A DNA stretch of 64,000 bases. It comes from an uncultured Pelagibacteraceae bacterium (GTDB lineage: Bacteria > Pseudomonadota > Alphaproteobacteria > Pelagibacterales > Pelagibacteraceae). Within the stretch, counting starts at the first letter, position 1, and every line of letters starts with the position of its first letter. The position numbers were made by a program, and so were the translations under genes. The notes below the pieces were generated by a model, which saw only the letters and a list, made by a program, of their open reading frames with translations, was not told the origin of the DNA and ran no database searches. Below, piece by piece: positions 1 through 64,000 of the stretch. The stretch covers positions 1 to 64,000 of the forward strand of contig CACEOY010000003.1 of the NCBI GenBank assembly GCA_902561155.1, written 5' to 3'.

Positions 1-694
1 TGCATTCAATAACTTAAAAAAATCCAAAGTTGAAGGTAAAGGCGTTCTAAATAATAGAATATCTGAATATCTCTTAACAAGTCTTGCACAAAGTGGAATA
101 AAAACACATTTTGTAAAAAGACTAAACATGCGCGAACAATTAATAAGACGTGCAGAGATTATTCCCATTGAATTTATAGTAAGAAATGTTGCAAGTGGAT
201 CTTTAACAAAAAGGCTTGGGGTGGCTGAAGGCACAGTTTTAAATAAACCCCTTTTGGAATACTGTCTCAAAAATGATAAGTTGCAAGATCCTGTGGTATC
301 AAAAGAACATATTTTTAACTTTGAATGGGCTACGAAAGATGAAATTAAACAAATAGACAAGATGACGCTTAGAATAAATGATATTCTAATTGGTTTATTT
401 AGAGGTATAGGCATAAAATTAATAGATTTTAAGATTGAATACGGAAAATCTTGGAATAAAGACAAAGGAGCAAATGAGATTATTCTTGCTGATGAAATAA
501 GTCCTGACACATGTAGGCTTTGGGATTTAAAGACAGAAAAAAAATTAGATAAGGACAGATTTAGAAATGATTTAGGAAATATAATAGAGGGTTATCAAGA
601 AGTGGCTAGAAGACTTGGTATTTTGCCTGAAATAGCAAATGTTAAAGAGGTAAATTTCAGTAAACCGCGATCAATTAAATTTAAAAAAAAATAA
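1..694 (+). CDS. purC: SAICAR synthetase (partial, 5' end outside window)
   Basis: Phosphoribosylaminoimidazole-succinocarboxamide synthase, which joins aspartate to CAIR in IMP synthesis. The ORF track starts at 128, but the frame is open back to base 2 and reads FNNLKKSKVEGKGVLNNRIS, typical of the family N-terminus, so the gene begins before the window. The motifs RLNMREQLIRRAEIIP and VRNVASGS, and the later SPDTCRLWD, are classic PurC. Its TAA stop is followed after one base by purS, and purCSQL forms one transcription unit. Identification is secure; only the true start is missing. Confidence 0.96.
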   Translation, partial: AFNNLKKSKVEGKGVLNNRISEYLLTSLAQSGIKTHFVKRLNMREQLIRRAEIIPIEFIVRNVASGSLTKRLGVAEGTVLNKPLLEYCLKNDKLQDPVVSKEHIFNFEWATKDEIKQIDKMTLRINDILIGLFRGIGIKLIDFKIEYGKSWNKDKGANEIILADEISPDTCRLWDLKTEKKLDKDRFRNDLGNIIEGYQEVARRLGILPEIANVKEVNFSKPRSIKFKKK

Positions 695-695
695 A

Positions 696-935
696 TTGAA
701 ATTTGCAGTTATCATAACATTAAAAAAAGATGTCTTAGACCCTCAAGGTAAAGTAGTTGAACAGACTTTACAAAGTATGGGGATTAACTCATTAAAGAAT
801 TTGAGGCAGGGAAAATATATTGAAATTGATTTAATTGAGTCAGATGAAAAGATAGCTCGTAATATTATAGAAGAAATGTGTAAAAAGCTTTTAGTTAATT
901 TAATTATAGAAGAATATAAAATAAGAAAAATTTAA
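696..935 (+). CDS. purS: FGAM synthase subunit PurS
   Basis: Small 79-residue subunit that bridges PurQ and PurL in the three-part formylglycinamidine ribonucleotide synthase. It has the usual PurS start (FAVIITLKKDVLDPQGK) and the QGKYIEI segment. The first codon is TTG, one base after the purC stop; no ATG in this frame fits the family N-terminus. It overlaps purQ by one base (TAATG). Its presence agrees with the short PurL and separate PurQ encoded next. Confidence 0.95.
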   Translation: MKFAVIITLKKDVLDPQGKVVEQTLQSMGINSLKNLRQGKYIEIDLIESDEKIARNIIEEMCKKLLVNLIIEEYKIRKI

Positions 936-1615
936 TGAACTCTTCAGTAATTGTTTTTCCTGGATCAAATTGCGACAGAGATGTTGCAACTGCTCTTACA
1001 AATCTTCAGTTTAAAAATAAAATGGTTTGGCATAAAGATAGTGAGCTACCAAAATCAGATTTAATTGTTATTCCTGGTGGTTTTTCATATGGAGATTATT
1101 TAAGATCAGGTGCAATTGCTGCGAAATCTAATATTTTAAAAGAAGTTATAAAAGCAGCGAAATCAGGTTGTCTTGTATTGGGTATATGTAATGGGTTTCA
1201 AATCCTTATAGAAACTGGACTTCTTCAAGGAGCATTATTAAGGAATAAAAATCTTAAGTTTGTATCAAAGGATATTAATTTAAAAATAATTAATAATGAG
1301 AATAAATTTTGTAAAAATTATAAGAAAAATAGTATAATTAATTTAAACATAGCGCATAACGAGGGTAATTATTTTACTCAAAAAGATCACCTAAAAGAAT
1401 TGGAAGATAACAATCTTATACCCTTCAAGTATTGCGACATAGAAGGTTCAATAAATGAAAGCAGTAATCCTAATGGCTCTTTAAATAATATAGCTGGCAT
1501 TTTAAATAATAATAAAAATATTTTAGGTATGATGCCTCATCCTGAAAGAATGGTTAACAGTTTAATTAGTAATTCTAATGGTATCGAATTGTTTACAAGT
1601 ATTTTAAACAAATGA
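935..1615 (+). CDS. purQ: FGAM synthase glutaminase subunit PurQ
   Basis: Class I glutamine amidotransferase that supplies ammonia to PurL. Visible features are [12 protein letters not shown] at the N-terminus, the nucleophile loop LGICNGFQ with its catalytic Cys (about residue 88), and the closing MMPHPERM, which holds the catalytic His and Glu. Length (226 residues) fits the PurS-dependent form. It overlaps purL by four bases (ATGA), consistent with translational coupling. Confidence 0.96.
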
Positions 1616-3807
1616 TAATTACAAAAGAAATAATTGATTTTCACGGTTTAAAATTAGAAGAATATTCTAAAATTAAACTTTTAATGAACAGAGAGCCAAA
1701 TTATTTAGAATTGGGTATTTTTTCAGCTATGTGGAATGAGCACTGCTCATATAAATCATCAAAAATTCATTTAAAAAAGTTACCTGTTAAAAATAAAAAT
1801 GTAATTCAAGGTCCTGGTGAAAATGCTGGAGTAATTGATATTGGAGACGGTGACGCAATAGTGTTTAAAATAGAAAGTCATAATCATCCTTCATTTATAG
1901 AGCCCTATCAAGGTGCTGCAACGGGTGTAGGAGGAATACTAAGAGATGTTTTTACAATGGGTGCTAGACCTATAGCACTACTTAATTCAATTCATTTTGG
2001 AGACCCAAATAATAAAAAAACAAAAAATCTTTTAAATGGTGTTGTTTCAGGTATCGGAGGATATGGCAACTGTATAGGTATACCGACTGTTGCAGGTGAA
2101 ACAAAATTTAACAGCACATATAATGAGAATATACTTGTTAATGCAATGGCAGTTGGTTTGGTTAATAAAGAAAAGATTTTTTACTCTAAAGCAAAAGGTG
2201 TTAATAAGGCTGTCGTTTATGTTGGGTCTAAAACAGGAAGAGATGGGATTCATGGAGCTTCAATGGCATCAGCAGAATTTGATGAAAACTCTGAGGATAA
2301 AAAACCAACGGTTCAAGTAGGTGATCCTTTTACTGAGAAACTTCTAATGGAAGCTTGTTTGGAATTAATGAAAAAGGATTCTATAATTTCTATTCAAGAC
2401 ATGGGTGCAGCAGGTTTAACATCGTCAAGTGTTGAGATGGCCTACAAAGGAGGTTTAGGAATTGAATTAGATTTAAATAAGATTCCTTGTAGAGAGGAGA
2501 ATATGAGTCCTTATGAAATGATGTTATCCGAAAGCCAAGAAAGAATGTTAATTATTTTAGAGGATGGGAAAGAAAATGAAGCAAGACAAATCTTTAAAAA
2601 ATGGGATTTGGACTTTGTCGTAATTGGTAAAACAACTGATACTAAAAATTTATCTTTAAAATTTAAAAATGAAGTCGTGGCATCAATTCCCATAGAGGCA
2701 TTATCATCAAAAGCGCCTTTATATGACAGAAAATGGGTCAAAAAAAAATTAGATAAAAAAAGATTTAATCTTAAAGAACATAAAAAAATTAAATTTGATA
2801 AAGCTTTTTTTGAACTTATATCCTCTCCTAATCATTCAAATAAAAAATGGGTGACTGAGCAATATGATCAAATGGTTATGGGTGATACCATAGAACGTTC
2901 TGGAGCAGATGCTGCTATTGTAAAAATACATCAAAAAGATAAAGCAATAGCTATAACAGTGGACTCTTCGGCTAACTATTGTAAATCTCATCCATTAAGT
3001 GGAGGCAAACAAATTGTTTGTGAAAGCTGGAGAAACCTGGTTTCTGTTGGGGCCAAACCAATTGCTATTACTAATTGTTTAAATTTTGGTAATCCTGAAA
3101 ATCCAGAAATAATGGGACAATTCGCAGAAAATATTTTAGGAATTAAAGAAGCGTGTGAATTTTTAGACTATCCAGTAGTCTCTGGTAATGTTTCATTTTA
3201 CAACGGTACAAATAATAACAATATTTATCCTACTCCAGTAATTGGCGGTGTGGGACTAATAAAAAATTTAAATAAAATTCAAAATCATAGATTAAAAAAA
3301 ATTGATAGCCAAATTATAATAATAGGTAAGACTTTTGGTCATTTAGACCAAAGTGCTTTTATTAATGAATTATACGATATACATGATGGAATGCCTCCTG
3401 AAATAAATTTGTTAAACGAAAAAAATAATGGTGAAATGATTTTAAAACTCATTGAAAGTGAGAATATTAATTCTGTACACGATATCTCATCTGGTGGAGT
3501 CATTCTTGCTTTGGCAGAGATGTCTATAAGTTCACAAATCGGTATTAAAATACAAAAACCTCAAAAGACATCAAATATATTTGAGTATTTTTTTGGAGAA
3601 GATCAAGGGAGATATTTGATTGAAGTAAATAAAAATAATTTATCTAAAGTAGAAAAAAAGTTAAAAGATAATGATATATACTTTGAAAATATTGGAATCA
3701 CTCAAAAAGAATATTTTGAAATAGATAAAGATTTAAAAATTAAAGTAAAAGAGCTTTATGAGTTGAATAATAGATGGTATAATACATTTAATGGCCTTAA
3801 CAATTGA
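1612..3807 (+). CDS. purL: FGAM synthase large subunit PurL (short form)
   Basis: ATP-dependent synthase subunit converting FGAR to FGAM with ammonia from PurQ. It is 731 residues, the small PurL type rather than the roughly 1,300-residue fused enzyme, as expected beside purS and purQ. Family motifs include [39 protein letters not shown] and SGNVSFYN. Two AIRS-like halves are evident, with a second glycine-rich block near DISSGGV. The last 17 bases overlap bolA. Confidence 0.97.
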
Positions 3808-4021
3808 TGAGATAAAGAAACATATCTTAGATGCTATACCAGATGCTTCTATTGAGATAAAAGATTTAATGGGTGACAATAATCACTATTCTGCAACTAT
3901 CAAATCTAAGATATTCAAAGGTATGAGTAAAATTGAACAACATAAAAAAGTTTACAAATCATTAAAGGGTAAAATGGGTAATGAGCTTCATGCACTTTCA
4001 CTTATAACTGAAGAAAAATAA
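3791..4021 (+). CDS. bolA: BolA family protein
   Basis: A 76-residue BolA/IbaG-type protein. The segment [20 protein letters not shown] followed by [19 protein letters not shown] is the BolA fold signature, with the conserved histidine near the C-terminus that can bind an Fe-S cluster. BolA proteins pair with CGFS monothiol glutaredoxins, and grxD follows one base after the stop, supporting a joint role in Fe-S handling. The ATG lies inside the 3' end of purL, so expression is probably coupled to the purine operon. Confidence 0.9.
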
Positions 4022-4022
4022 A

Positions 4023-4340
4023 ATGAACATTAAAGAAAATATACAAAACTTAATTAATCAAAATGACATTTGTTTGTTTATGAAAGGCACACCCGAAGCC
4101 CCGCAGTGCGGTTTTTCAATGGCTGTATCAAATGTTTTAAAACATTTAAATGTAAAATTCAAAAGTGTTAATGTTTTAGAAGATCAAAATTTAAGACAAG
4201 GCATTAAAGACTTCAGTGATTGGCCAACCATTCCTCAGTTATACGTTAAAGGAGAGTTTATTGGAGGTTGTGACATTGTTAAAGATATGTTCGAAAAAGG
4301 TGAACTAAAAAAAATTTTAGAAGAAAAAAAATTAATCTAA
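4023..4340 (+). CDS. grxD: Monothiol glutaredoxin, Grx4 type
   Basis: A 105-residue CGFS glutaredoxin. The active-site run KGTPEAPQCGFS, the cis-proline stretch WPTIPQLYVKGEFIGGCDI and the glutathione-binding GGCD are all present. Proteins of this class carry or transfer [2Fe-2S] clusters bridged with glutathione and form complexes with BolA, encoded immediately upstream. The stop codon abuts the convergent rpsD stop, with no room for a conventional terminator. Confidence 0.95.
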   Translation: MNIKENIQNLINQNDICLFMKGTPEAPQCGFSMAVSNVLKHLNVKFKSVNVLEDQNLRQGIKDFSDWPTIPQLYVKGEFIGGCDIVKDMFEKGELKKILEEKKLI

Positions 4341-4958
4341 TTATCTTGAATAATATTCAATAACTAAGTTTGGTTCCATAATAATGGGATAAGGAACTTC
4401 TGAGAATTTTGGTACTCTGACCAACTTAACAGATTTACTCTTACCATCCAATTGAATGTATTCTGGAATTTCTCTTTCTTTACTCTGTATAGATCCATCA
4501 ATTACATTAAGTTTTTTTGACTTTTCATTCACTTCGACTTGATCTGTATCTTTTAAAAGATAACTTGAAACATTAACTCTTTTTTTATTTACTTTAATAT
4601 GACCGTGGTTAATAAGTTGTCTGGCTGCAAAAACAGTTGGAGCAAGTTTAGCTCTATAAACAACTGTATCAAGTCTTGTTTCTAATAAAGCAATTAAATT
4701 TTCAGATGTGTCTCCTCTTTTTGATAAAGCCTTTCTATAAATATTTCTAAACTGTCTTTCATTTATATTTCCGTAGTAGGCTTTAAGTTTTTGTTTTGCT
4801 TGAAGTTGAATACCGTAATCTGTTGGCTTCCCTTTTTTATTCTGGCCGTGCTGACCTGGAGGATATGCTCGAACATTAAATGGGCTTTTTGGTCTTCCCC
4901 ATAAATTTGCTTTCAATCTTCTATCTACTTTATGTTTAGATTTTAATCTTTTTGTCAT
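4341..4958 (-). CDS. rpsD: 30S ribosomal protein S4
   Basis: Primary 16S rRNA-binding protein, 205 residues as usual. The N-terminus has KHKVDRRLKANLWGRPKSPF. The S4 RNA-binding domain is clear: ETRLDTVVYRAKLAPTVFAA, then RQLINHGHIKVNKKRVN. The usual N-terminal zinc cysteines are absent, as in many alphaproteobacterial S4 proteins. It is the last gene of a minus-strand run and is separated from trmJ by 38 bases, so it may have its own promoter. Confidence 0.98.
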   Translation of the reverse strand: MTKRLKSKHKVDRRLKANLWGRPKSPFNVRAYPPGQHGQNKKGKPTDYGIQLQAKQKLKAYYGNINERQFRNIYRKALSKRGDTSENLIALLETRLDTVVYRAKLAPTVFAARQLINHGHIKVNKKRVNVSSYLLKDTDQVEVNEKSKKLNVIDGSIQSKEREIPEYIQLDGKSKSVKLVRVPKFSEVPYPIIMEPNLVIEYYSR

Positions 4959-4996
4959 TATTTGATCACGGGTTTACAAGGTTTAGGGGGTAAATG

Positions 4997-5725
4997 TCAA
5001 TTGAGCTTTTTTTTATTTTTACTTAAAGAGCCAATTAAACTGGCTAAAATCCTTAGTTCTTTATCATCTGGCTCCATTCTATAAAATAAATTGTTTATAT
5101 TTTTTATCATAGAGTTTCTCTTTTCAGGGGGTTTAAAAAAGTTTTTTTGTTCAAGTTTGGCCACGAGTAACTTAATTATTTGAGATAACTTACCTTTTTG
5201 ACCTATATTTTTATTAAAAATCAATTGTTTAGTAAGTTTCAAGTTATTTAATTTAAATATTTCATAACAAACTAATGATACTGAATGAGAAAGGTTCATC
5301 GATTTAAATTTTGGCGATGTTGGTATTTGAACTACATAATTTGCATAAGATAAATCAATGTTTGATAAACCTGATGCTTCTGGACCAAACATTAATCCAA
5401 TTTTCTTTTTTTTAAATTTTCTTGTGATATTAAGAAATTTACTCATACTAATATGTTTTTTATTAATATCTCTCTTCCTAGCACTAAATGAAAAAATTAT
5501 ATCAAAATTTTGGATAGCTGAATTAGTATTATCAAATACCTTTGTTTTATTCAAAATATCAAAAGCGCCTACTGAAGTTGTCTTAGCTTTAATATTTGGC
5601 CAACCGTTCTTTGGATTAGAAATAATTAAGTTTTTAAATCCAAAATTTTTTAACGATCTTGCGGTAGCTCCAATATTTTCACCAAGTTGAGGTTTAATTA
5701 AAATAAAACCATATTTATTTTTCAT
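4997..5725 (-). CDS. trmJ: tRNA (cytidine/uridine-2'-O-)-methyltransferase, TrmJ-like
   Basis: SPOUT-superfamily RNA 2'-O-ribose methyltransferase, probably acting on position 32 of tRNAs. It opens with FILIKPQLGENIGATARSLK, and the trefoil-knot SAM site is visible as IGLMFGPEASGLSNIDLS followed by IPTSPKFKSMNLSHSVSLV. These are TrmJ/TrmH-group-1 motifs. Length is 242 residues. The start overlaps the end of cimA by 11 bases. Exact target specificity is inferred from family resemblance. Confidence 0.85.
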   Translation of the reverse strand: MKNKYGFILIKPQLGENIGATARSLKNFGFKNLIISNPKNGWPNIKAKTTSVGAFDILNKTKVFDNTNSAIQNFDIIFSFSARKRDINKKHISMSKFLNITRKFKKKKIGLMFGPEASGLSNIDLSYANYVVQIPTSPKFKSMNLSHSVSLVCYEIFKLNNLKLTKQLIFNKNIGQKGKLSQIIKLLVAKLEQKNFFKPPEKRNSMIKNINNLFYRMEPDDKELRILASLIGSLSKNKKKLN

Positions 5726-7319
5726 GAATATTTGCTGGCGCTTTTTCTTTGAATAGTTTGTATTCTAAACTATCAATTAAAGCCTTAAATGAAGCTTCAA
5801 TAATATTTTGAGAAACACCTACAGTGAACCAACTTTTCCCAGTTTTATCCGTACTTTCAATTGAAACTCTCGTAGTTGCTCCTGTGCCGGTATTTAAAAT
5901 TCTTACTTTGTAATCTAGAAGTTTGAGATCAGAAAAGTATTTATAGTATTTTTCAACCTTTTTAAAATTTGATCTAATTGCATTATCTAGTGCATTTACT
6001 GGTCCATTTCCCTCACCCTGACAGTATATTTCTTTACTATCAATTATAAAAGTAACCTCTGCGGTTGTTTTTAATACATTATCTTTTTTAACGTTTACAT
6101 TATAGTTTTTAACTTTTAAATACTCTGGAAGTTTCCCTAATAATTTATTTGCTAAAAGTTCAAAAGACGCATCCGCACCATCATATGAATAACCAGTAAA
6201 TTCTCTTTCTTTAACTTCATTTAAAATTTTTTGAACTTTGGTATCTTTTGAGTCAATTTTAATTCCATAGTTTTCAAGCCTGGATAATATATTTGATCTT
6301 CCAGCCTGATTTGAAACAATAATATTTCTATGATTTCCAACTTCTTTGGGATCTATGTGTTCATATGTTTTTGGATCTTTTTTTACTGCAGAAACATGTA
6401 GTCCTCCTTTGTGAGAAAATGCAGATCCTCCAACATAAGCCATACTTTTGTTTGGTTTTTTATTTAGTACCTCATCTAAAAATCTAGAGCATTCTGTTAA
6501 CGATGAAAGTTTCTTTTTATTTATATTTAAATCAAATTTATCACTAAAAGTTTTTTTTAAAAAAAGGGTTGGAATGATAGACATTAAATTTGCATTGCCA
6601 CATCTTTCGCCCAAACCATTTATTGTTCCTTGTATTTGTCTAGCTCCAGCTAATACAGCAGTTAAAGAATTGCTTACAGCGTTTTCAGTATCATTATGCG
6701 CGTGTATACCTAGATTTTTCCCTGGAATTATCTTGGTAACATTATTTATTATATCTCCAACTTCATTTGGTAAAGTTCCACCATTAGTATCACATAAAAC
6801 AACCCATCTGGCTCCTTCGTCGTAAGCTTGCTTTAAACAATCTAGAGCGTAGTTAGGATTATTTTTATATCCATCAAAAAAGTGTTCAGCGTCAAAAAGA
6901 AATTCTTTTTTATTTTTAACGAAATGCTTAGCTGTCTCTTTAATGTTTTTTAAATTATCCTCATTTTTAATGCCTAATGCTGTTTTGACGTGAAAATCCC
7001 ATGTTTTTCCAACAACACAAACTGTTTTGCAATCGACGTTCATTAAAGGAGATAAATTTGGATCGTTATCAGCACTGACTCCATTCTTTTTTGTCATTCC
7101 AAATGCTGTGAACTTTGAGTTCCCAAGATTTGGAGATTTATCAAAAAATTCATTATCTATTGGATTAGCTCCAGGCCAACCACCTTCTATGTAATCTACT
7201 CCAATATTGGATAAAATTTTTGCAATTTTATTCTTTTCTTCAACTGAAAAATCAACTCCTTCAGTCTGTGCGCCATCCCTTAAAGTGGTATCAAATATGT
7301 ATATTTTTTCTTTATTCAT
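5715..7319 (-). CDS. cimA: (R)-citramalate synthase
   Basis: Condenses pyruvate and acetyl-CoA to citramalate, entering isoleucine synthesis without threonine deaminase. The HMGL-like catalytic domain starts with IYIFDTTLRDGAQTEGVDFS. The motif IEGGWPGANP and length of 534 residues fit the CimA subfamily rather than LeuA. GIHAHNDTENAV and INGLGERCGNANL carry the metal site and signature. A C-terminal LeuA regulatory domain (GNGPVNALDNAIR) suggests feedback control by isoleucine. It overlaps cysS by four bases. Confidence 0.93.
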   Translation of the reverse strand: MNKEKIYIFDTTLRDGAQTEGVDFSVEEKNKIAKILSNIGVDYIEGGWPGANPIDNEFFDKSPNLGNSKFTAFGMTKKNGVSADNDPNLSPLMNVDCKTVCVVGKTWDFHVKTALGIKNEDNLKNIKETAKHFVKNKKEFLFDAEHFFDGYKNNPNYALDCLKQAYDEGARWVVLCDTNGGTLPNEVGDIINNVTKIIPGKNLGIHAHNDTENAVSNSLTAVLAGARQIQGTINGLGERCGNANLMSIIPTLFLKKTFSDKFDLNINKKKLSSLTECSRFLDEVLNKKPNKSMAYVGGSAFSHKGGLHVSAVKKDPKTYEHIDPKEVGNHRNIIVSNQAGRSNILSRLENYGIKIDSKDTKVQKILNEVKEREFTGYSYDGADASFELLANKLLGKLPEYLKVKNYNVNVKKDNVLKTTAEVTFIIDSKEIYCQGEGNGPVNALDNAIRSNFKKVEKYYKYFSDLKLLDYKVRILNTGTGATTRVSIESTDKTGKSWFTVGVSQNIIEASFKALIDSLEYKLFKEKAPANIHEK

Positions 7320-8668
7320 TTATAGTTCCAAGTCGTTTTACCTTTTTCATCTTTTATATCAATACCTTCTTTATCTAAGTCATCTCTTATTTGATCAGCG
7401 AGTTTATAATTACCAGCTTTTTTGGCATCTTCACGATTTTTAATTTTATTTAATATATTATCTTCAGATATTTTTACTTTACTTTTTTTATATTCAGCTC
7501 TTTTTTCAAAACTTTCATTAAATAAACCAATTAAACGACATGCTTTGTTAAATTCTTTTTTTTTATCTTTATTTCCATTTTGTGATTGTTGAAACAGCTC
7601 GTGCAATTTGGAAATATAAAGGGGAGTGTTCATGTCGTCTAATAAATCGTTAAAGCAATCAGGTGTTTTTTCAGTTATTTCTGAGGAATACATTGAATAC
7701 CATTTATCTAAGGTTTTAGATTGTTCCGTAAGTAATTCATTATTCCAATCTAAAGGTTGTTTGTAATGGGCACTTAAGAGTGATAAACGAACAACTTGAC
7801 CTGAATATTTTTTGGTTGCATCGTCTATTGTTGTAATATTTCCTAGTGATTTTGACATTTTTTCTTTATTCATTGTTACAAAACCATTATGCACCCAATA
7901 ATTTGCAAATTTTTCTGTTCCATTATAAACACATGATTGAGCAATCTCATTTTCATGGTGTGGAAAAATTAAATCTAATCCTCCGCCATGTATATCGAAA
8001 TTTTTACCTAGATATTTTTCACTCATGACTGAGCACTCTAGATGCCACCCAGGTCTCCCTCTTCCCCAGGGCGACTCCCAACCAGGATCATTATTATTTG
8101 AAGGTTTCCAAAGAACAAAATCTAAAGGATCTTTTTTTAACTTTGATACTTCCACTCTAGCACCTGCTTTAAGATCGTTAGGATTTTTATTTGAAAGATT
8201 ACCATAATTTTTAAATGACGATACTGCAAAAAAAACATGCCCATTTTTTTCATAAGCAGCATTTTTTTCAATTAATTTTTTTGTCATATTTATCATACCT
8301 TCTACGTGATCGGTAGCTCTAGGTTCTTGAGTAGGATTTAAGCAAAATAAAATTTTACAATCTTTGTGAAATTTTTCTGTTACAGATTTTGTTAAATTCG
8401 AAATATCTATTTTTTTTGTTTTCGAAGCCTCAATAATTTTGTCATCTATATCTGTTATATTTCTTACATAAGAAACTTTTTTCTCTCCATAAAGTTCAAT
8501 GAGTATTCTGAAAAGAAGATCAAAAACTACTAAAGCACGAGCGTTTCCAACATGAGGATTATCATAAACTGTTGGCCCGCATGCATATAAAGAAACATTT
8601 TCTTTGTTTATTGGATTAAAAATTTCTTTTTTATTTGTAAGCGAGTTAGTTAAATGTAAGTTATTCAT
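7316..8668 (-). CDS. cysS: Cysteinyl-tRNA synthetase
   Basis: Class I aminoacyl-tRNA synthetase of 450 residues. The N-terminal YACGPTVYDNPHVGNARA contains a zinc cysteine and the HIGH-type HVGN. The zinc site continues with ECSVM and HHENEIAQS, and KEKMSKSLGN is the KMSKS loop. The C-terminal helical anticodon region is short and lysine-rich. Its start overlaps the end of nadE by eight bases, placing it in the nadE-cysS-cimA-trmJ run. Confidence 0.97.
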   Translation of the reverse strand: MNNLHLTNSLTNKKEIFNPINKENVSLYACGPTVYDNPHVGNARALVVFDLLFRILIELYGEKKVSYVRNITDIDDKIIEASKTKKIDISNLTKSVTEKFHKDCKILFCLNPTQEPRATDHVEGMINMTKKLIEKNAAYEKNGHVFFAVSSFKNYGNLSNKNPNDLKAGARVEVSKLKKDPLDFVLWKPSNNNDPGWESPWGRGRPGWHLECSVMSEKYLGKNFDIHGGGLDLIFPHHENEIAQSCVYNGTEKFANYWVHNGFVTMNKEKMSKSLGNITTIDDATKKYSGQVVRLSLLSAHYKQPLDWNNELLTEQSKTLDKWYSMYSSEITEKTPDCFNDLLDDMNTPLYISKLHELFQQSQNGNKDKKKEFNKACRLIGLFNESFEKRAEYKKSKVKISEDNILNKIKNREDAKKAGNYKLADQIRDDLDKEGIDIKDEKGKTTWNYK

Positions 8669-9398
8669 TGAATTTGCAAACTGGTATAGGATTCATTTTG
8701 TGTAAATTTTTTTCTCTTATCTTTAAATATTTCTGGTAGTTTGGATCATCTTTATCTTCCATAGCTTTTTCAAGATCTTTATAACTCATTCCTAATTGTT
8801 GGACATCGTTTCTGCCGTCGTCCCACAATCCGTCAGTTGGTTGAGAGTCTATAATCTCTTTTGAAACTCCAAGATATTTACCTAGCTCCCAAACTTGAGT
8901 TTTTGTACAATCAGCTATTGGAGATATATCTACACCCCCATCACCATATTTAGTATAAAAGCCAACACCAAAGTCCTCAACTTTATTACCTGTTCCAACT
9001 ACAATACCAGAATTAGCTGCTGCTACCTGATAAAGAGTTGCCATTCTTAATCTAGCTCTTGAATTTGCAAATCCGTGCTCATTATCAAAGTTATTTAAAA
9101 CTTGAGAAAAGGATCCAAATATTTTGTCCATTTCGATTAAGTGATGTTCAACATTTTTAAACTTATCTTTCAGCCATTTTGCATGTGTTAAGCTTAAGTC
9201 ATGTTGAGATTTTATTTGTTTAATTGGCATTGTTAACACAATTGTTTTTCTACCTGTGTTTGCACATAGCGTACTAACCACAGAAGAGTCTATACCACCT
9301 GAAATACCAACCACTAATGCTTTAGGATTAAACGAAGTAGTTTCACAATAATTGTTGATCCAATCAGTGATAATTTTTGCTCTGTTTTTTGCTTCCAT
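8661..9398 (-). CDS. nadE: Ammonia-dependent NAD+ synthase
   Basis: Converts deamido-NAD to NAD. The PP-loop VGISGGIDSS is near the N-terminus, with GTGNKVEDFGVGFYTKYGDG and SPIADCTKTQVWELGKYLG downstream. There is no nitrilase-type glutaminase domain, so the short enzyme uses free ammonia. The ORF track begins at a TTG (9443), but I prefer the ATG at 9398. It has AGAGGAG upstream and matches the family N-terminus, and the extra residues would be translated through a perfect hairpin (9428-9456). Confidence 0.92.
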   Translation of the reverse strand: MEAKNRAKIITDWINNYCETTSFNPKALVVGISGGIDSSVVSTLCANTGRKTIVLTMPIKQIKSQHDLSLTHAKWLKDKFKNVEHHLIEMDKIFGSFSQVLNNFDNEHGFANSRARLRMATLYQVAAANSGIVVGTGNKVEDFGVGFYTKYGDGGVDISPIADCTKTQVWELGKYLGVSKEIIDSQPTDGLWDDGRNDVQQLGMSYKDLEKAMEDKDDPNYQKYLKIREKNLHKMNPIPVCKFNE

Positions 9399-9427
9399 AA
9401 TTAATACATCTCCTCTTTTAAGGTCGT

Positions 9428-9456
9428 GTCTTAATAATTTCAATAATTATTAAGAC
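9428..9456 (-). repeat. Perfect inverted repeat over the DAHP synthase stop codon
   Basis: GTCTTAATAATT, a five-base loop, then AATTATTAAGAC: a 12-bp stem without mismatch. On the minus-strand transcript it contains the TAA of the DAHP synthase gene and ends about 30 bases before the preferred nadE ATG. No U-tract follows on that strand, so it is not a textbook terminator. It may stabilise or process the mRNA between the two genes. Confidence 0.6.
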
Positions 9457-10826
9457 GCGGCTTGGATAATTTTTTTTGAATATTTTGAGTTTTTCTTAAT
9501 TTCCTCAGAAATTAGAAAAGCTAACTCTAATGCTTGATCTGCATTCAATCTTGGGTCGCAATGCGTTCTGTACCTATTAGATAAGTCATTTTCAGATATT
9601 TTCTGTGCCCCACCAGTACATTCGGTCACATCCTGACCAGTCATTTCAACGTGTAATCCTCCTGCGTAACTTCCTTCAGATTGATGTACGCCAAAAAAGT
9701 TTTTTACCTCTTTTAAAACACTGTCAAAAGGTCTTGTTTTAAATCCTGTGGCTGCTTTGATTGTATTACCATGCATAGGGTCACATGACCATATTACATT
9801 TAATCCCTCTTTTTTAATTACTTTAATTAGTTTAGGTAAATATTTTTCTACGTTGTCTGCTCCAAATCTTGAAATCAAGGTCATTCTTCCTGGCTCATTT
9901 TCTGGATTAAGAATATTACAGAGTTTTACAAGTTCCTCAGGTTTTAAGGTCGGACCACATTTTAAGCCTAAAGGGTTTTTAATTCCTCTACAAAATTCAA
10001 CATGAGCTCCGTCTGGTTGTCTTGTTCTATCTCCTATCCATACAAAATGTGCAGAGGTGTCGTGGTATTCACCCGTTGTTGAGTCTACTCTTGTCATGGC
10101 TTCTTCAAATGGTAGTAAAAGAGCTTCGTGAGAAGTATAAAAATTAACAGTTCTTAATCTTCTATTATTATCAGAATTTATCCCACAAGCTTGCATAAAC
10201 GCTAAAGCATCACTAATTTTATCTTCAATCTCTTTGTATTTGCCTTTAGTTTTGTCTTTTATAAATCCTAAATTCCACAAATGAACTTGTCTTAAATCAG
10301 CAAAACCACCTTGAGAAAAAGCTCTTAATAAGTTTAACGTTGATGCTGATTGTGAGTATGCTCTAAATAATCTTTTTGCATCTGGAACTCTAGTTTTTTC
10401 ATTGAAATCTACTCCATTTATATTATCACCTAAATAACTTGGTAATTCTTTTCCATCTTTTTTTTCTATTGGAGCGCTTCTTGGTTTAGAAAATTGTCCT
10501 GCTATTCTTCCGACTTTAACAACTGGCACTGAAGCCGAGGCTGTTAAAACTAGTGACATCTGTAAAATTACTTTGAAAGTATCTCTAATATTGTCAGGAT
10601 GGAATTCTGCAAAACTTTCTGCACAGTCTCCACCTTGAAGAAGAAAGGCTTTGCCTTCAACTACTTCTGCTAACGCCTTTTTTAAAGATCTTGTTTCTCC
10701 AGCAAAAACTAGTGGCGGATATTTTTTTATTTTACTTAAAACTAAATCCAGCTCTTTCTTATCTACATAATTAGGTAGATGTTTTGCAGGAAATTTTGTC
10801 CAACTATTTAATGTCCATTTTTTCAT
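9450..10826 (-). CDS. Class II 3-deoxy-7-phosphoheptulonate (DAHP) synthase
   Basis: First step of the shikimate pathway: phosphoenolpyruvate plus erythrose 4-phosphate. This is the long, plant-like class II type (AroA-II). It opens with [17 protein letters not shown], and [39 protein letters not shown] and [18 protein letters not shown] are diagnostic. The track starts at a TTG (10832); the ATG six bases later (10826) fits the family N-terminus better. A good sigma-70-like promoter lies just upstream, so it can be transcribed apart from glmS. Confidence 0.95.
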
Positions 10827-10843
10827 ATTCAACCTGTGATATG

Positions 10844-10872
10844 TATATAGAGTAAAGAGATTAAATTTCCAA
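10844..10872 (-). promoter_or_regulatory. Predicted promoter of the DAHP synthase gene
   Basis: On the minus strand TTGGAA (10867-10872), a 17-base spacer, then TATATA (10844-10849). It lies in the 63-base gap between glmS and the DAHP synthase gene. The expected start would give a leader of only about 10 bases. This is a sequence match only. Confidence 0.5.
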
Positions 10873-10889
10873 TAGTTAAATTAGAAAAT

Positions 10890-12707
10890 TTACTCAACAG
10901 TTACAGATTTAGCCAAGTTTCTTGGTTTATCTATATCGCATTTTTTTAGTAGAGCCACATGATAAGCTAATAATTGAAGTGGTATAGTTAATAAAAAAGG
11001 ATTTAAAAGTTCATCAATAAAAGGCATTTCAATTTTAAATCTTATATTTTCATTTATTACATCGTCATGTTTATCTGATATAAATAAAACCTTTCCTCCT
11101 CTAGCTATAACTTCTTGCATGTTAGAAATAGTTTTTTCAAAATATTTATCTTTTGGGGCCAAAATAATTACAGGTAAACCATCTTCGATCAAAGCTAGCG
11201 GGCCATGTTTCATTTCTCCAGCGGGGTAACCCTCAGCGTGAAGATAAGACAATTCTTTCAATTTTAATGCTCCTTCTAATGCTATAGGAAATGATGATCC
11301 TCTCCCTAAAAACATTGATCCTTTAGCTGATAAAAAGTCTTTAGCAAATATTTGAATTAATTCCTCGGTCTTTAATGAATTCTCAATTCCTTGAGGTAAA
11401 TTTTTAAGATTTTTAATTTTTTCAATATAGTTTTTATTATCAATATTCCCTCTTATTTTAGATATCTTTAAACTCATTATATATAAAACTAACATTTGGC
11501 CTATAAAAGCTTTTGTAGATGCTACACCAATCTCTGGGCCCGCATGAATGGGGATAACCCAATCAGAATTCCTAGCAATTGAGCTTTCTACTACATTAAT
11601 AACAGAACAAGTTTTCATTTTATTTTTTTTTGCTATTTCCAAAGCTGCCGCTGTATCTGCTGTTTCTCCAGACTGAGACACAAATATATATAAAGTATCA
11701 GGATTAAATCTTATCTTTCTATATCTAAATTCTGAAGCCACCTCAGTTTCTACGTTTAAATCTGTTAATTCTTCTATCCAATATTTAGCAACTTGGCATG
11801 AATGATAGGCGGTACCACATCCAATAAGAAATATTTTATTAATTTTTTTTGGGTCAATAGGAAAATCATAAAGATTTATATCATTTCTTATTTTGTCTAT
11901 ATATTCGTTCAAACAATTTTTAATAGTAGTTGGTTGCTCAAATATTTCTTTAGACATAAAATTTTTATAATCACCTAACTTTGCTTCATTTTTGTCTTCA
12001 GATAAAACTAATATTTTTTTATTAATTTTATTTTTAGAAACATCAAAAAATTCAACACTATCTTTAGTTATTTTGCATATCTCTCCGTCATCCAAATAAG
12101 AAATTTTATTTGTCATAGCTTTAAGTGCATATGAGTCAGAACCTAAATAATTTTCATTATTTGAGTATCCAACAGCGAGTGGGCTGCCTCGTCTAGCTCC
12201 TATAATAATATCAGATTGATCTTTAAATAATATCCCTAGTGCAAAACTTCCTTCAAGATATACTAAAGAATTTAATACTGCATCAATTGGATTTGAGTCT
12301 TTTAAATATTTTGTTATCAATAGTGTGATAACTTCAGTATCAGTTTGAGATTTAAATTTGTAACCCTCTTTTTCCAGTTTCTTTTTAAGGGAATTAGAAT
12401 TTTCAATTATTCCATTATGAACCACCGAAACTATTTCAGAAGAATGTGGGTGAGCATTGACTTCGTTTGGTATGCCGTGAGTAGCCCATCTCACGTGGCC
12501 AATTCCTATATTGCCTCGAGCTGGAGAATTAAATAATATTTTTTCGAGCTCTTCAACTCTTCCAGAGCATTTTTTTTCATTAAGATTTTTTTTAGAGATT
12601 GTCGCAATACCAGCGGAGTCATATCCTCTATATTCCAATCTTTTTAAAGAATTAATAATATTTGAGGTAACAGACTTGTTGCTCGCAATACCAATTATCC
12701 CGCACAT
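10890..12707 (-). CDS. glmS: Glutamine:fructose-6-phosphate aminotransferase
   Basis: Makes glucosamine-6-phosphate for peptidoglycan and lipopolysaccharide. The N-terminal Ntn glutaminase begins MCGIIGIASN with Cys as the mature first residue, and GIGHVRWATHG and HNGIIEN follow. Two SIS isomerase domains follow, with IGCGTAYHS, VSQSGETADT and EGYPAGEMKHGPLALIE. The C-terminus KPRNLAKSVTVE is canonical. Length is 605 residues. It overlaps the glmU-like gene by one base, so two steps toward UDP-GlcNAc are co-transcribed. Confidence 0.97.
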   Translation of the reverse strand: MCGIIGIASNKSVTSNIINSLKRLEYRGYDSAGIATISKKNLNEKKCSGRVEELEKILFNSPARGNIGIGHVRWATHGIPNEVNAHPHSSEIVSVVHNGIIENSNSLKKKLEKEGYKFKSQTDTEVITLLITKYLKDSNPIDAVLNSLVYLEGSFALGILFKDQSDIIIGARRGSPLAVGYSNNENYLGSDSYALKAMTNKISYLDDGEICKITKDSVEFFDVSKNKINKKILVLSEDKNEAKLGDYKNFMSKEIFEQPTTIKNCLNEYIDKIRNDINLYDFPIDPKKINKIFLIGCGTAYHSCQVAKYWIEELTDLNVETEVASEFRYRKIRFNPDTLYIFVSQSGETADTAAALEIAKKNKMKTCSVINVVESSIARNSDWVIPIHAGPEIGVASTKAFIGQMLVLYIMSLKISKIRGNIDNKNYIEKIKNLKNLPQGIENSLKTEELIQIFAKDFLSAKGSMFLGRGSSFPIALEGALKLKELSYLHAEGYPAGEMKHGPLALIEDGLPVIILAPKDKYFEKTISNMQEVIARGGKVLFISDKHDDVINENIRFKIEMPFIDELLNPFLLTIPLQLLAYHVALLKKCDIDKPRNLAKSVTVE

Positions 12708-13351
12708 TATTTTTTTTTCCTTTTGTAATTTTTTTTAGTAATTTGTGGCGATCTTGCCAAAGCCAGTGAATTTTTTATAATATTTTTAGTAATTACAGAT
12801 CCTGCACCTACTACAGAATTTTCCTCAATTACTAATGGTGCTACTAAAGAAGAGTTAGAACCTACAAATACGTTTTTTTTGATTTTAGTTTTGTTCTTTT
12901 TAATTCCATCATAATTACATGTAATAGTTCCTGCTCCGATATTACTATTTTCTCCAATTTCTGTATCACCAATATAGGACAAATGGTTTACTTTGCTTTT
13001 AGATTTAATTTGAGAGTTTTTTGTTTCTACAAAGTTACCTACCTTCGAACCTGGTAAAAAATGTGATCCAGGTCTAATTCTGGCATAAGGCCCGACTGTA
13101 ACATTTTTTTCCAACTTGGCTCCCTCCAAATGGGAAAAAGATTTTATTGTAACATTATTTCCGATTTTTACTTTTGATCCAATAACAACATATGGTTCAA
13201 TTTTTACATTTTTGCCAAATTTTGTATCTTTGGATAGAAAAGTTGTCTCTGGTGCGATTAAATCTACACCTTGGTTTAAGGCTTTTATTCTTAAATTATC
13301 TTGTTCAGATCTTAGTTTAATCGCTTTTTTAAGTTTTAAATTTGTCTTCAT
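12707..13351 (-). CDS. glmU: Stand-alone GlmU acetyltransferase domain
   Basis: Left-handed beta-helix hexapeptide protein matching only the C-terminal half of GlmU, which acetylates glucosamine-1-phosphate with acetyl-CoA. Visible active-site segments are PYARIRPGS, VGNFVETKNS, NHLSYIGDTEIG and GAGTITCNYDG, which hold the Arg, Lys, His/Tyr and Asn of this domain. The protein starts in the region corresponding to the GlmU linker; the uridylyltransferase domain (about 230 residues) is absent. Upstream, after 71 bases, lies divergent gph, so no missing N-terminal exon or frameshifted piece fits there. The UTP-using step must be encoded elsewhere. Confidence 0.85.
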   Translation of the reverse strand: MKTNLKLKKAIKLRSEQDNLRIKALNQGVDLIAPETTFLSKDTKFGKNVKIEPYVVIGSKVKIGNNVTIKSFSHLEGAKLEKNVTVGPYARIRPGSHFLPGSKVGNFVETKNSQIKSKSKVNHLSYIGDTEIGENSNIGAGTITCNYDGIKKNKTKIKKNVFVGSNSSLVAPLVIEENSVVGAGSVITKNIIKNSLALARSPQITKKNYKRKKK

Positions 13352-13422
13352 AAAAAGTTCTATTTACATTAGAAATGGATTATAAATAAGTCACAAAATA
13401 TTTCTTTTTAAAACTTTAAAAA

Positions 13423-14085
13423 ATGACTCAAAACTTAACCATTTTATTCGATCTAGACGGAACAATTGTTAATACTGCCCCAGATTTAATGTCTGCACAT
13501 AACCACGTAATGAGAAAATTTGGTTTTGAAGAAAAAAAAATGGAAGATATAAAATCACTGGCTGGTAAAGGTGCATGGGTAATGATGCAAAGATCGTTTA
13601 AAGAAGAAATTAAAAGTGAAGAAACAAAAAAAGCAATGACTAAAGAGTTTATTGATTTTTACTCTAAAAATATTGATACGTATAGTAAGCCTTTAAAAGG
13701 AATAGTTAAATTTTTAGATTGGGCAAAAAACAAAAAAATCTCAATGGCTGTTTGTACAAATAAACAAGAGCGTTTAGCAATCGATTTATTAAAGAAATTA
13801 AATATTTACAAGTATTTCGAATATGTTGCAGGATCGGACACTTTTGAATTTAACAAACCTGATCCTAGACATTTAACAGATGTCGTTGAAATTATTGGTG
13901 GAGATTTAAATAAAACAATAATGATTGGTGACAGTGAAGTAGATGAGATGTCTGCTCACAATGCCAAATTACCTTTTATTTTAGTAAAAGATGGCTACAC
14001 AGAAAAATCTGAAAATGAAATTAAGCATGACGCTTTAATTTCAGATTTTGTTGGTTTCGAAAAAGTCATAGAAAAATATTTATGA
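13423..14085 (+). CDS. gph: HAD-family phosphatase, phosphoglycolate phosphatase-like
   Basis: A 220-residue HAD hydrolase. Motif I is ILFDLDGTIVNTAPDL with both catalytic Asp residues, motif II is AVCTNKQ, and motifs III and IV are the Lys in FNKPDPRHL and MIGDSEVDEMSA. The helical cap and the NTAPDL start match phosphoglycolate phosphatases, which remove 2-phosphoglycolate from DNA repair or oxygenase reactions. Substrate remains uncertain within this family. It overlaps the LysE gene by four bases. Confidence 0.8.
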   Translation: MTQNLTILFDLDGTIVNTAPDLMSAHNHVMRKFGFEEKKMEDIKSLAGKGAWVMMQRSFKEEIKSEETKKAMTKEFIDFYSKNIDTYSKPLKGIVKFLDWAKNKKISMAVCTNKQERLAIDLLKKLNIYKYFEYVAGSDTFEFNKPDPRHLTDVVEIIGGDLNKTIMIGDSEVDEMSAHNAKLPFILVKDGYTEKSENEIKHDALISDFVGFEKVIEKYL

Positions 14086-14681
14086 TAACTTTTGCCCTAT
14101 TCTCGGCGCTAGCAACTTTTTATTTTACTATGTTTATAACTCCTGGCCCAAATAATGCTATGTTAACTGCTTCTGGATTAAAATTTGGTTTTTTTAGAAC
14201 CTTGCCTCACGTTATAGGAATTCCACTTGGTCATATATTTCAAATAGGATTAACTTGTTTTGGTTTAGCAAATTTATTTTTAATTTATCCTCAGGTTCAA
14301 TTTTATATGAAAATTTTATGTTTTTTATATTTACTTTACCTAGCTAAAACAATGATCGGTTCTTTTAGTATGATTCAAAAAGAAACAGGAAGACCTCTAA
14401 AATTTTATGAGGCTTCTATTTTTCAATTTGTAAATCCCAAAGCGTGGTCTATAGCTGTAACAGTAGCTTCAGGTTTTTTTCCTACCGAAGAAAATATTTT
14501 TAAAGGTGTTGCATTTGTCACAACTACTGCTGCAGTAATATGCTTTCCATCAATATGTGTTTGGGCTTTATTTGGCAGTGGTTTAAGAAAATTTGTTACA
14601 AATTTGAAGATTAAAAAAACAATCGAATATTTACTTGCAATACTCTTAGTTTTAACAGGCTTGTTTATTTTACTTAAATAA
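14082..14681 (+). CDS. LysE/RhtB-family amino-acid exporter
   Basis: A 199-residue inner-membrane protein with about six hydrophobic segments. The N-terminus FTMFITPGPNNAMLTASGLKFG is the LysE/RhtB signature, and QFVNPKAWS is a second conserved loop. The family exports amino acids or related metabolites, but the substrate cannot be read from the sequence. It is translationally coupled to gph by an ATGA overlap; no functional link to that gene is evident. Confidence 0.85.
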   Translation: MITFALFSALATFYFTMFITPGPNNAMLTASGLKFGFFRTLPHVIGIPLGHIFQIGLTCFGLANLFLIYPQVQFYMKILCFLYLLYLAKTMIGSFSMIQKETGRPLKFYEASIFQFVNPKAWSIAVTVASGFFPTEENIFKGVAFVTTTAAVICFPSICVWALFGSGLRKFVTNLKIKKTIEYLLAILLVLTGLFILLK

Positions 14682-14684
14682 TCT

Positions 14685-14713
14685 TTGATTTTTATACTCT
14701 GCTCTAATATACA
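14685..14713 (+). promoter_or_regulatory. Predicted promoter of prpBC
   Basis: TTGATT (14685-14690), 17 bases, TATACA (14708-14713). The expected transcription start falls about three bases before the prpB ATG at 14723, so the mRNA would be leaderless or nearly so. No Shine-Dalgarno sequence is visible in the gap. Confidence 0.5.
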
Positions 14714-14722
14714 TTTTGGCAA

Positions 14723-15619
14723 ATGCACTTTACAAAAAAAACAGTAGCAGAAAAAAGATCTAATTTAATTAGCAAATTACAATCTAAAAAATTACTGAGG
14801 TTTCCAGGTGCTTACAATCCTCTGTGTGCAAAATTAATTGCTGAAATTGGTTTCGACGGCGTCTATGTTTCTGGTGGGGTAATGTCAAATGACTTAGGAC
14901 TACCTGACATAGGTCTTACCTCATTAGATCAAGTGAGCTATAGAAGTAGTCAAATAGCGAGGGTTACAGATTTGCCCACGATAGTGGATATCGATACAGG
15001 TTTTGGCAATTGTAAAAAAACAATTGAAGTCTTTGAGGCTAAAGGTTTAGCTGGTTGTCATCTTGAAGATCAAGTTGCTGAAAAAAGGTGTGGTCACTTA
15101 GATAATAAAGAACTTATTTCTATAGAGAAAATGGTTAAGAAAATTGAAGAATGTGTCAAATCAAGAAAAGACAAAAACTTTTTAATTATCGCCAGAACAG
15201 ATGCAAATACGGTTGAAGGTCTAGATAAAACAATTGATAGAATTAAAGCATATGAAGGTGCAGGTGCTGATATGATATTTCCAGAGGCTTTAAAAGATGA
15301 GCAAGAATTTGAAAAAGTAAGAAAAAATTCAAAAGGCTATTTGCTAGCCAACATGACTGAGTTTGGAAAATCAAAACTACTTAATAAAAAAGAATTAGAA
15401 AATCTTGGATATAATTTAGTTATTTATCCTGTTACTACCCAGAGATTAGCAATGAAAAGTGCTGAGGATGGTCTTAAGTCTATCTTTACGGATGGTCACC
15501 AAAATAACATTATAGACAAAATGCAGACTAGAAAAAGGTTGTACGAGCTCGTAGAATATGAGAAATACAATACGCCGGATAAGAAAATTACGGATTTTTC
15601 TACTGAGGGACACGAATAA
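14723..15619 (+). CDS. prpB: 2-Methylisocitrate lyase
   Basis: Cleaves 2-methylisocitrate to succinate and pyruvate in propionate oxidation. It belongs to the ICL/PEP-mutase superfamily: FPGAYNPLCAKLIAEIGFDG, SGGVMSNDLGLPD, DIDTGFG and HLEDQVAEKRCGH, the last holding the catalytic Cys. IIARTDANTVEGLD continues the metal site. Length of 298 residues is normal. It overlaps prpC by one base. No prpD or acnD is next to it. Confidence 0.92.
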   Translation: MHFTKKTVAEKRSNLISKLQSKKLLRFPGAYNPLCAKLIAEIGFDGVYVSGGVMSNDLGLPDIGLTSLDQVSYRSSQIARVTDLPTIVDIDTGFGNCKKTIEVFEAKGLAGCHLEDQVAEKRCGHLDNKELISIEKMVKKIEECVKSRKDKNFLIIARTDANTVEGLDKTIDRIKAYEGAGADMIFPEALKDEQEFEKVRKNSKGYLLANMTEFGKSKLLNKKELENLGYNLVIYPVTTQRLAMKSAEDGLKSIFTDGHQNNIIDKMQTRKRLYELVEYEKYNTPDKKITDFSTEGHE

Positions 15620-16743
15620 TGAGTGAAGAAATTAAAAAAGGTTTATTAGGAATAGTAGTTGATGAAACTACAATATCACACGTTGTTCCTGAATTGAGTA
15701 CGCTTACCTATAGGGGTTATACGGTTCAAGAATTGTGTGACAAATGTGATTTTGAGGAGGTGGCCTATTTAGTTTTACACGGGGAATTACCAAACAATAA
15801 ACAATTAAAAAAATTTATTAAAACTGAAAGATCAGAAAGAAAACTTTCAAAACAAATTTTAAAAGATATTCAAAAAATGCCAAAGACCGCACATCCTATG
15901 GATGTAATCAGAACTTGTGTGAGCTTGATGGCCTTAGAGGATAAAGACACAAAAGATAACTCTCCTAAAGCTAATATGAGAAAAGCAATGAGAATTTTTG
16001 CGAAGACGCCTACAGCAGTTGCGGCCTATTTTAGGTATCGAAAAGGTAAAAAAATTATTTCCCCGGACAAGAAATTATCATTTTCACAAAATTTTTTCAA
16101 AATGATGTTTAATAAAGTTCCTGATAAAGAAATTGTTAGAGCTTTTGATATTTCTCTAATTCTATATGCTGAACATAGTTTTAATGTTTCAACTTTCACT
16201 GCTAGAACAATAACAAGTAGCTTGTCTGATTTACACGGTGCTATTACAGGAGCGATAGCTTCACTCAAAGGTCCGCTACATGGCGGAGCTAATGAAGCAG
16301 TAATGCACATGATGAAAGAAATAAAAAAACCAGAAAAGGCTAAAATTTGGATTGAAAATGCCTTAAATAAAAAAAAGGTTATTATGGGATTTGGTCATAG
16401 AGTTTATAGAACTGGAGACTCGAGAGTGCCTACTATGAAACATTATATGTTTAAAGTTGCTAAGCTTTTAAAAAAAGAGAAATATACTCAAATATACGAA
16501 ATATTAGAAAAGGTTATGTTAGAGAAAAAGAATATACACCCAAATGTGGATTTTCCATGCGGACCCACTTATTACATGATGGGAATAGACATAGACTTTT
16601 ATACTCCTATATTTGTAATGTCTAGAATTACAGGTTGGTCAGCTCATATTATGGAACAACATGCTTCGAACAAATTGATTAGACCTCTATCAAAATATAA
16701 AGGACAAGAAGTTAGAGAAGTAATGTTATTAAATCAGAGATAA
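15619..16743 (+). CDS. prpC: 2-Methylcitrate synthase
   Basis: Citrate-synthase family enzyme condensing propionyl-CoA with oxaloacetate. The short N-terminus (KGLLGIVVDETTISHVVPE) and LTYRGYTVQELC are typical of PrpC rather than the longer hexameric GltA. Active-site parts are the His in KGPLHGGANEAVMHMM, the His in GFGHRVYRTGDSR, and NVDFPCGPTYYMMGI with its Asp. Length is 374 residues. Pairing with prpB supports the methylcitrate role, though such enzymes often also make citrate. It ends one base before the convergent methyltransferase. Confidence 0.92.
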   Translation: MSEEIKKGLLGIVVDETTISHVVPELSTLTYRGYTVQELCDKCDFEEVAYLVLHGELPNNKQLKKFIKTERSERKLSKQILKDIQKMPKTAHPMDVIRTCVSLMALEDKDTKDNSPKANMRKAMRIFAKTPTAVAAYFRYRKGKKIISPDKKLSFSQNFFKMMFNKVPDKEIVRAFDISLILYAEHSFNVSTFTARTITSSLSDLHGAITGAIASLKGPLHGGANEAVMHMMKEIKKPEKAKIWIENALNKKKVIMGFGHRVYRTGDSRVPTMKHYMFKVAKLLKKEKYTQIYEILEKVMLEKKNIHPNVDFPCGPTYYMMGIDIDFYTPIFVMSRITGWSAHIMEQHASNKLIRPLSKYKGQEVREVMLLNQR

Positions 16744-17388
16744 TTAAATTTCGATTACCGCAAACTTGTTTTCTATGATCCGTAAAACTAAATTTTCTTG
16801 TTTAACATAATAATCAATAGCTTTCTTAACATCAGTTATATAAGATGCATCTTGGTAATCGTCACAGACTATTGTTCCTTTCTTACCTTTCATGTTTTGA
16901 TGAACAATCTCAATATCATTTAATGTTGTTTGATAACTATGGCCACCGTCAATAAACGCAAAATCAATTTTTTTTATATCTATATTTTTAAGTACTTTAT
17001 TTGAATTGCCTTTATATAGATAAACTTTATTCTCAAAATTTTTTAAAAATTTTTTCACACTTTCAAGGGAATTCAAATTTTCTTTTAAATAAAAGTTGTA
17101 ATAAATATGTTTTAAAGGATTGGAAAATTTTTGGTGTTTTATGTAAGTTGGTTTTTTTTCATTATTATCTTCGTTATCATCTCCAAAAAGATCTATACCT
17201 GTATAAGTAAAATTTCCTCGTTGAATTATATTTAAGAACTCACAGATATTCCTTGAAGTCACACCGCAAAAAACTCCGATTTCTAAAAAGTGATGAGGTT
17301 TTTTTTCATTAATTAATTCGATTAATTTATTTCCCCATCTAGGGTTTAAACCAGTTTTGCGCCAATATTTTTTGAATTTAAAATCCAA
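16744..17388 (-). CDS. Class I SAM-dependent methyltransferase, CmcI/Methyltransf_24-like
   Basis: A 214-residue Rossmann methyltransferase. Motif I reads HFLEIGVFCGVTSRNI, and an Asp-rich motif FAFIDGGHSYQTTLNDIE is followed by KGTIVCDDY. Such enzymes often methylate sugars or small metabolites; the substrate is unknown. It lies six bases downstream of nrdB on the same strand and may be read through from nrdAB, with no obvious functional link. The glycan island holds a distantly similar protein (42107-42919). Confidence 0.7.
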   Translation of the reverse strand: MDFKFKKYWRKTGLNPRWGNKLIELINEKKPHHFLEIGVFCGVTSRNICEFLNIIQRGNFTYTGIDLFGDDNEDNNEKKPTYIKHQKFSNPLKHIYYNFYLKENLNSLESVKKFLKNFENKVYLYKGNSNKVLKNIDIKKIDFAFIDGGHSYQTTLNDIEIVHQNMKGKKGTIVCDDYQDASYITDVKKAIDYYVKQENLVLRIIENKFAVIEI

Positions 17389-17394
17389 TAAATT

Positions 17395-18405
17395 TTATGA
17401 AAATGCCTCGACCCACGTTCCCTTAGTTGAGGCTTTAGAATACTCTGTGGCTCTACCTTCAAAAAAGTTCATGTGCTCAACAGCATTAAGCATGGTATCT
17501 AACCACGTTAACGGATTTTTTTTAACATCATAAATAGGTTCTAATCCTAATTGAACTAGTCTTCTATTTCCAATAAACCTAATATAATCTTTTACCTCTT
17601 GAGCTGTTAAACCTTTCATTGGACCCATCTCAAAAGCTAAATCAATAAAAGCATCCTCATGCTCAACGATTGTTCTGCAAGCCTCATAAAGCTCTTTTTT
17701 TAATTTAGGCGTCCAGATTTCTGGATTTTCTTTTATGAACTCCTTAAATATTCTAATCATTGAATTACAGTGTAGAGTTTCATCTCTTACCGACCAAGTT
17801 ACTATTTGGCCCATGCCTTTAAGTTTATTGTGTCTTGGAAAATTTAAAAGAATTGCAAAACTAGCAAATAATTGTAGTCCTTCTGTGAAGGCACTAAAAA
17901 CTGCTACAGTTTTTGCAATGTCCTCTTTTGAATTAACATTAAAACCTTGCATGTAGTCATATTTGTCTTTCATTTCTTTGTACTTCATGAAAGCAGAATA
18001 TTCTGACTCTGGCATACCAATTGTGTCTAATAAATGAGAGTAAGCAGCTACGTGAACAGTTTCCATGGATGCAAAAGCTGTCATCATCATTAATACTTCT
18101 GTGGGCTTAAAAACTGTTGTGTAATGTCTCAAGTAGCAATTGTTCACTTCCACATCTGCTTGTGTAAAAAATCTAAAAATTTGTGTGACCAGGTTTTTTT
18201 CAGGTTGGGATAAATTTTTTTGCCAGTCTCTTACATCATCGCCAAGTGGCACTTCTTCGGGCAACCAATGAATTCTTTGTTGGGTTAACCAAGCGTCGTA
18301 ACACCACGGATATCTAAAAGGTTTATAAACAGGATTTTCTACTAACAATCCCATTTTCTTTGGTTCTATAATTTTCTTATTGTTTTCTTTTTTCGCTACT
18401 GACAT
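17395..18405 (-). CDS. nrdB: Class Ia ribonucleotide reductase beta subunit
   Basis: Di-iron tyrosyl-radical subunit that supplies the radical to NrdA. Metal ligands lie in TQADVEVNN, ASMETVHVAAYSHL (Glu-x-x-His with the radical-site Tyr just after) and VRDETLHCNSM. The C-terminal tail WVEAFS is the likely docking peptide. The track begins at GTG 18414, but ATG 18405 has GAGGAG eight bases upstream and is preferred. It still overlaps nrdA by 10 bases. Confidence 0.95.
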   Translation of the reverse strand: MSVAKKENNKKIIEPKKMGLLVENPVYKPFRYPWCYDAWLTQQRIHWLPEEVPLGDDVRDWQKNLSQPEKNLVTQIFRFFTQADVEVNNCYLRHYTTVFKPTEVLMMMTAFASMETVHVAAYSHLLDTIGMPESEYSAFMKYKEMKDKYDYMQGFNVNSKEDIAKTVAVFSAFTEGLQLFASFAILLNFPRHNKLKGMGQIVTWSVRDETLHCNSMIRIFKEFIKENPEIWTPKLKKELYEACRTIVEHEDAFIDLAFEMGPMKGLTAQEVKDYIRFIGNRRLVQLGLEPIYDVKKNPLTWLDTMLNAVEHMNFFEGRATEYSKASTKGTWVEAFS

Positions 18406-20345
18406 GATAAACACTCCTCATATTTGTTTTCTTCATTATTTGATTCTTTGTTTGCTTTATAAACGTTTTTTGTCACATCTGTTGAAGATCCAGTGTTAAC
18501 GTTTTCAGCTCTTTGTATTGATTTTGATCTGCAATAATACAGACTCTTCAATCCCTTTTTCCATGCTTGAAAATGTATTTGATGTAAATCTTTCTTATGA
18601 ATGTCTGCCGGAACAAATACATTTATTGATTGAGCTTGAGATATATTTGGTGTTCTGTCTGCTCCTAATTCTACAATCCATCTTTGATCAATTTCAAAAG
18701 CCGTCTTAAAAGTGTCTTTTTCAGTATCTGTTAAGAAATCTAAATGCGAAACAGATCCTTGATTAGTCGTAATTGAGGACCAGGTTTCGTCATTGTTCTT
18801 TCCGTGTTTTTCTAAAATTTTAGCTAAATATTTATTTCTCACATTGAATGAGCCAGATAAAGTTTTGTGAGTGTAACTGTTTGCAGCGATAGGTTCAATT
18901 CCAGGAGAAGCCCCTCCACAAATAACTGAAATTGAAGCAGTTGGAGCTATAGCCGTTTTATTAGAAAATCTTTCTTTGATTCCATACTCTTCAGCATCAG
19001 GACAAGAACCTCTTTCTTCTGCTAATTTTACCGAAGCTTGATCTGCTTTTTCTTGTATATGTTTGAAAATCTTTTGGTTCCATACTTTACTCATCACTGA
19101 TCCGAAAGGAATATTTTTTTGTTGAAAAAATGAATGTAAGCCCATAACTCCTAAGCCCACACTTCTCTCTCTAGCCGCAGAATATTTTGCATTGCTAAAA
19201 CTGTCCGGCGCTCTATTTATAAAATCAGACATTACGTTATCTAAGAATCTCATTACATCTTCAATAAACATTGTGTCATCTTTCCATTTATCATAAGTTT
19301 CGATGTTTAAAGAGGATAGGCAACAAACAGCTGTTCTTTCATTTCCAGTATTATCTATTCCAGTAGGTAATGTGATTTCACTGCACAAATTAGATGTTTT
19401 TACTTTTAATCCAGCAAGTTTGTGGTGTTGAGGAATTTGTCTATTAACTGTATCAATGAAAACTATATAAGGTTCACCTGTTTCAACTCTAGCAGTTAAT
19501 AATCTGATCCATAAGTTTCTTGCTGGCATAGTCGACTGTACAGTTCCATCTTTTGGACTTCTAAGTGCCCATTGACCGTCAGTTTCTACCGCTCTCATAA
19601 AATCATCAGAAACTAGAACACCGTGATGTAAGTTAAGAGATCGTCTGTTAACATCACCACCAGTAGGTCTTCTCATTTCAATAAACTCCTCTATCTCTGG
19701 ATGATCGATTGGAAGATAACAAGCAGCTGAACCTCTTCTTAAAGATCCTTGACTAATAGCAAGTGTAAGTGAGTCCATGACTTTAATGAAAGGAATTATT
19801 CCAGAGGTTTTACCTACTTTACCAATTTTTTCTCCTATAGATCTCAAGTTTCCCCAGTAGCTTCCAATACCGCCTCCTCTTGCGGCTAGCCAAACATTTT
19901 CACTCCAAAGACCAAGTATTCCCTCTAGGCTATCTCCTGCCTCATTCAAAAAACATGAAATCGGTAGACCTCTTTCAGTTCCACCGTTTGATAATACTGG
20001 TGTTGCTGGCATGAACCATAAGTTACTTATATAGTTATATAATCTTTGAGCGTGTAAATTATCATCAGCATACACACTTGCTACTCTTGCGAATAGATCT
20101 TGAAATGACTCGTTTTGACCCAAATACCTATCTGTTAATGTTGCTCTACCAAAATCTGTTAGATTAGAGTCTCTAGATCTATCAATCTTAATTGTAATAC
20201 CTTTATCATTTTGAAATAATTCAGTATCACCTGATAAAGAGAATAAATCTGGTTTTTTGGGACCGTTGATAGCCAGATCATTTTGGTTCAACTGGGTCAT
20301 ACTGCCCATAGCTTTTTTTATTGCCAAAGATACGTTTTTACTCAT
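18396..20345 (-). CDS. nrdA: Ribonucleoside-diphosphate reductase alpha subunit
   Basis: Catalytic subunit reducing ribonucleotides to deoxyribonucleotides. Conserved parts are PATPVLSNGGTERGLPISCF (first redox Cys), NLCSEITLP (radical site), CCLSSLNI (second redox Cys), the Tyr pair in GLKSLYYC, and the C-terminal shuttle ECLSCQ. At 649 residues it lacks an N-terminal ATP-cone, so dATP feedback through that domain is not expected. It is transcribed with nrdB from a promoter region carrying paired NrdR-like boxes. Confidence 0.95.
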   Translation of the reverse strand: MSKNVSLAIKKAMGSMTQLNQNDLAINGPKKPDLFSLSGDTELFQNDKGITIKIDRSRDSNLTDFGRATLTDRYLGQNESFQDLFARVASVYADDNLHAQRLYNYISNLWFMPATPVLSNGGTERGLPISCFLNEAGDSLEGILGLWSENVWLAARGGGIGSYWGNLRSIGEKIGKVGKTSGIIPFIKVMDSLTLAISQGSLRRGSAACYLPIDHPEIEEFIEMRRPTGGDVNRRSLNLHHGVLVSDDFMRAVETDGQWALRSPKDGTVQSTMPARNLWIRLLTARVETGEPYIVFIDTVNRQIPQHHKLAGLKVKTSNLCSEITLPTGIDNTGNERTAVCCLSSLNIETYDKWKDDTMFIEDVMRFLDNVMSDFINRAPDSFSNAKYSAARERSVGLGVMGLHSFFQQKNIPFGSVMSKVWNQKIFKHIQEKADQASVKLAEERGSCPDAEEYGIKERFSNKTAIAPTASISVICGGASPGIEPIAANSYTHKTLSGSFNVRNKYLAKILEKHGKNNDETWSSITTNQGSVSHLDFLTDTEKDTFKTAFEIDQRWIVELGADRTPNISQAQSINVFVPADIHKKDLHQIHFQAWKKGLKSLYYCRSKSIQRAENVNTGSSTDVTKNVYKANKESNNEENKYEECLSCQ

Positions 20346-20380
20346 AATTTTACTTGTTTTACTGTTTAATTGTTAATAAG

Positions 20381-20434
20381 CAACTATATGTTGTGTTACA
20401 TTTATGTTAATATACTATATAACATCAAAATCAA
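20381..20434 (-). promoter_or_regulatory. nrdAB promoter with two NrdR-like boxes
   Basis: The plus strand shows caactatatgttgtgt (20381-20396) and atactatataacatca (20412-20427). Their shared CTATAT cores are 31 bases apart, the three-turn spacing typical of NrdR operators. The first box matches the family palindrome well; the second matches mainly in its left half. On the minus strand a possible TTGATT (20429-20434), 16 bases, TATTAA (20407-20412) overlaps them. Repression by NrdR-ATP/dATP is inferred; no nrdR gene is in the window. Confidence 0.55.
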
Positions 20435-20532
20435 TAGAACATTATAAGAACATCTTATTATTTTTGCAAGTGGAAAATTTTGTTAATAAACATTTAATAA
20501 CAAATGCCTTTATTCTCTAGTATTTATAGCTC

Positions 20533-21975
20533 ATGAAAATCAATCCTAATGGTTTTAGAGAATACGATGCTCGATGGATCTTTGAAAAAGACATCGATAT
20601 AGAGGGAATCACCAATTTAGGAAAAGGCCTAGGAACTCAAATAATAGGCCATACAAAAAAAATTAATCCAAGAGTAACAGTTGGTCACGATTATAGGTCA
20701 TACAGTGAAAAAATTAAAATGGCTTTAAGTGAAGGTTTGTTGTCGACAGGCTGCAATGTTGAGGATGTTGGTTTGTCTCTTTCTCCAATGGTTTACTTCG
20801 CTCAGTTTAATTTAAACTCCGATGCAATAGCAATGATAACAGCTAGTCATAACGAAAATGGTTGGACTGGAGTAAAAATGGGAATCAAAAAAGGATTAAC
20901 GCACGCTCCAGAGGAAATGTCTGAGTTAAAAGATATTGTTCTTAATAATAAATTCAAATCAGGCAAAGGTAATTTGAAAAGAATTAACGACTTTAAAAAC
21001 GTATACACACAAGATTTAATCAAAAATAATAAAATTAACAAAAAAATTAAAGCTGTAGTCGCTTGTGGAAATGGAACAGCTGGTATTTTTGCACCAGATA
21101 TTATAAGAGGCATAGGTTGTGATGTAGTAGAATTGGATTGTAAACTAGACTGGTCATTTCCAAAATACAATCCAAACCCAGAAGACTTAGAAATGCTTCA
21201 TGCTATTTCTAAAGCTGTTAAAGATAACAAAGCTGATATAGGTTTCGGTTTTGATGGTGATGGAGATAGATGCGGAGTGATTGACGAAAAGGGTAATGAA
21301 ATTTTTTCCGATAAAATAGGTTTATTGATTGCTAGAAACCTAGCGCCAAAACATAAAAACTCCAAATTTATTGTAGATGTCAAATCTACCGGTCTTTACT
21401 CAAAAGATAAAGTTTTAACAGAAAATCAATGTAAAACTATTTATTGGAAAACGGGACACTCACATATCAAAAGAAAAGTGAATGCAGAAAAAGCGTTGGC
21501 GGGTTTTGAAAAAAGTGGCCATTTCTTTTTTAATCAACCTTTAGGATATGGTTATGATGACGGTATTAATTCTGCAATACAGGTTTGTCATTTGTTAAAT
21601 AATCAAAACAAAAAAATGAGTGAGCTGATGAAAGAATTACCAAATACATATCAAACTCCAACTATGGCCCCCTTCTGTAAAGATGAGGAAAAATACGGAG
21701 TTGTTGACGATATGGTAAAAAAGGTTCAAAAAATTCAGAAGGAAAATATTAAAATTGATAATCAAAAAATTGTAGAAGTTTTAACTGTTAATGGTGTGAG
21801 ATTTTCTTTAGAAGATGGATCTTGGGGTTTAATAAGAGCTTCATCTAATAAACCTTCGCTAGTTGTAGTAACAGAAAGCCCAACATCTGACGATCGTAAA
21901 AGAAAGATTTTTAAATTTATTGATGGTTTACTACAAAAAACTGGTAAAATTGGAGAGTACGATCAAAAAATTTAA
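20533..21975 (+). CDS. Phosphomannomutase/phosphoglucomutase
   Basis: Alpha-D-phosphohexomutase of 480 residues, AlgC/ManB type. The phosphoserine loop is MITASHNENGWTGVK, the metal loop GFGFDGDGDRCGVID, and the sugar loop GFEKSGHFFF replaces the common GEMSGH. It would interconvert mannose or glucose 1- and 6-phosphates, supplying GDP-mannose (gmd at 44 kb) and other activated sugars. The 187-base upstream gap is shared with divergent nrdA. Confidence 0.87.
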   Translation: MKINPNGFREYDARWIFEKDIDIEGITNLGKGLGTQIIGHTKKINPRVTVGHDYRSYSEKIKMALSEGLLSTGCNVEDVGLSLSPMVYFAQFNLNSDAIAMITASHNENGWTGVKMGIKKGLTHAPEEMSELKDIVLNNKFKSGKGNLKRINDFKNVYTQDLIKNNKINKKIKAVVACGNGTAGIFAPDIIRGIGCDVVELDCKLDWSFPKYNPNPEDLEMLHAISKAVKDNKADIGFGFDGDGDRCGVIDEKGNEIFSDKIGLLIARNLAPKHKNSKFIVDVKSTGLYSKDKVLTENQCKTIYWKTGHSHIKRKVNAEKALAGFEKSGHFFFNQPLGYGYDDGINSAIQVCHLLNNQNKKMSELMKELPNTYQTPTMAPFCKDEEKYGVVDDMVKKVQKIQKENIKIDNQKIVEVLTVNGVRFSLEDGSWGLIRASSNKPSLVVVTESPTSDDRKRKIFKFIDGLLQKTGKIGEYDQKI

Positions 21976-22802
21976 AGTGAAAAATATTCGTAAAGAAATC
22001 TAGTTCCTATAACTACTAAAAATAAACCAAAATATTTAGTCATTTTCTTTTTATTAATTCTATGACTAGCTTTAGCCCCTAACCTAGCCATGAAAGCTGT
22101 AATTGGGGAAAATATAAGAAATGCTGGTATATTTAAAAATCCAATACTAAGAGGTAACTGAGCATTAAGATATGAACCAGATATTAAGAATCCTACTGCA
22201 CCAAATAAGGCGATAATAAAACCAATGGCTGCAGCACTTCCTATCGCTTTATTTATAGGGTAACCAAAGAACTTTAAAATTGGCACATTCATTACTGCAC
22301 CTCCTATACCCATAGGTGCAGATATGAAACCACTTACAATTCCTGCTACTATCCTGGATGGTAAACTTATTTTTACATCCAAATTTTCTTCTTTCTCTTT
22401 AAGGAAGAGTAAATAAAAAGCTAAAAAATAAACAACAATTGTGAAAAATAAAATTAAAGGTTTTGTTTTCAAACTTGCTGCTAAAATTGTTCCTAAAATA
22501 ACCCCAGTAGCTACAAATATCCCGTAACCTTTGACAACGTTAAAGTCTACAGCTTTATGTTGATGATGTGTCATTACAGAAACAATAGAAGTTGGAATTA
22601 TAATTCCAAACGAGGTGCCGACTGCTAAATGCATTAAATAACTAGGTTCTATTCCTGAAGTGCTAAAAATATAAAACAAAATTGGAACTGTAATTAAACC
22701 GCCACCAATACCAAATAAACCTGCAGCAAACCCAGCAGGAATTGCTGTTATGATCATTATAAAAATTAAATAAATAATTTCTGATTGTGAGAGAATATCC
22801 AA
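21972..22802 (-). CDS. TauE/SafE-family permease, possible sulfite exporter
   Basis: A 276-residue membrane protein with about eight hydrophobic segments. Two glycine-rich family repeats are visible: AAGLFGIGGGLITVPIL in the first half and SAPMGIGGAVMNVPILKFFGY in the second. Members export sulfite or sulfoacetate or take up other anions. Sulfite export would suit the sulfonate genes at 47-64 kb, but this gene lies far from them, next to dusA, so the link is only a suggestion. Confidence 0.75.
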   Translation of the reverse strand: MDILSQSEIIYLIFIMIITAIPAGFAAGLFGIGGGLITVPILFYIFSTSGIEPSYLMHLAVGTSFGIIIPTSIVSVMTHHQHKAVDFNVVKGYGIFVATGVILGTILAASLKTKPLILFFTIVVYFLAFYLLFLKEKEENLDVKISLPSRIVAGIVSGFISAPMGIGGAVMNVPILKFFGYPINKAIGSAAAIGFIIALFGAVGFLISGSYLNAQLPLSIGFLNIPAFLIFSPITAFMARLGAKASHRINKKKMTKYFGLFLVVIGTRFLYEYFSL

Positions 22803-22804
22803 AA

Positions 22805-23788
22805 TTATCTTTCTAAAGATACAGGATTTGTTTTTTTAACCTGATCCATTATATGATTGACCTTTTGTAGGTCTGCATCTCTAATACACATATTTTTTGA
22901 AAGATATTGTTTCCAAGTTTTCGATCCATTTTGTCCATGAAATAATCCAACTGTATGTCTCATGATATGATTTAGTTGAACGCCTTTGGATGTTTGTTCT
23001 TGAATATAAGGAATTAATTTTTCCATAACATCACCTCTTGTAGGAATATTTTTATTATTGAATATTTCTTTTTCAATATCGGCTAAAAAATAAGGTGAAT
23101 GATAAACGGCTCTACCAATCATTGCGCCATCAACTTTTATTAAATGATTTTTTATATCTTCAACTGATTTAATTCCCCCATTTATAATAATTTCATCATT
23201 TTTAAAATGTTCTTTAAGTTTATAGACAAATTCATACTTTAAAGGTGGTATATTTAAATTTTCTTTAGGACTTAATTTTTTCAATAATGCTTTTCTTGCA
23301 TGAATAATAAATTTTTTTGATCCAGCATCTTTAGTTGTTTGAATAAAAGATTTTAAAAATTCAAAGTCTTCAACTTCGTTGTAACCAATTCTTGTTTTAA
23401 TTGTTACTGGTAGCTTTGTTGATTTTGCCATAGCTTCAATACACTTTGCAACTAGGTCTGGTTCTTGCATTAAACACGCACCAAATTTATTTTTTTGAAC
23501 TTTTTTACTTGGGCATCCTAAATTTAAATTAATTTCGTTGTAACCGTAATCTTCTGAAATTTTACATGCTTCGCTTAGTTCTTCAGGATTTGATCCTCCT
23601 ATCTGAAGTGTTACTGGATTGGATATTTTATTAAAAGACAACAATTTTTTTCTATCCCCTCTTATTATTGCATTAGCAACAATCATTTCTGTATACAAAT
23701 GAACATTTTTACTAATAAGACTTAAAAAATAAATTTCATGCTTATCAGTGCAGTCCATCATTGGAGCAACTGAAATTGTTTTATTCAT
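22805..23788 (-). CDS. dusA: tRNA-dihydrouridine synthase A
   Basis: FMN enzyme reducing uridines in the tRNA D-loop. It begins ISVAPMMDCTDKHEIYF, the DusA pattern. The catalytic Cys is in INLNLGCPSKKVQKNKFGACLM, and TIKTRIGYN, FIIHARKALL and DGAMIGRAVYHSPYF are FMN- and RNA-binding segments. GLFHGQNGSKTWKQYLS is typical of the DusA C-terminal helical domain. It overlaps rpoZ by one base. Confidence 0.93.
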   Translation of the reverse strand: MNKTISVAPMMDCTDKHEIYFLSLISKNVHLYTEMIVANAIIRGDRKKLLSFNKISNPVTLQIGGSNPEELSEACKISEDYGYNEINLNLGCPSKKVQKNKFGACLMQEPDLVAKCIEAMAKSTKLPVTIKTRIGYNEVEDFEFLKSFIQTTKDAGSKKFIIHARKALLKKLSPKENLNIPPLKYEFVYKLKEHFKNDEIIINGGIKSVEDIKNHLIKVDGAMIGRAVYHSPYFLADIEKEIFNNKNIPTRGDVMEKLIPYIQEQTSKGVQLNHIMRHTVGLFHGQNGSKTWKQYLSKNMCIRDADLQKVNHIMDQVKKTNPVSLER

Positions 23789-24285
23789 TATTTGTCTTCT
23801 GTACTATTAATTTCTTCTTTGAGCTCTAAAGGTTCTTCTTTTTCAGTTTCAATGTCCTCCTGCTTAATTTCAGGTTGCTCAGATTTGAGCTCGGATAATG
23901 CTTCTTTAGCTAAATTGCTCGTAGGTTTTTGATCAGGTGTTCTTCTAGTTCTTTTTGATGGTAAAACAGCTATGCCGCTTTTTGAAACTTGACCTTTGTA
24001 TATGTTTTCAAAGTCATCATTAACTTCTTCTTCAGTATCTTCAAGTTCTTCAACTTCGTCAGGCTCTTTTCTTAATCTTGTAATAGCATTTTTTTCCAGT
24101 TCTTTAATTGATAGTTTTCCATCTCCAATTTCTCTTAATGCAATGATTGTTTTTTTATCGTTGTCTTCTTCAACGAGCATAGGTGAACCAGAATTTAATT
24201 GGGCAGTCCTCTCTTTTGCTAAAAGAACAAGATCGTATTGATTATCGATTTTTTCTAAGCAGTCTTCTACGGTAATTCTTGCCAT
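23788..24285 (-). CDS. rpoZ: RNA polymerase omega subunit with long charged tail
   Basis: Residues 1-70 form a normal omega domain ([20 protein letters not shown], then [13 protein letters not shown] and [16 protein letters not shown]), which helps assemble RNA polymerase. The protein is 165 residues, clearly longer than the roughly 90 of E. coli. The remainder is low-complexity: an acidic run ([13 protein letters not shown]), a basic patch ([10 protein letters not shown]), then a Glu-rich end. The tail is probably disordered and its role is unknown. Confidence 0.9.
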
Positions 24286-24294
24286 GATGAAGAT

Positions 24295-24323
24295 TATTTA
24301 GTCAATATATCTTGATAAATCAA
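24295..24323 (-). promoter_or_regulatory. Predicted promoter of rpoZ-dusA
   Basis: On the minus strand TTGATT (24318-24323), 17 bases, TAAATA (24295-24300). The start would lie within a few bases of the rpoZ ATG (24285). A perfect palindrome CTTGATAAATCAAG (24311-24324) overlaps the -35 region; it could be an operator or a weak hairpin at the end of the upstream MFS transcript. Confidence 0.4.
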
Positions 24324-24330
24324 GTATATT

Positions 24331-25539
24331 TTATAACTTTACTGGCTCAAGTTTTTTTCTAAAAATTAGCAATAATATTAAAGATACAACGATATAAGTT
24401 GCACTAATTAAAGCTATTCCCTCAATAGAAAACCCTCGGTCAATTAATACTCCAAATAAAGCAGTGCCAAAAGCTGTTGAAAATACCATTAGAGCTGTTG
24501 TTAAGGCTTTAATACTGCCGATAAACTTTACTCCGTAAATTTCTGCCCAAGTAGATGAGCCAAGAACATTTGCTAAACCATTTGTAATTCCTATCAAGCC
24601 TAAAAATATAAAAGCACTTAAATCATATTCCAAAAATATAAGTGTTAACATTGATAATAGTAAAGGAATATTAACAATTGGAATTAACTTTCTGCTCGTA
24701 AATTTATCTACTAGAAAACCTGATAAGATAAGTGATAAAATTGATGTTATTGAGTAAAACATAAAAGCTTTTGGAATAGCAAATACATTCCATCCTTTTG
24801 CTTCTGAAATAAAAGATTGATAAATAAATATTCCTGTTATTATCCATGGTCCGGCTAACATATTTAGTGATACAATATAAAATTTGTAATCTTTAATTAC
24901 CTCTAGACGAGTCCATTGTTTGATTTGATCTTTTTTGTTGCCAGATAAATCTTCTTCTCTTGAGTCTAGTTTAATAGTTTCGATACATTTAAATATAATA
25001 ATTGGTAATAAAATTATGATAAGCAAAGCTATACCCTGCCAAACTGTTCTCCAAGAGTACAAAAATATTAGGTAAGTTATAAAAACTGGTAAAATAAATT
25101 CAGCTGTTGATAAACCAAACCATATAGTACTTAAAGCCTTTCCCCTAGATTTGTTAAAGAATCTTGAAATAGATGTTGTTGACGTATGGCTCATTAATCC
25201 TTGGCCAGAAAATCTCATGAGAAATATTCCAATAGATAAAAAATAAATATTATTAATGAAAGAAAACAATAAAGAGGAAATCGAAAGTAAAATTACTACA
25301 AATAATGAATAATATAATAATTTAAAGTCATCAATTTTTTTTCCCGCCCAAATTAATAATAAACTTGAACATATTGTGGCTGAAGCATAAATTGTTCCAA
25401 ATTGTCCGTGTGTGATACCAAGTTCTTTTCTTATTGGTGCGTTAAACAATCCCAAAAAAAAACTCTGTCCAAAACTTGAAAAAAATGTAAATATAAATCC
25501 AAATATTATTACTTTTTTATTAAGAGAGAGATTAATCAT
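24331..25539 (-). CDS. MFS transporter
   Basis: A 402-residue protein with roughly twelve hydrophobic helices. The loop between helices 2 and 3 reads WAGKKIDDFK, the helix 4 region reads FLMRFSGQGLMSHTS, and a hydrophilic central loop (IKLDSREEDLSGNKKDQ) divides the two halves. Substrate is unknown; the nearby dehydrogenase suggests an organic acid, but that is a guess. Its ATG is two bases from the divergent ATG at 25542. Confidence 0.8.
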   Translation of the reverse strand: MINLSLNKKVIIFGFIFTFFSSFGQSFFLGLFNAPIRKELGITHGQFGTIYASATICSSLLLIWAGKKIDDFKLLYYSLFVVILLSISSLLFSFINNIYFLSIGIFLMRFSGQGLMSHTSTTSISRFFNKSRGKALSTIWFGLSTAEFILPVFITYLIFLYSWRTVWQGIALLIIILLPIIIFKCIETIKLDSREEDLSGNKKDQIKQWTRLEVIKDYKFYIVSLNMLAGPWIITGIFIYQSFISEAKGWNVFAIPKAFMFYSITSILSLILSGFLVDKFTSRKLIPIVNIPLLLSMLTLIFLEYDLSAFIFLGLIGITNGLANVLGSSTWAEIYGVKFIGSIKALTTALMVFSTAFGTALFGVLIDRGFSIEGIALISATYIVVSLILLLIFRKKLEPVKL

Positions 25540-25541
25540 TT

Positions 25542-26411
25542 ATGAGTTGTAAAGTTTCATTCATAGGCTTAGGTGTAATGGGATACCCTATGGCTGGATT
25601 TATATCAAAAGCCGGGCATAATGTAACTGTTTATAATAGAACTAAATCTAAAGCTGAAAAATGGATAAAAGAGTACAAAGGTAATCTTGCGGAAACACCA
25701 ATGGATGCCGCAAAAGATTGTGATTTTATTTTCACGTGTGTTGGAAATGATAATGATCTTAGAGATGTTACACTGGGCGATAAAGGTTTATTTAAAACTG
25801 CTATGAAGGGTTCAATTTACATAGACAATACAACGGCATCAGCAAATATTGCTCGTGAATTATACAAGGAGGCTAAAGCAAAAGGATTTGATTTTTTGGA
25901 TGCTCCTATATCAGGTGGACAGGCTGGGGCTGAAGGAGGAACACTTACGGTGATGGTAGGAGGTGATGAGAAGCCATTTAAAAAAGCGGAGCCTATAATT
26001 AATTGTTATAGTAAAAAAATTAAGCTTTTAGGTCCTTCGGGAAGTGGGCAATTAACTAAAATGGTAAATCAAATTTGTATAGCCGGTTTAGTACAAGGAT
26101 TATCGGAAGCAATTAATTTCGGAATGAATGCTGGTTTAAACATGCATGATGTGATTGAAGTAATTTCCAAAGGTGCTGCTCAATCTTGGCAAATGGATAA
26201 TAGACATAAGACTATGATAGAAGACAAGTTTGATTACGGTTTCGCTGTTGATTGGATGAGAAAAGATTTAAAAATTGCAATGGATGAAGCTAAGAAAAAT
26301 AATTCTCCTTTACCAGTAACAAAAATAATAGATGAATATTACGCTGAAGTTCAAAAAATGGGTGGACAAAGATGGGATACTTCTAGCTTGATAAAAAGAT
26401 TTAGAAAATAG
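25542..26411 (+). CDS. 3-Hydroxyisobutyrate dehydrogenase-family oxidoreductase
   Basis: A 289-residue beta-hydroxyacid dehydrogenase. The Rossmann motif is FIGLGVMGYPMAGFISKAGH with VYNRTKSKAE, the substrate motif is DAPISGGQAGAEGGTLTVMVG, and the catalytic Lys is in GSGQLTKMVNQI. The family includes 3-hydroxyisobutyrate dehydrogenase, tartronate semialdehyde reductase and succinic-semialdehyde reductases; specificity is unclear. It overlaps the next gene by one base. Confidence 0.82.
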   Translation: MSCKVSFIGLGVMGYPMAGFISKAGHNVTVYNRTKSKAEKWIKEYKGNLAETPMDAAKDCDFIFTCVGNDNDLRDVTLGDKGLFKTAMKGSIYIDNTTASANIARELYKEAKAKGFDFLDAPISGGQAGAEGGTLTVMVGGDEKPFKKAEPIINCYSKKIKLLGPSGSGQLTKMVNQICIAGLVQGLSEAINFGMNAGLNMHDVIEVISKGAAQSWQMDNRHKTMIEDKFDYGFAVDWMRKDLKIAMDEAKKNNSPLPVTKIIDEYYAEVQKMGGQRWDTSSLIKRFRK

Positions 26412-27022
26412 TGTCAGTAGAAAATATCAGTTATTACGAAGACTTCAATGAGATAGAAAAAAAATTGTGGGCACTGCTTATAAGAGCAGTAAATGATCGA
26501 AGTTCAGAATTTAGAACACCTGTGTTTATTTGTGGAGATAAGAATAACTTAGATGGGAGAGTTGTTGTTCTTAGAAAAGCAGATGAGAAAAATTTGTCTC
26601 TTCAATTTCATAGTGACATAAGATCAACTAAGATTGATGCTATCAAGAAAAATCCTAATAGCTCTCTCTTATTTTATGGAAAAAAAGAAAAAATACAGCT
26701 CAGAATGAAAGTAGAAAGTAAATTACATTATAACGATGAGATAACAAAAGAATCTTGGGATAAAACAGGACATATTAGTAGGAAATGTTATTTAGTAACT
26801 AATGGCCCAGGTACAAAATCTGAAAAACCAACTTCAGGATTAGATAATAAGTTTGATAACTTTGATTTTACTAAAGAAGAAAGTGAAGCAGGATACAAAA
26901 ACTTTTGTGTTATTAAATGTAAAATTAAAAGTATTGAATGGCTATATCTTGCTGCAAAGGGTCATCGTAGAGCATTAATTGAGTTTCAGGGACCCAAAAA
27001 ATTTTCTTGGTTAATTCCCTAA
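26411..27022 (+). CDS. Pyridoxamine 5'-phosphate oxidase-family flavoprotein
   Basis: A 203-residue split-barrel protein. GRVVVLRKADEKNLSLQFHSD followed by RSTKIDAIKKNPNSSLLFYG resembles the FMN-binding half of PNPOx-like proteins, and the end has WLYLAAKGHRRALIEF. It could be an FMN-dependent oxidase or a flavin- or heme-binding relative; true PdxH identity is not supported. It starts with GTG overlapping the previous stop, and its 3' end overlaps the convergent carbonic anhydrase-like gene by 12 bases. Confidence 0.7.
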   Translation: MSVENISYYEDFNEIEKKLWALLIRAVNDRSSEFRTPVFICGDKNNLDGRVVVLRKADEKNLSLQFHSDIRSTKIDAIKKNPNSSLLFYGKKEKIQLRMKVESKLHYNDEITKESWDKTGHISRKCYLVTNGPGTKSEKPTSGLDNKFDNFDFTKEESEAGYKNFCVIKCKIKSIEWLYLAAKGHRRALIEFQGPKKFSWLIP

Positions 27023-27523
27023 ATTTTTATATTTTTTATAATTTTTTACGTAATGTTCTGCGTTTTCTTTGATATGTTTTATCTCTTCATCTGTGACTTG
27101 TCTAATTACTTTTCCTGGACTCCCTATAACTAAAGATCTCTCAGGAATTTCTTTATTCTCTGTTATTAAGGCATTAGCCCCTATTATTGAATTTTTTCCT
27201 ATTTTGGCTTTGTTGAGAATTGTGCTTCCAATTCCGATTAAGCAATCATCCTCAATTATACAACCATGTAACATTACCAAATGTCCTACTGTAACATTTT
27301 TACCAATAGTTGCCGGACAACCTGGGTCAGTATGAATAACGCTTCCATCTTGTATATTTGAACCCTCGCCTATTGTAATTGGTTCTACATCTCCTCTTAA
27401 AGTTGCGTTAAACCAAACGTTCGCATCTTTTTTAAGGGTTACGTTTCCTATTAGAACTGAATTCGGTGCGAACCAACTTTCTTTGTCTATCTTTGGACTT
27501 ATATTGTTGAAATTATAAATCAT
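27011..27523 (-). CDS. Gamma carbonic anhydrase-like hexapeptide protein
   Basis: Left-handed beta-helix protein of about 170 residues. Metal-binding histidines are in VIHTDPGCPATIGKNVTVGHLVMLHGC, and IGIGSTILNKAKIG and LVIGSPGKVIR complete the YrdA/PaaY/CaiE type. Members bind zinc or iron and may hydrate CO2, but many lack strong activity. The track start (27556) would overlap the divergent gene; the internal ATG at 27523 (MIYNFNNISPKI) fits the family start and is preferred. Confidence 0.83.
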   Translation of the reverse strand: MIYNFNNISPKIDKESWFAPNSVLIGNVTLKKDANVWFNATLRGDVEPITIGEGSNIQDGSVIHTDPGCPATIGKNVTVGHLVMLHGCIIEDDCLIGIGSTILNKAKIGKNSIIGANALITENKEIPERSLVIGSPGKVIRQVTDEEIKHIKENAEHYVKNYKKYKNLGN

Positions 27524-27543
27524 TAATATAATTATAATATAAT

Positions 27544-28098
27544 ATGGTCTTGACAAAAACCCCTATTTGTAATTTTGAGGAAAAAGCTCACAATTTTAAT
27601 CTGAAAGGTGTAGATAATAAAATTTACATGCTTGATGATTGTAGAGGGAAGAATGGAACTTTAATCATGTTTATTTGCAATCATTGTCCTTACGTCAAAG
27701 CAATAATTAGAGAATTAGTAGAAGATATAAATGAGTTAAAGAGAAATGGAGTTGAAACAGTCGCAATTATGTCTAATGATACAAAAAATTATCCTGAGGA
27801 CTCTTTTGAAAATATGTTGTCTTTTTCAAAACTCAATTTTTTTAAATTCCCATATCTCTTCGATAATAATCAGGAAATTGCTAAAAAATTTGGTGCAGTA
27901 TGTACTCCAGATTTTTTTGGTTATAACAAGCTTTTGAAACTTCAATATAGGGGTAGATTTAGAGAATTAAAAAACCTCACTCCTATAAGAAACGGTCAAA
28001 GTGATCTCAAAAAAGCCATGTTAATGATATCTAAGACACAAAATGGTCCAAAAGAACAAATACCTAGCATGGGCTGTAACATAAAGTGGATTAAGTAA
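27544..28098 (+). CDS. Thioredoxin-fold redoxin (AhpC/TSA-like)
   Basis: A 184-residue thioredoxin-fold protein. It has FNLKGVDNKIYMLDDCRGKNG, a CxxC site in FICNHCPYVKAI, VAIMSNDTKNYPEDS, and AVCTPDFFGYN around the cis-Pro loop. This pattern is common in uncharacterised redoxins related to ResA and peroxiredoxins. It may reduce disulfides or peroxides; the partner is unknown. A TATAAT lies about six bases before the ATG, suggesting a leaderless message. It overlaps the next gene by one base. Confidence 0.78.
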   Translation: MVLTKTPICNFEEKAHNFNLKGVDNKIYMLDDCRGKNGTLIMFICNHCPYVKAIIRELVEDINELKRNGVETVAIMSNDTKNYPEDSFENMLSFSKLNFFKFPYLFDNNQEIAKKFGAVCTPDFFGYNKLLKLQYRGRFRELKNLTPIRNGQSDLKKAMLMISKTQNGPKEQIPSMGCNIKWIK

Positions 28099-29189
28099 TG
28101 TTTGTAATATCGACAAGAAACTTTCCTCCAGAAGTTGGAGGAATGCAAAATTTAATGGGAGGGCTATCTTTATCTTTATTAAAGCATGGGCCAGTAAAAG
28201 TATTTGCTGAAAAAACTAATATGGAAAATAACTTTGATAAAAACGTAGGAATCAATATCACTCGTGTTTCAGGTCTTAAAATTTTTAGAAAATATAGAAA
28301 AGCAAATATAATTAAAGAATTTTCTCGACAAAATTCAGTGAGAGCCTTTTTTTTTGACCACTGGAAAAGTATTGAAAAAATAGATGATAAAATCTTGGCA
28401 AATACAACATCATTTTGTCTAATACATTCTAAAGAGATTAATCACGAGGAGGGAACACTTATAAATAAAAGAATGTTAAAGGCTTTAGGTAAAGCAAGTT
28501 ACGTAATTTCAAATTCTGAATTTACTAAAAAACTTGCCATTAAAAATGGTTTAAACGAAAAAAAAATTAAAATTATCCATCCTGGTTGTAACTATCCAAT
28601 TAAAATTGATAACAAGAATCTAGATAAAGCAAAAGATTTGTTTAGAAATAGTTTTCCAAAAATAATTACAGTGGCGAGACTTGACAAGAGAAAAAGTCAT
28701 CAAAATATTTTAATGACAATTAAAAATTTAAAACCGAGATTTCCGAAAATTAAATATATTTCCATTGGAGATGGTGATGAAATGCAAAATCTAAGAAATT
28801 TAAAAAATGAATTAGGCCTTGGTAATGAGGTGTTACTCTTGAATGAGTCAACTGAACTATTAAAAGTGGCACTATTAGAACAGTCTGATCTTTTTTTAAT
28901 GCCTTCAGTAATATATAAAAAATCTGTTGAAGGATTTGGAATATCTTTCATAGAGGCAGCCGCTTATGGAACTGGTTCTATTGGTGGTATTGCAGGTGGT
29001 GCCTCAGATGCCATTCAAGATGGGGTTTCAGGATATTTATGCGACGGTGGAGATTTAAATTCTATATATGAGACTATTGTAAAGTTTTACGATAATGAAA
29101 ATTATAAGCAATTGGGTAAAAATGCTTTTACCTTTTCTAAAAATTTTCAGTGGGACAAAATTGTAAAAAAATATATTAAGCTAATCTAA
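28098..29189 (+). CDS. Glycosyltransferase family 4
   Basis: GT-B transferase of 363 residues. The N-terminal RNFPPEVGGMQNLMGGLS is the glycine-rich acceptor-side loop. In the C-terminal half ITVARLDKRKSHQNIL begins the GT1-type donor domain, ISIGDGDEMQNLRNL follows, and EGFGISFIEAAAYGTGSIGG is the donor-binding E-x7-E region. It probably builds surface glycan or lipopolysaccharide with the convergent GT9 gene. Donor and acceptor are not readable. Confidence 0.85.
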   Translation: MFVISTRNFPPEVGGMQNLMGGLSLSLLKHGPVKVFAEKTNMENNFDKNVGINITRVSGLKIFRKYRKANIIKEFSRQNSVRAFFFDHWKSIEKIDDKILANTTSFCLIHSKEINHEEGTLINKRMLKALGKASYVISNSEFTKKLAIKNGLNEKKIKIIHPGCNYPIKIDNKNLDKAKDLFRNSFPKIITVARLDKRKSHQNILMTIKNLKPRFPKIKYISIGDGDEMQNLRNLKNELGLGNEVLLLNESTELLKVALLEQSDLFLMPSVIYKKSVEGFGISFIEAAAYGTGSIGGIAGGASDAIQDGVSGYLCDGGDLNSIYETIVKFYDNENYKQLGKNAFTFSKNFQWDKIVKKYIKLI

Positions 29190-30113
29190 ATCCTCTTTGA
29201 TTTTTTTAAGAATTTCATCAACTTTTAATTCACTTAAATTATTAACCGTTATTGTTTTAAAGTTGGTATTTCCCATATTAACTTTTTTTGCTGTAGTATG
29301 ACTTCCAAATAAAGCAAGGCCTTTTTTATTTAAATGGGAGCAAATATGAGCAGGTCCTGTATCATTAGATATAATATATGTAGCCGAATAAATTAAAGAA
29401 ATTAAAAAATTTATACTAACTGGTTGATTATCATCAAGAACAAGTTTTGCATTTAATTTTTTTGCCTCGGATATTTCATTTGGGCCAGGGGCAACTAGAA
29501 TTGGGTATTTATTTTTATATATTTCTTTAATTTTTATTATCAATTCAGAAAAGTACGGCCACTTTTTTTTTACATGTTTTTTTGAGCAAAATGGAAAAAT
29601 TAGAATATATTCTCCGTTAGTATATTGCTTTAAATTTCTTGAAATATCAATAAAGCTCCAATCTAAATTTATTGCTTGAGTGTTTTTAATAATAACGTTG
29701 CTTTTTTTTAATTGTTTTGTCATTCTGTGAAGGACAGAGTCTTCGTTAAAATCTGACAAATTTTCACCTTCGTTTAAAGATGTTTCTGATGATGACCAAA
29801 TAGGTTTCTTTAATAAATATTTTTTATAAAATTTTGTTCTATTAGAATTTTGTAGATCAAAGACGTGGGAGAACTCATATTTTTCTAACAAGATTTTTAA
29901 ATCTTTTAAATAAAACAAATTCCACCTGGGTAGTCTTTTATCTAAAATTACCCCATCTATATAAGGACATGATGACATAAATTCTAAATAAGCTCTCGAA
30001 GTTAAAAGTAGAACTTTAGATGTTTTAAAAGAATTTTTTATGTCTTGAATAGCACCATTTGCTTGTATTAGATCTCCAAGAGATCCGTGCTTTATTATTA
30101 AAATATTTGACAT
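29181..30113 (-). CDS. Glycosyltransferase family 9 (heptosyltransferase-like)
   Basis: A 310-residue GT-B protein. ILIIKHGSLGDLIQANGAIQDI is the GT9 N-terminal signature, VFDLQNSNRTKF follows, and ISNDTGPAHICSHLNKKGLALFG is the C-terminal donor site. The family adds heptose or other sugars to lipopolysaccharide core. It overlaps the GT4 gene tail-to-tail by nine bases. With GT4 and DUF6165 it suggests a small LPS-core cluster outside the main glycan island. Confidence 0.85.
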   Translation of the reverse strand: MSNILIIKHGSLGDLIQANGAIQDIKNSFKTSKVLLLTSRAYLEFMSSCPYIDGVILDKRLPRWNLFYLKDLKILLEKYEFSHVFDLQNSNRTKFYKKYLLKKPIWSSSETSLNEGENLSDFNEDSVLHRMTKQLKKSNVIIKNTQAINLDWSFIDISRNLKQYTNGEYILIFPFCSKKHVKKKWPYFSELIIKIKEIYKNKYPILVAPGPNEISEAKKLNAKLVLDDNQPVSINFLISLIYSATYIISNDTGPAHICSHLNKKGLALFGSHTTAKKVNMGNTNFKTITVNNLSELKVDEILKKIKEDLD

Positions 30114-30163
30114 AATTTTAACTTAATATAATGAATTAATTATTATAATCAAAAAAATACTTT

Positions 30164-30559
30164 ATGAGTACGAAATTAAATCAAATACTAGCTGAGATTT
30201 CTGCTGGAGAGCTATTGGATAAAATTACTATTCTGGAGATAAAGAGGGAAAAAATAACAGACAGTGAAAAATTAAAAAATATTAATAAAGAGCTTTCTTC
30301 GCTTACAAAAACTTCTGATGAAAAAATACCTGATAAAAAAAGAATAGAAAATCTTGTTTCAGATTTAAAAAAAATAAATCTTAAACTTTGGGATATCGAA
30401 GAAAACAAACGAAGAGCAGAAAAAGAGAAAAAATTTGATGAAACTTTCATACAGCTCTCGCGCGATGTATATAAATCTAATGATGAAAGAGCTAAAATTA
30501 AATTTAAAATTAATGATATATTGGGATCAAATATTAAAGAAGTTAAATCTCATTATTAG
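30164..30559 (+). CDS. DUF6165-family protein
   Basis: A 131-residue, highly charged, helical protein. EISAGELLDKITILEIKREKI with LKNINKELSSL is the signature of DUF6165. Sequence pattern suggests long helices or a coiled coil (residues about 20-110, rich in Lys and Glu); there is no signal peptide or membrane segment. The family is often found beside glycosyltransferases, as here (GT9 divergent, 50 bases away). Function is unknown. Confidence 0.72.
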   Translation: MSTKLNQILAEISAGELLDKITILEIKREKITDSEKLKNINKELSSLTKTSDEKIPDKKRIENLVSDLKKINLKLWDIEENKRRAEKEKKFDETFIQLSRDVYKSNDERAKIKFKINDILGSNIKEVKSHY

Positions 30560-31350
30560 TCAAAACTAACACTCGGAATAGTTTTTCTCAGTCTAATAGG
30601 TTTTTTTGGATCAATGGTTGTGGTGATTACACCCTCACGTTTACCTAATTCTTTTAAAATTTTTCCATCAGGAGATACAATTAATGAATGTCCGTAAGTT
30701 TTTCTCCCATTACAATGTTTTCCAGCTTGTCCAGGTGCGAAAACGTATGAAAAATTTTCTATAGCTCTTGCTTTTAACAAGGTATGCCAATGTCTTCTTC
30801 CAGTAGTTTCAGTAAAGGCTGATGGAATACTTAAAAAAATTGCTCCTTTTTTTGACATTTTTCTGTACATATTAGGAAATCTTAGATCATAACAAATCGA
30901 TAGTCCTAGTTTTCCCCATGGAAGCTTAACAACTTTTATACTTTTACCTGCCTTAAAAGTTTTTGATTCAAAATATTTTTCTGATTTACTCAATTTAGCA
31001 TCATACATATGAATTTTATCATAAAATATTTTTATTTTTCCTTTATCGTCAATAAGAACCGATCTATTTAATAGTTTCTTTTTATTTCTTATTATTAAAG
31101 AGCCAATTAAAATCCACTTTTTATATTTTTTTGCTAATCTTTTTACCCCTAAAAGGTAGGAGTCTTTATTCATTGTTGTGGCAACTTGTAAAAGTTTATT
31201 TTTATTTAACGAGAACTTTGATGATACCTCAGGAGTAATAATTAAATTACATTTTTGACTTACTGCTTTTTTAATAAGTTTTTCACTTCTTTTAAGATTA
31301 TCTTTGATACAATCAGACGAACACATTTGAATGCAAGAAACTCTAAACAT
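30556..31350 (-). CDS. Nitrilase-superfamily amidase, Nit1-like
   Basis: Carbon-nitrogen hydrolase of 264 residues. The Glu-Lys-Cys triad lies in LIITPEVSSKF, YDKIHMYDA and LGLSICYDLRFP. SIPSAFTETTGRRHWHTLLKARAIEN with YGHSLIVSPDGK resembles deaminated-glutathione amidases (Nit1), a metabolite-repair function. Omega-amidase is an alternative. It follows the speD-speE gene on the same strand after 63 bases, with no clear pathway link. Confidence 0.78.
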   Translation of the reverse strand: MFRVSCIQMCSSDCIKDNLKRSEKLIKKAVSQKCNLIITPEVSSKFSLNKNKLLQVATTMNKDSYLLGVKRLAKKYKKWILIGSLIIRNKKKLLNRSVLIDDKGKIKIFYDKIHMYDAKLSKSEKYFESKTFKAGKSIKVVKLPWGKLGLSICYDLRFPNMYRKMSKKGAIFLSIPSAFTETTGRRHWHTLLKARAIENFSYVFAPGQAGKHCNGRKTYGHSLIVSPDGKILKELGKREGVITTTIDPKKPIRLRKTIPSVSFD

Positions 31351-31413
31351 TTGTAAATTCTAGGGAATAAATTGATAATATACTAGTATATTTTTATTGT
31401 GTAATATTAAGGC

Positions 31414-32454
31414 TTAACGCATCAATGATGATGCAAAATTCCATTTACAGTCAAAACTCGGCACGTAAGCACCTGAAAGTTTTACATTGCCAAAATTTTT
31501 TTCCAAAACATTACACCATTTATCTACCTGTTTCGGTTTTTTATCTTGGCTTCCGACTTGAGCCGTGATTACGCCACCTTTTTTTAAAATTCTTTTTAAA
31601 TTTTTCATATTTTTTTTGGCTAAATCAATACAATATTGGTCATCATTTAAATCTACAAAAATTTTGTCATATTTTGAGTCTTCTATTTCTTTTATACTTT
31701 TAAATGCATCACCCCAAAATGTTTTTATTTTATTACTTTTTTTAACTTTAGAACAAACTTTTGGAAGGTGTTTAAAACAAACATCTACAATTTCTGGGTC
31801 AAGTTCAAACCAGTCAATATAATTAGAATTATTTTCTAAACAAGCTCTTGCTACTCCTCCATCCCCTCCCCCAATAATTGCAACATTATTATTTTTTTTA
31901 CTTAAATCATAACTCGATTTGAAAAAATTAGAGCTATAGATTTTTTCATCCTTTTCTGATACTTGAATTTCATGGTCAATGAATAGTGCATTACCAAATT
32001 CTTCTAAATCCATTATTTCGACAAATTGACCTACTTTTGATGTAAATTTTTCAAGAACATTTTTGACTACATAATATTTTTTTTGACCTGGGGTACTATA
32101 AATATCATCATAAAGTCCAATACTGCTTCTATCGAAAGCATTAGTCACAACTCTTTCGTGTTGAATTTCTTTTCTTAAAATCTTTAAAGCAACTTTTGGA
32201 TTGACCTTTCCACAGGTAAAGAAGTCAAAACTTATTACACCTTTCTCTGGAAATGTATGAAAACTAAAATGACTTTCAGCTAATAACGCTACCAGAGTAA
32301 AACCTTGTGGCTGAAAACGATGTGATGCTACATTTAAAATTTCAACTTTGGCTGCTTTAGCAATTGTATATATAATTTTTTCATAAAATTCAGGTGTGTA
32401 GTCTTTTTTAACACCTAAAAAATCAATTGTAATATGTTCGCCAACTTTAACCAT
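31414..32454 (-). CDS. Fused S-adenosylmethionine decarboxylase-spermidine synthase
   Basis: Residues about 1-115 are a short bacterial AdoMet decarboxylase. LLAESHFSFHTFPEKG has the Glu-Ser cleavage site that yields the pyruvoyl cofactor, and SFDFFTCGKVNPKVAL has the conserved Cys. Residues about 125-346 are an aminopropyltransferase: VEIMDLEEFGNALFIDHEIQ, VAIIGGGDGGVAR and the catalytic Asp region FVDLNDD. The fusion could make and use decarboxylated SAM in one polypeptide, releasing MTA. Oddities: the usual DPxD-like Asp-Pro is Asp-Asp, the common YHE after the strand reads YSS, and the C-terminal P-T-Y-P motif reads VPSF. The acceptor amine may differ from putrescine. Confidence 0.88.
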   Translation of the reverse strand: MVKVGEHITIDFLGVKKDYTPEFYEKIIYTIAKAAKVEILNVASHRFQPQGFTLVALLAESHFSFHTFPEKGVISFDFFTCGKVNPKVALKILRKEIQHERVVTNAFDRSSIGLYDDIYSTPGQKKYYVVKNVLEKFTSKVGQFVEIMDLEEFGNALFIDHEIQVSEKDEKIYSSNFFKSSYDLSKKNNNVAIIGGGDGGVARACLENNSNYIDWFELDPEIVDVCFKHLPKVCSKVKKSNKIKTFWGDAFKSIKEIEDSKYDKIFVDLNDDQYCIDLAKKNMKNLKRILKKGGVITAQVGSQDKKPKQVDKWCNVLEKNFGNVKLSGAYVPSFDCKWNFASSLMR

Positions 32455-32460
32455 AAAAAA

Positions 32461-33105
32461 TTACTCTTTTTTATAATTTTTAAATTTACCTAAAACTATT
32501 TTCATTTCTTTTTTTGAAAGAATCTTAGGTATTCCGATTCTTATGGCATTAATGTATTGATGGCAAATATTTTCAATCTCTTGAGCCAGCTCAAAAGTGT
32601 TATCCAAATTTTCACCAAAAGCAACTTGTCCATGATTTGCAATTAAACACGCTGATCTATTTTTTAAAGCTTTGATAATATTTTTTGAGAGATTTTTGGT
32701 GCCAAAAGTTGCATATTTAGTGCATTTAATGTCCTCTCCTCCTGCAACTGCAACCATATAGTGAAATGCTGGAATATTTTTTTGATGAGTTGATACTGCT
32801 GTTGCACAAGTAGAATGAGCATGAACAATGGCTTTGGCTTCTTTTTTATTCACATAAATATCTTGATGAAATCTCCATTCTGATGAAGGTTTTCCCTTTT
32901 TTTTATCATAGAGCCCTTTTAAGGAAACAAAGACTATATCTTTTGGTTTAAGTGTTGAGTACTTCTTACCTGAAGGAGTAATATAAAAACCTTCCACACC
33001 ATTTTCTTTTACTCTAACTGATATATTTCCAGATCTTAAAGCTGATAGATTAGTTAAATTTAATTTTTTTGAATATTTGATTACTTCTGTCTTAAGTTTT
33101 TTCAC
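32461..33105 (-). CDS. Class II aldolase, probable 5-methylthioribulose-1-phosphate aldolase
   Basis: Zinc-dependent class II aldolase/adducin-fold protein, 214 residues. Expected ligands and base are present: Glu in GKPSSEWRFH, His pair in VHAHSTCATAV, and His in LIANHGQVAFGENL. The FucA-like ANHG-VAFGENL and SGNISVR patterns favour an aldolase. Dehydratase MtnB is the alternative, but no mtnC, mtnD or mtnK is nearby. It sits between mtnA and speD-speE with a four-base overlap with mtnA, so the likely reaction yields DHAP and 2-(methylthio)acetaldehyde, as in the DHAP shunt. Substrate is inferred from context. Confidence 0.72.
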   Translation of the reverse strand: MKKLKTEVIKYSKKLNLTNLSALRSGNISVRVKENGVEGFYITPSGKKYSTLKPKDIVFVSLKGLYDKKKGKPSSEWRFHQDIYVNKKEAKAIVHAHSTCATAVSTHQKNIPAFHYMVAVAGGEDIKCTKYATFGTKNLSKNIIKALKNRSACLIANHGQVAFGENLDNTFELAQEIENICHQYINAIRIGIPKILSKKEMKIVLGKFKNYKKE

Positions 33106-34172
33106 TTAAATAATCCCTTTAACCCCTGTTCTGAAGCTTCACAAATACCTTTTTCTGTAATTAATCCTGTAACTAATTTAGCAGGCGTTACATCAAAGGC
33201 TAGATTTAATGACTTGCTTTTCTGTGGGTAAATTCTTACTCTTTTAATATTATTATTTTCATCAACTCCTTCAACATGGGATAATTCTTCGGGGTTTCTC
33301 TCTTCAATAGGTATCTTTTTATTATCTTTAATATTCCAATCGATTGTTGAGCTTGGTAATGCAACATAAAAAGGAATGTTATTATCTTTTGCAGACAATG
33401 CCTTTAAATAAGTGCCTATCTTATTGCAAACATCGCCGTTTGATAAAGTTCTATCAGTACCTACAATACACATATCGATCTTTCCTCTTTGCATTAAAAT
33501 TCCTCCGGTATTGTCTGTAATAATAGTATTAGGAATTTTTTCCTCGTTTAGTTCATATGAAGTTAAATTGGCTCCCTGATTTCTTGGCCTAGTCTCGTCA
33601 ACCCAAACATGTACCTTTATCCCTTTTTGGTGAGCATGATAAATTGGGGAAGTTGCTGTACCCCAATCTATTGTGGCTAACCACCCTGCATTACAATGGG
33701 TTAAAATATTTACTACGTCTTTTTTCTTTTTGGATATTTCCTCAATAATTTTTACCCCATTAATTCCTATATTTTTACAAAACTCTACATCTTCTTCTGT
33801 AATTGCTTTTGCCTCATCCAAAGCTATTTTCAAAATATCGCTGTTATTAACCCCCGATAATTTTTTCATCATACGATCTACTGCCCATTTTAAATTTATT
33901 GCTGTAGGTCTTGAAGAAATTAAGTCTTCACTTGATTTTTTTAAAAAGGATAAATCGTTTTTTTCAATTATAGACAGAACTAATCCATAGGCCGCAGTAG
34001 CTCCTATAAGAGGCGCACCTCTTACCTCCATAGTTTTTATAGCACTAATTGCATCTTTTATGTTTTTTAAACTTTTAATTACAAATTTATGTGGAAGTTT
34101 AGTTTGATCAATAATTTTGACTTCATTGTTTTCAAACCAAATTGTTCGGTAATTCTTACCTTCAATTTTCAT
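33102..34172 (-). CDS. mtnA: 5-Methylthioribose-1-phosphate isomerase
   Basis: Isomerises methylthioribose-1-phosphate to the ribulose form. Family motifs are MEVRGAPLIGATAAYG, the catalytic Cys in ILTHCNAGWLATIDWGTA, VDETRPRNQG, and the catalytic Asp in IVGTDRTLSNGDVCNKIGTY. Its 356 residues fit MtnA rather than eIF2B subunits. It overlaps both neighbours by four bases (mtnP upstream, aldolase downstream), so the three products are probably made together. Confidence 0.94.
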   Translation of the reverse strand: MKIEGKNYRTIWFENNEVKIIDQTKLPHKFVIKSLKNIKDAISAIKTMEVRGAPLIGATAAYGLVLSIIEKNDLSFLKKSSEDLISSRPTAINLKWAVDRMMKKLSGVNNSDILKIALDEAKAITEEDVEFCKNIGINGVKIIEEISKKKKDVVNILTHCNAGWLATIDWGTATSPIYHAHQKGIKVHVWVDETRPRNQGANLTSYELNEEKIPNTIITDNTGGILMQRGKIDMCIVGTDRTLSNGDVCNKIGTYLKALSAKDNNIPFYVALPSSTIDWNIKDNKKIPIEERNPEELSHVEGVDENNNIKRVRIYPQKSKSLNLAFDVTPAKLVTGLITEKGICEASEQGLKGLFK

Positions 34173-35041
34173 TTTTTTAAAACTCTACCAGCTATATGTT
34201 TTAACTTTTTAACAGTACTTTTAGTTTGAAATTTTTTTGGTGTAATTATTGCAGTATCTAAACAATCATTAGCAGGATCTCCTTTTGTGTTAAAAGATTC
34301 AAAAGTTTTTATTATTTCAATAATCATATTTTGAGCATTAGAAGCATTCTGCTGTAAAGTTTTTATAACGGTAGGAACATCTACAACATCATGGTCTGGA
34401 TGCCAACAATCAAAATCTGTAACCATTGCAACTGTACAATATCTAATTTCTGCCTCCCTAGCTAATTTCGCCTCAGGCATATTTGTCATTCCAATTACAT
34501 CTGCTTTCCAAGTTCTATACATTTTGGACTCCGCTAAACTTGAAAATTGTGGTCCCTCCATGACTAAATATGTTCCTCCTACCTGATGTGGTATTTGACA
34601 TTTTACAAGAGCCGACTCGCAGCATTTCATTAATGCTGGACTTGTTGGTTTTGCCATCGAAACATGAGCGACAATTTCTTTATCAAAAAAAGTTTTAATT
34701 CTTGCAAAAGTTCTGTCTATAAACTGGTCAACTACAACAAAAGATCCTGGTTTTAAATGCTCCTGAAGAGAGCCGACAGCCGAGACTGAAACAATATCTG
34801 TTACTCCCATTTTTTTAAGAGCTTCTATGTTAGCTCTAAAATTTATATTTGATGGACTAATTCTATGACCACGCTTATGTCTTGGTATAAAATAAACTTC
34901 TTTTTTATTTAATGTTGCTGACAGAATTCTATCCGAAGGCTCACCCCAAGCAGTATTCACCTTTTTCCACTTAATATTTTCTAAACCTTCTATTTGATAA
35001 AGGCCGCTTCCACCAATTATCCCGAGAATTCTTTTTTTCAT
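34169..35041 (-). CDS. mtnP: S-methyl-5'-thioadenosine phosphorylase
   Basis: Splits MTA into adenine and methylthioribose-1-phosphate. The N-terminus IIGGSGLYQIEGL and the phosphate/purine segments FIPRHKRGHRISPSNINFRAN, MEGPQFSSLAESKMYR and IGMTNMPEAKLAREAEI are typical. DFDCWHP gives the base-contacting Asp. Length is 290 residues. First gene of the mtnP-mtnA-aldolase run; divergent apt, 43 bases away, would recover the adenine. Confidence 0.94.
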   Translation of the reverse strand: MKKRILGIIGGSGLYQIEGLENIKWKKVNTAWGEPSDRILSATLNKKEVYFIPRHKRGHRISPSNINFRANIEALKKMGVTDIVSVSAVGSLQEHLKPGSFVVVDQFIDRTFARIKTFFDKEIVAHVSMAKPTSPALMKCCESALVKCQIPHQVGGTYLVMEGPQFSSLAESKMYRTWKADVIGMTNMPEAKLAREAEIRYCTVAMVTDFDCWHPDHDVVDVPTVIKTLQQNASNAQNMIIEIIKTFESFNTKGDPANDCLDTAIITPKKFQTKSTVKKLKHIAGRVLKK

Positions 35042-35084
35042 TATTTAAAATCTAGCCTTTTTTTGTTAAATATTGAAGCTAAAT

Positions 35085-35612
35085 ATGGATTTGAAAAAAT
35101 ATATAAGATCTATACCTGATTACCCTAAAAAAGGAATACTGTTTAGAGATATCACCACTTTAATTAAAAGTCCTCAAGCATTTAAATATACAGTAGATAA
35201 AATTATTGAGATTTCAAAAAAAATTAAATTTGATAAGGTTTCAGCTATTGAGTCCAGAGGTTTTGTGTTTGCATCAGCAGTATCTTATTTGCTTAATAAA
35301 CCTTTAATTCTTTTAAGAAAAAAAAATAAGTTACCTGCAGAAAGGCACTCTGTTGAATTTAAGTTAGAGTATGGTGAAGCTACTATTGAAGTTCATAAAG
35401 ACTCAATAAATAAAGGTGAAAATATTTTAGTTATAGACGACTTAATTGCAACAGGAGGAACAGCTGAAGCTGCCGCAAAACTGATTGAGTTATCTGGGGG
35501 ATCGGTCGCTGGATTTATATTTGTAATAAATCTCTTTGATTTACCGGGCAACGATCTTCTCAAAAAAAAGTCTTATTTTACTGAAAGTTTAATTGAGTTT
35601 CCCGGTCACTAG
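35085..35612 (+). CDS. apt: Adenine phosphoribosyltransferase
   Basis: Converts adenine and PRPP to AMP. The PRPP loop is ILVIDDLIATGGTAEA, and the start MDLKKYIRSIPDYPKKGI with FRDITTL and AIESRGFVFA is canonical. The track begins at TTG 35073, but the ATG at 35085 matches the family start exactly. Divergent from mtnP, whose product adenine is its substrate, so the pair completes MTA purine salvage. The 3' end overlaps the next convergent gene by four bases. Confidence 0.94.
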   Translation: MDLKKYIRSIPDYPKKGILFRDITTLIKSPQAFKYTVDKIIEISKKIKFDKVSAIESRGFVFASAVSYLLNKPLILLRKKNKLPAERHSVEFKLEYGEATIEVHKDSINKGENILVIDDLIATGGTAEAAAKLIELSGGSVAGFIFVINLFDLPGNDLLKKKSYFTESLIEFPGH

Positions 35613-36625
35613 ATCTCCTTTTTTTTCCAAGTATCTGGGGTGAGATCATTGTTAATTTCCAAATTGATGTGATATTCAAATGGTTTCACGCCTCTTTTTT
35701 TTATGTAATCAAACGTTTTTTGTATCCCCTCTTTAAGGGAAACTTTAGTTTTATAATTTAATAATTGTCTTGCCTTATCAGCAGAACAAATTGCATGCTT
35801 CACCTCTTGTGGTCTATCTTTTTTATAGATAGGAGGTAAATTTATACCAGTCACATTTGAGCAGAGTTCAGCAACTTTATTAATTGTCACAAACTCTTCA
35901 TCTGGTCCAATATTAATTATTTGTTTGTTAAGTTTTTTTTCATCTAACATAGGTATTAAACAAGATAAACAATCATCAATATATGAAAAGCATCGTGTTT
36001 GTTCTCCATCTCCATAAATTATTGGTGCCTTACCTTGCATCATTCTATTAATCATTATTGAAACCACGTTTCTAAAGGGATCGTCATATTTTTGTCTTGG
36101 ACCAATTATATTATGAGGTACCGCAATTACCCATTCAATCTTATTTAATTCACACAAATTTATAAGGACTTGCTCAGCAGCAACTTTAGAAATAGCATAG
36201 GGATCAACTGGTTTTGGTTTCATTGTTTCAGTAAAAGGATATTCTTGTGAGCCATATCTTGCCATTGATGAGCAAAAAATTATTCTTTTAACTTTTTCAT
36301 TAACAGCTGCTGAAAAAATAGAAACTGAAGCTAAGTAATTATTTTTAGTTATCTCATATGGAGAAAAAACTGACAAACCCTCATGAGCTGTGGCCGCGCA
36401 GTGATAAACTATTTGGACCCCTTTCATAATTCCTTTTATTTTTTCAAAATCACAACAATCAATATTATGAAATTCTACTCCTTTTGGAATATTATCTTTA
36501 TATCCACCGATCATGTTGTCTATTCCAATAACTTTGTGACCTAACCCTGAAAGTTGCTCTGATAAATGGGATCCTAGGAAACCAGCGACTCCAGTAACAA
36601 GTATTTTATATTGATTATTACTCAC
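35609..36625 (-). CDS. NAD-dependent sugar epimerase/dehydratase
   Basis: Extended SDR of 338 residues. The NAD site is LVTGVAGFLGSHLSEQL. The catalytic Ser and YxxxK are in FCSSMARYGSQE and DPYAISKVAAEQ. GDGEQTRCFSYIDDC is the substrate-side motif of UDP-sugar epimerases. It may epimerise or dehydrate a nucleotide sugar for the glycan island that begins here; UDP-glucose 4-epimerase-like activity is plausible but not proven. Confidence 0.82.
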   Translation of the reverse strand: MSNNQYKILVTGVAGFLGSHLSEQLSGLGHKVIGIDNMIGGYKDNIPKGVEFHNIDCCDFEKIKGIMKGVQIVYHCAATAHEGLSVFSPYEITKNNYLASVSIFSAAVNEKVKRIIFCSSMARYGSQEYPFTETMKPKPVDPYAISKVAAEQVLINLCELNKIEWVIAVPHNIIGPRQKYDDPFRNVVSIMINRMMQGKAPIIYGDGEQTRCFSYIDDCLSCLIPMLDEKKLNKQIINIGPDEEFVTINKVAELCSNVTGINLPPIYKKDRPQEVKHAICSADKARQLLNYKTKVSLKEGIQKTFDYIKKRGVKPFEYHINLEINNDLTPDTWKKKEI

Positions 36626-36663
36626 TGCAGAATATTTATAATTTTAATTAGTATAAATCAACT

Positions 36664-37509
36664 TTAATTAATTTTAGGTCTATACCAAGACTTTCTCATT
36701 AATATTGAATTTAGTATTCCATTAAATCGACAGTAATAAATATCCTTTTTTTCATTATTTGAAATAAATTTAAAAAAACAAGTTTTTAAAAAAGCTGATA
36801 AAAATTTTGGTAATATTTTTATTAATGCGAAAAAATAACCATAATGTTTATAATGAAAATAAAAAGTGGACCACATCCAATGCCAATTTCTTGATTTTTC
36901 CATTTCATGATTTATTGATTCATCATGAGAAGTTCCTCCTGCATGATTAATTTTAATATTTGTATCTAAAAATATTTTTTTGTTCATTTTAATTAATCTC
37001 CTGCAAAAATCTATCTCTTCAAAATAAATAAAAAAGTTTTCATCAAAAAATCCTACATCTTTACACTGTTCTAAGTTTAAAAACATAGCAAAACCTTTTA
37101 CATTTTTAACTTCAAAAATTCCATTTTTTTTATTCATTGTTGATTCTTGATAATTTTTCTCTTGAATAAAAGGTGCAATAATCGCAAAGTGAGGTTTTTT
37201 ATTGGCTGTTAAAAAAAAATTATCAATTGCTTTATTATGTAATTCTGCGTCCGGATTTATTATTAAAGCATACTTCGTATTAACCATTGTTAAACCAAGA
37301 TTATTTCCTTTTGCATAACCCAAGTTTATATCCGACAAAACACACTTTATATTAGGATATTCTTTTTCTAATTTTTCTTTTAATTTTTTATCATTAGAAT
37401 TTTCTATGATTATAATTTTAAAGTCTTTTCCTAAAGATTTTACACAGTTTAAAATCTTAGTTTCACTCTTAAAAGACGTGATAACTGCAGTAATATCTTT
37501 ATTATCCAT
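36664..37509 (-). CDS. Glycosyltransferase family 2
   Basis: A 281-residue GT-A protein. ITAVITSFKSETKILNCVKSL opens the fold, LSDINLGYAKGNNLGL follows, and INPDAELHN is the metal-binding DxD equivalent. FIYFEEIDFCRRL is typical of rhamnosyltransferase-like GT2 proteins. The C-terminal half has SRNWHWMWSTFYFHYKHYGY and ends KSWYRPKIN, shared in outline with the GT2 at 40282-41157. Probably assembles surface polysaccharide; sugar unknown. Confidence 0.83.
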   Translation of the reverse strand: MDNKDITAVITSFKSETKILNCVKSLGKDFKIIIIENSNDKKLKEKLEKEYPNIKCVLSDINLGYAKGNNLGLTMVNTKYALIINPDAELHNKAIDNFFLTANKKPHFAIIAPFIQEKNYQESTMNKKNGIFEVKNVKGFAMFLNLEQCKDVGFFDENFFIYFEEIDFCRRLIKMNKKIFLDTNIKINHAGGTSHDESINHEMEKSRNWHWMWSTFYFHYKHYGYFFALIKILPKFLSAFLKTCFFKFISNNEKKDIYYCRFNGILNSILMRKSWYRPKIN

Positions 37510-37585
37510 TTTATGTGTTATTAATTGATTTTGTATAATAATTCTTTATTTTAACACAATTACACTAAATATTCTTTATTCAAAT

Positions 37586-38608
37586 ATGAAAAAAATAATA
37601 GTAACAGGTGGATCTGGCTTTATAGGTAGTAATTTAGTTAATTATTTTGTCAAGAAAAATTATTTTGTTATAAATATAGATAAATTAACTTATTCTTCAA
37701 ATACATATCCTAATCATAATCTTTCAAAAAAAAACTATAAATTTTTTAAAATCGATATTAATAAAAAATCAAAATTAAAAAAAATAATTAAAAAGTATAA
37801 ACCTGAATGTATTTTTAATTTAGCGGCTGAGACACATGTTGATAGATCAATAGACTCCCCTTTTCAATTCATACATTCAAATATATTAGGTGTTTATAAT
37901 CTTTTAGAGGCCATAAGGGAAAACAATAAAAAAAATAAAAAAATAAAACTTGTTCATATATCCACAGACGAAGTATACGGCGATATTATATCAAATAGAT
38001 CTAATGAAAAATTTCCATACAACCCCAGCTCACCTTACTCAGCATCAAAAGCAAGTGCTGATCATCTAATTAAATCGTATATAAGAACTTACAAGTTACC
38101 AGCTATGATATCTAATTGTTGTAATAATTATGGTCCTTATCAGTTTCCAGAAAAGCTTATTCCAAAAATGATCTCCAATATTTTAAATAATAAGTCTCTA
38201 CCTATTTACGCTAAAGGACAAAACTCAAGGGAATGGATTCACGTTGAAGATCATTGTGATGCTTTGTATAGAATATTCAAAAAAGGTAAAGTTGGTGAAA
38301 GTTATAATGTAGGATCAAACATTAATCTCAAAAATATAGATTTAGTAAAAACTATTTTAAGAATATTTGAAAAGAAAAAATTTATCATTGGAAAAAAAGT
38401 TAAGATTAATTATGTAAAAGATCGACCTGGTCATGATTTTAGGTATGCTCTTAATAGTCTAAAAATAAAAAAACAAATTGGTTGGAAATCAAAGATAAGT
38501 CTAATTAAAGGTTTGCATATGACAATTGATTGGTATTTAAATAATAAAAATTTTATTAATTCAATATCTAAAAAGTTATATGTTAATAGACTAGGTTTAA
38601 AATTATGA
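37586..38608 (+). CDS. rfbB: dTDP-glucose 4,6-dehydratase
   Basis: Forms dTDP-4-keto-6-deoxyglucose. The motifs are VTGGSGFIGSNLVNYF, LAAETHVDRSIDSPFQF, HISTDEVYGD with the catalytic Thr-Asp-Glu, SPYSASKASADHL (YxxxK), and YGPYQFPEKLIPKMI. Length is 340 residues. It overlaps rfbA by four bases; rfbC lies 11 kb away. It is unusually AT-rich, with many AAA codons like the rest of the island. Confidence 0.95.
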   Translation: MKKIIVTGGSGFIGSNLVNYFVKKNYFVINIDKLTYSSNTYPNHNLSKKNYKFFKIDINKKSKLKKIIKKYKPECIFNLAAETHVDRSIDSPFQFIHSNILGVYNLLEAIRENNKKNKKIKLVHISTDEVYGDIISNRSNEKFPYNPSSPYSASKASADHLIKSYIRTYKLPAMISNCCNNYGPYQFPEKLIPKMISNILNNKSLPIYAKGQNSREWIHVEDHCDALYRIFKKGKVGESYNVGSNINLKNIDLVKTILRIFEKKKFIIGKKVKINYVKDRPGHDFRYALNSLKIKKQIGWKSKISLIKGLHMTIDWYLNNKNFINSISKKLYVNRLGLKL

Positions 38609-39471
38609 TAAAAAAAGGAATTATTTTAGCTGGCGGTCTTGGTACCCGGATGAGTCCAATAACAAAATCTGTAAATAAACAACTTCTGCCAATTTATGAT
38701 AAACCATTAATATATTATCCGTTATCTGTGCTTATGCTTGCAGGTATAAAAGAAGTTCTGATAATAGTTAATAGAGGTCAAGTAAGTCAATTTAAAAAAG
38801 TTTTAAAAAATGGAGAAAGTTTTGGTATTAGAATACATTATAAAGAACAAAAACAACCAAACGGTTTGCCTGAGGCATTTATTATTGGGGAAAAATTTAT
38901 CGATAAAAATGGTGTAGCGCTAATTTTAGGAGATAATTTTTTTTATGCCCAAAGTTTAACTAAAACTTTACAAAACGCAACTAAGCTAAAAAATGGGGCA
39001 AAAGTTTTTTTGCATCCTGTTAGTAATCCAAAACTTTACGGAATAGCTACGATAAAGAATAAAAAAATCGTAAGCTTAAAAGAAAAACCTACGTTTACAA
39101 ATTCTAATTTAGCAGTTACAGGTTTATATTTTTTCGACAAAAATGTTGTTAGTATTAGTAAAACACTTAAACCCTCAAAAAGAAAAGAATTAGAGATTAT
39201 TGATCTTTTAAACATATATAGAAAAAAAAATAGACTAAGCGCAGAATTTTTAGGAAGAGGCGGTGCTTGGTTAGACGCTGGATCTATAGATGATTATTAT
39301 GACACAACTTCTTTTGTTTCAACTATACAAAAGAGACAGGGTTTTAAAATTGCTTGCCTTGAGGAAATTGCATTTACAAAAAATTGGATAAATAAGAATA
39401 CCTTAAAAGATAGTATTAAATTTTATGGTAATTGCGATTATTCAAAGTATTTAAGACGACTACTATTTTAA
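38605..39471 (+). CDS. rfbA: Glucose-1-phosphate thymidylyltransferase
   Basis: Makes dTDP-glucose. KGIILAGGLGTRMSPITKSVNKQLLPIYDKPLIYYPLS is the nucleotide-binding signature of RmlA (quoted here in part: GGLGTRMSPIT). ILGDNFFYAQ has the catalytic metal Asp, and GRGGAWLDAGSIDDYY the C-terminal motif. Its 288 residues match the short tetrameric enzyme. Coupled to rfbB by a four-base overlap. Confidence 0.95.
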   Translation: MIKKGIILAGGLGTRMSPITKSVNKQLLPIYDKPLIYYPLSVLMLAGIKEVLIIVNRGQVSQFKKVLKNGESFGIRIHYKEQKQPNGLPEAFIIGEKFIDKNGVALILGDNFFYAQSLTKTLQNATKLKNGAKVFLHPVSNPKLYGIATIKNKKIVSLKEKPTFTNSNLAVTGLYFFDKNVVSISKTLKPSKRKELEIIDLLNIYRKKNRLSAEFLGRGGAWLDAGSIDDYYDTTSFVSTIQKRQGFKIACLEEIAFTKNWINKNTLKDSIKFYGNCDYSKYLRRLLF

Positions 39472-40289
39472 TTCCCACCAATATCATGAAATAGAATTGG
39501 TAATTCTTTAAATTTAGCATTTTTTTTAAACCAATAAGACATGAATCTTTCCGCTAAAAAACCGTATATTCTTGTTAATCCATAACCTTTAAGATCTTTA
39601 AAACCAAATAATTGTTCACATTTTTCTAGCCAAGGAAAAATTTCATTATAGTATGAATTTAATAGTTTTTTGGATTTACAAATGAACATATTATGAGGAT
39701 TAAAAGATACTTCTTCGTTTACAAAATTTCTGAAATCAACTTTATTTTCCTCGTTAAGCAAGTCAATTGCTTTATCTAAATTGTCTATACCATGCATTAA
39801 ATCAAAGTGAAATTTTATATTTCTTGCTTTCTCATTAAACAATACCTTAGGATTAGATGCCACTAAAGAAAAACCATTTTTTAAAAATTTCATTATTTTC
39901 CTTTTATTTACAAAAAAAGGATCTCCTAAAATTACTTCAAAATGGTTAAAATCATCGGGAATTTTTTTTAGAACTTTATTATTTAAATTACTTAAATTTA
40001 ATTTATTGTTGGGAGTAAAATTTAATGCCCAAAACTTTCTATATTGACAAAATCCAATCCAATCTTGATTTATTTTATCTAAATAATTTTTCCACAGCCA
40101 ATAATGAAATGTATATTCTCCGTAATATTTATTTTTTTTTGAAATATTGTCCCCTTGTTTATCGCTTAAAAAATCTTCTGAAAAAGTTTTTTCTCCTAAA
40201 CCAACTGGTACATAACCCATTTCTTTTATAATACTTTGATGTGTAGGCTCTAAAGTAAGACAAAACATTTTTAAATTATAATTAGTCAT
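39468..40289 (-). CDS. DUF4422-like glycan-synthesis protein
   Basis: A 273-residue protein. The block KNKYYGEYTFHYWLWKNY, then DWIGFCQYRKFW, resembles DUF4422, a family found in capsule and LPS clusters and suspected to be glycosyltransferases. SFNPHNMFICKSKKLLNSYY and ALTRIYGFLAERF-like text near the end (RIYGFLAERFMSYW) also fit. There is no membrane segment. It is paralogous in layout to 41285-42100. It overlaps the GT2 gene upstream by eight bases, so the two are coupled. Confidence 0.6.
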   Translation of the reverse strand: MTNYNLKMFCLTLEPTHQSIIKEMGYVPVGLGEKTFSEDFLSDKQGDNISKKNKYYGEYTFHYWLWKNYLDKINQDWIGFCQYRKFWALNFTPNNKLNLSNLNNKVLKKIPDDFNHFEVILGDPFFVNKRKIMKFLKNGFSLVASNPKVLFNEKARNIKFHFDLMHGIDNLDKAIDLLNEENKVDFRNFVNEEVSFNPHNMFICKSKKLLNSYYNEIFPWLEKCEQLFGFKDLKGYGLTRIYGFLAERFMSYWFKKNAKFKELPILFHDIGGN

Positions 40290-41157
40290 TCTTATTTAAA
40301 TTAGGTCTATAAGAAGATTTTTGTAAAAAAATTCCATTTAGCGCGCCCATTAGACTGGCTAAGTGTAATTTTGCATCAAAAAATCTTATTTTTATCAAAG
40401 ATAGTATTATTCCTAATATATTTTGATAAATATTAGGAATAATTTTTTTCAACGCGTATGCATAGTTTCGATTTTTTTTAAAAAAATAAAACTTCGACCA
40501 ACTAAAATGCCAGTTTCTATTTACCAAAATTTCATTATTGAATTTTTTATTAGAGGAGCTTGTGCCTAAATGTTCAAATTTTAATCCTTTAATAATCGAC
40601 ATTTTATGTTTTAACTTTTCCAATTTTTTACACAAATCTATAGTTTCGAAATACATAAAAAAATTTTCATCTAATATTTTTGAGTTTTTAAATTTTTTTC
40701 TATTAATTATACAAAAACACCAGTCTATTTCTTTTACGTTTTCAATTTTAAAGCCGTTAATTTTTTTTTTCGCTAATTTGATTTTTTCAAAAGGGGTAAA
40801 ATTTTTATAAATTTTTTGATTTTTATACTCAGGCGCCAATAATGTGAATTCTTTGTATTTATTAATTACTTTTTCTAATTTTTCAATTAGATTTTTATTT
40901 ATTAGAACATCTGGTGTAATTGTTAATACAAAATCATTTTTACATTTTTTTAATGCTAGATTAAATGCTTTTGCATAACCCAAATTTTCAGTTGGCATTA
41001 TTACACTTACGTTTTTAAATTTTTTTTCTAATTCTCTTGTTGATTGTATCATAGAATTTTCAATGATTATTGTTTGATGTTTTTTTTTAATATTTGATAA
41101 AATTTTTTTTAATAAATGATTACTTTGAAATGATATTATAATTACTGATAGTTTCAT
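40282..41157 (-). CDS. Glycosyltransferase family 2
   Basis: A 291-residue GT-A protein. It has LSVIIISFQSNHLLKKIL at the start, PTENLGYAKAFNLALKKC, and TPDVLINK in the metal-site position. FFMYFETIDLCKKL parallels the GT2 at 36664. The C-terminal part NRNWHFSWSKFYFFKKNRNY and ending SSYRPNLNK is the same domain as in that gene, so the two are likely paralogues. The ATG is eight bases after the mature 3' end of tRNA-Met, implying co-transcription with the tRNA. Confidence 0.8.
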   Translation of the reverse strand: MKLSVIIISFQSNHLLKKILSNIKKKHQTIIIENSMIQSTRELEKKFKNVSVIMPTENLGYAKAFNLALKKCKNDFVLTITPDVLINKNLIEKLEKVINKYKEFTLLAPEYKNQKIYKNFTPFEKIKLAKKKINGFKIENVKEIDWCFCIINRKKFKNSKILDENFFMYFETIDLCKKLEKLKHKMSIIKGLKFEHLGTSSSNKKFNNEILVNRNWHFSWSKFYFFKKNRNYAYALKKIIPNIYQNILGIILSLIKIRFFDAKLHLASLMGALNGIFLQKSSYRPNLNKND

Positions 41158-41165
41158 AATTATGA

Positions 41166-41242
41166 TGGTAGCGAGGGGCGGAGTCGAACCGCCGACCCCA
41201 GGCTTATGAGTCCTGTGCTCTAACCAACTGAGCTACCTCGCC
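41166..41242 (-). tRNA. tRNA-Met (CAT anticodon), elongator type
   Basis: Minus-strand cloverleaf of 77 bases with encoded CCA. Acceptor GGCGAGG/CCTCGCT, D-arm GCTC-AGTTGGTTA-GAGC, anticodon loop CTCATAA (CAT), T-arm GGCGG-TTCGACT-CCGCC. The 1-72 position is G-U, not the C-A mismatch of initiator tRNA. The lowest anticodon-stem pair reads A31-G39, a mismatch. The C34 could instead be lysidine-modified for Ile, but the overall arms look like elongator Met. Confidence 0.93.
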
Positions 41243-41252
41243 ATTGATATAA

Positions 41253-41280
41253 GTTATAATACATCTCACCAAACTTTCAA
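41253..41280 (-). promoter_or_regulatory. Predicted promoter of tRNA-Met and the downstream GT2 gene
   Basis: On the minus strand TTGAAA (41275-41280), 16 bases, TATAAC (41253-41258), with an expected start about four bases before the tRNA 5' end. The tRNA is followed within eight bases by the GT2 ATG and no terminator is visible, so this promoter may also drive the glycan genes. Confidence 0.5.
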
Positions 41281-41284
41281 TAAT

Positions 41285-42100
41285 TTAGTACTTATGTAAA
41301 GTTGGATACATTCTAAGTGTAAAAGGTAATTTCATTGGATTAACAAACTTATTTATATTGTCAGACAACATTGTATTGCCAAGTCTCGCATAAGACAAAT
41401 AGTTTAATTTTTTAATATAAGTGCTAAACCAAAATGAATTAAATCTTTCCATTAAAAAAGCAGGTATTCGAGTGTTATATCCGTTAAGTACATTTATATC
41501 ACTACAATATTTATAACACTTTTCTAACCAAGGAAATAAAGTGTTGCAATATTCATCAAAAATATCTGCTGTAGTTAAGAAAAATGTAATACTTAAACTA
41601 TTTGAGTTTATAAATTTTAAAAAATCTGTTTTTAATTTCCCATCTAAAAAATCTGCACATTCTATAATAATATTTTTTCCATGGACTTTTTCAAATTGTT
41701 GAAGAACAGTTTCTTTTTCAAATATAATTGGTTGAACTTGTACTGCCTCAGAATTGTTGAAAATATTGTTATTTGATTGTAATAAATTTGAATACAAGCT
41801 AGAAACAGAGAATTTTTGCTTATGTTTGTAGCACTTATTTAACCATAACTTTCTGTAATTACAAGTACCCACCCAAGATTTTTTATTCATCTTTTTTAAT
41901 TCATTTTTCCATATCCAATAAAATCCAGTTGCTTCACCATAATAATGATTTAAAGAATTTAAATTTAATCCTTTTTTTTCATCTAAGTAATTTTTATTAA
42001 AGTTTGATTTTCCTAAACCCAGAATATGAACATAAGAGGGTAACTTGTTCAAAATTAAATATTCGTTGAGCGTAAAACAATAAATCTTTAGATCTGTCAT
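41285..42100 (-). CDS. DUF4422-like glycan-synthesis protein
   Basis: A 271-residue relative of 39468-40289. It shares the order LKIYCFTLNEY, NHYYGEATGFYWIWKN, SWVGTCNYRKLWLN, LFPWLEKCYKYC and TRIPAFLMERFNSFW. These conserved aromatic and charged positions suggest a common fold and perhaps a glycosyltransferase role as proposed for DUF4422. No signal or membrane segment is seen. It lies upstream of tRNA-Met, after a methyltransferase gene on the same strand. Confidence 0.6.
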   Translation of the reverse strand: MTDLKIYCFTLNEYLILNKLPSYVHILGLGKSNFNKNYLDEKKGLNLNSLNHYYGEATGFYWIWKNELKKMNKKSWVGTCNYRKLWLNKCYKHKQKFSVSSLYSNLLQSNNNIFNNSEAVQVQPIIFEKETVLQQFEKVHGKNIIIECADFLDGKLKTDFLKFINSNSLSITFFLTTADIFDEYCNTLFPWLEKCYKYCSDINVLNGYNTRIPAFLMERFNSFWFSTYIKKLNYLSYARLGNTMLSDNINKFVNPMKLPFTLRMYPTLHKY

Positions 42101-42106
42101 ATAAAT

Positions 42107-42919
42107 TTATTCAAAATATTTTTTTACAATTTTATTATTTATCCTTTTTTTTAAAAACTTAGTAAATTTATTCAATCTGATAAAAGGAATTTTATTCAAG
42201 TATTTTTTTAAATTTTTTACAAAAATTTCGTTTCCTTGCCAAGTTAAATCCTCTATTGAATGACTTTTTCCTTTATTATTAATCTTTATATTTTTTTTTG
42301 CTTTAGCTTGATTGATGTTAAAACAAACAATGCTCTCATAAAAATCAATTGAGTAAATATACTTTTTTAAAGAGAAATTAATTTTTAAACCTAAATCAAG
42401 ATCTATATTTGTATTTAAATCGTCAATTACTTTTTTTGAAAAATTTATAAATGAATATTTTTGACTAGAGTTGTACTCATCAACGTAACTTGTGTGTGTA
42501 TCCTCTACCATTAAAACACCGCCGTCATTAATATGTTGAACAGTATTAACAGTAGTTTTTATTTGATCTAGATTTGTATGCCCTCCATCATCCAAAATAG
42601 CATCTACATTTCCATATTTATTAAAAAATAATTTCCAAAATTCATCGTCTGACTGATTTCCTATCTCAACAAATATATCTTTTTCTTTTTCCTCAAACTT
42701 TTTACACTCAGGATTAATATCAATTCCAATAATTTTAGAATCTTTGCCAAAATAATTCTTCCACATTTGTAGCGACCCACCGTTAAAAATGCCAATTTCT
42801 ACAAATATGATTTTTTTATCTTTTAAATTAGAAAAAAACTTTTCATAAACTGGGAAGTATTTCTCCCATTTAACAGAATAATTTTTTAAATTTTCAAATT
42901 CTTTTTTTAAATCTGGCAT
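42107..42919 (-). CDS. Class I SAM-dependent methyltransferase (CmcI/macrocin O-methyltransferase-like)
   Basis: A 270-residue Rossmann methyltransferase. IFVEIGIFNGGSLQMWKNYFG is motif I, IIGIDINPECKKFE the acidic motif II, and DAILDDGGHTNLDQIK with GGVLMVEDTHTSY the later motifs. Related enzymes O-methylate sugars in antibiotics and glycans using a metal. In this island it probably decorates a surface sugar. It is separated by six bases from the DUF4422-like gene downstream. Confidence 0.75.
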   Translation of the reverse strand: MPDLKKEFENLKNYSVKWEKYFPVYEKFFSNLKDKKIIFVEIGIFNGGSLQMWKNYFGKDSKIIGIDINPECKKFEEKEKDIFVEIGNQSDDEFWKLFFNKYGNVDAILDDGGHTNLDQIKTTVNTVQHINDGGVLMVEDTHTSYVDEYNSSQKYSFINFSKKVIDDLNTNIDLDLGLKINFSLKKYIYSIDFYESIVCFNINQAKAKKNIKINNKGKSHSIEDLTWQGNEIFVKNLKKYLNKIPFIRLNKFTKFLKKRINNKIVKKYFE

Positions 42920-42938
42920 AAAATTTAAAATAAATTTT

Positions 42939-44033
42939 TTAAGAGCTTATACACTTTTCAAGCTCATTCAAATCAACAAAAATAGTACCTAGTTGACTTG
43001 AAAATTTCTGATTTATTTGTTCTCCTTTTCCAATAAAATTTGTGTAATCTAAATTTAGTTGATTACCTAAATTTTTATACATGTTTCCAATGTGTGATAA
43101 TTTGATTTCAATTACCTTTGTTTTGGGTTGGCAAAATAATAGATTAGACAAGCCAGCTCCATGCAATCCTATAACCATTTCTGCTTCGCTAAATAAATTA
43201 ATTTGATCTAAAAAAGTCAAAGATGATAACTGAATAATTTGAAATCCTTTAGATGATAAAAAGTTTTTTACTTCATTTTCATTTATAATACTTCTTAAAT
43301 GCTTAACGCTTGATCTAGAGTCATCTCTATCTATAAAAAACTTTTTGGTCTTTTTTTTGTTATTAATATTGGATGCAAAGCTATCTCTGTAAAAATTTAT
43401 AATCCAATTTGGCAAATTTTCATTATCTCTATTTGGGTCATTTAAAATAACACAGGGATGATCTACAGCAATGATTTCATCAGCAAATATATGTCTATTG
43501 TGTCTACTTGAGAGCCTTTTAGATATTGGTATCTGAAAAAAATCTAAACTTTCCCTCTGAAATTTGAGCTTTGTTTCTGGAAAAAGAAAGTAGTCTATAT
43601 CAGTAATATCAAATTTTTTTTGCAGTATTTTAAGGCGTGGTAAAACATCAAAAAGCCAGTGAAAATAGTTTTCGTTACCTCCACCACCTGTTAATAATGA
43701 AAAAACTTTTCCATTAATTTTTTTTTTAAATCTAGGAGTTCCTATTTTTAATACTATATTCTCTTCTATTTTGGACATAACATTGTTTCTAAATTGAAAT
43801 GAGGGTCCTTCAATTAAAAGGTTATTTTTTATAATAGCAGTGTCATGAATTGTATCAGTATATATTCTTGAATTTTTACAAAAATATATTCTATAGTTAA
43901 TATTATCTTTAAAAGATATTCTGGTAACGTCTTTGTAGTCTTTTAATTTTAAAATACCCTTAATTTTACCGTTTAACACAATAAAAATTAAATATATTAA
44001 TTTTTTATATATATTTTGAATTTTTTTTCTCAT
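42939..44033 (-). CDS. Glycosyltransferase family 61-like protein (DUF563)
   Basis: A 364-residue protein. LLTGGGGNENYFHWLFDVLPRL is the central GT61 motif, FFIDRDDSRSSVKHLRSIINE follows, and IGLHGAGLSNLLFCQPKTKVIEI is the C-terminal signature. The family transfers xylose, GlcNAc or other sugars in eukaryotes and acts in bacterial capsule and LPS clusters. A hydrophobic stretch near the N-terminus (KLIYLIFIVLNG) may anchor it to the membrane. Confidence 0.75.
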   Translation of the reverse strand: MRKKIQNIYKKLIYLIFIVLNGKIKGILKLKDYKDVTRISFKDNINYRIYFCKNSRIYTDTIHDTAIIKNNLLIEGPSFQFRNNVMSKIEENIVLKIGTPRFKKKINGKVFSLLTGGGGNENYFHWLFDVLPRLKILQKKFDITDIDYFLFPETKLKFQRESLDFFQIPISKRLSSRHNRHIFADEIIAVDHPCVILNDPNRDNENLPNWIINFYRDSFASNINNKKKTKKFFIDRDDSRSSVKHLRSIINENEVKNFLSSKGFQIIQLSSLTFLDQINLFSEAEMVIGLHGAGLSNLLFCQPKTKVIEIKLSHIGNMYKNLGNQLNLDYTNFIGKGEQINQKFSSQLGTIFVDLNELEKCISS

Positions 44034-44111
44034 TAACTTAAATGTTAAATATAGTAATAATGTTATTTTTATTATAGTTTGGTCGAAATATAAATATTTT
44101 AAATTACATCT

Positions 44112-45095
44112 ATGACTAAAAAAGCTTTAATCACAGGTATCACTGGCCAAGATGGTTCTTATTTAGCTGAGTTTCTATTAAAAAAAAAGTATCAAGTACA
44201 TGGGTTAATTCGAAGGGTCGCTGCTGAAGATAAAACACATAGACTATGGCGGTTAAAAAATATTTTAAATAAAATTACTCTTCATTCTGCTTCTCTAGAA
44301 AGTTATGCAAGCATTGTTAAAATTATACAAAAAATTAAACCAAAAGAGGTTTACCATCTTGGAGCTCAAAGTTATATTGATTACGCTTTTAAAGATGAAT
44401 TTTCTACCATCAATACAAATATAAATGGAACTCATTTTATTCTGTCAGCTATAAGAGATTTTTCACCAAAAACTAAATTTTATTTTGCAGCATCTTCAGA
44501 AATGTTCGGAAAGGTTCAACAAATTCCGCAAACTGAAAAAACACCTTTTTACCCAAGATCAACTTACGGTATTTCAAAAGTTGCAGGTTTTGACTTAACA
44601 AGAAATTATAGAGAAGCTTATAATTTATTTTGCTGTAGTGGAATTTTATTTAATCATGAATCACCAAGAAGAGGATTTGAATTTGTAACAAGAAAAATTA
44701 CACATGCAGTTGCAAGAATAAAATACGGTTTACAAAACGATTTAAAACTTGGAAATATGGATGCGAGAAGAGATTGGGGTCACGCAGAGGATTATGTGCG
44801 AGCAATGTGGTTAATGCTTAATAAAAGATCTCCAGAAGATTTTGTGATAAGTTTTGGAAAACAATATTCTGTTAGAGATTTTGCAAAATTAGCTTTTAAA
44901 TTTGTAGATTTAGATTATAAAAAATTTGTAAAAATTGATAAAAGCCTACAAAGACCTTCGGACGTTCAATATTTATTGGGTAACTGTTCTAAAGCTAGAA
45001 GAATTCTCAAATGGAAGCCTAAATACAATTTTGAGGGTTTAGTAAAAGACATGGTAAAAGCAGATTTAGAATTCGTAGAGAAATATGGTTATTAG
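44112..45095 (+). CDS. gmd: GDP-mannose 4,6-dehydratase
   Basis: Forms GDP-4-keto-6-deoxymannose, precursor of fucose, rhamnose or perosamine. ALITGITGQDGSYLAEFLL, LGAQSYIDYAF, FAASSEMFGKVQQIPQTE, PFYPRSTYGISKVAG, GILFNHESPRRGFEFVTRKI and MDARRDWGHAEDYVRAMW are diagnostic. Length is 327 residues, slightly short. No fcl or per gene is in the window to use its product. GDP-mannose could come via the hexomutase at 20.5 kb. Confidence 0.93.
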   Translation: MTKKALITGITGQDGSYLAEFLLKKKYQVHGLIRRVAAEDKTHRLWRLKNILNKITLHSASLESYASIVKIIQKIKPKEVYHLGAQSYIDYAFKDEFSTINTNINGTHFILSAIRDFSPKTKFYFAASSEMFGKVQQIPQTEKTPFYPRSTYGISKVAGFDLTRNYREAYNLFCCSGILFNHESPRRGFEFVTRKITHAVARIKYGLQNDLKLGNMDARRDWGHAEDYVRAMWLMLNKRSPEDFVISFGKQYSVRDFAKLAFKFVDLDYKKFVKIDKSLQRPSDVQYLLGNCSKARRILKWKPKYNFEGLVKDMVKADLEFVEKYGY

Positions 45096-46318
45096 CCTTT
45101 TTTGATTATTTCAAAATTTGGTAGCGGGAAGATAAATTTTGTCCCTTTTCTTAAAGTATGTTTTTCTCTTTTTAAAATTTCTTTTTTAAAGTGCCACGGT
45201 AAAACTAGATAATAGTCTGGTTTCATCTTTCTTGAATTTTCCTCGGATATAATTTGAATTTTTGATCCTGGTGTAACTAATCCATACTTATTTTTATTTC
45301 TTTCTGCTGCAAAACTAATTTTTTTATTATCTATGTTAAAGTATTGTAACAAAACATTGCCCTTAGTTGATGCACCATAACAATGAATACTTTGATTATT
45401 TTTTCTTATATTTTTAATTTCATTATTTAACCGAGTTTTTAAAAAGTTTATCTTTTGAATAAATTCTTTAAATGTTTTTACTTTATTAAGTTTTAATTTC
45501 GACTCGCTCGTAAGAGTTTTTTCAATGATTCTGTTATTTGATTTAATTTTAGAATTTTTGTGGCAAATATAATACTGCTTGCTGCTTCCATTAATAAAAT
45601 TTTGCTTTATGTCAAATACTCTAAGATCATTTTTTTTAACTAAATTAATAATTACTTTGCTGCTATAATACTCTAAATGTTCATGACAAATAGTGTCGAA
45701 CATTTTGTATTTAATAATAGAAGCTAAATCTGCAAATTCAAGTAAAAAGACACCTTTGGGTAAAAGTAATGTTTTAACGTCTTTTAAAAACTTATTTGGG
45801 TTTAATAAATCGTAAAAAACTGAAAGTGCAGATATTATTTTAAATTTCTTTTTAGTTTTTTTTTTGACTTCGTTAGCAGAAAAAAACCCAGAAATGGAAT
45901 ATCTTATTTTTTTATAATTTTTTTTATATTTATTTAAAACTGGGTCAACACCAAATTTGATAATATTTTTTTTATATGAATTTAATAATGTTCCATCATT
46001 ACTTGCAATATCTAATACTAAATCATTTTTTTTTAATGAAGTTTTTTTTGCTAAGTTCCCGGTAATTTTTTTTACATGGTCGGTCATAGTCTTATTGATC
46101 CCTGTGCGATAACCATAGTCTGGGCCGTACAAATATTTTAAATCGTAATTATGTGCTAATTGAACCAATTCACAGCTTTTACATAAAACCACTGTTACTG
46201 GTTTTTTTTTTATATTGTCCTTTAATGATGAGAATTTACCTGTGAAACATAAGTTGCCTAGTGAAAATAATTTAATTAATTTTTTTGATTTACAATTTCG
46301 ACACTGTTTAATTCGCAT
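45092..46318 (-). CDS. Sugar-nucleotide C-methyltransferase
   Basis: A 408-residue three-domain protein. An N-terminal zinc finger (CRNCKSKKL ... VVLCKSCELVQL) precedes a SAM domain (VLDIASNDGTLLNSYKK) and a C-terminal Methyltransf_14-type domain (HCYGASTKGNVLLQYF, then YYLVLPWHFKKEI). The architecture matches enzymes adding a C-methyl branch to keto-deoxysugars, such as TylC3 or NovU. The conserved EHLEYYS segment carries the His/Glu near the catalytic site. It ends by overlapping gmd tail-to-tail. Confidence 0.83.
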   Translation of the reverse strand: MRIKQCRNCKSKKLIKLFSLGNLCFTGKFSSLKDNIKKKPVTVVLCKSCELVQLAHNYDLKYLYGPDYGYRTGINKTMTDHVKKITGNLAKKTSLKKNDLVLDIASNDGTLLNSYKKNIIKFGVDPVLNKYKKNYKKIRYSISGFFSANEVKKKTKKKFKIISALSVFYDLLNPNKFLKDVKTLLLPKGVFLLEFADLASIIKYKMFDTICHEHLEYYSSKVIINLVKKNDLRVFDIKQNFINGSSKQYYICHKNSKIKSNNRIIEKTLTSESKLKLNKVKTFKEFIQKINFLKTRLNNEIKNIRKNNQSIHCYGASTKGNVLLQYFNIDNKKISFAAERNKNKYGLVTPGSKIQIISEENSRKMKPDYYLVLPWHFKKEILKREKHTLRKGTKFIFPLPNFEIIKKG

Positions 46319-46370
46319 TAAACGGTTATACCAGTGCTAAAATTTTATTTAAACTAAGTTTTTATAACTC

Positions 46371-46571
46371 TTAAAGAGTTAAGATTATTCCAAATACCGT
46401 TACCGCTGATACTGCTGCAGCACCTAATATAATGCTGTTTTTTCTGTCTCTTTTTTTATCTTCGTTCATTTTTGAGACTAAATCATTAACATTAACTCTC
46501 TTTTTATGGCTGCTCGGATTGTCAAGCCAAGAGTAGTGATTATCTTTTTTTTCTTCAGTTTGTGCGCTCAT
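46371..46571 (-). CDS. Small protein with C-terminal membrane segment
   Basis: A 66-residue protein, not recognised. Residues 1-46 are polar and charged (KKDNHYSWLDNPSSHKKR, NEDKKRDRKNS); residues about 47-66 (IILGAAAVSAVTVFGIILTL) form one membrane helix reaching the C-terminus, a tail-anchored layout with a cytosolic head. It sits alone between a C-methyltransferase and ald, with a 124-base gap upstream in which I see no clear element. Confidence 0.6.
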   Translation of the reverse strand: MSAQTEEKKDNHYSWLDNPSSHKKRVNVNDLVSKMNEDKKRDRKNSIILGAAAVSAVTVFGIILTL

Positions 46572-46695
46572 ACTTATAATTATTAAAGCATATATTTTTT
46601 AATATTTTAATATATTTTTAGTTCATACTGGGCTGATTTATAAAAAAATTTCTTTAAGTTTATAGATTTTTGAAAGATTTTAGTCCGGTTTGGGT

Positions 46696-47814
46696 TTAAG
46701 ACGATATTACGTCTTCTGGAGTGAAATACTTTACATTTAAGGCCTCTGCAACTCCTTTGCAGGTTATCTTTCCTTTAAATATATTTAAACCAGCTAGAAA
46801 ATTTTTGTCCGTTAAAAGTGCCTTTTTGTAACCTTGATCAGCTATTTTGATTAATAAAGGTAATGTTGCTTTATTTAATGCCATTGTGGAAGTTCTTGGG
46901 ACTCCACCAGGCATATTAGCAACACAATAATGTACCACATCATCAACAATGTAAGTTGGATTAGCGTGTGTTGTGGGTTTACTTGTTTCTATACACCCTC
47001 CTTGATCGATTGCGACGTCAACAACTACAGAACCTCTTTTCATAGACTTAATCATCTCTTTTGAAACTAATTTTGGTGCCTCAGCTCCAGGATTAAGAAC
47101 GCCGCCAATTAATAAATCACATTCTGAAACTAATTTTTTAAGATTTATTTTACTACTTTCTGCTGCTATTATTTTATCTCCAAATAACTCATGTAATTGA
47201 TTAAGTCTATCTTTTGATTTATCTACAACATAAACTTTACTTCTCATTCCTGTGGCTATTATCGCAGCGTTCTCTCCGACAACGCCTCCACCTAAAATAA
47301 CTACGTTTGCTGGTTCTACTCCAGGTGCCCCTCCTAATAATAATCCTCTTCCTTTTTGATTTTTTTCAAGTGAGTGAGCTCCAGCTTGTATTGACATTCT
47401 TCCGGCAACAGCGCTCATGGGTGCTAGCAAAGGAAGTCGACCGTTGTCATCTGTAACAGTCTCATATGCAATACATATTGATTTTGATTTAATCAGTCCA
47501 TGCGTAAGCTCTTTTGCTGCAGCTAAATGTAAGTAAGTGTAAATAATTTGATTTTCTCTTATCATTTTTACTTCGTTAAGCTGAGGTTCTTTTACTTTAA
47601 CAATTATCTCAGATTTTTTAAATATCTCTTCAGCAGCATCAATTATTTGAGCTCCAGCATTTTTGTAATCTTCATTTGTAAAGCCCGCTTCGAATCCACC
47701 ATTTCTTTGTATTAAAACCTTGTGCCCTTTTTTCGCTAGAACTTTAACACTATCAGGAGTTAAACCAATTCTATGCTCTTGAAGCTTTATTTCTTTAGGA
47801 ACTCCGATGATCAT
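46696..47814 (-). CDS. ald: Alanine dehydrogenase
   Basis: NAD-linked interconversion of alanine and pyruvate plus ammonia. MIIGVPKEIKLQEHRIGLTP, RNGGFEAGFTNEDY, and LLGGAPGVEPANVVILGGGVVGENAA with the NAD site are canonical. The substrate-binding VAIDQGGCIETSKPTTH is intact. Length is 372 residues. It abuts the upstream aminotransferase with no intergenic base, so it probably regenerates pyruvate from the alanine that enzyme makes and releases ammonium. Confidence 0.96.
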   Translation of the reverse strand: MIIGVPKEIKLQEHRIGLTPDSVKVLAKKGHKVLIQRNGGFEAGFTNEDYKNAGAQIIDAAEEIFKKSEIIVKVKEPQLNEVKMIRENQIIYTYLHLAAAKELTHGLIKSKSICIAYETVTDDNGRLPLLAPMSAVAGRMSIQAGAHSLEKNQKGRGLLLGGAPGVEPANVVILGGGVVGENAAIIATGMRSKVYVVDKSKDRLNQLHELFGDKIIAAESSKINLKKLVSECDLLIGGVLNPGAEAPKLVSKEMIKSMKRGSVVVDVAIDQGGCIETSKPTTHANPTYIVDDVVHYCVANMPGGVPRTSTMALNKATLPLLIKIADQGYKKALLTDKNFLAGLNIFKGKITCKGVAEALNVKYFTPEDVISS

Positions 47815-49155
47815 TTATGATTTAGTATAATTTGAAATACCGGTTCTTAATTTATCAATTATCTCGTCGATATGTTTTTTTTCACAAATAAATTGAGGTG
47901 CTATTATTAAATTATCACCTGTGTTTTTAAAATTAACACCTGCATCATAACAATGTTTAAACACTTGGTACCCTGCTTTTCCAGGTTTGTCTTTCATTCT
48001 TATTTCAATTCCTCCCATCATTCCATAACCTCTTATACTTACTATTTCTTTCAAATCTTTTAAAGATTGAAGACCGTCTTGAAGGTAAGGTGACATATCT
48101 TTTGCTCTTTTAAAAATATCTTCTTTGTCAAAAATATCTTGTACAGCTAATGCTGCAGCTACTGCTACTGGAATGCCGGAATAAGTATATCCATGAAATA
48201 ATTCTGGTGTACCCTCGGGGGCGGAAGATGCATCTAATACAGAATCATATATTTCTTCTTTTACCGCTACCACTCCCATTGGCACTACTCCATTTGTTGT
48301 TGCTTTTGCCATTGTCATAATATCTGGTGTAACGTTCCATTCTTGGGCAGCGAAAGCTGATCCTGTTCTACCCCATCCAGTTATTACCTCATCAAAAATT
48401 AACAATATTCCATGTTTGTTACAAATTTCTCTTATTCTTTTTAAGTAGCCTTTTGGAGGAACTAAAGTTCCAGTAGATCCAGCGATAGGTTCCACTATGC
48501 AAGCTGCAATATTTTCTCCACCAAAGTTCATTGCTATTCTTTCTAAATCTTCTGCTAATTCAACTCCTGTTTCAGGTTGACCTTTTACAAATTTATGTTC
48601 TGGTAAATGAGTATGCCTCATATGTTGAACCCCAGGCATTAATACACTTGCAAACGTCTTTACATTATTTATCATACCACCAACAGTAGTGGCCCCAATA
48701 TTCATTCCATGGTATCCTCGCTCTCTGCCAACAAATCTAAATCTTTTTGAATCACCTTTTGCCCTGTGATAAGCGATTGCAATTTTAATGGCTGTTTCTA
48801 CTGCTGTTGAACCACAAATAGTATAAAAAATTCTATTAATACCCTCTGGAGTTTTTTTTGCTATTCTAGTAGCTAGCTCAAAAGATCCACCAAAACCTTG
48901 GTTAAAAGGTTGGCAATAATCTAATTTATCTAGTTGCTTTGAAACTGCTTCTGTTATTTCTTTTCTTCCATGTCCTAAAGGATTGCAAAATAAACCGGAA
49001 CTTGCATCAATCATTTTTTTTCCTTGATGATTTGTTAGATAAACCCCTTTTGCATCTGTAATTAATCTAGGATTTTTTTTAAACGATTTGTTGTCTGAAA
49101 ATGGCATCCAATGTTCATTTAGAGAATTTGGAATGTTTGTTCTTTGAGAGCTCAT
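47815..49155 (-). CDS. Class III omega-amino acid:pyruvate aminotransferase (beta-alanine/taurine type)
   Basis: PLP fold-type I enzyme of 446 residues. EHWMPFSDNKSFKKNPRL and DASSGLFCNPLGHGRKEI match omega-amino acid:pyruvate transaminases. FRFVGRERGYHGMNIGATTVGG, LIFDEVITGWGRTG and the PLP lysine in MAKATTNGVVPMG follow. Substrates of this clade include beta-alanine, taurine and hypotaurine. Pairing with ald and closeness to tauABC favour taurine or hypotaurine, but beta-alanine is as compatible with the sequence. Confidence 0.88.
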   Translation of the reverse strand: MSSQRTNIPNSLNEHWMPFSDNKSFKKNPRLITDAKGVYLTNHQGKKMIDASSGLFCNPLGHGRKEITEAVSKQLDKLDYCQPFNQGFGGSFELATRIAKKTPEGINRIFYTICGSTAVETAIKIAIAYHRAKGDSKRFRFVGRERGYHGMNIGATTVGGMINNVKTFASVLMPGVQHMRHTHLPEHKFVKGQPETGVELAEDLERIAMNFGGENIAACIVEPIAGSTGTLVPPKGYLKRIREICNKHGILLIFDEVITGWGRTGSAFAAQEWNVTPDIMTMAKATTNGVVPMGVVAVKEEIYDSVLDASSAPEGTPELFHGYTYSGIPVAVAAALAVQDIFDKEDIFKRAKDMSPYLQDGLQSLKDLKEIVSIRGYGMMGGIEIRMKDKPGKAGYQVFKHCYDAGVNFKNTGDNLIIAPQFICEKKHIDEIIDKLRTGISNYTKS

Positions 49156-49249
49156 AATAAAATTTTTAGACTATTACTTAACTAAAACAACTAAATTATA
49201 TACAACTAATAGTGGTATATAGTTTTTAATATATATCGTATACATAATA

Positions 49250-49780
49250 ATGCAAATTAAAAAAACTAAGATTCCTGGTTTAAAAATTGTCACAAACAAA
49301 ATTTATAAAGACTCAAGGGGTCATTTTAAAGAGGATTTTTTATCTAAAAATTTTACTAAAAATAGTTTTGTTTTCTCCTGCACTTCAAAATCAAAAAAGA
49401 ACGTTCTGAGAGGATTACACATGCAACTCAAAAATGGACAAGGAAAATTTATATCTGTTGTAAAAGGTGAAATTTTAGATGTAGTGGTCGATGCAAGAAA
49501 AAAATCAAAAACTTTTGGAAAACACTTCAAAATAATTCTGTCAGATAAAAATGGGAAATCAATATTTATTCCCCCTGGTTTTCTACATGGATTTTTAGCT
49601 TTGCAAAAAGAAAATATAGTCCATTATTACAATACAAAATATAGATCTGCCGAACATGAAACTGGAGTAATCTGGAACGATAAGACTTTGAAAATAAAAT
49701 GGCCAACAAAAAACCCAATACTCTCAAAAAAAGATAAAAAAAATTTAAAATTCGAGGAACTTTCAAAAAAATTAAGATGA
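49250..49780 (+). CDS. rfbC: dTDP-4-dehydrorhamnose 3,5-epimerase
   Basis: Cupin-fold epimerase of 176 residues. VLRGLHMQLKNGQGKFISVVKGEILDVVVDAR contains the catalytic His and conserved Lys; SIFIPPGFLHGFLALQ and VHYYNTKYRSAEHETGVIWND complete the family. It would act on the product of rfbB, 11 kb away. It overlaps a C-methyltransferase gene by four bases rather than a normal rfbD, so the end product may be a branched deoxysugar and not rhamnose. Confidence 0.92.
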   Translation: MQIKKTKIPGLKIVTNKIYKDSRGHFKEDFLSKNFTKNSFVFSCTSKSKKNVLRGLHMQLKNGQGKFISVVKGEILDVVVDARKKSKTFGKHFKIILSDKNGKSIFIPPGFLHGFLALQKENIVHYYNTKYRSAEHETGVIWNDKTLKIKWPTKNPILSKKDKKNLKFEELSKKLR

Positions 49781-50976
49781 AATGTAAAATTACTAATGAC
49801 AATTTAAAACCTTTTATGTCATTTGGAAAGATGCCATCTGCCAATGGTTTTTTGGAAGAAAAAGATTTTCAAAATGAATTTTTTTACGAAATGGAAGTTG
49901 GTTTTTCTGAAAAAGTATCTTTATTGCAGCTCAATGAATTTTCAAATCCTGAAGCGGTCCATAATGAGAGGTACCCTTTTTATACAAGCAGTTCGAAGTA
50001 CATGACTGAACACTTTAAAAACTTTGCTAAATGGTTAAATGATAAACATTTATCTTCAGGGTCAAAATTGGTGGAAATTGGGTCAAATGATGGAACCTTT
50101 TTAGAAAATTTTAAAAATAAGAATATAGACGCATTAGGATATGAGCCTTCATCTACAATTGCTAACTTGGCAAATAAAAAAGGAATAAAAACTTTTGATA
50201 AGTTTTTTAATACTTCAAATTTAGATTTGATAAAAAGTTTTCATAACGATGTTGATATAATAAGTTCAGCTAACGTAATAGCTCATATTCCGGATTTAAC
50301 AAATGTTATAAAATGTGTAGACAAATTACTATCTAATAATGGCTTGTTAATTTTTGAAGAACCTTACATGGGATCTATGTTTTCAAAAGTTTCTTATGAC
50401 CAGATTTATGATGAGCACATTTTTATATTTTCTGTAAGTTCAATAAAAAAGGTATTTTCATTGTTTGATTTTGAATTAATTGATGCTTTACCCCAAATTA
50501 CTCACGGAGGATCGATGAGATACGTAATTGGAAGACGAAAAAAACATCAAATTAATGATAATGTTCGTAAGATTATAGATGAGGAACAAAAAAATAAATT
50601 AGATACAGAAGACTCTTGTATTCAATTTAAAAAAAATTGTGAAAATTCAAAGAAAAACACTATAAAAAAAATAGAAGAATTTAAAAGTCAAAATAAAAAG
50701 ATATGTGGTTACGCTGCAACCGCGAAAAGTACAACAGTTTTAAATTATTGTGGTATTAATTATAAAATGATTGATTTTATTTGTGACACAACGAAAGAAA
50801 AAATTGGAAAATTTTCTCCTGGCTCACATATACCGATAGTGCCAGTTTCTGATTTTCATAGATTAAAGCCCGATATAGCTTTTTTGTTTGCGTGGAATCA
50901 TAAAGAGGAAATTTTTTTAAAAGAGAAAGATTTTAAAAAAAATGGAGGCGTCTGGTTTTCACATGTTGCTTTATAA
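49777..50976 (+). CDS. Sugar-nucleotide C-methyltransferase with degenerate zinc finger
   Basis: A 399-residue homologue of the protein at 45092-46318. The SAM domain has LVEIGSNDGTFLENFKNK and ISSANVIAHIPDLTNVIK, the catalytic region YDEHIFIFSVSS, and the C-terminal domain CGYAATAKSTTVLNYCG and FLFAWNHKEEI. The N-terminal zinc cysteines seen in its relative are mostly replaced (MKCKITNDN and GFSEKVSLLQL). It lies between rfbC and a reductase, a typical order for making a C-methyl dTDP-deoxysugar. Confidence 0.83.
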   Translation: MKCKITNDNLKPFMSFGKMPSANGFLEEKDFQNEFFYEMEVGFSEKVSLLQLNEFSNPEAVHNERYPFYTSSSKYMTEHFKNFAKWLNDKHLSSGSKLVEIGSNDGTFLENFKNKNIDALGYEPSSTIANLANKKGIKTFDKFFNTSNLDLIKSFHNDVDIISSANVIAHIPDLTNVIKCVDKLLSNNGLLIFEEPYMGSMFSKVSYDQIYDEHIFIFSVSSIKKVFSLFDFELIDALPQITHGGSMRYVIGRRKKHQINDNVRKIIDEEQKNKLDTEDSCIQFKKNCENSKKNTIKKIEEFKSQNKKICGYAATAKSTTVLNYCGINYKMIDFICDTTKEKIGKFSPGSHIPIVPVSDFHRLKPDIAFLFAWNHKEEIFLKEKDFKKNGGVWFSHVAL

Positions 50977-51697
50977 AAATCGTATTGTAATCACAGGTGG
51001 TTCGGGGAGATTTGCAAAATCCTTAAAAAAAATAAAAACTCGTTATGATGTATATTTTCCATCAAAAACTCAATTAAATATTCAAAAGGAAAAATCTATT
51101 CTTAATTATCTTAAGAAAAAAAAACCTAAATATCTTATTCACTTAGCGGGCTTATCAAGGCCTATGTCTATACACGACAAAGATATAGGTAAAAGTATTA
51201 ATTTAAATATCATAGGAACAGCCAACATTGTTAAAATGTGTGAAAAAATGAAAGTAAAATTGATTTATTTTTCATCAAGCTATGTATATCCAGGAAAAAA
51301 AGGAAATTATAAAGAGGAGGAACCTCTTTTGCCGATTAATAGTTATGCGTGGTCAAAACTAGGTGGAGAATGTTCTGTAAGACTTTATAAAAATTCACTT
51401 ATTGTAAGAGCGTCAATGACTGAAAAGCCCTTTGTTCATAAATCTGCATTTAGTGATTTTTTGACTAACTTTATATTTCACGATGAAATAGCTCCTGTAG
51501 TTTTTAAAATATTAAACCTTAAAGGTATAATTAACTTTGGAGGAAAATCTCAAAGTGTCTTTAAGTTTGTAAAAAAATATAACCCGAAAATAAAGAAAAT
51601 TTCGTACAAAAAGATTTTTGGAAATTCTTATCCTTCAAACACTACAATGAATATGACAAAGTTTAAAAAATTTTTAAAAAAAGATAAAAAAATTTAA
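50942..51697 (+). CDS. RmlD-like NAD(P)-dependent sugar reductase/epimerase
   Basis: A 251-residue SDR. RIVITGGSGRFAKSLKKI is the nucleotide site, YLIHLAGLSRPMSIHDKDIGKSINLNI follows, and IYFSSSYVYPGKKGNYKE with SYAWSKLGGE holds the catalytic Ser, Tyr and Lys. It is short like RfbD and probably reduces the 4-keto sugar after epimerisation and C-methylation. It overlaps the methyltransferase by 35 bases; the internal ATG at 50963 (MLLYKNR) is an alternative start. Confidence 0.75.
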   Translation: MEASGFHMLLYKNRIVITGGSGRFAKSLKKIKTRYDVYFPSKTQLNIQKEKSILNYLKKKKPKYLIHLAGLSRPMSIHDKDIGKSINLNIIGTANIVKMCEKMKVKLIYFSSSYVYPGKKGNYKEEEPLLPINSYAWSKLGGECSVRLYKNSLIVRASMTEKPFVHKSAFSDFLTNFIFHDEIAPVVFKILNLKGIINFGGKSQSVFKFVKKYNPKIKKISYKKIFGNSYPSNTTMNMTKFKKFLKKDKKI

Positions 51698-51749
51698 TTT
51701 CAACCCAGGATTGATTATTTCTTTAAACTTGGCCATTTATTGAACACTC

Positions 51750-51771
51750 TTTGTATTTACTTACATACAAA
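51750..51771. promoter_or_regulatory. Inverted repeat upstream of tauA, candidate operator
   Basis: TTTGTAT, eight bases, ATACAAA: seven perfect base pairs, 46 bases before the tauA ATG. It could bind a dimeric regulator of the sulfonate genes. A TTGAAC lies just upstream, but no good -10 pairs with it. No regulator gene is beside it. Confidence 0.35.
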
Positions 51772-51817
51772 ATTCATTTTTAATCTTAACAATTAACAAA
51801 CTATATATAGGAGAACT

Positions 51818-52756
51818 ATGAAAAAAATAATAAGCACAGTTCTTGGGATGATTTTGGCTTTTACACTTAACTCTTCAGTAGCATTTTCTGCTGCTAAAGA
51901 AGTTAGAGTTGCCTACTTTTTAGAGTGGCCATCTCCTAATCTTGAGGACATGAATAAGAAAGCATATTCAAAAGCACTTGGTGTGCCAGTGAAGTGGACT
52001 AATTTTACAAATGGTGTAGCAATGACGGATGCTATGTTAGCAGGAGATATTGATATCTCTTACTCACAAGGTTTGATGCCGTACATTAATGCTGTAAAAG
52101 CAAAAGCACCTATTAGTTTAGTCGACGTTGCTATGGAATACGGAATGGGAGGAACAACATGTGTTACTTCTAATAAATCTGGTATTACAAAAGCGAATGC
52201 TTCAGAACTTGAAGGTAAAAAGGTTGCTGTTCCACTAGGAACTATGGCTGAGTACGTTTTTACTGAAAGTATGAAAATAGTTGGAGCTGATAGAAAAAAA
52301 ATGAACATTATTGCTATGGATCCTGAAGAAGGTGCGGCTGCACTGGTAAGTGGTGACGTTGTAATGGCATGTTTGTTTGGTGGTAATTCTATAAAGTCTG
52401 CAACATCAGTTGGAAAAAGACTTCTAACAGTTGATGAAGCGCGTGCTGGTGGAATTATGGGTATTGATATTGTTTCTGTTACTAACAAGTTCATGAAAGA
52501 AAACCCAGGAATGTTAAAATCATTCGTTGAGTTAACTCATGAAGCTAACGAAAGATACAGAAAAGGTGGAAGTGATATGAAAGCTATGTCTAAAGAGTCA
52601 GAAATGAAAGTTGCTGACATGAAAGACACTTTAAGTGGCTTCAAATTCTTAACGCCGAAAGAAACAAAAAAATCTATGAAGAGTGGAAACCTTGCAAAGT
52701 TTTTAAAAGGATTTGACACTCCAAGAGGTACGGTAAGTACTAAGTTTTTACCGTAG
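51818..52756 (+). CDS. tauA: Taurine-type ABC transporter substrate-binding protein
   Basis: Periplasmic binding protein of 312 residues. The signal peptide is MKKIISTVLGMILAFTL up to about AFSAA. The mature part VRVAYFLEWPSPN, GVAMTDAMLAGDIDISYSQGL, ELEGKKVAVPLGTMAEY and DPEEGAAALVSGDVVMACLFGG follows the NitT/TauT family and closely resembles marine TauA proteins. The RBS AGGAGA is strong. A hairpin terminator after it suggests far higher expression than tauBC. Taurine specificity is inferred; another sulfonate is possible. Confidence 0.85.
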   Translation: MKKIISTVLGMILAFTLNSSVAFSAAKEVRVAYFLEWPSPNLEDMNKKAYSKALGVPVKWTNFTNGVAMTDAMLAGDIDISYSQGLMPYINAVKAKAPISLVDVAMEYGMGGTTCVTSNKSGITKANASELEGKKVAVPLGTMAEYVFTESMKIVGADRKKMNIIAMDPEEGAAALVSGDVVMACLFGGNSIKSATSVGKRLLTVDEARAGGIMGIDIVSVTNKFMKENPGMLKSFVELTHEANERYRKGGSDMKAMSKESEMKVADMKDTLSGFKFLTPKETKKSMKSGNLAKFLKGFDTPRGTVSTKFLP

Positions 52757-52772
52757 TTTAAGAACTCAAATT

Positions 52773-52810
52773 AATAGGCGCCAATTTAAACAATTGGTGC
52801 CTATTTTTTT
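52773..52810 (+). terminator. Intrinsic terminator/attenuator between tauA and tauB
   Basis: AATAGGCGCCAATT, loop TAAAC, AATTGGTGCCTATT: a 14-bp stem with one G-U pair followed by a T-run. It probably stops most transcripts after tauA and allows limited read-through into tauBC, as is usual for binding-protein genes. Confidence 0.85.
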
Positions 52811-52836
52811 AACTAAATATCTAATATAATTATTTT

Positions 52837-53634
52837 ATGAGCGACTTAATTTCACAAAACTTAAATATGATTTTTAAAACTCCGAAAGGAGAGACTGTCC
52901 ATGCGCTCAAAGATTTAAATTTCACTATTAAAAAAGGGGAGTTACTAACCGTCCTTGGTCCCTCAGGATGCGGAAAGACAACTTTGTTAAATATTACAGC
53001 AGGATTTATAAGACCAACTTCAGGAAAAATTACTCTTAATAATAAAGAAATCAATGGACCAGGTGTTGATAGAGGGATGGTTTTCCAACAAGGTGCTTTA
53101 TTTGAATGGTTAACAGTTGCAGAGAACGTAAATTTTGGTTTGAGAATGAAGGAAGAAGACGCTGTTCAAACACAAAAGAAAGTTGACGAATGGTTGGATA
53201 TAGTTGGTTTAAAAGGTTTTGGTAATACTCCTACTTACCAATTATCAGGGGGTATGCAGCAAAGAGTAGCTTTAGCTAGATGTTTAATAAATGATCCTGA
53301 TTTAATTTTAATGGATGAACCTCTAGGAGCTTTAGATGCATTAACGAGGGAAAAAATGCAGTCGTTAGTTCTTAAAATTTGGAAAGAGACAGGAAAAACA
53401 ATTATTTTAATAACCCACTCAGTTGAAGAGGCGCTATTGCTTGGAGAAAAAGTTTACGTTATGGCTCCAAGACCTGGAAGAATTCACAAAGAATACAAGT
53501 TACCATTTGCTTCAATGGGCCTTACAGGAGACTTGAGAGAAATTAAAAATAATAAAGAATTCGTTTTAAAAAGAGAGGAAATTCTCTCTATGATTTGGGA
53601 TATGGAAGAAGAAATAATGGGTAAAGATAATTAA
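52837..53634 (+). CDS. tauB: Taurine-type ABC transporter ATPase
   Basis: ABC ATPase of 265 residues. Walker A is LGPSGCGKTTLLN, the Q-loop is MVFQQGALFEWLTV, the signature LSGGMQQRVALARCL, Walker B LILMDEPLGALDALTRE, and the switch His is in IILITHSVEEALLL. The TauB/SsuB/NitD-type C-terminus includes VYVMAPRPGRIHKEY. It overlaps tauC by one base. Confidence 0.92.
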   Translation: MSDLISQNLNMIFKTPKGETVHALKDLNFTIKKGELLTVLGPSGCGKTTLLNITAGFIRPTSGKITLNNKEINGPGVDRGMVFQQGALFEWLTVAENVNFGLRMKEEDAVQTQKKVDEWLDIVGLKGFGNTPTYQLSGGMQQRVALARCLINDPDLILMDEPLGALDALTREKMQSLVLKIWKETGKTIILITHSVEEALLLGEKVYVMAPRPGRIHKEYKLPFASMGLTGDLREIKNNKEFVLKREEILSMIWDMEEEIMGKDN

Positions 53635-55544
53635 TGATCACAGCTTTTTTAACTTTTGTATTTTTCTTTGCTATCGTTGGATGTGTTTTATACGGTAGAA
53701 AATTAATAAAAACAGAAAAAGTAGACGCTGTTTTTGGAAATCCAGAAAGAGCGCAAGGTGGAATCCATTGGGTAATTGTTGGAAGTAGTTTCTTATTATT
53801 AGTTTGGCTTTACTACTCTTGGGATATTGCAAAATCTTTCTTTCCAAGATCGGCTAATGAACTTTGTCAAGTTGGAAAGGTAAATGAATCCCTTCTTTCT
53901 CTCAAGTATCTTTTTCCAATCGAAGAGCGTCAACTTAAAAGTACTTCTGTAATTGAAACTGAAACAGAAAATTTAAATAAAATAATTGTTGAAATTGAAA
54001 ATTCAGAAAAAGTAAAAAGTCAAGATAGAAACAAATTATTAAATTTTGTTTCGCAAACTAAAAATACAATTCCTTTACTGACTAATGAAAAACTTTTAAA
54101 TAATAAGACAAAAGAACAAATTAAAGTAATTAATAATAAAATTATAGATTTAACTAAAAATTTTAGAAAAAAAGATTACCCAAATGAGAGTGCTGAACAA
54201 GAAATAGAAAGGATTGAAGCAGCTAAAGAGGAAGGCAGTTGGAAAGCTTCAAGTACATCGATTGAAAATACTATTGAAATACCTTCGATACCAAAAACAA
54301 AACGAGGTTTAAAATTTCAAGCAGCTGCTGAGGAGCTTAATTTGATTAGTGACGAGTTCTTTGAGCTTCGTAATCATAATAGTCAATATACTTCGGATTT
54401 GGAAAAACTAAAAAAAGAGATTAAAGATTTTAGAACTAATCTTGGCTCTTCAGAGGAGATTGCTTCCTCTTTTGCAAAAGATATCTTAAAAATTGCGCGA
54501 AGAATTGAATACGCAAGTATATTTCCACCAAATACTTTGAAAGACATGCAGCTTTCAATAATTAATTTTGATAAAGCACAAAAAAAAGAGCAAGGTACTT
54601 TAAGATGGGTTGATATACTTTTATTTCCGTCTGGCACTATTATTTCTAGTGGACCAAGTTGTTCAGAGCAAGGATCAGGTAGATGGTTACCCAAACCTTC
54701 AGATACAATTAATAAATTTACATTAATGCTTAACCCTAATGTTGGTTACAAACAAATTCCATTAATTTGGTATGAAATGATGGATGTGAGTAAGATTATA
54801 GGTTTCTTAATTCCTGATTGGTTTGCAGATGTTATACCTGGTGAATACCCAGTTCATAACGAACAGGGAGAAGTTAAAGCCAATTTTAAAAGTAGAGTGT
54901 TAAGTTTTGTTACTGGAGACTTCAATTTATTTAAAATTCCAATACCAACTGGTCATATATGGGACTCATTTTTAAGAGTGTTTCTTGGTCTTGTGGCAGG
55001 AATTATTGTGGGAGTGCCATTAGGATTATTTATGGGTTTAAATAGATTTGCAAAAGGTTTTTTTGATCCTTTAATTGAACTCTATAGACCCGTGCCGCCA
55101 CTAGCTTGGGCGCCTTTAGTCATTTCAGTTTTAGGTATAGATAATCTTGGAAAAGTATTTTTGTTATTTATGGTATCGCTATCAATAATGATAATTTCAG
55201 CAAGGGCTGGTGCATCAGGAACTCAACTATCTAAGATTCATGCCGCACATTCTCTTGGCGCATCAAAATGGCAAATATTAAGACATGTTATTTTTCCAAA
55301 TTCTTTACCAGAAATTCTTACTGGTATAAGAGTAGCAACAGGAATGTGTTGGGGAACTTTAGTAGCTGCAGAATTTTTAGCCGGGACTACCGGAGTTGGA
55401 TTTGTAGAAAATGTTGCTAAAAAGTATTTCCAATATGAAGTAATATGGATAACTATATTTATTATGGGAATGCTAGGTTTGTTATTTGATATTACAATTA
55501 GAAAAATTATTGATAAAACAATTCCTTGGAGAGGAAAAGGTTAG
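53634..55544 (+). CDS. tauC: Taurine-type ABC transporter permease with large N-terminal extension
   Basis: The C-terminal 200 residues are a normal binding-protein-dependent permease. WDSFLRVFLGLVAGIIVGVPLGLFMG starts it, and AHSLGASKWQILRHVIFPNSLPEILTGIR is the EAA loop that docks TauB. The protein is 636 residues, over twice the usual roughly 260. Residues 1-65 hold two membrane helices (FLTFVFFFAIVGCVLYG and HWVIVGSSFLLLVWLYY). About residues 80-330 are polar and Lys/Glu-rich with coiled-coil character, probably periplasmic, then a segment (FADVIPGEYPVHNEQG) leads into the permease. The extension's role is unknown. Confidence 0.87.
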   Translation: MITAFLTFVFFFAIVGCVLYGRKLIKTEKVDAVFGNPERAQGGIHWVIVGSSFLLLVWLYYSWDIAKSFFPRSANELCQVGKVNESLLSLKYLFPIEERQLKSTSVIETETENLNKIIVEIENSEKVKSQDRNKLLNFVSQTKNTIPLLTNEKLLNNKTKEQIKVINNKIIDLTKNFRKKDYPNESAEQEIERIEAAKEEGSWKASSTSIENTIEIPSIPKTKRGLKFQAAAEELNLISDEFFELRNHNSQYTSDLEKLKKEIKDFRTNLGSSEEIASSFAKDILKIARRIEYASIFPPNTLKDMQLSIINFDKAQKKEQGTLRWVDILLFPSGTIISSGPSCSEQGSGRWLPKPSDTINKFTLMLNPNVGYKQIPLIWYEMMDVSKIIGFLIPDWFADVIPGEYPVHNEQGEVKANFKSRVLSFVTGDFNLFKIPIPTGHIWDSFLRVFLGLVAGIIVGVPLGLFMGLNRFAKGFFDPLIELYRPVPPLAWAPLVISVLGIDNLGKVFLLFMVSLSIMIISARAGASGTQLSKIHAAHSLGASKWQILRHVIFPNSLPEILTGIRVATGMCWGTLVAAEFLAGTTGVGFVENVAKKYFQYEVIWITIFIMGMLGLLFDITIRKIIDKTIPWRGKG

Positions 55545-55550
55545 TCATTA

Positions 55551-55988
55551 ATGAATAGACTTTTGATCATAGTATTTATTTTTCTTCTTCCGGCATCTCT
55601 CTTCGCTGACGAAAAAGTAAAAGAAAAAAAAGTAGCGAAATATATTATGGAAAACATTCAAAAAGATTATTTAGATTGTTATAGTTTCTATAAGGTTGCA
55701 GCAGAGAGCTTTAAAAAGGCAGGGAAAGATCAAGAATTAATAAAAAATTTAGAAAATAGTGCAGATGTTTCATTGAAGTATAACTATGATTTAGGGGAAA
55801 TTATGGGATTTAATCCTGAGGTTATGGCTGAGATGACCAAGACAAAAATAGATACATTTGTAAAAATGGCAAACAAAGATTTTTCATCTTTAGCTAAAAA
55901 ATATGGTCTCATGTGTAAGAGTTTGGTCGAAAATCCAGAGCAAAGAACAAATTACTGGGAAAAAAAAGGTTCTAAAATAATTAAGTGA
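55551..55988 (+). CDS. Secreted helical protein of unknown function
   Basis: A 145-residue protein with a clear signal peptide (MNRLLIIVFIFLLPASLFA). The mature part is predicted helical and has two Cys, in YLDCYSFYKVAAE and GLMCKSLVENP, which may form a disulfide in the periplasm. It lies six bases after tauC and overlaps the dehydrogenase gene by four, so it belongs to the tauBC operon. Family not recognised. Its layout resembles the secreted protein at 60242-60622. Confidence 0.7.
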   Translation: MNRLLIIVFIFLLPASLFADEKVKEKKVAKYIMENIQKDYLDCYSFYKVAAESFKKAGKDQELIKNLENSADVSLKYNYDLGEIMGFNPEVMAEMTKTKIDTFVKMANKDFSSLAKKYGLMCKSLVENPEQRTNYWEKKGSKIIK

Positions 55989-56995
55989 AAAAAAAAGTAA
56001 TAGTTTCAAAACTTAAGAGAATTTTTAAAAACCATAATCTTACAAATAGTCACTCCAGGATTTGTACCGATTATTTACTTAAGGCTGAACTTATAAATGC
56101 ACAGTCGCATGGTTTAGCAAGATTAAAAATGTATTGTGATAGACTGAAAAAAGGTCTTATAAATTCAAAACCAAAAATAAAAATAAAAAAAATAAGTTCA
56201 TCTATCTCGTACGTTAATGCGGACAACAGCATTGGTTTTGTTGCTGCAGATATAGGTATTAAGATAGCTATTAAAAATGCAAAAAAAACTGGAATTGGTC
56301 TTGTAGCTATTAAAAAAAGTGGTCATTACGGATTATCTAGTTTTTATGCCGAGCAAGCTGTAAAGAAAAATTTAATAGTTTTTTGTTTTACTAATGCTCC
56401 TCCTGCTCTAGCTCCACATGGAGCAAAAAAATCTTTGTTTGGAACTAATCCTATTTGCTTTGGAGCGCCAACAGGTAACACGCCTTTTATATTTGATTCC
56501 TCAGCTTCAATAATAAATCGAGGTAAAATACGAAGAGCAGAAAAGTTGGGTTTAAAAATTCCTTTCGGCGTTGCTCTTAATAAAAAAGGAAAAATAACGA
56601 CTGACGCAAAACTAGCCTTACAAGGTACGCAACTTCCCATAGCAGGATTTAAAGGGTCAGGTCTAGCTTGGATGGTTGATATACTTAGTGGTGTTTTGAC
56701 TGGAAGCAGCCATGGTGGAAAAACAAAAGATCCTTTTGATGACTTTTCAGGGCCACAAAACGTAGGACATTTATTTATTACAATTAATCCAAATGTTTTT
56801 TCAGGAAATAATTTTTTGAAAGAAATGAAAAAAAATATCAAATTAGTTAAGAAACTTCCTAAAGCAAAAGGATTTAGCTCAATAATGTATCCTGGAGAAA
56901 GAAAAAATAAGATATATAAAAAAAATATAAATAAAGATATATCTATACCTTCAAAAATACTGAAAGAAATGGAAGGCCTTGATGCTAACAAATAA
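55985..56995 (+). CDS. Ldh-family (malate/lactate/sulfolactate) dehydrogenase
   Basis: NAD(P)-dependent oxidoreductase of 336 residues with the Ldh_2 (MDH2) fold. It has HGLARLKMYCDRLK near the N-terminus, IKKSGHYGLSSFYAEQA with the catalytic His, and NAPPALAPHGAKKSLFGTNPICFGAPTG. The family includes L-sulfolactate dehydrogenase ComC, malate and ureidoglycolate dehydrogenases. In a sulfonate locus sulfolactate is an attractive substrate, but specificity cannot be assigned from sequence. The start is GTG, inside the previous stop. Confidence 0.82.
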   Translation: MKKKVIVSKLKRIFKNHNLTNSHSRICTDYLLKAELINAQSHGLARLKMYCDRLKKGLINSKPKIKIKKISSSISYVNADNSIGFVAADIGIKIAIKNAKKTGIGLVAIKKSGHYGLSSFYAEQAVKKNLIVFCFTNAPPALAPHGAKKSLFGTNPICFGAPTGNTPFIFDSSASIINRGKIRRAEKLGLKIPFGVALNKKGKITTDAKLALQGTQLPIAGFKGSGLAWMVDILSGVLTGSSHGGKTKDPFDDFSGPQNVGHLFITINPNVFSGNNFLKEMKKNIKLVKKLPKAKGFSSIMYPGERKNKIYKKNINKDISIPSKILKEMEGLDANK

Positions 56996-57890
56996 AAACA
57001 TAGTTTGTCCTGAAAATCTTTTAAAAATTGCAAAAGGTAAAGGTCCTGTAAAAGCCGTAATAGTTAATGCCATTAAAAAAGTTGCAATAGAGTCAGCAAA
57101 GCAAGCCGTTGAGGCAAATTTAATAACACCATTGTTTGTTGGTGATAAGTCGATAATCGAAAAAATTTCAAAAGAAATTAATTGGGATATTTCAAAATAT
57201 GAAATTGTTCATGAGCCTGATGAAAATAGCACTGCTCCTATCGCTGCAAAATTGGCTAGCGAGGGAAAAGTAAAAATAATAGTTAAAGGTCATATTCATA
57301 CAGATGTTTTAATGAAAGCAGTACTTAAAAGAGATTTAAATCTAATAGGTAAAAAAAGATTGAGTCATGTATGGCATATGACATTAGAAAAAAATGATAA
57401 GCCATTCATCATTACTGATGGTGCGTTAAACGTGCTACCGAAGTTAGAAACTAAAATGCATATTCTAAAAAACTCTGTGGACTTTGCAAACAGGATAGGT
57501 ATTGAAAAACCAAAAGTTTCAATATTATCTGCCACAGAAGAAGTTTTAGAAAGTGTTCCAAGTTCTGTGGAGGCAAAAGAACTAACAAAAAGAGCTGAAG
57601 AGGAAGGTATTAAAGCTGATGTTTACGGCCCTATGGCTTTTGACAACTCAGTATCTGAGAAAGCTGCCCTGATAAAAGGAATAAAAAATGCTGTTGCAGG
57701 AAAAACGGATATTCTACTGGTGCCAAATGTAGAAGCGGGTAATGGACTAGTTAAAATGATGATATTTTTTATGGGCGCTTGTGCTGCAGGAGTAGTTGTG
57801 GGCGGTAAAGTGCCAGTAGTTATTACAAGTAGAGCAGATGATACTCAAGCAAGGCTCGCCTCTATGGCTGCTGCTGTCGTTGCACTCTAA
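56982..57890 (+). CDS. pta: Phosphate acetyltransferase (PTA/PTB family)
   Basis: A 302-residue acyltransferase converting acetyl-phosphate and CoA to acetyl-CoA. VNAIKKVAIESAKQAVEANLITPLFVG opens the domain, FIITDGALNVLPKL follows, and VYGPMAFDNSVSEKAA, ILLVPNVEAGNGLVKMMIFF and VPVVITSRADD are PTB/PTA motifs. In taurine dissimilation Pta follows Xsc, which fits this locus. Phosphobutyryltransferase is the alternative. The ATG at 56982 is preferred over the TTG at 56979. Confidence 0.88.
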   Translation: MLTNKNIVCPENLLKIAKGKGPVKAVIVNAIKKVAIESAKQAVEANLITPLFVGDKSIIEKISKEINWDISKYEIVHEPDENSTAPIAAKLASEGKVKIIVKGHIHTDVLMKAVLKRDLNLIGKKRLSHVWHMTLEKNDKPFIITDGALNVLPKLETKMHILKNSVDFANRIGIEKPKVSILSATEEVLESVPSSVEAKELTKRAEEEGIKADVYGPMAFDNSVSEKAALIKGIKNAVAGKTDILLVPNVEAGNGLVKMMIFFMGACAAGVVVGGKVPVVITSRADDTQARLASMAAAVVAL

Positions 57891-58597
57891 TGAAACCTTT
57901 AAAAAACTGGGATAATAAAACTTGGCTGTCATCAAAGAAATACATCGATCAATTTCATAAATTTTTAAAAAAAGAAGTTAAATTAAACAAAGATACAAGA
58001 ATTTTAGATATAGGTTGTGGTAGGGCAAATATAATTAGCTTTCTTCAAAAAAAATATAAATTTAAAACAAAAGCTGTTGGAATAGATGTTTTAAAAAATA
58101 AAAACACTCGAAAAAATATATTATTTAAGAAATCAGACGCTATAAAATATCTCAAAAAAGGTGACAAATTTGATGTGATAATCATCAAACAAACAATTCA
58201 CTTTTTTTCAAGAACTAATATTATTTCTTTGCTAAATTTAGCTAAAAAGAATTTGAATACCAAAGGAACGCTGTTAATTTTTTCTCTTAAAACTAAAAAC
58301 AATAAAATACCTTGTTTTAAAAAAATGAAAAAACAACTAAACAATAGTCTTAAAAAAGATGAAATATTATTTAAAATTATTAGAAAAAATTTAAAAAGAA
58401 TAAAAGAGTCATATTTCAATTTTGATGTAAGAATTTCTAAGAAAAAGTATCTTTCTATGATTAAAAATAGATATATGTCTTGTCTTTTAAACTTATCAAA
58501 AAAAGAGATGAATAAAGGTATCGATGAAATTAATTTTAATTTTAAAAATCAATTAAATTTCACCGACACCTTGAAATGCTTAAGTTTTAGAAAATAA
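57890..58597 (+). CDS. Class I SAM-dependent methyltransferase
   Basis: A 235-residue protein. Motif I is RILDIGCGRANIISFLQKK, the acidic residue ending strand 2 is in AVGIDVLKN, and FDVIIIKQTIHFFSRTNII is motif IV. The C-terminal half is very lysine-rich and helical. Overlaps pta by one base. The substrate is not readable; it is the last gene before the convergent small-protein operon. Confidence 0.72.
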   Translation: MKPLKNWDNKTWLSSKKYIDQFHKFLKKEVKLNKDTRILDIGCGRANIISFLQKKYKFKTKAVGIDVLKNKNTRKNILFKKSDAIKYLKKGDKFDVIIIKQTIHFFSRTNIISLLNLAKKNLNTKGTLLIFSLKTKNNKIPCFKKMKKQLNNSLKKDEILFKIIRKNLKRIKESYFNFDVRISKKKYLSMIKNRYMSCLLNLSKKEMNKGIDEINFNFKNQLNFTDTLKCLSFRK

Positions 58598-58921
58598 TTA
58601 TTTTCCAGGCTCTTTGTAAGTAGTGGCCATTTTTTTTGCAGTTTCTGCTATTCCATTAAGATCAACATCTTCCAGAATAGTAAAATCTGAAACCGCACCA
58701 CTTGACACTGCTACCATTGCAGCTGCAGCGGCTTGTTCGAAAGTACCTTCGATCTCTGCCATAAAGTCATATTTTCCTCTTAACCCGGCATAACGAGTTA
58801 CCTTTGCTCCACCGGCAGCAGCAAGCGCAGATGTTGCAGCTTTTCTGTCTGTAGATGGATTACTGACAAAGCCACCAAGTCCTTTAGCGGTATAAACTCC
58901 TAGAGTTATAAATTTTGCCAT
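58598..58921 (-). CDS. GYD-domain protein
   Basis: A 107-residue soluble protein of the GYD family, a dimeric ferredoxin-like alpha/beta barrel. FITLGVYTAKGLGGFVSNPSTDRK and VTRYAGLRGKYDFMAEIEG hold the family pattern, the name-giving turn appearing as GKYD. Function of the family is unknown. The start has a near-perfect Shine-Dalgarno (GGGAGG). Last gene of a six-gene minus-strand operon of small proteins. Confidence 0.8.
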   Translation of the reverse strand: MAKFITLGVYTAKGLGGFVSNPSTDRKAATSALAAAGGAKVTRYAGLRGKYDFMAEIEGTFEQAAAAAMVAVSSGAVSDFTILEDVDLNGIAETAKKMATTYKEPGK

Positions 58922-58936
58922 GTGTTCCTCCCTTTG

Positions 58937-59230
58937 TTATTTTTCTACTACCACTGTTCCTGAATGTGGATCTGTAACTCCTAATTCAGATGACAGTTCT
59001 TCTAAAGTGTGCCTCAATGAGTCCAAAAATTCAATCATTTTTGGTCTTGCTTTAGCAATATCATCTTCAGAATTCCATTCGCCAATCATAAAAAATTCGT
59101 TTGGTTTTGTTTCAACGTATTTTGCTGAAATTTGACCCTCGAACTTAGGCATATCGTTAATTTTTTTTAAATATTCCTCTCTGTTAGATGATTTCACTTT
59201 GCATCTAACAATATTCATAAACTTTGACAT
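58937..59230 (-). CDS. Antibiotic-biosynthesis-monooxygenase-like (ABM) small protein
   Basis: A 97-residue protein with the dimeric alpha/beta-barrel pattern. FMNIVRCKVKSSNREEYLKKINDMPKF, then SAKYVETKPNEFFMIGEWNSEDDIAKARPKM, fits ABM-type proteins, which include small cofactor-free oxygenases and heme-binding relatives. The catalytic role is unproved. It has a strong AAGGAGATAT leader. The gene is 15 bases before the GYD gene and 8 after the membrane-protein gene. Confidence 0.72.
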   Translation of the reverse strand: MSKFMNIVRCKVKSSNREEYLKKINDMPKFEGQISAKYVETKPNEFFMIGEWNSEDDIAKARPKMIEFLDSLRHTLEELSSELGVTDPHSGTVVVEK

Positions 59231-59238
59231 ATATCTCC

Positions 59239-59655
59239 TTAAACGTAAATTTTATCTGCCAAACCATAACAAAGAATAGCGCTGATAATTACAAGAACAA
59301 TTGGAGCATATATTCCATCGTTTCTAGTTTTTTTAGTCAGACCTGTTTTATCAATTTTCAATGTATAAAAATTTGTAAATAAAATTGAAACATTCATTAT
59401 AAAAACTAAGTTGAAGAACGCCCAAGTGGCCTCTACACCGCCTGATCTAATAAAAGCAATATAAATTGCCATCAAAACAGTAGCGATCATAAATGAACCT
59501 GCAAATCTCGTGATTAAAGTAGCAGTTTTATCAACCCCTCTACCCTTAAGAAATTTTTTAGTATCAAATACTAACTGGTAAGCGTAGCTACCAACAATAA
59601 TAAAATGTGCTAAGTAAATTATTAAATAAAATGCATTTCCAAATTTATCGATCAT
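59239..59655 (-). CDS. Four-helix membrane protein of unknown function
   Basis: About 138 residues. Four hydrophobic helices are visible: FYLIIYLAHFIIVGSYAYQLV, TRFAGSFMIATVLMAIYIAFI, FFNLVFIMNVSILFTNFYTL and IVLVIISAILCYGLA. One His lies within the first helix. The track start (59703) overlaps the upstream gene by 41 bases; the ATG at 59655 with AGGA upstream is preferred. Family not recognised. It may be the membrane partner of the co-encoded small soluble proteins. Confidence 0.65.
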   Translation of the reverse strand: MIDKFGNAFYLIIYLAHFIIVGSYAYQLVFDTKKFLKGRGVDKTATLITRFAGSFMIATVLMAIYIAFIRSGGVEATWAFFNLVFIMNVSILFTNFYTLKIDKTGLTKKTRNDGIYAPIVLVIISAILCYGLADKIYV

Positions 59656-59662
59656 AAATATC

Positions 59663-59950
59663 CTATGCGTTATAGTCCATGACCTGATCTGTGCACTCAA
59701 CAAATTTATGAGGAGTGAAAAAATCGTTCATTTGACCTAGTTGATTAATAATTGCTTGCTCATCTTTTCCCTTCCACCAACAAAACATTTCCATTGTATC
59801 GCCCGGTGTATTCCAAGTCATTTGGCAAGCTGCGTTATCACTTTTCATACTTTTAACAATATCTTCCATTTTCATTGAAGCTACTGTTTCTGTAAATTTA
59901 GCTTTCATTTCAGCAGATTTGAAAGTGTGTGTTACCATATAATTTTTCAT
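59663..59950 (-). CDS. Small soluble protein, likely ferredoxin-like fold
   Basis: A 95-residue acidic protein, not recognised by family. The order of segments (YMVTHTFKSAEMKAKFTETV, then TWNTPGDTMEMFCWWKGKDEQAI, then PHKFVECTDQ) suggests a beta-alpha-beta unit like DUF1330 and ABM neighbours. The FCWWKGKDEQA stretch is unusual for its paired Trp and Cys. It is translated with DUF1330 upstream (one base gap). Confidence 0.62.
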   Translation of the reverse strand: MKNYMVTHTFKSAEMKAKFTETVASMKMEDIVKSMKSDNAACQMTWNTPGDTMEMFCWWKGKDEQAIINQLGQMNDFFTPHKFVECTDQVMDYNA

Positions 59951-59951
59951 A

Positions 59952-60239
59952 TTATACTCCTTTAATTATTATCATATTACCAATTGAGTTTTTCAAACGA
60001 ATTGGTTTTACGGGTTTATATTCTTCAGAGTCATACCACTCTAAAGCCTTTTCGTAATTTGGAAACTTAATTACAACTGTTCTAGCGTTTTCCCATTCAC
60101 CCTCCATAACTTTATATGCTCCAGCTCTAACTATGTACTCGCCTCCAAATTTTTTTACAGTAGGAACAACTTTTCCTACATATTCTTTATAAGCTTCAGG
60201 ATTTTTTACGTCTATATTAGCTATAACGTATCCACTCAT
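59952..60239 (-). CDS. DUF1330-family protein
   Basis: A 95-residue protein with the DUF1330 pattern. GYVIANIDVKNPEAYKEYVGKVVPTVKKFGGEYIVRAG, then WENARTVVIKFPNYEKALEWYDSEEYKP, matches this dimeric alpha/beta-barrel family of unknown function. It lies two bases after the secreted-protein gene and one base before the next small protein, supporting coupled synthesis. Confidence 0.87.
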   Translation of the reverse strand: MSGYVIANIDVKNPEAYKEYVGKVVPTVKKFGGEYIVRAGAYKVMEGEWENARTVVIKFPNYEKALEWYDSEEYKPVKPIRLKNSIGNMIIIKGV

Positions 60240-60241
60240 GT

Positions 60242-60622
60242 TTAACCTGCATAAATCGTTCTAGATAATTTTTCGATTTTTTCTTCTGAACCTTTAATTT
60301 GCTTATATATGAATTTATTACACTCACCATTTTTAGCTTTATCAAAAGGCTTTCCATAAACTTTGTCTACATAGGCATTCATACCTTTATTCATCTCATT
60401 TTCTTTAACACCTTCAGATGTAAGGTATTCTCTTATAACTTTTACTGAAGCCAAAGCTAATTCCATATTTTTAACTTCAATAGTATCAGCAGGTAAAACA
60501 GCTGTTGCACTGTAGTGACCTAAACACTCTATTGTTTTTTCTTTTTGAGCTTTAGTTATATGTCCAGCTGCAAAAAGCGTACTAAAACAAAAAAAACTTA
60601 TTAATATAAAATATATTCTCAT
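60242..60622 (-). CDS. Secreted small two-cysteine protein
   Basis: A 126-residue protein with a signal peptide (MRIYFILISFFCFSTLFAAG). The mature protein is helical, with Cys in KTIECLGHYSATA and in NGECNKFIYKQ, which may be disulfide-linked in the periplasm. Family not recognised. It is the first gene of the six-gene operon, with a perfect AAGGAGG ribosome-binding site and a palindrome-rich upstream region. Its outline resembles the product of 55551-55988. Confidence 0.68.
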   Translation of the reverse strand: MRIYFILISFFCFSTLFAAGHITKAQKEKTIECLGHYSATAVLPADTIEVKNMELALASVKVIREYLTSEGVKENEMNKGMNAYVDKVYGKPFDKAKNGECNKFIYKQIKGSEEKIEKLSRTIYAG

Positions 60623-60684
60623 TAAACCTCCTTAAAAAAAGTCATCTTAATGAACTTATTTTATTTTAATTATGTTAAAAATTT

Positions 60685-60710
60685 ATTGCAGGTATGCAAT
60701 TTGTCTACAA
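60685..60710. promoter_or_regulatory. Two abutting palindromes, candidate operator
   Basis: ATTGCA-GGTA-TGCAAT (60685-60700) followed directly by TTGTCTACAA (60701-60710). The second is a perfect TTGT-ACAA dyad, like GntR/FCD-family operators. They lie 63-88 bases before the start of the six-gene operon and just after the zinc dehydrogenase stop, in the likely promoter region of the operon. Function is inferred. Confidence 0.45.
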
Positions 60711-60722
60711 CTACAAGACGAA

Positions 60723-61727
60723 CTAAGGAGTAAGAATGATTTTAGGAGCAATACAGCTACCATTATGTATTTCTTGAAAGGCATCTGAGCCTTTTTTAAG
60801 ATCTCGATATTCTATCCATCCTAAATCACCTAATTTTTTGTCTTTTAAGATCGCTAAACTATTTTTGAAATCCTCATTTGTGTAACAATAAGTTCCAACC
60901 AATGTTACTTCTTGGATTGTAAGTTTTTTAAAATTAAAAGTTCCAGAGGGTTGGGTTAAACCTATATGAACTATAGTTCCTCCAGGTGCTATTGAATATA
61001 TCGCTTGATGCCTAGTAATCTCTAGTCCCACAGACTCTAATATTAAGTCAAAATGATTTTCTTTTATGGATTTATCATCTGGTGCAACGAAGCTTGCTTT
61101 TAAGTATTTTTCACATTCATCTAATCTTTTTTTATTAGGATCAGACATGATTATATTACTAGAATTTTTTTCTTTATTTAAAAACAGGCCACAAAGCAAA
61201 CCTATAGCCCCTGCTCCTTGAATTAAAATTTTACATTCAGATAAAGGTTTTTTAAGATTTTTTTCTGCTAACAAGACTGCATGTAAAGCTACTGCTACTG
61301 GTTCAGCTAAAGCTGCTTCTTTAATACTTAGATTTTTAGGAATTTCATAAATATTCTTTTCTGGTACCGATACTAATTCCGCCAATCCACCGTTCCTTTT
61401 TATAGGTGTGCTCATACCTACCATTGTTCTTTCCGGACATAAGTGCTCACTTTCATTTTGACAGTAATTACAATTTTCACAACTAATAAGTGGATTAACT
61501 ACAACGCTTTTATTTTTATATTTTCCATCAAGACTAATCCCGCTTATCTCATGTCCTAATATCAAAGGTGGAATTCTTCTCTCATCATTTCCGTGATATG
61601 CGTGCATATCAGATCCACAAATACCTGAAGCTTGAACTTTTATTATATTTTCACCAGGTTTTGGTGTTGGGTCTTTTTCTTGTCTGTAATCTATTTTTTG
61701 AGTTCCAGTGTAAACTAATGCATGCAT
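60723..61727 (-). CDS. Zinc-containing alcohol dehydrogenase, possible sulfopropanediol dehydrogenase
   Basis: Medium-chain dehydrogenase of 334 residues. Catalytic zinc ligands are in SGICGSDMHAYHG and ILGHEISG; structural zinc cysteines are in LISCENCNYCQNESEHLCPE. The NAD site reads ILIQGAGAIGLLCGLF with an acidic residue after (MSDPNKKR), suggesting NAD rather than NADP. It overlaps the HpsN-like gene by one base, so a 2-dehydrogenase for dihydroxypropanesulfonate (HpsO/HpsP role) is plausible; other polyols are possible. Confidence 0.78.
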   Translation of the reverse strand: MHALVYTGTQKIDYRQEKDPTPKPGENIIKVQASGICGSDMHAYHGNDERRIPPLILGHEISGISLDGKYKNKSVVVNPLISCENCNYCQNESEHLCPERTMVGMSTPIKRNGGLAELVSVPEKNIYEIPKNLSIKEAALAEPVAVALHAVLLAEKNLKKPLSECKILIQGAGAIGLLCGLFLNKEKNSSNIIMSDPNKKRLDECEKYLKASFVAPDDKSIKENHFDLILESVGLEITRHQAIYSIAPGGTIVHIGLTQPSGTFNFKKLTIQEVTLVGTYCYTNEDFKNSLAILKDKKLGDLGWIEYRDLKKGSDAFQEIHNGSCIAPKIILTP

Positions 61728-63013
61728 TAATTAGAGAAACCGTACTTCCTTAATCTTATATCAGCTGTTCGTGCATGAGCCTCCATACCTTCAGCTCTAC
61801 CAAGTCTTGCTGCTGTTGCTCCAACAACTTTTGTTGCATCTTTTGTCATTCTTTGGAAAGTTAACGTTTTGATAAATTTTCCAACGAATAATCCACCAGT
61901 ATATCTTCCACCACCTTTTGTTGGTAATATATGATTTGTGCCAGAGCATTTATCTCCATAAGCAACTGTAGTCTCTTCGCCTAAGAATAATGAACCATAA
62001 TTTCTTAATCTCTTTAGCCACCAATCTAAATTTTCTGCGTGAACTTCTAAGTGTTCAGAGGCATACTTATCACTTACTTCAGCCATTTCTTCATTGGTGT
62101 CACATAATATTACTTCACCATAATCTTTCCAAGCTGCTGTTGCATTTACTTTTGCTAATTCAGGTAATTCATTTATTAATTCAGGTACTCTTTTCATTGT
62201 AAAGTCAGCTAACTCTTTATCTGTGGTGAATAACCAAGCTGGAGAATTGTATCCATGTTCCATTTGACCAACTAAATCAACTGCTACAATTTCTTTGTCA
62301 GCAGTCTTATCTGCAATAATTGCGATTTCTGTAGGTCCAGCAAATTGATCTATACCTACTTTTCCATAAACTATTCTTTTTGCTTCAGCTACATATTGGT
62401 TTCCAGCTCCAACAAGAAAATCAACAGGCGGGTTATCAAAACAACCGTGTGTTAAAGATCCTATTGCAGCTACGCCACCTAAATTCATAATAACGTCTGC
62501 GCCACAATGATTGGCAGCAAAAATTATTCCTGGGTTTGCACCCTCTTTATCTTTTGGTGGACTAGCGCAAATAATAGTTTTGACACCAGCTACTTTTGCT
62601 GGGGTAATTGCCATTACTGCTGAAGATATATGCGCGTATCGACCTCCTGGTATATAACATCCAGCTGTATCGACTGGAATTAATCTTTGACCTGCAAATA
62701 AACCATCTGATAACTCAACTTCAAAGCTATTATTCATGCTCTTTAATTGATGCTCTGCAAATTTTTTAATTCTATCGTGAGCGAATTTAACGTCATCTTT
62801 AGTTTTTTGATCAACTTTTTTTATAGCTTCTTCAATTTTTTCTTTTGATACAATGACTTCTCCCTCATACTTGTCAAATTTTTTATTTAGTTCTTTAAGA
62901 GCTACTTCTTTTCTTTTTGCAATGTCGTTTAAAATATCTTGCACTGCTGCTTGTGTTTTATGATCATCCGTCTCCGGAGTTTTAGATGCTTTTTTTATAT
63001 ATTTAACTGCCAT
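61727..63013 (-). CDS. hpsN: HisD-family sulfopropanediol 3-dehydrogenase-like enzyme
   Basis: A 428-residue histidinol-dehydrogenase fold. Zinc and catalytic residues are kept: QMEHGYNSPAWL (Gln, His), ASEHLEVHAEN (Glu, His), AYGDKCSGTNH (Asp) and MEAHARTADIRLRK (His). Outside these it departs from true HisD (for example FAGPTEIAIIAD), and no his genes surround it. A TRAP transporter upstream and a zinc dehydrogenase downstream match the hps layout for oxidising 2,3-dihydroxypropane-1-sulfonate to sulfolactate. ATG 63013 is preferred over the track start 63040. Confidence 0.75.
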   Translation of the reverse strand: MAVKYIKKASKTPETDDHKTQAAVQDILNDIAKRKEVALKELNKKFDKYEGEVIVSKEKIEEAIKKVDQKTKDDVKFAHDRIKKFAEHQLKSMNNSFEVELSDGLFAGQRLIPVDTAGCYIPGGRYAHISSAVMAITPAKVAGVKTIICASPPKDKEGANPGIIFAANHCGADVIMNLGGVAAIGSLTHGCFDNPPVDFLVGAGNQYVAEAKRIVYGKVGIDQFAGPTEIAIIADKTADKEIVAVDLVGQMEHGYNSPAWLFTTDKELADFTMKRVPELINELPELAKVNATAAWKDYGEVILCDTNEEMAEVSDKYASEHLEVHAENLDWWLKRLRNYGSLFLGEETTVAYGDKCSGTNHILPTKGGGRYTGGLFVGKFIKTLTFQRMTKDATKVVGATAARLGRAEGMEAHARTADIRLRKYGFSN

Positions 63014-64000
63014 AAAGTAATGTTGGTAACCACAAAGCAATTTGTGGAAATAGTACTATTAATACTAATCCAATAATTTGCAATACCATAAATTGCATCA
63101 TTCCATAATAAATATCTTTTAAATCCCATTCAGGTACAACACCTTTTAAAAAATAGGCTGAAAGTGCGACTGGAGGAGATAACCAGGCGGTTTGTAGATT
63201 GACGGCAACCAATATAGCAAACCATGTTAAATTAAATCCAAGAGCTTCTACTAATGGTAAAATTATAGGGATTATAATCATTACTATTGGTACCCATTCT
63301 AAAGGCCAACCTAAAAGAAATATCATTACCATTATCATTGCTAATATAAGATATTTATTCATTTCTAAACCTAATAGAAATTCAGTAAGTAAGGTTGGTG
63401 TACCTAATCTTGCAAATACCGCTCCAAAAAAGTTTGATGCAGCAACTAAGACCATAATAAGTGCTGTAATTTCTAAAGTTTTAACTAAAGCTTCTTGTAA
63501 CTTTGGTAATGTTAACTTTTTGTAAGCTAAAGATAAAAGAAGTGCGCCCATTGCTCCACATCCAGCTGCTTCTGTTGGAGTAGCAAATCCAAATAAAATA
63601 CTTCCTAACGCTGCAAAAACTAAAGCCGCTGGTGGTACTAAACCCAAAAAGAATTCAATCCAAACTTTTGTCATGCTTGTAGCTCTCATATCTTCAGGTA
63701 GCGGCGGACCTAATTTAGGATCCATCATACATCTTATTGTAGTGTAAGCTGCATATAATGTAGCAAGAAGGATTCCTGGGAAAATTGCAGCTGCAAATAA
63801 ATCTATTACAGGAATTTCCATAATTGGTCCCATAACAACAAGCATGATGCTAGGCGGAATTAGTATACCTAGCGTACCTCCAGCAGTAATAGTTCCAGCT
63901 GCGAGTCTGACATTATAACTAGACCTGTTCATAGATTTAGCAGCCATTATTCCTAAAATGGTAACTGAAGCACCCACTATTCCTGTTGCTGCCGCAAATA
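63003..64000 (-). CDS. TRAP transporter large permease subunit (partial)
   Basis: DctM-type membrane protein; the 5' end lies beyond the window, and the frame stays open to base 64000 (FAAATGIVGASVTILG). Features are GTLGILIPPSIMLVVMG, TPTEAAGCGAMGALLLSL, and PPVALSAYFLKGVVPEW. Several long hydrophobic helices are present. It moves organic acids or sulfonates using a periplasmic binding protein and a small subunit expected just upstream. It overlaps the hpsN-like gene by 11 bases, so substrate and enzyme are probably linked. Confidence 0.9.
   Translation of the reverse strand, partial: FAAATGIVGASVTILGIMAAKSMNRSSYNVRLAAGTITAGGTLGILIPPSIMLVVMGPIMEIPVIDLFAAAIFPGILLATLYAAYTTIRCMMDPKLGPPLPEDMRATSMTKVWIEFFLGLVPPAALVFAALGSILFGFATPTEAAGCGAMGALLLSLAYKKLTLPKLQEALVKTLEITALIMVLVAASNFFGAVFARLGTPTLLTEFLLGLEMNKYLILAMIMVMIFLLGWPLEWVPIVMIIIPIILPLVEALGFNLTWFAILVAVNLQTAWLSPPVALSAYFLKGVVPEWDLKDIYYGMMQFMVLQIIGLVLIVLFPQIALWLPTLLYGS

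Follow-up and report, generated by a model that had tools for sequence, protein, structure and literature searches.

A modular cassette of small alpha/beta-barrel proteins headed by a conserved promoter-like block in Pelagibacteraceae

Introduction

Comparison of gene order and sequence across about 120 Pelagibacteraceae genomes shows that six small genes in a 64,000-nucleotide stretch of DNA from an uncultured member of this family (contig CACEOY010000003.1, hereafter the window) form a self-contained modular operon, in which a promoter-like block and the gene order are fixed while individual barrel proteins are gained, lost, duplicated or replaced among close relatives. Few cells on Earth are more abundant than those of SAR11, which have discarded nearly everything dispensable and whose genomes are among the smallest of free-living organisms. 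Despite this streamlining, many SAR11 lineages retain the cassette under strong purifying selection and with a private, putative promoter block. Identification of the ligand would show which chemical problem or resource shapes bacteria of the surface ocean, and would at the same time assign functions to the DUF1330, GYD, DUF3764 and SCO4226-like families. The promoter block was previously unnoticed, and the modular character of the cassette goes beyond the observation made in an earlier, sequence-only reading of the window.

Organization and coding potential of the operon

The six open reading frames occupy 60622 to 58598 of the minus strand and are separated by gaps of 2, 1, 7, 8 and 15 bases, which confirms the tight gene group proposed by the sequence-only reading. 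In order of transcription they encode a SecA-type secreted protein with a signal peptide and two Cys in its mature part (126 aa; 60242..60622), a DUF1330 barrel protein (95 aa; 59952..60239), an SCO4226-like protein of predicted ferredoxin-like fold (95 aa; 59663..59950), a predicted four-helix membrane protein (138 aa; 59239..59655), an ABM-like barrel protein (97 aa; 58937..59230) and a GYD-domain barrel protein (107 aa; 58598..58921). For the membrane protein the most likely start is 59655 and not 59703, since its homologues align to the shorter form. The source genome is 0.97 Mb and 83% complete; among its near relatives, those with named records are single-cell genomes of uncultured Pelagibacteraceae.

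Median pairwise dN/dS values of 0.027-0.10 across ten cassette families indicate strong purifying selection in every family tested (for the window types: secreted protein, 0.075; DUF1330, 0.049; SCO4226-like, 0.027; membrane protein, 0.054; ABM-like, 0.051; GYD, 0.027), and therefore functional genes rather than chance reading frames. A scan of the region with Rfam found no RNA family.

Shine-Dalgarno matches of at least 5 bases, a cut-off picked after seeing the data, precede 4/6 cassette genes versus 3/61 larger open reading frames in the window (Fisher p = 6e-4); the first gene has a 9-base match, TAAGGAGGT, at 60626..60634 on the minus strand. Strong ribosome-binding sites that are rare elsewhere in the window had been noted before, and the high expression that they were taken to imply finds no support in codon usage, which is unremarkable for the cassette and places the GYD gene below every window gene compared. 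Codon bias was itself discarded as a marker of high expression, being uninformative in this AT-rich genome.

Protein families and predicted folds

Four of the six operon proteins are supported as alpha/beta-barrels of the ferredoxin-like class, by sequence or by predicted fold. The DUF1330 protein scores far above the curated Pfam cut-off (PF07045, E 6.9e-33, 113.3 bits versus 23) and has clear sequence relatives of deposited structure, 2fiu (E 6e-17) and 3lo3, and the GYD protein also passes its cut-off (PF08734, E 2e-8, 34.5 bits versus 31.4). Membership in these two families, as claimed from the sequence alone, thus stands. For the ABM family, the window protein scores below the cut-off (PF03992, E 0.003, 18.0 bits versus 23.1) and is therefore filed only as ABM-like (the same profile gives 20.6 bits for a homologue in a distant alphaproteobacterial family, L190, and 23.6 for the sister-family ABM protein). 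No convincing sequence relatives in the Protein Data Bank (PDB) were found for the GYD, ABM and SCO4226-like proteins, or for the Bx5, Bx11, B104 and B123 proteins of other cassettes.

The fourth protein also scores below its Pfam cut-off (PF14026, E 0.005, 17.3 bits versus 28.5). Its single-chain AlphaFold model, built on a shallow alignment (mean pLDDT 73), has a beta-alpha-beta-beta-alpha-beta order, and the best matches in a PDB fold search are dimeric ferredoxin-like proteins, none of them below E 0.001. These predictions agree with the earlier suggestion of a further barrel-like protein and give moderate confidence in a ferredoxin-like fold. The conservation of His8, Cys42, Cys57 and His81 in this protein, together with the exported Cys protein and the analogy to the nickel-binding SCO4226, could suggest a metal-handling or metal-stress set. 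Such a role has a slim chance of being correct, given the score below the PF14026 cut-off, the low-affinity, surface-exposed and mostly unconserved nickel sites of SCO4226 itself (PMC4186839), and the lack of any linked metal transporter among the genes seen.

Neither the secreted nor the membrane protein matches a Pfam family. AlphaFold predicts four long helices for the latter, as had been proposed (shallow alignment; moderate-confidence single chain), and a PDB fold search with this model gave no significant match. His17 of the membrane protein is invariant across the cassette alignment; heme binding, considered after a weak HemJ match, was rejected on the finding that His17 is not retained in distant homologues. 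In the secreted protein, Cys33 is invariant in the alignment. A second small secreted protein is encoded elsewhere in the window (55551-55988), after TauC; it aligns loosely to the cassette protein and shares its first Cys.

A conserved promoter-like block at the cassette head

A candidate promoter/operator block precedes the first gene at 60666..60711 on the minus strand, and reads GTTGTAGACA-N3-TGCATACCTG...TTTTAACATAGTTAA in the window, with its GTTGTAGACA element at 60702-60711. The upstream block GTTGTAGACA-N3-TGCATACCTG-YAAT-N-AAATTTTAACATAGTTAA is common to two chromosomal settings, in which the cassette follows either an enoyl-CoA-hydratase-like gene or TRAP-HpsN-like genes, though the sequence further upstream diverges between them. 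A -35-like TTGCAT (60694-60699, minus strand), which in the window lies inside the palindrome TTGCA-TACC-TGCAA, and a -10-like TAACAT (60672-60677, minus strand) at a 16-base spacing fit a sigma-70-type promoter, and suggest both promoter activity and control by a regulator.

The core motif of this block has one occurrence in the window genome even when up to three mismatches are allowed, and was never found in shuffled window sequence. It is present exactly once in each of 35/101 relatives, always at the cassette head, and a reversed-pattern control produced zero matches in the same 101 genomes. The membrane gene follows 434-1343 bases downstream on the same strand in 32 of these 35 genomes, and in the other three the motif heads reduced cassettes (Sec-GYD in one, Sec-DUF1330b-ABM-GYD in another, and Sec-DUF1330b-ABM up to a contig end in the last). 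Among 80 named loci, 53 contain the exact motif, and in every one of these the next open reading frame of at least 90 aa begins 51-72 bases downstream; it encodes a secreted-type protein in 50 loci and protein B104 in 3. Judged by this core motif, which is found once per genome and always heads the cassette, the cassette seems to form a regulon of its own. The promoter-like block thus travels with the genes, and its single occurrence per genome provides a direct handle on the regulator and the inducing condition.

The upstream region of cassettes in a third, cysK-type setting is not the same. Some of these loci (within L176-L186) have an inverted repeat, ATGTAAC-N6-GTTACAT, which lies upstream of the secreted gene and after GCATACC or GCATATC, and is possibly a different operator.

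Conservation and variable membership

Conservation of the gene set was followed across the family by BLAST against one representative per gene family. Most of the genomes surveyed are incomplete single-cell assemblies, and gene absences are therefore soft. The membrane gene is present in 62/101 relatives, including members of the sister family at ~30% identity, and the SCO4226-like gene in 30/101. Of 41 genus genomes that possess the membrane gene, 37 carried the cassette including the secreted protein, 3 had the membrane gene without other cassette members, and 1 had only the DUF1330 and membrane genes. The order of genes was also compared in 81 loci, which comprise the window and the 80 named Pelagibacteraceae loci; the latter were picked by their SCO4226-like gene, which biases co-occurrence counts and makes the membrane-gene sample the fairer one. 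All 81 loci keep the order of secreted protein, DUF1330, variable slot, SCO4226-like protein and membrane protein. The order held in these loci and the 37/41 genus genomes bear out the proposal of one conserved unit, and the scattering of unrelated genes among neighbouring genomes that would speak against it is not seen within the family.

Around this order, membership fluctuates. Extra barrel families and SnoaL-like proteins are gained or lost, as is a second DUF1330 or GYD gene. For example, the slot before the SCO4226-like gene may be empty or may hold Bx5, Bx11 (DUF3764/DUF1330-like), DUF1330b, a third GYD protein, or two further proteins of 90 and 123 aa. The membrane gene is followed in some clades by ABM and one or two GYD genes, and in other clades by B104, SnoaL, DUF2798-like and small multidrug-resistance-like genes, the labels of the latter two being assigned by eye. 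The secreted gene occurs as three mutually replacing types, SecA being exchangeable with SecB or SecC, and two types stand together in one locus. Strict mutual exclusion between the SCO4226-like gene and Bx11 or DUF1330b, seen in the membrane-gene sample, was dropped as a rule after it proved to be broken in two loci (L140, L147). No relatives of the SCO4226-like or GYD proteins were found in viral contigs. In three loci (L067, L068 and L069) the membrane gene stands alone, preceded in the first two by hemH-like, hemJ-like and rho-like genes.

The presence of several barrels of the same fold class in one operon, and the ability of dimeric barrels to reach higher oligomers, such as hexameric ArqI (PMC12274486), could be taken to mean that the barrels co-assemble into mixed oligomers, as one machine or scaffold anchored by the membrane protein. 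An obligate complex would not allow such variation in membership, with the SCO4226-like gene in 21/41 sampled genus genomes and minimal cassettes of two to four genes, so we regard this arrangement as quite improbable. As a tentative proposal, which we hold at roughly one chance in three, the module would consist of one dedicated promoter and ordered, exchangeable slots, and would draw on a pool of roughly twelve families of small proteins, for the most part alpha/beta-barrels, to provide a lineage-specific repertoire of small-molecule binders or enzymes.

Chromosomal settings and the sulfonate question

The gene preceding the cassette in the 81 loci is enoyl-CoA-hydratase-like in 35, cysE-cysK in 21 and of the TRAP-HpsN-like-ZnADH type found in the window in 20; in the first and third of these settings an opposite-strand methyltransferase gene is usually next. 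Genes of sulfonate type (aminotransferase, HpsN-like, PTA, TauABC) recur near cassettes, often within a few kb. In the window, the cassette sits between TauABC, sulfolactate-dehydrogenase-like and PTA genes on one side and TRAP-HpsN-like genes on the other, and xsc is on the same contig (C3:71018-72745), 7 kb past the window end. The flanks of the 81 loci contain an aminotransferase labelled Tpa in 33 and an HpsN-like gene in 23. From this neighbourhood the cassette could be seen as an accessory of organosulfonate (taurine or dihydroxypropanesulfonate) use, whose barrels remove a reactive intermediate (sulfoacetaldehyde, for instance) that the neighbouring genes produce.

The suggestion that flanking sulfonate genes supply the substrate is weakened by the cassette's own promoter block and by the many copies in other settings (35 + 21 loci after enoyl-CoA hydratase or cysE-cysK, versus 20 beside HpsN-like genes), as well as by the related clusters of the sister family and of distant families, which have no sulfonate genes next to them. 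Moreover, the HpsN assignment comes from context, the NCBIfam label being HisD-like, and the Tpa label was rejected since NCBIfam prefers the omega-aminotransferase AptA, so that taurine use is inferred from context. The cassette can persist without sulfonate-type genes beside it, and an organosulfonate role is unlikely. In the parts consulted of a study of cultured Pelagibacter under sulfur limitation, the cassette genes are not named.

Two other features of this part of the window deserve mention. The TauC-like permease (53634-55544) has an N-terminal extension of ~440 residues, and its TauC match covers residues 441-635 only. The region at 36000-51700, which adjoins the sulfonate genes, contains glycosyltransferase-like, methyltransferase-like and nucleotide-sugar genes, and is likely a surface-polysaccharide variable region.

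Distant relatives and possible function

Related clusters outside the family combine the same kinds of barrels. In the sister family, SCO4226-like clusters (GYD-ABM-SnoaL-cupin-SCO4226-like in L079; GYD-(ABM-like)-SnoaL-SCO4226-like-(Bx11-like) in L074) are separate from the membrane gene. In a distant alphaproteobacterial family, one genome (L190) contains DUF3303-GYD-ABM-DUF3764, with an ABM protein 44% identical to that of the window, two more small genes behind (one of them DUF1330) and a divergent HxlR-type regulator gene. In another genome of this family (L191), GYD-cupin-SCO4226-like adjoins an HxlR regulator gene, and a third lineage (L189) has DUF6854-cupin-SnoaL-like-cupin-SCO4226-like. 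Both HxlR-type regulators have an N-terminal Cys, and in Bacillus the HxlR family includes sensors that respond to quinones and diamide through Cys residues. Among 386 genomes of the class, the SCO4226-like gene is present in 6 and the membrane gene in 11, which marks a specialised set; in distant genomes the membrane-gene homologue lies outside barrel clusters, and a class-wide search for co-located GYD and DUF3764 genes gave few DUF3764 matches.

Genes of redox or carbonyl chemistry occur near some relatives. A Flavodoxin_2 gene (azoreductase/quinone-reductase like) is two genes from a membrane-protein homologue in L076 and is also nearby in a cysK-type locus (L179); another cysK-type locus (L177) has one glyoxalase-family gene nearby, L165 a carboxymuconolactone decarboxylase gene and L186 a DsbA-like gene. 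In three sister-family genomes (L076:2033-3435, L077:7729-9133 and L075:6588-8786) the membrane-protein homologue is near a conserved membrane-type protein of 91-102 aa and a Flavodoxin_2-type oxidoreductase.

Taken together, the protein families, the HxlR regulators, the Flavodoxin_2, glyoxalase and carboxymuconolactone decarboxylase genes near relatives, and the precedent of ArqI, an ABM protein produced with a glyoxalase from a glyoxal-specific promoter (PMC12274486), lead to the explanation that we prefer, while giving it somewhat less than an even chance: that small, probably cofactor-free barrels either bind reactive metabolites of carbonyl or quinone-like type or convert them. Each barrel would be a small enzyme or binding protein with a pocket for one class of reactive metabolite (candidates include alpha-oxoaldehydes, quinones and other electrophiles), exchange of barrels would tune the range of compounds handled, and the function would be linked to the envelope through the membrane and exported proteins. 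The window operon itself contains no quinone reductase or glyoxalase gene, such genes being found only near relatives in other settings, and in streamlined genomes many unrelated genes lie close together. Nor was an HxlR regulator gene, as expected of an HxlR-controlled electrophile-response operon, found in the window genome (assembly 83% complete).

ABM, SnoaL, cupin and DUF1330 families are typical side enzymes of pathways, and variants of the cassette contain ABM-like, SnoaL-like, cupin and DsbA-like genes, which could point to a pathway that tailors or degrades a single aromatic or polyketide-like compound. We consider this improbable, since the variants share no oxygenase, reductase, synthase or ring-cleavage gene and their members are dispensable one at a time.

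Comparison with known systems

In the literature collection searched, nothing joins SAR11 with DUF1330 or Pelagibacter with the GYD domain, and matches for SAR11 with ABM were incidental. YgiN and MdaB of E. coli form a quinone redox pair, in which YgiN is an ABM-type barrel that acts on quinol. By comparison, the window operon lacks an MdaB-like gene, and Flavodoxin_2 genes are only near homologues elsewhere (L076, L179). The DUF1330 structures 2fiu and 3lo3, of which the window protein is a clear sequence relative, were deposited as uncharacterised proteins, and we know of no operon of this kind for either.

The arqI-gloA2 operon of Pseudomonas aeruginosa (PMC12274486) resembles the cassette in having a small ABM-type barrel and a dedicated promoter. 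It differs in consisting of two genes that include a glyoxalase, which is not among the six genes of the window operon, whereas the SAR11 cassette combines one membrane protein and one exported protein with several barrel families. SCO4226 of Streptomyces coelicolor (PMC4186839) is a ferredoxin-like dimeric barrel of similar length to the window protein, but the latter falls below the Pfam cut-off and nickel binding is a feature of SCO4226. Finally, SAR11 hypervariable regions such as HVR3 (PMC5069961) also vary in content between close relatives and contain many small uncharacterised genes; in contrast to these regions, the cassette keeps its order, its promoter-like block and its families, and its variation is limited to slots.
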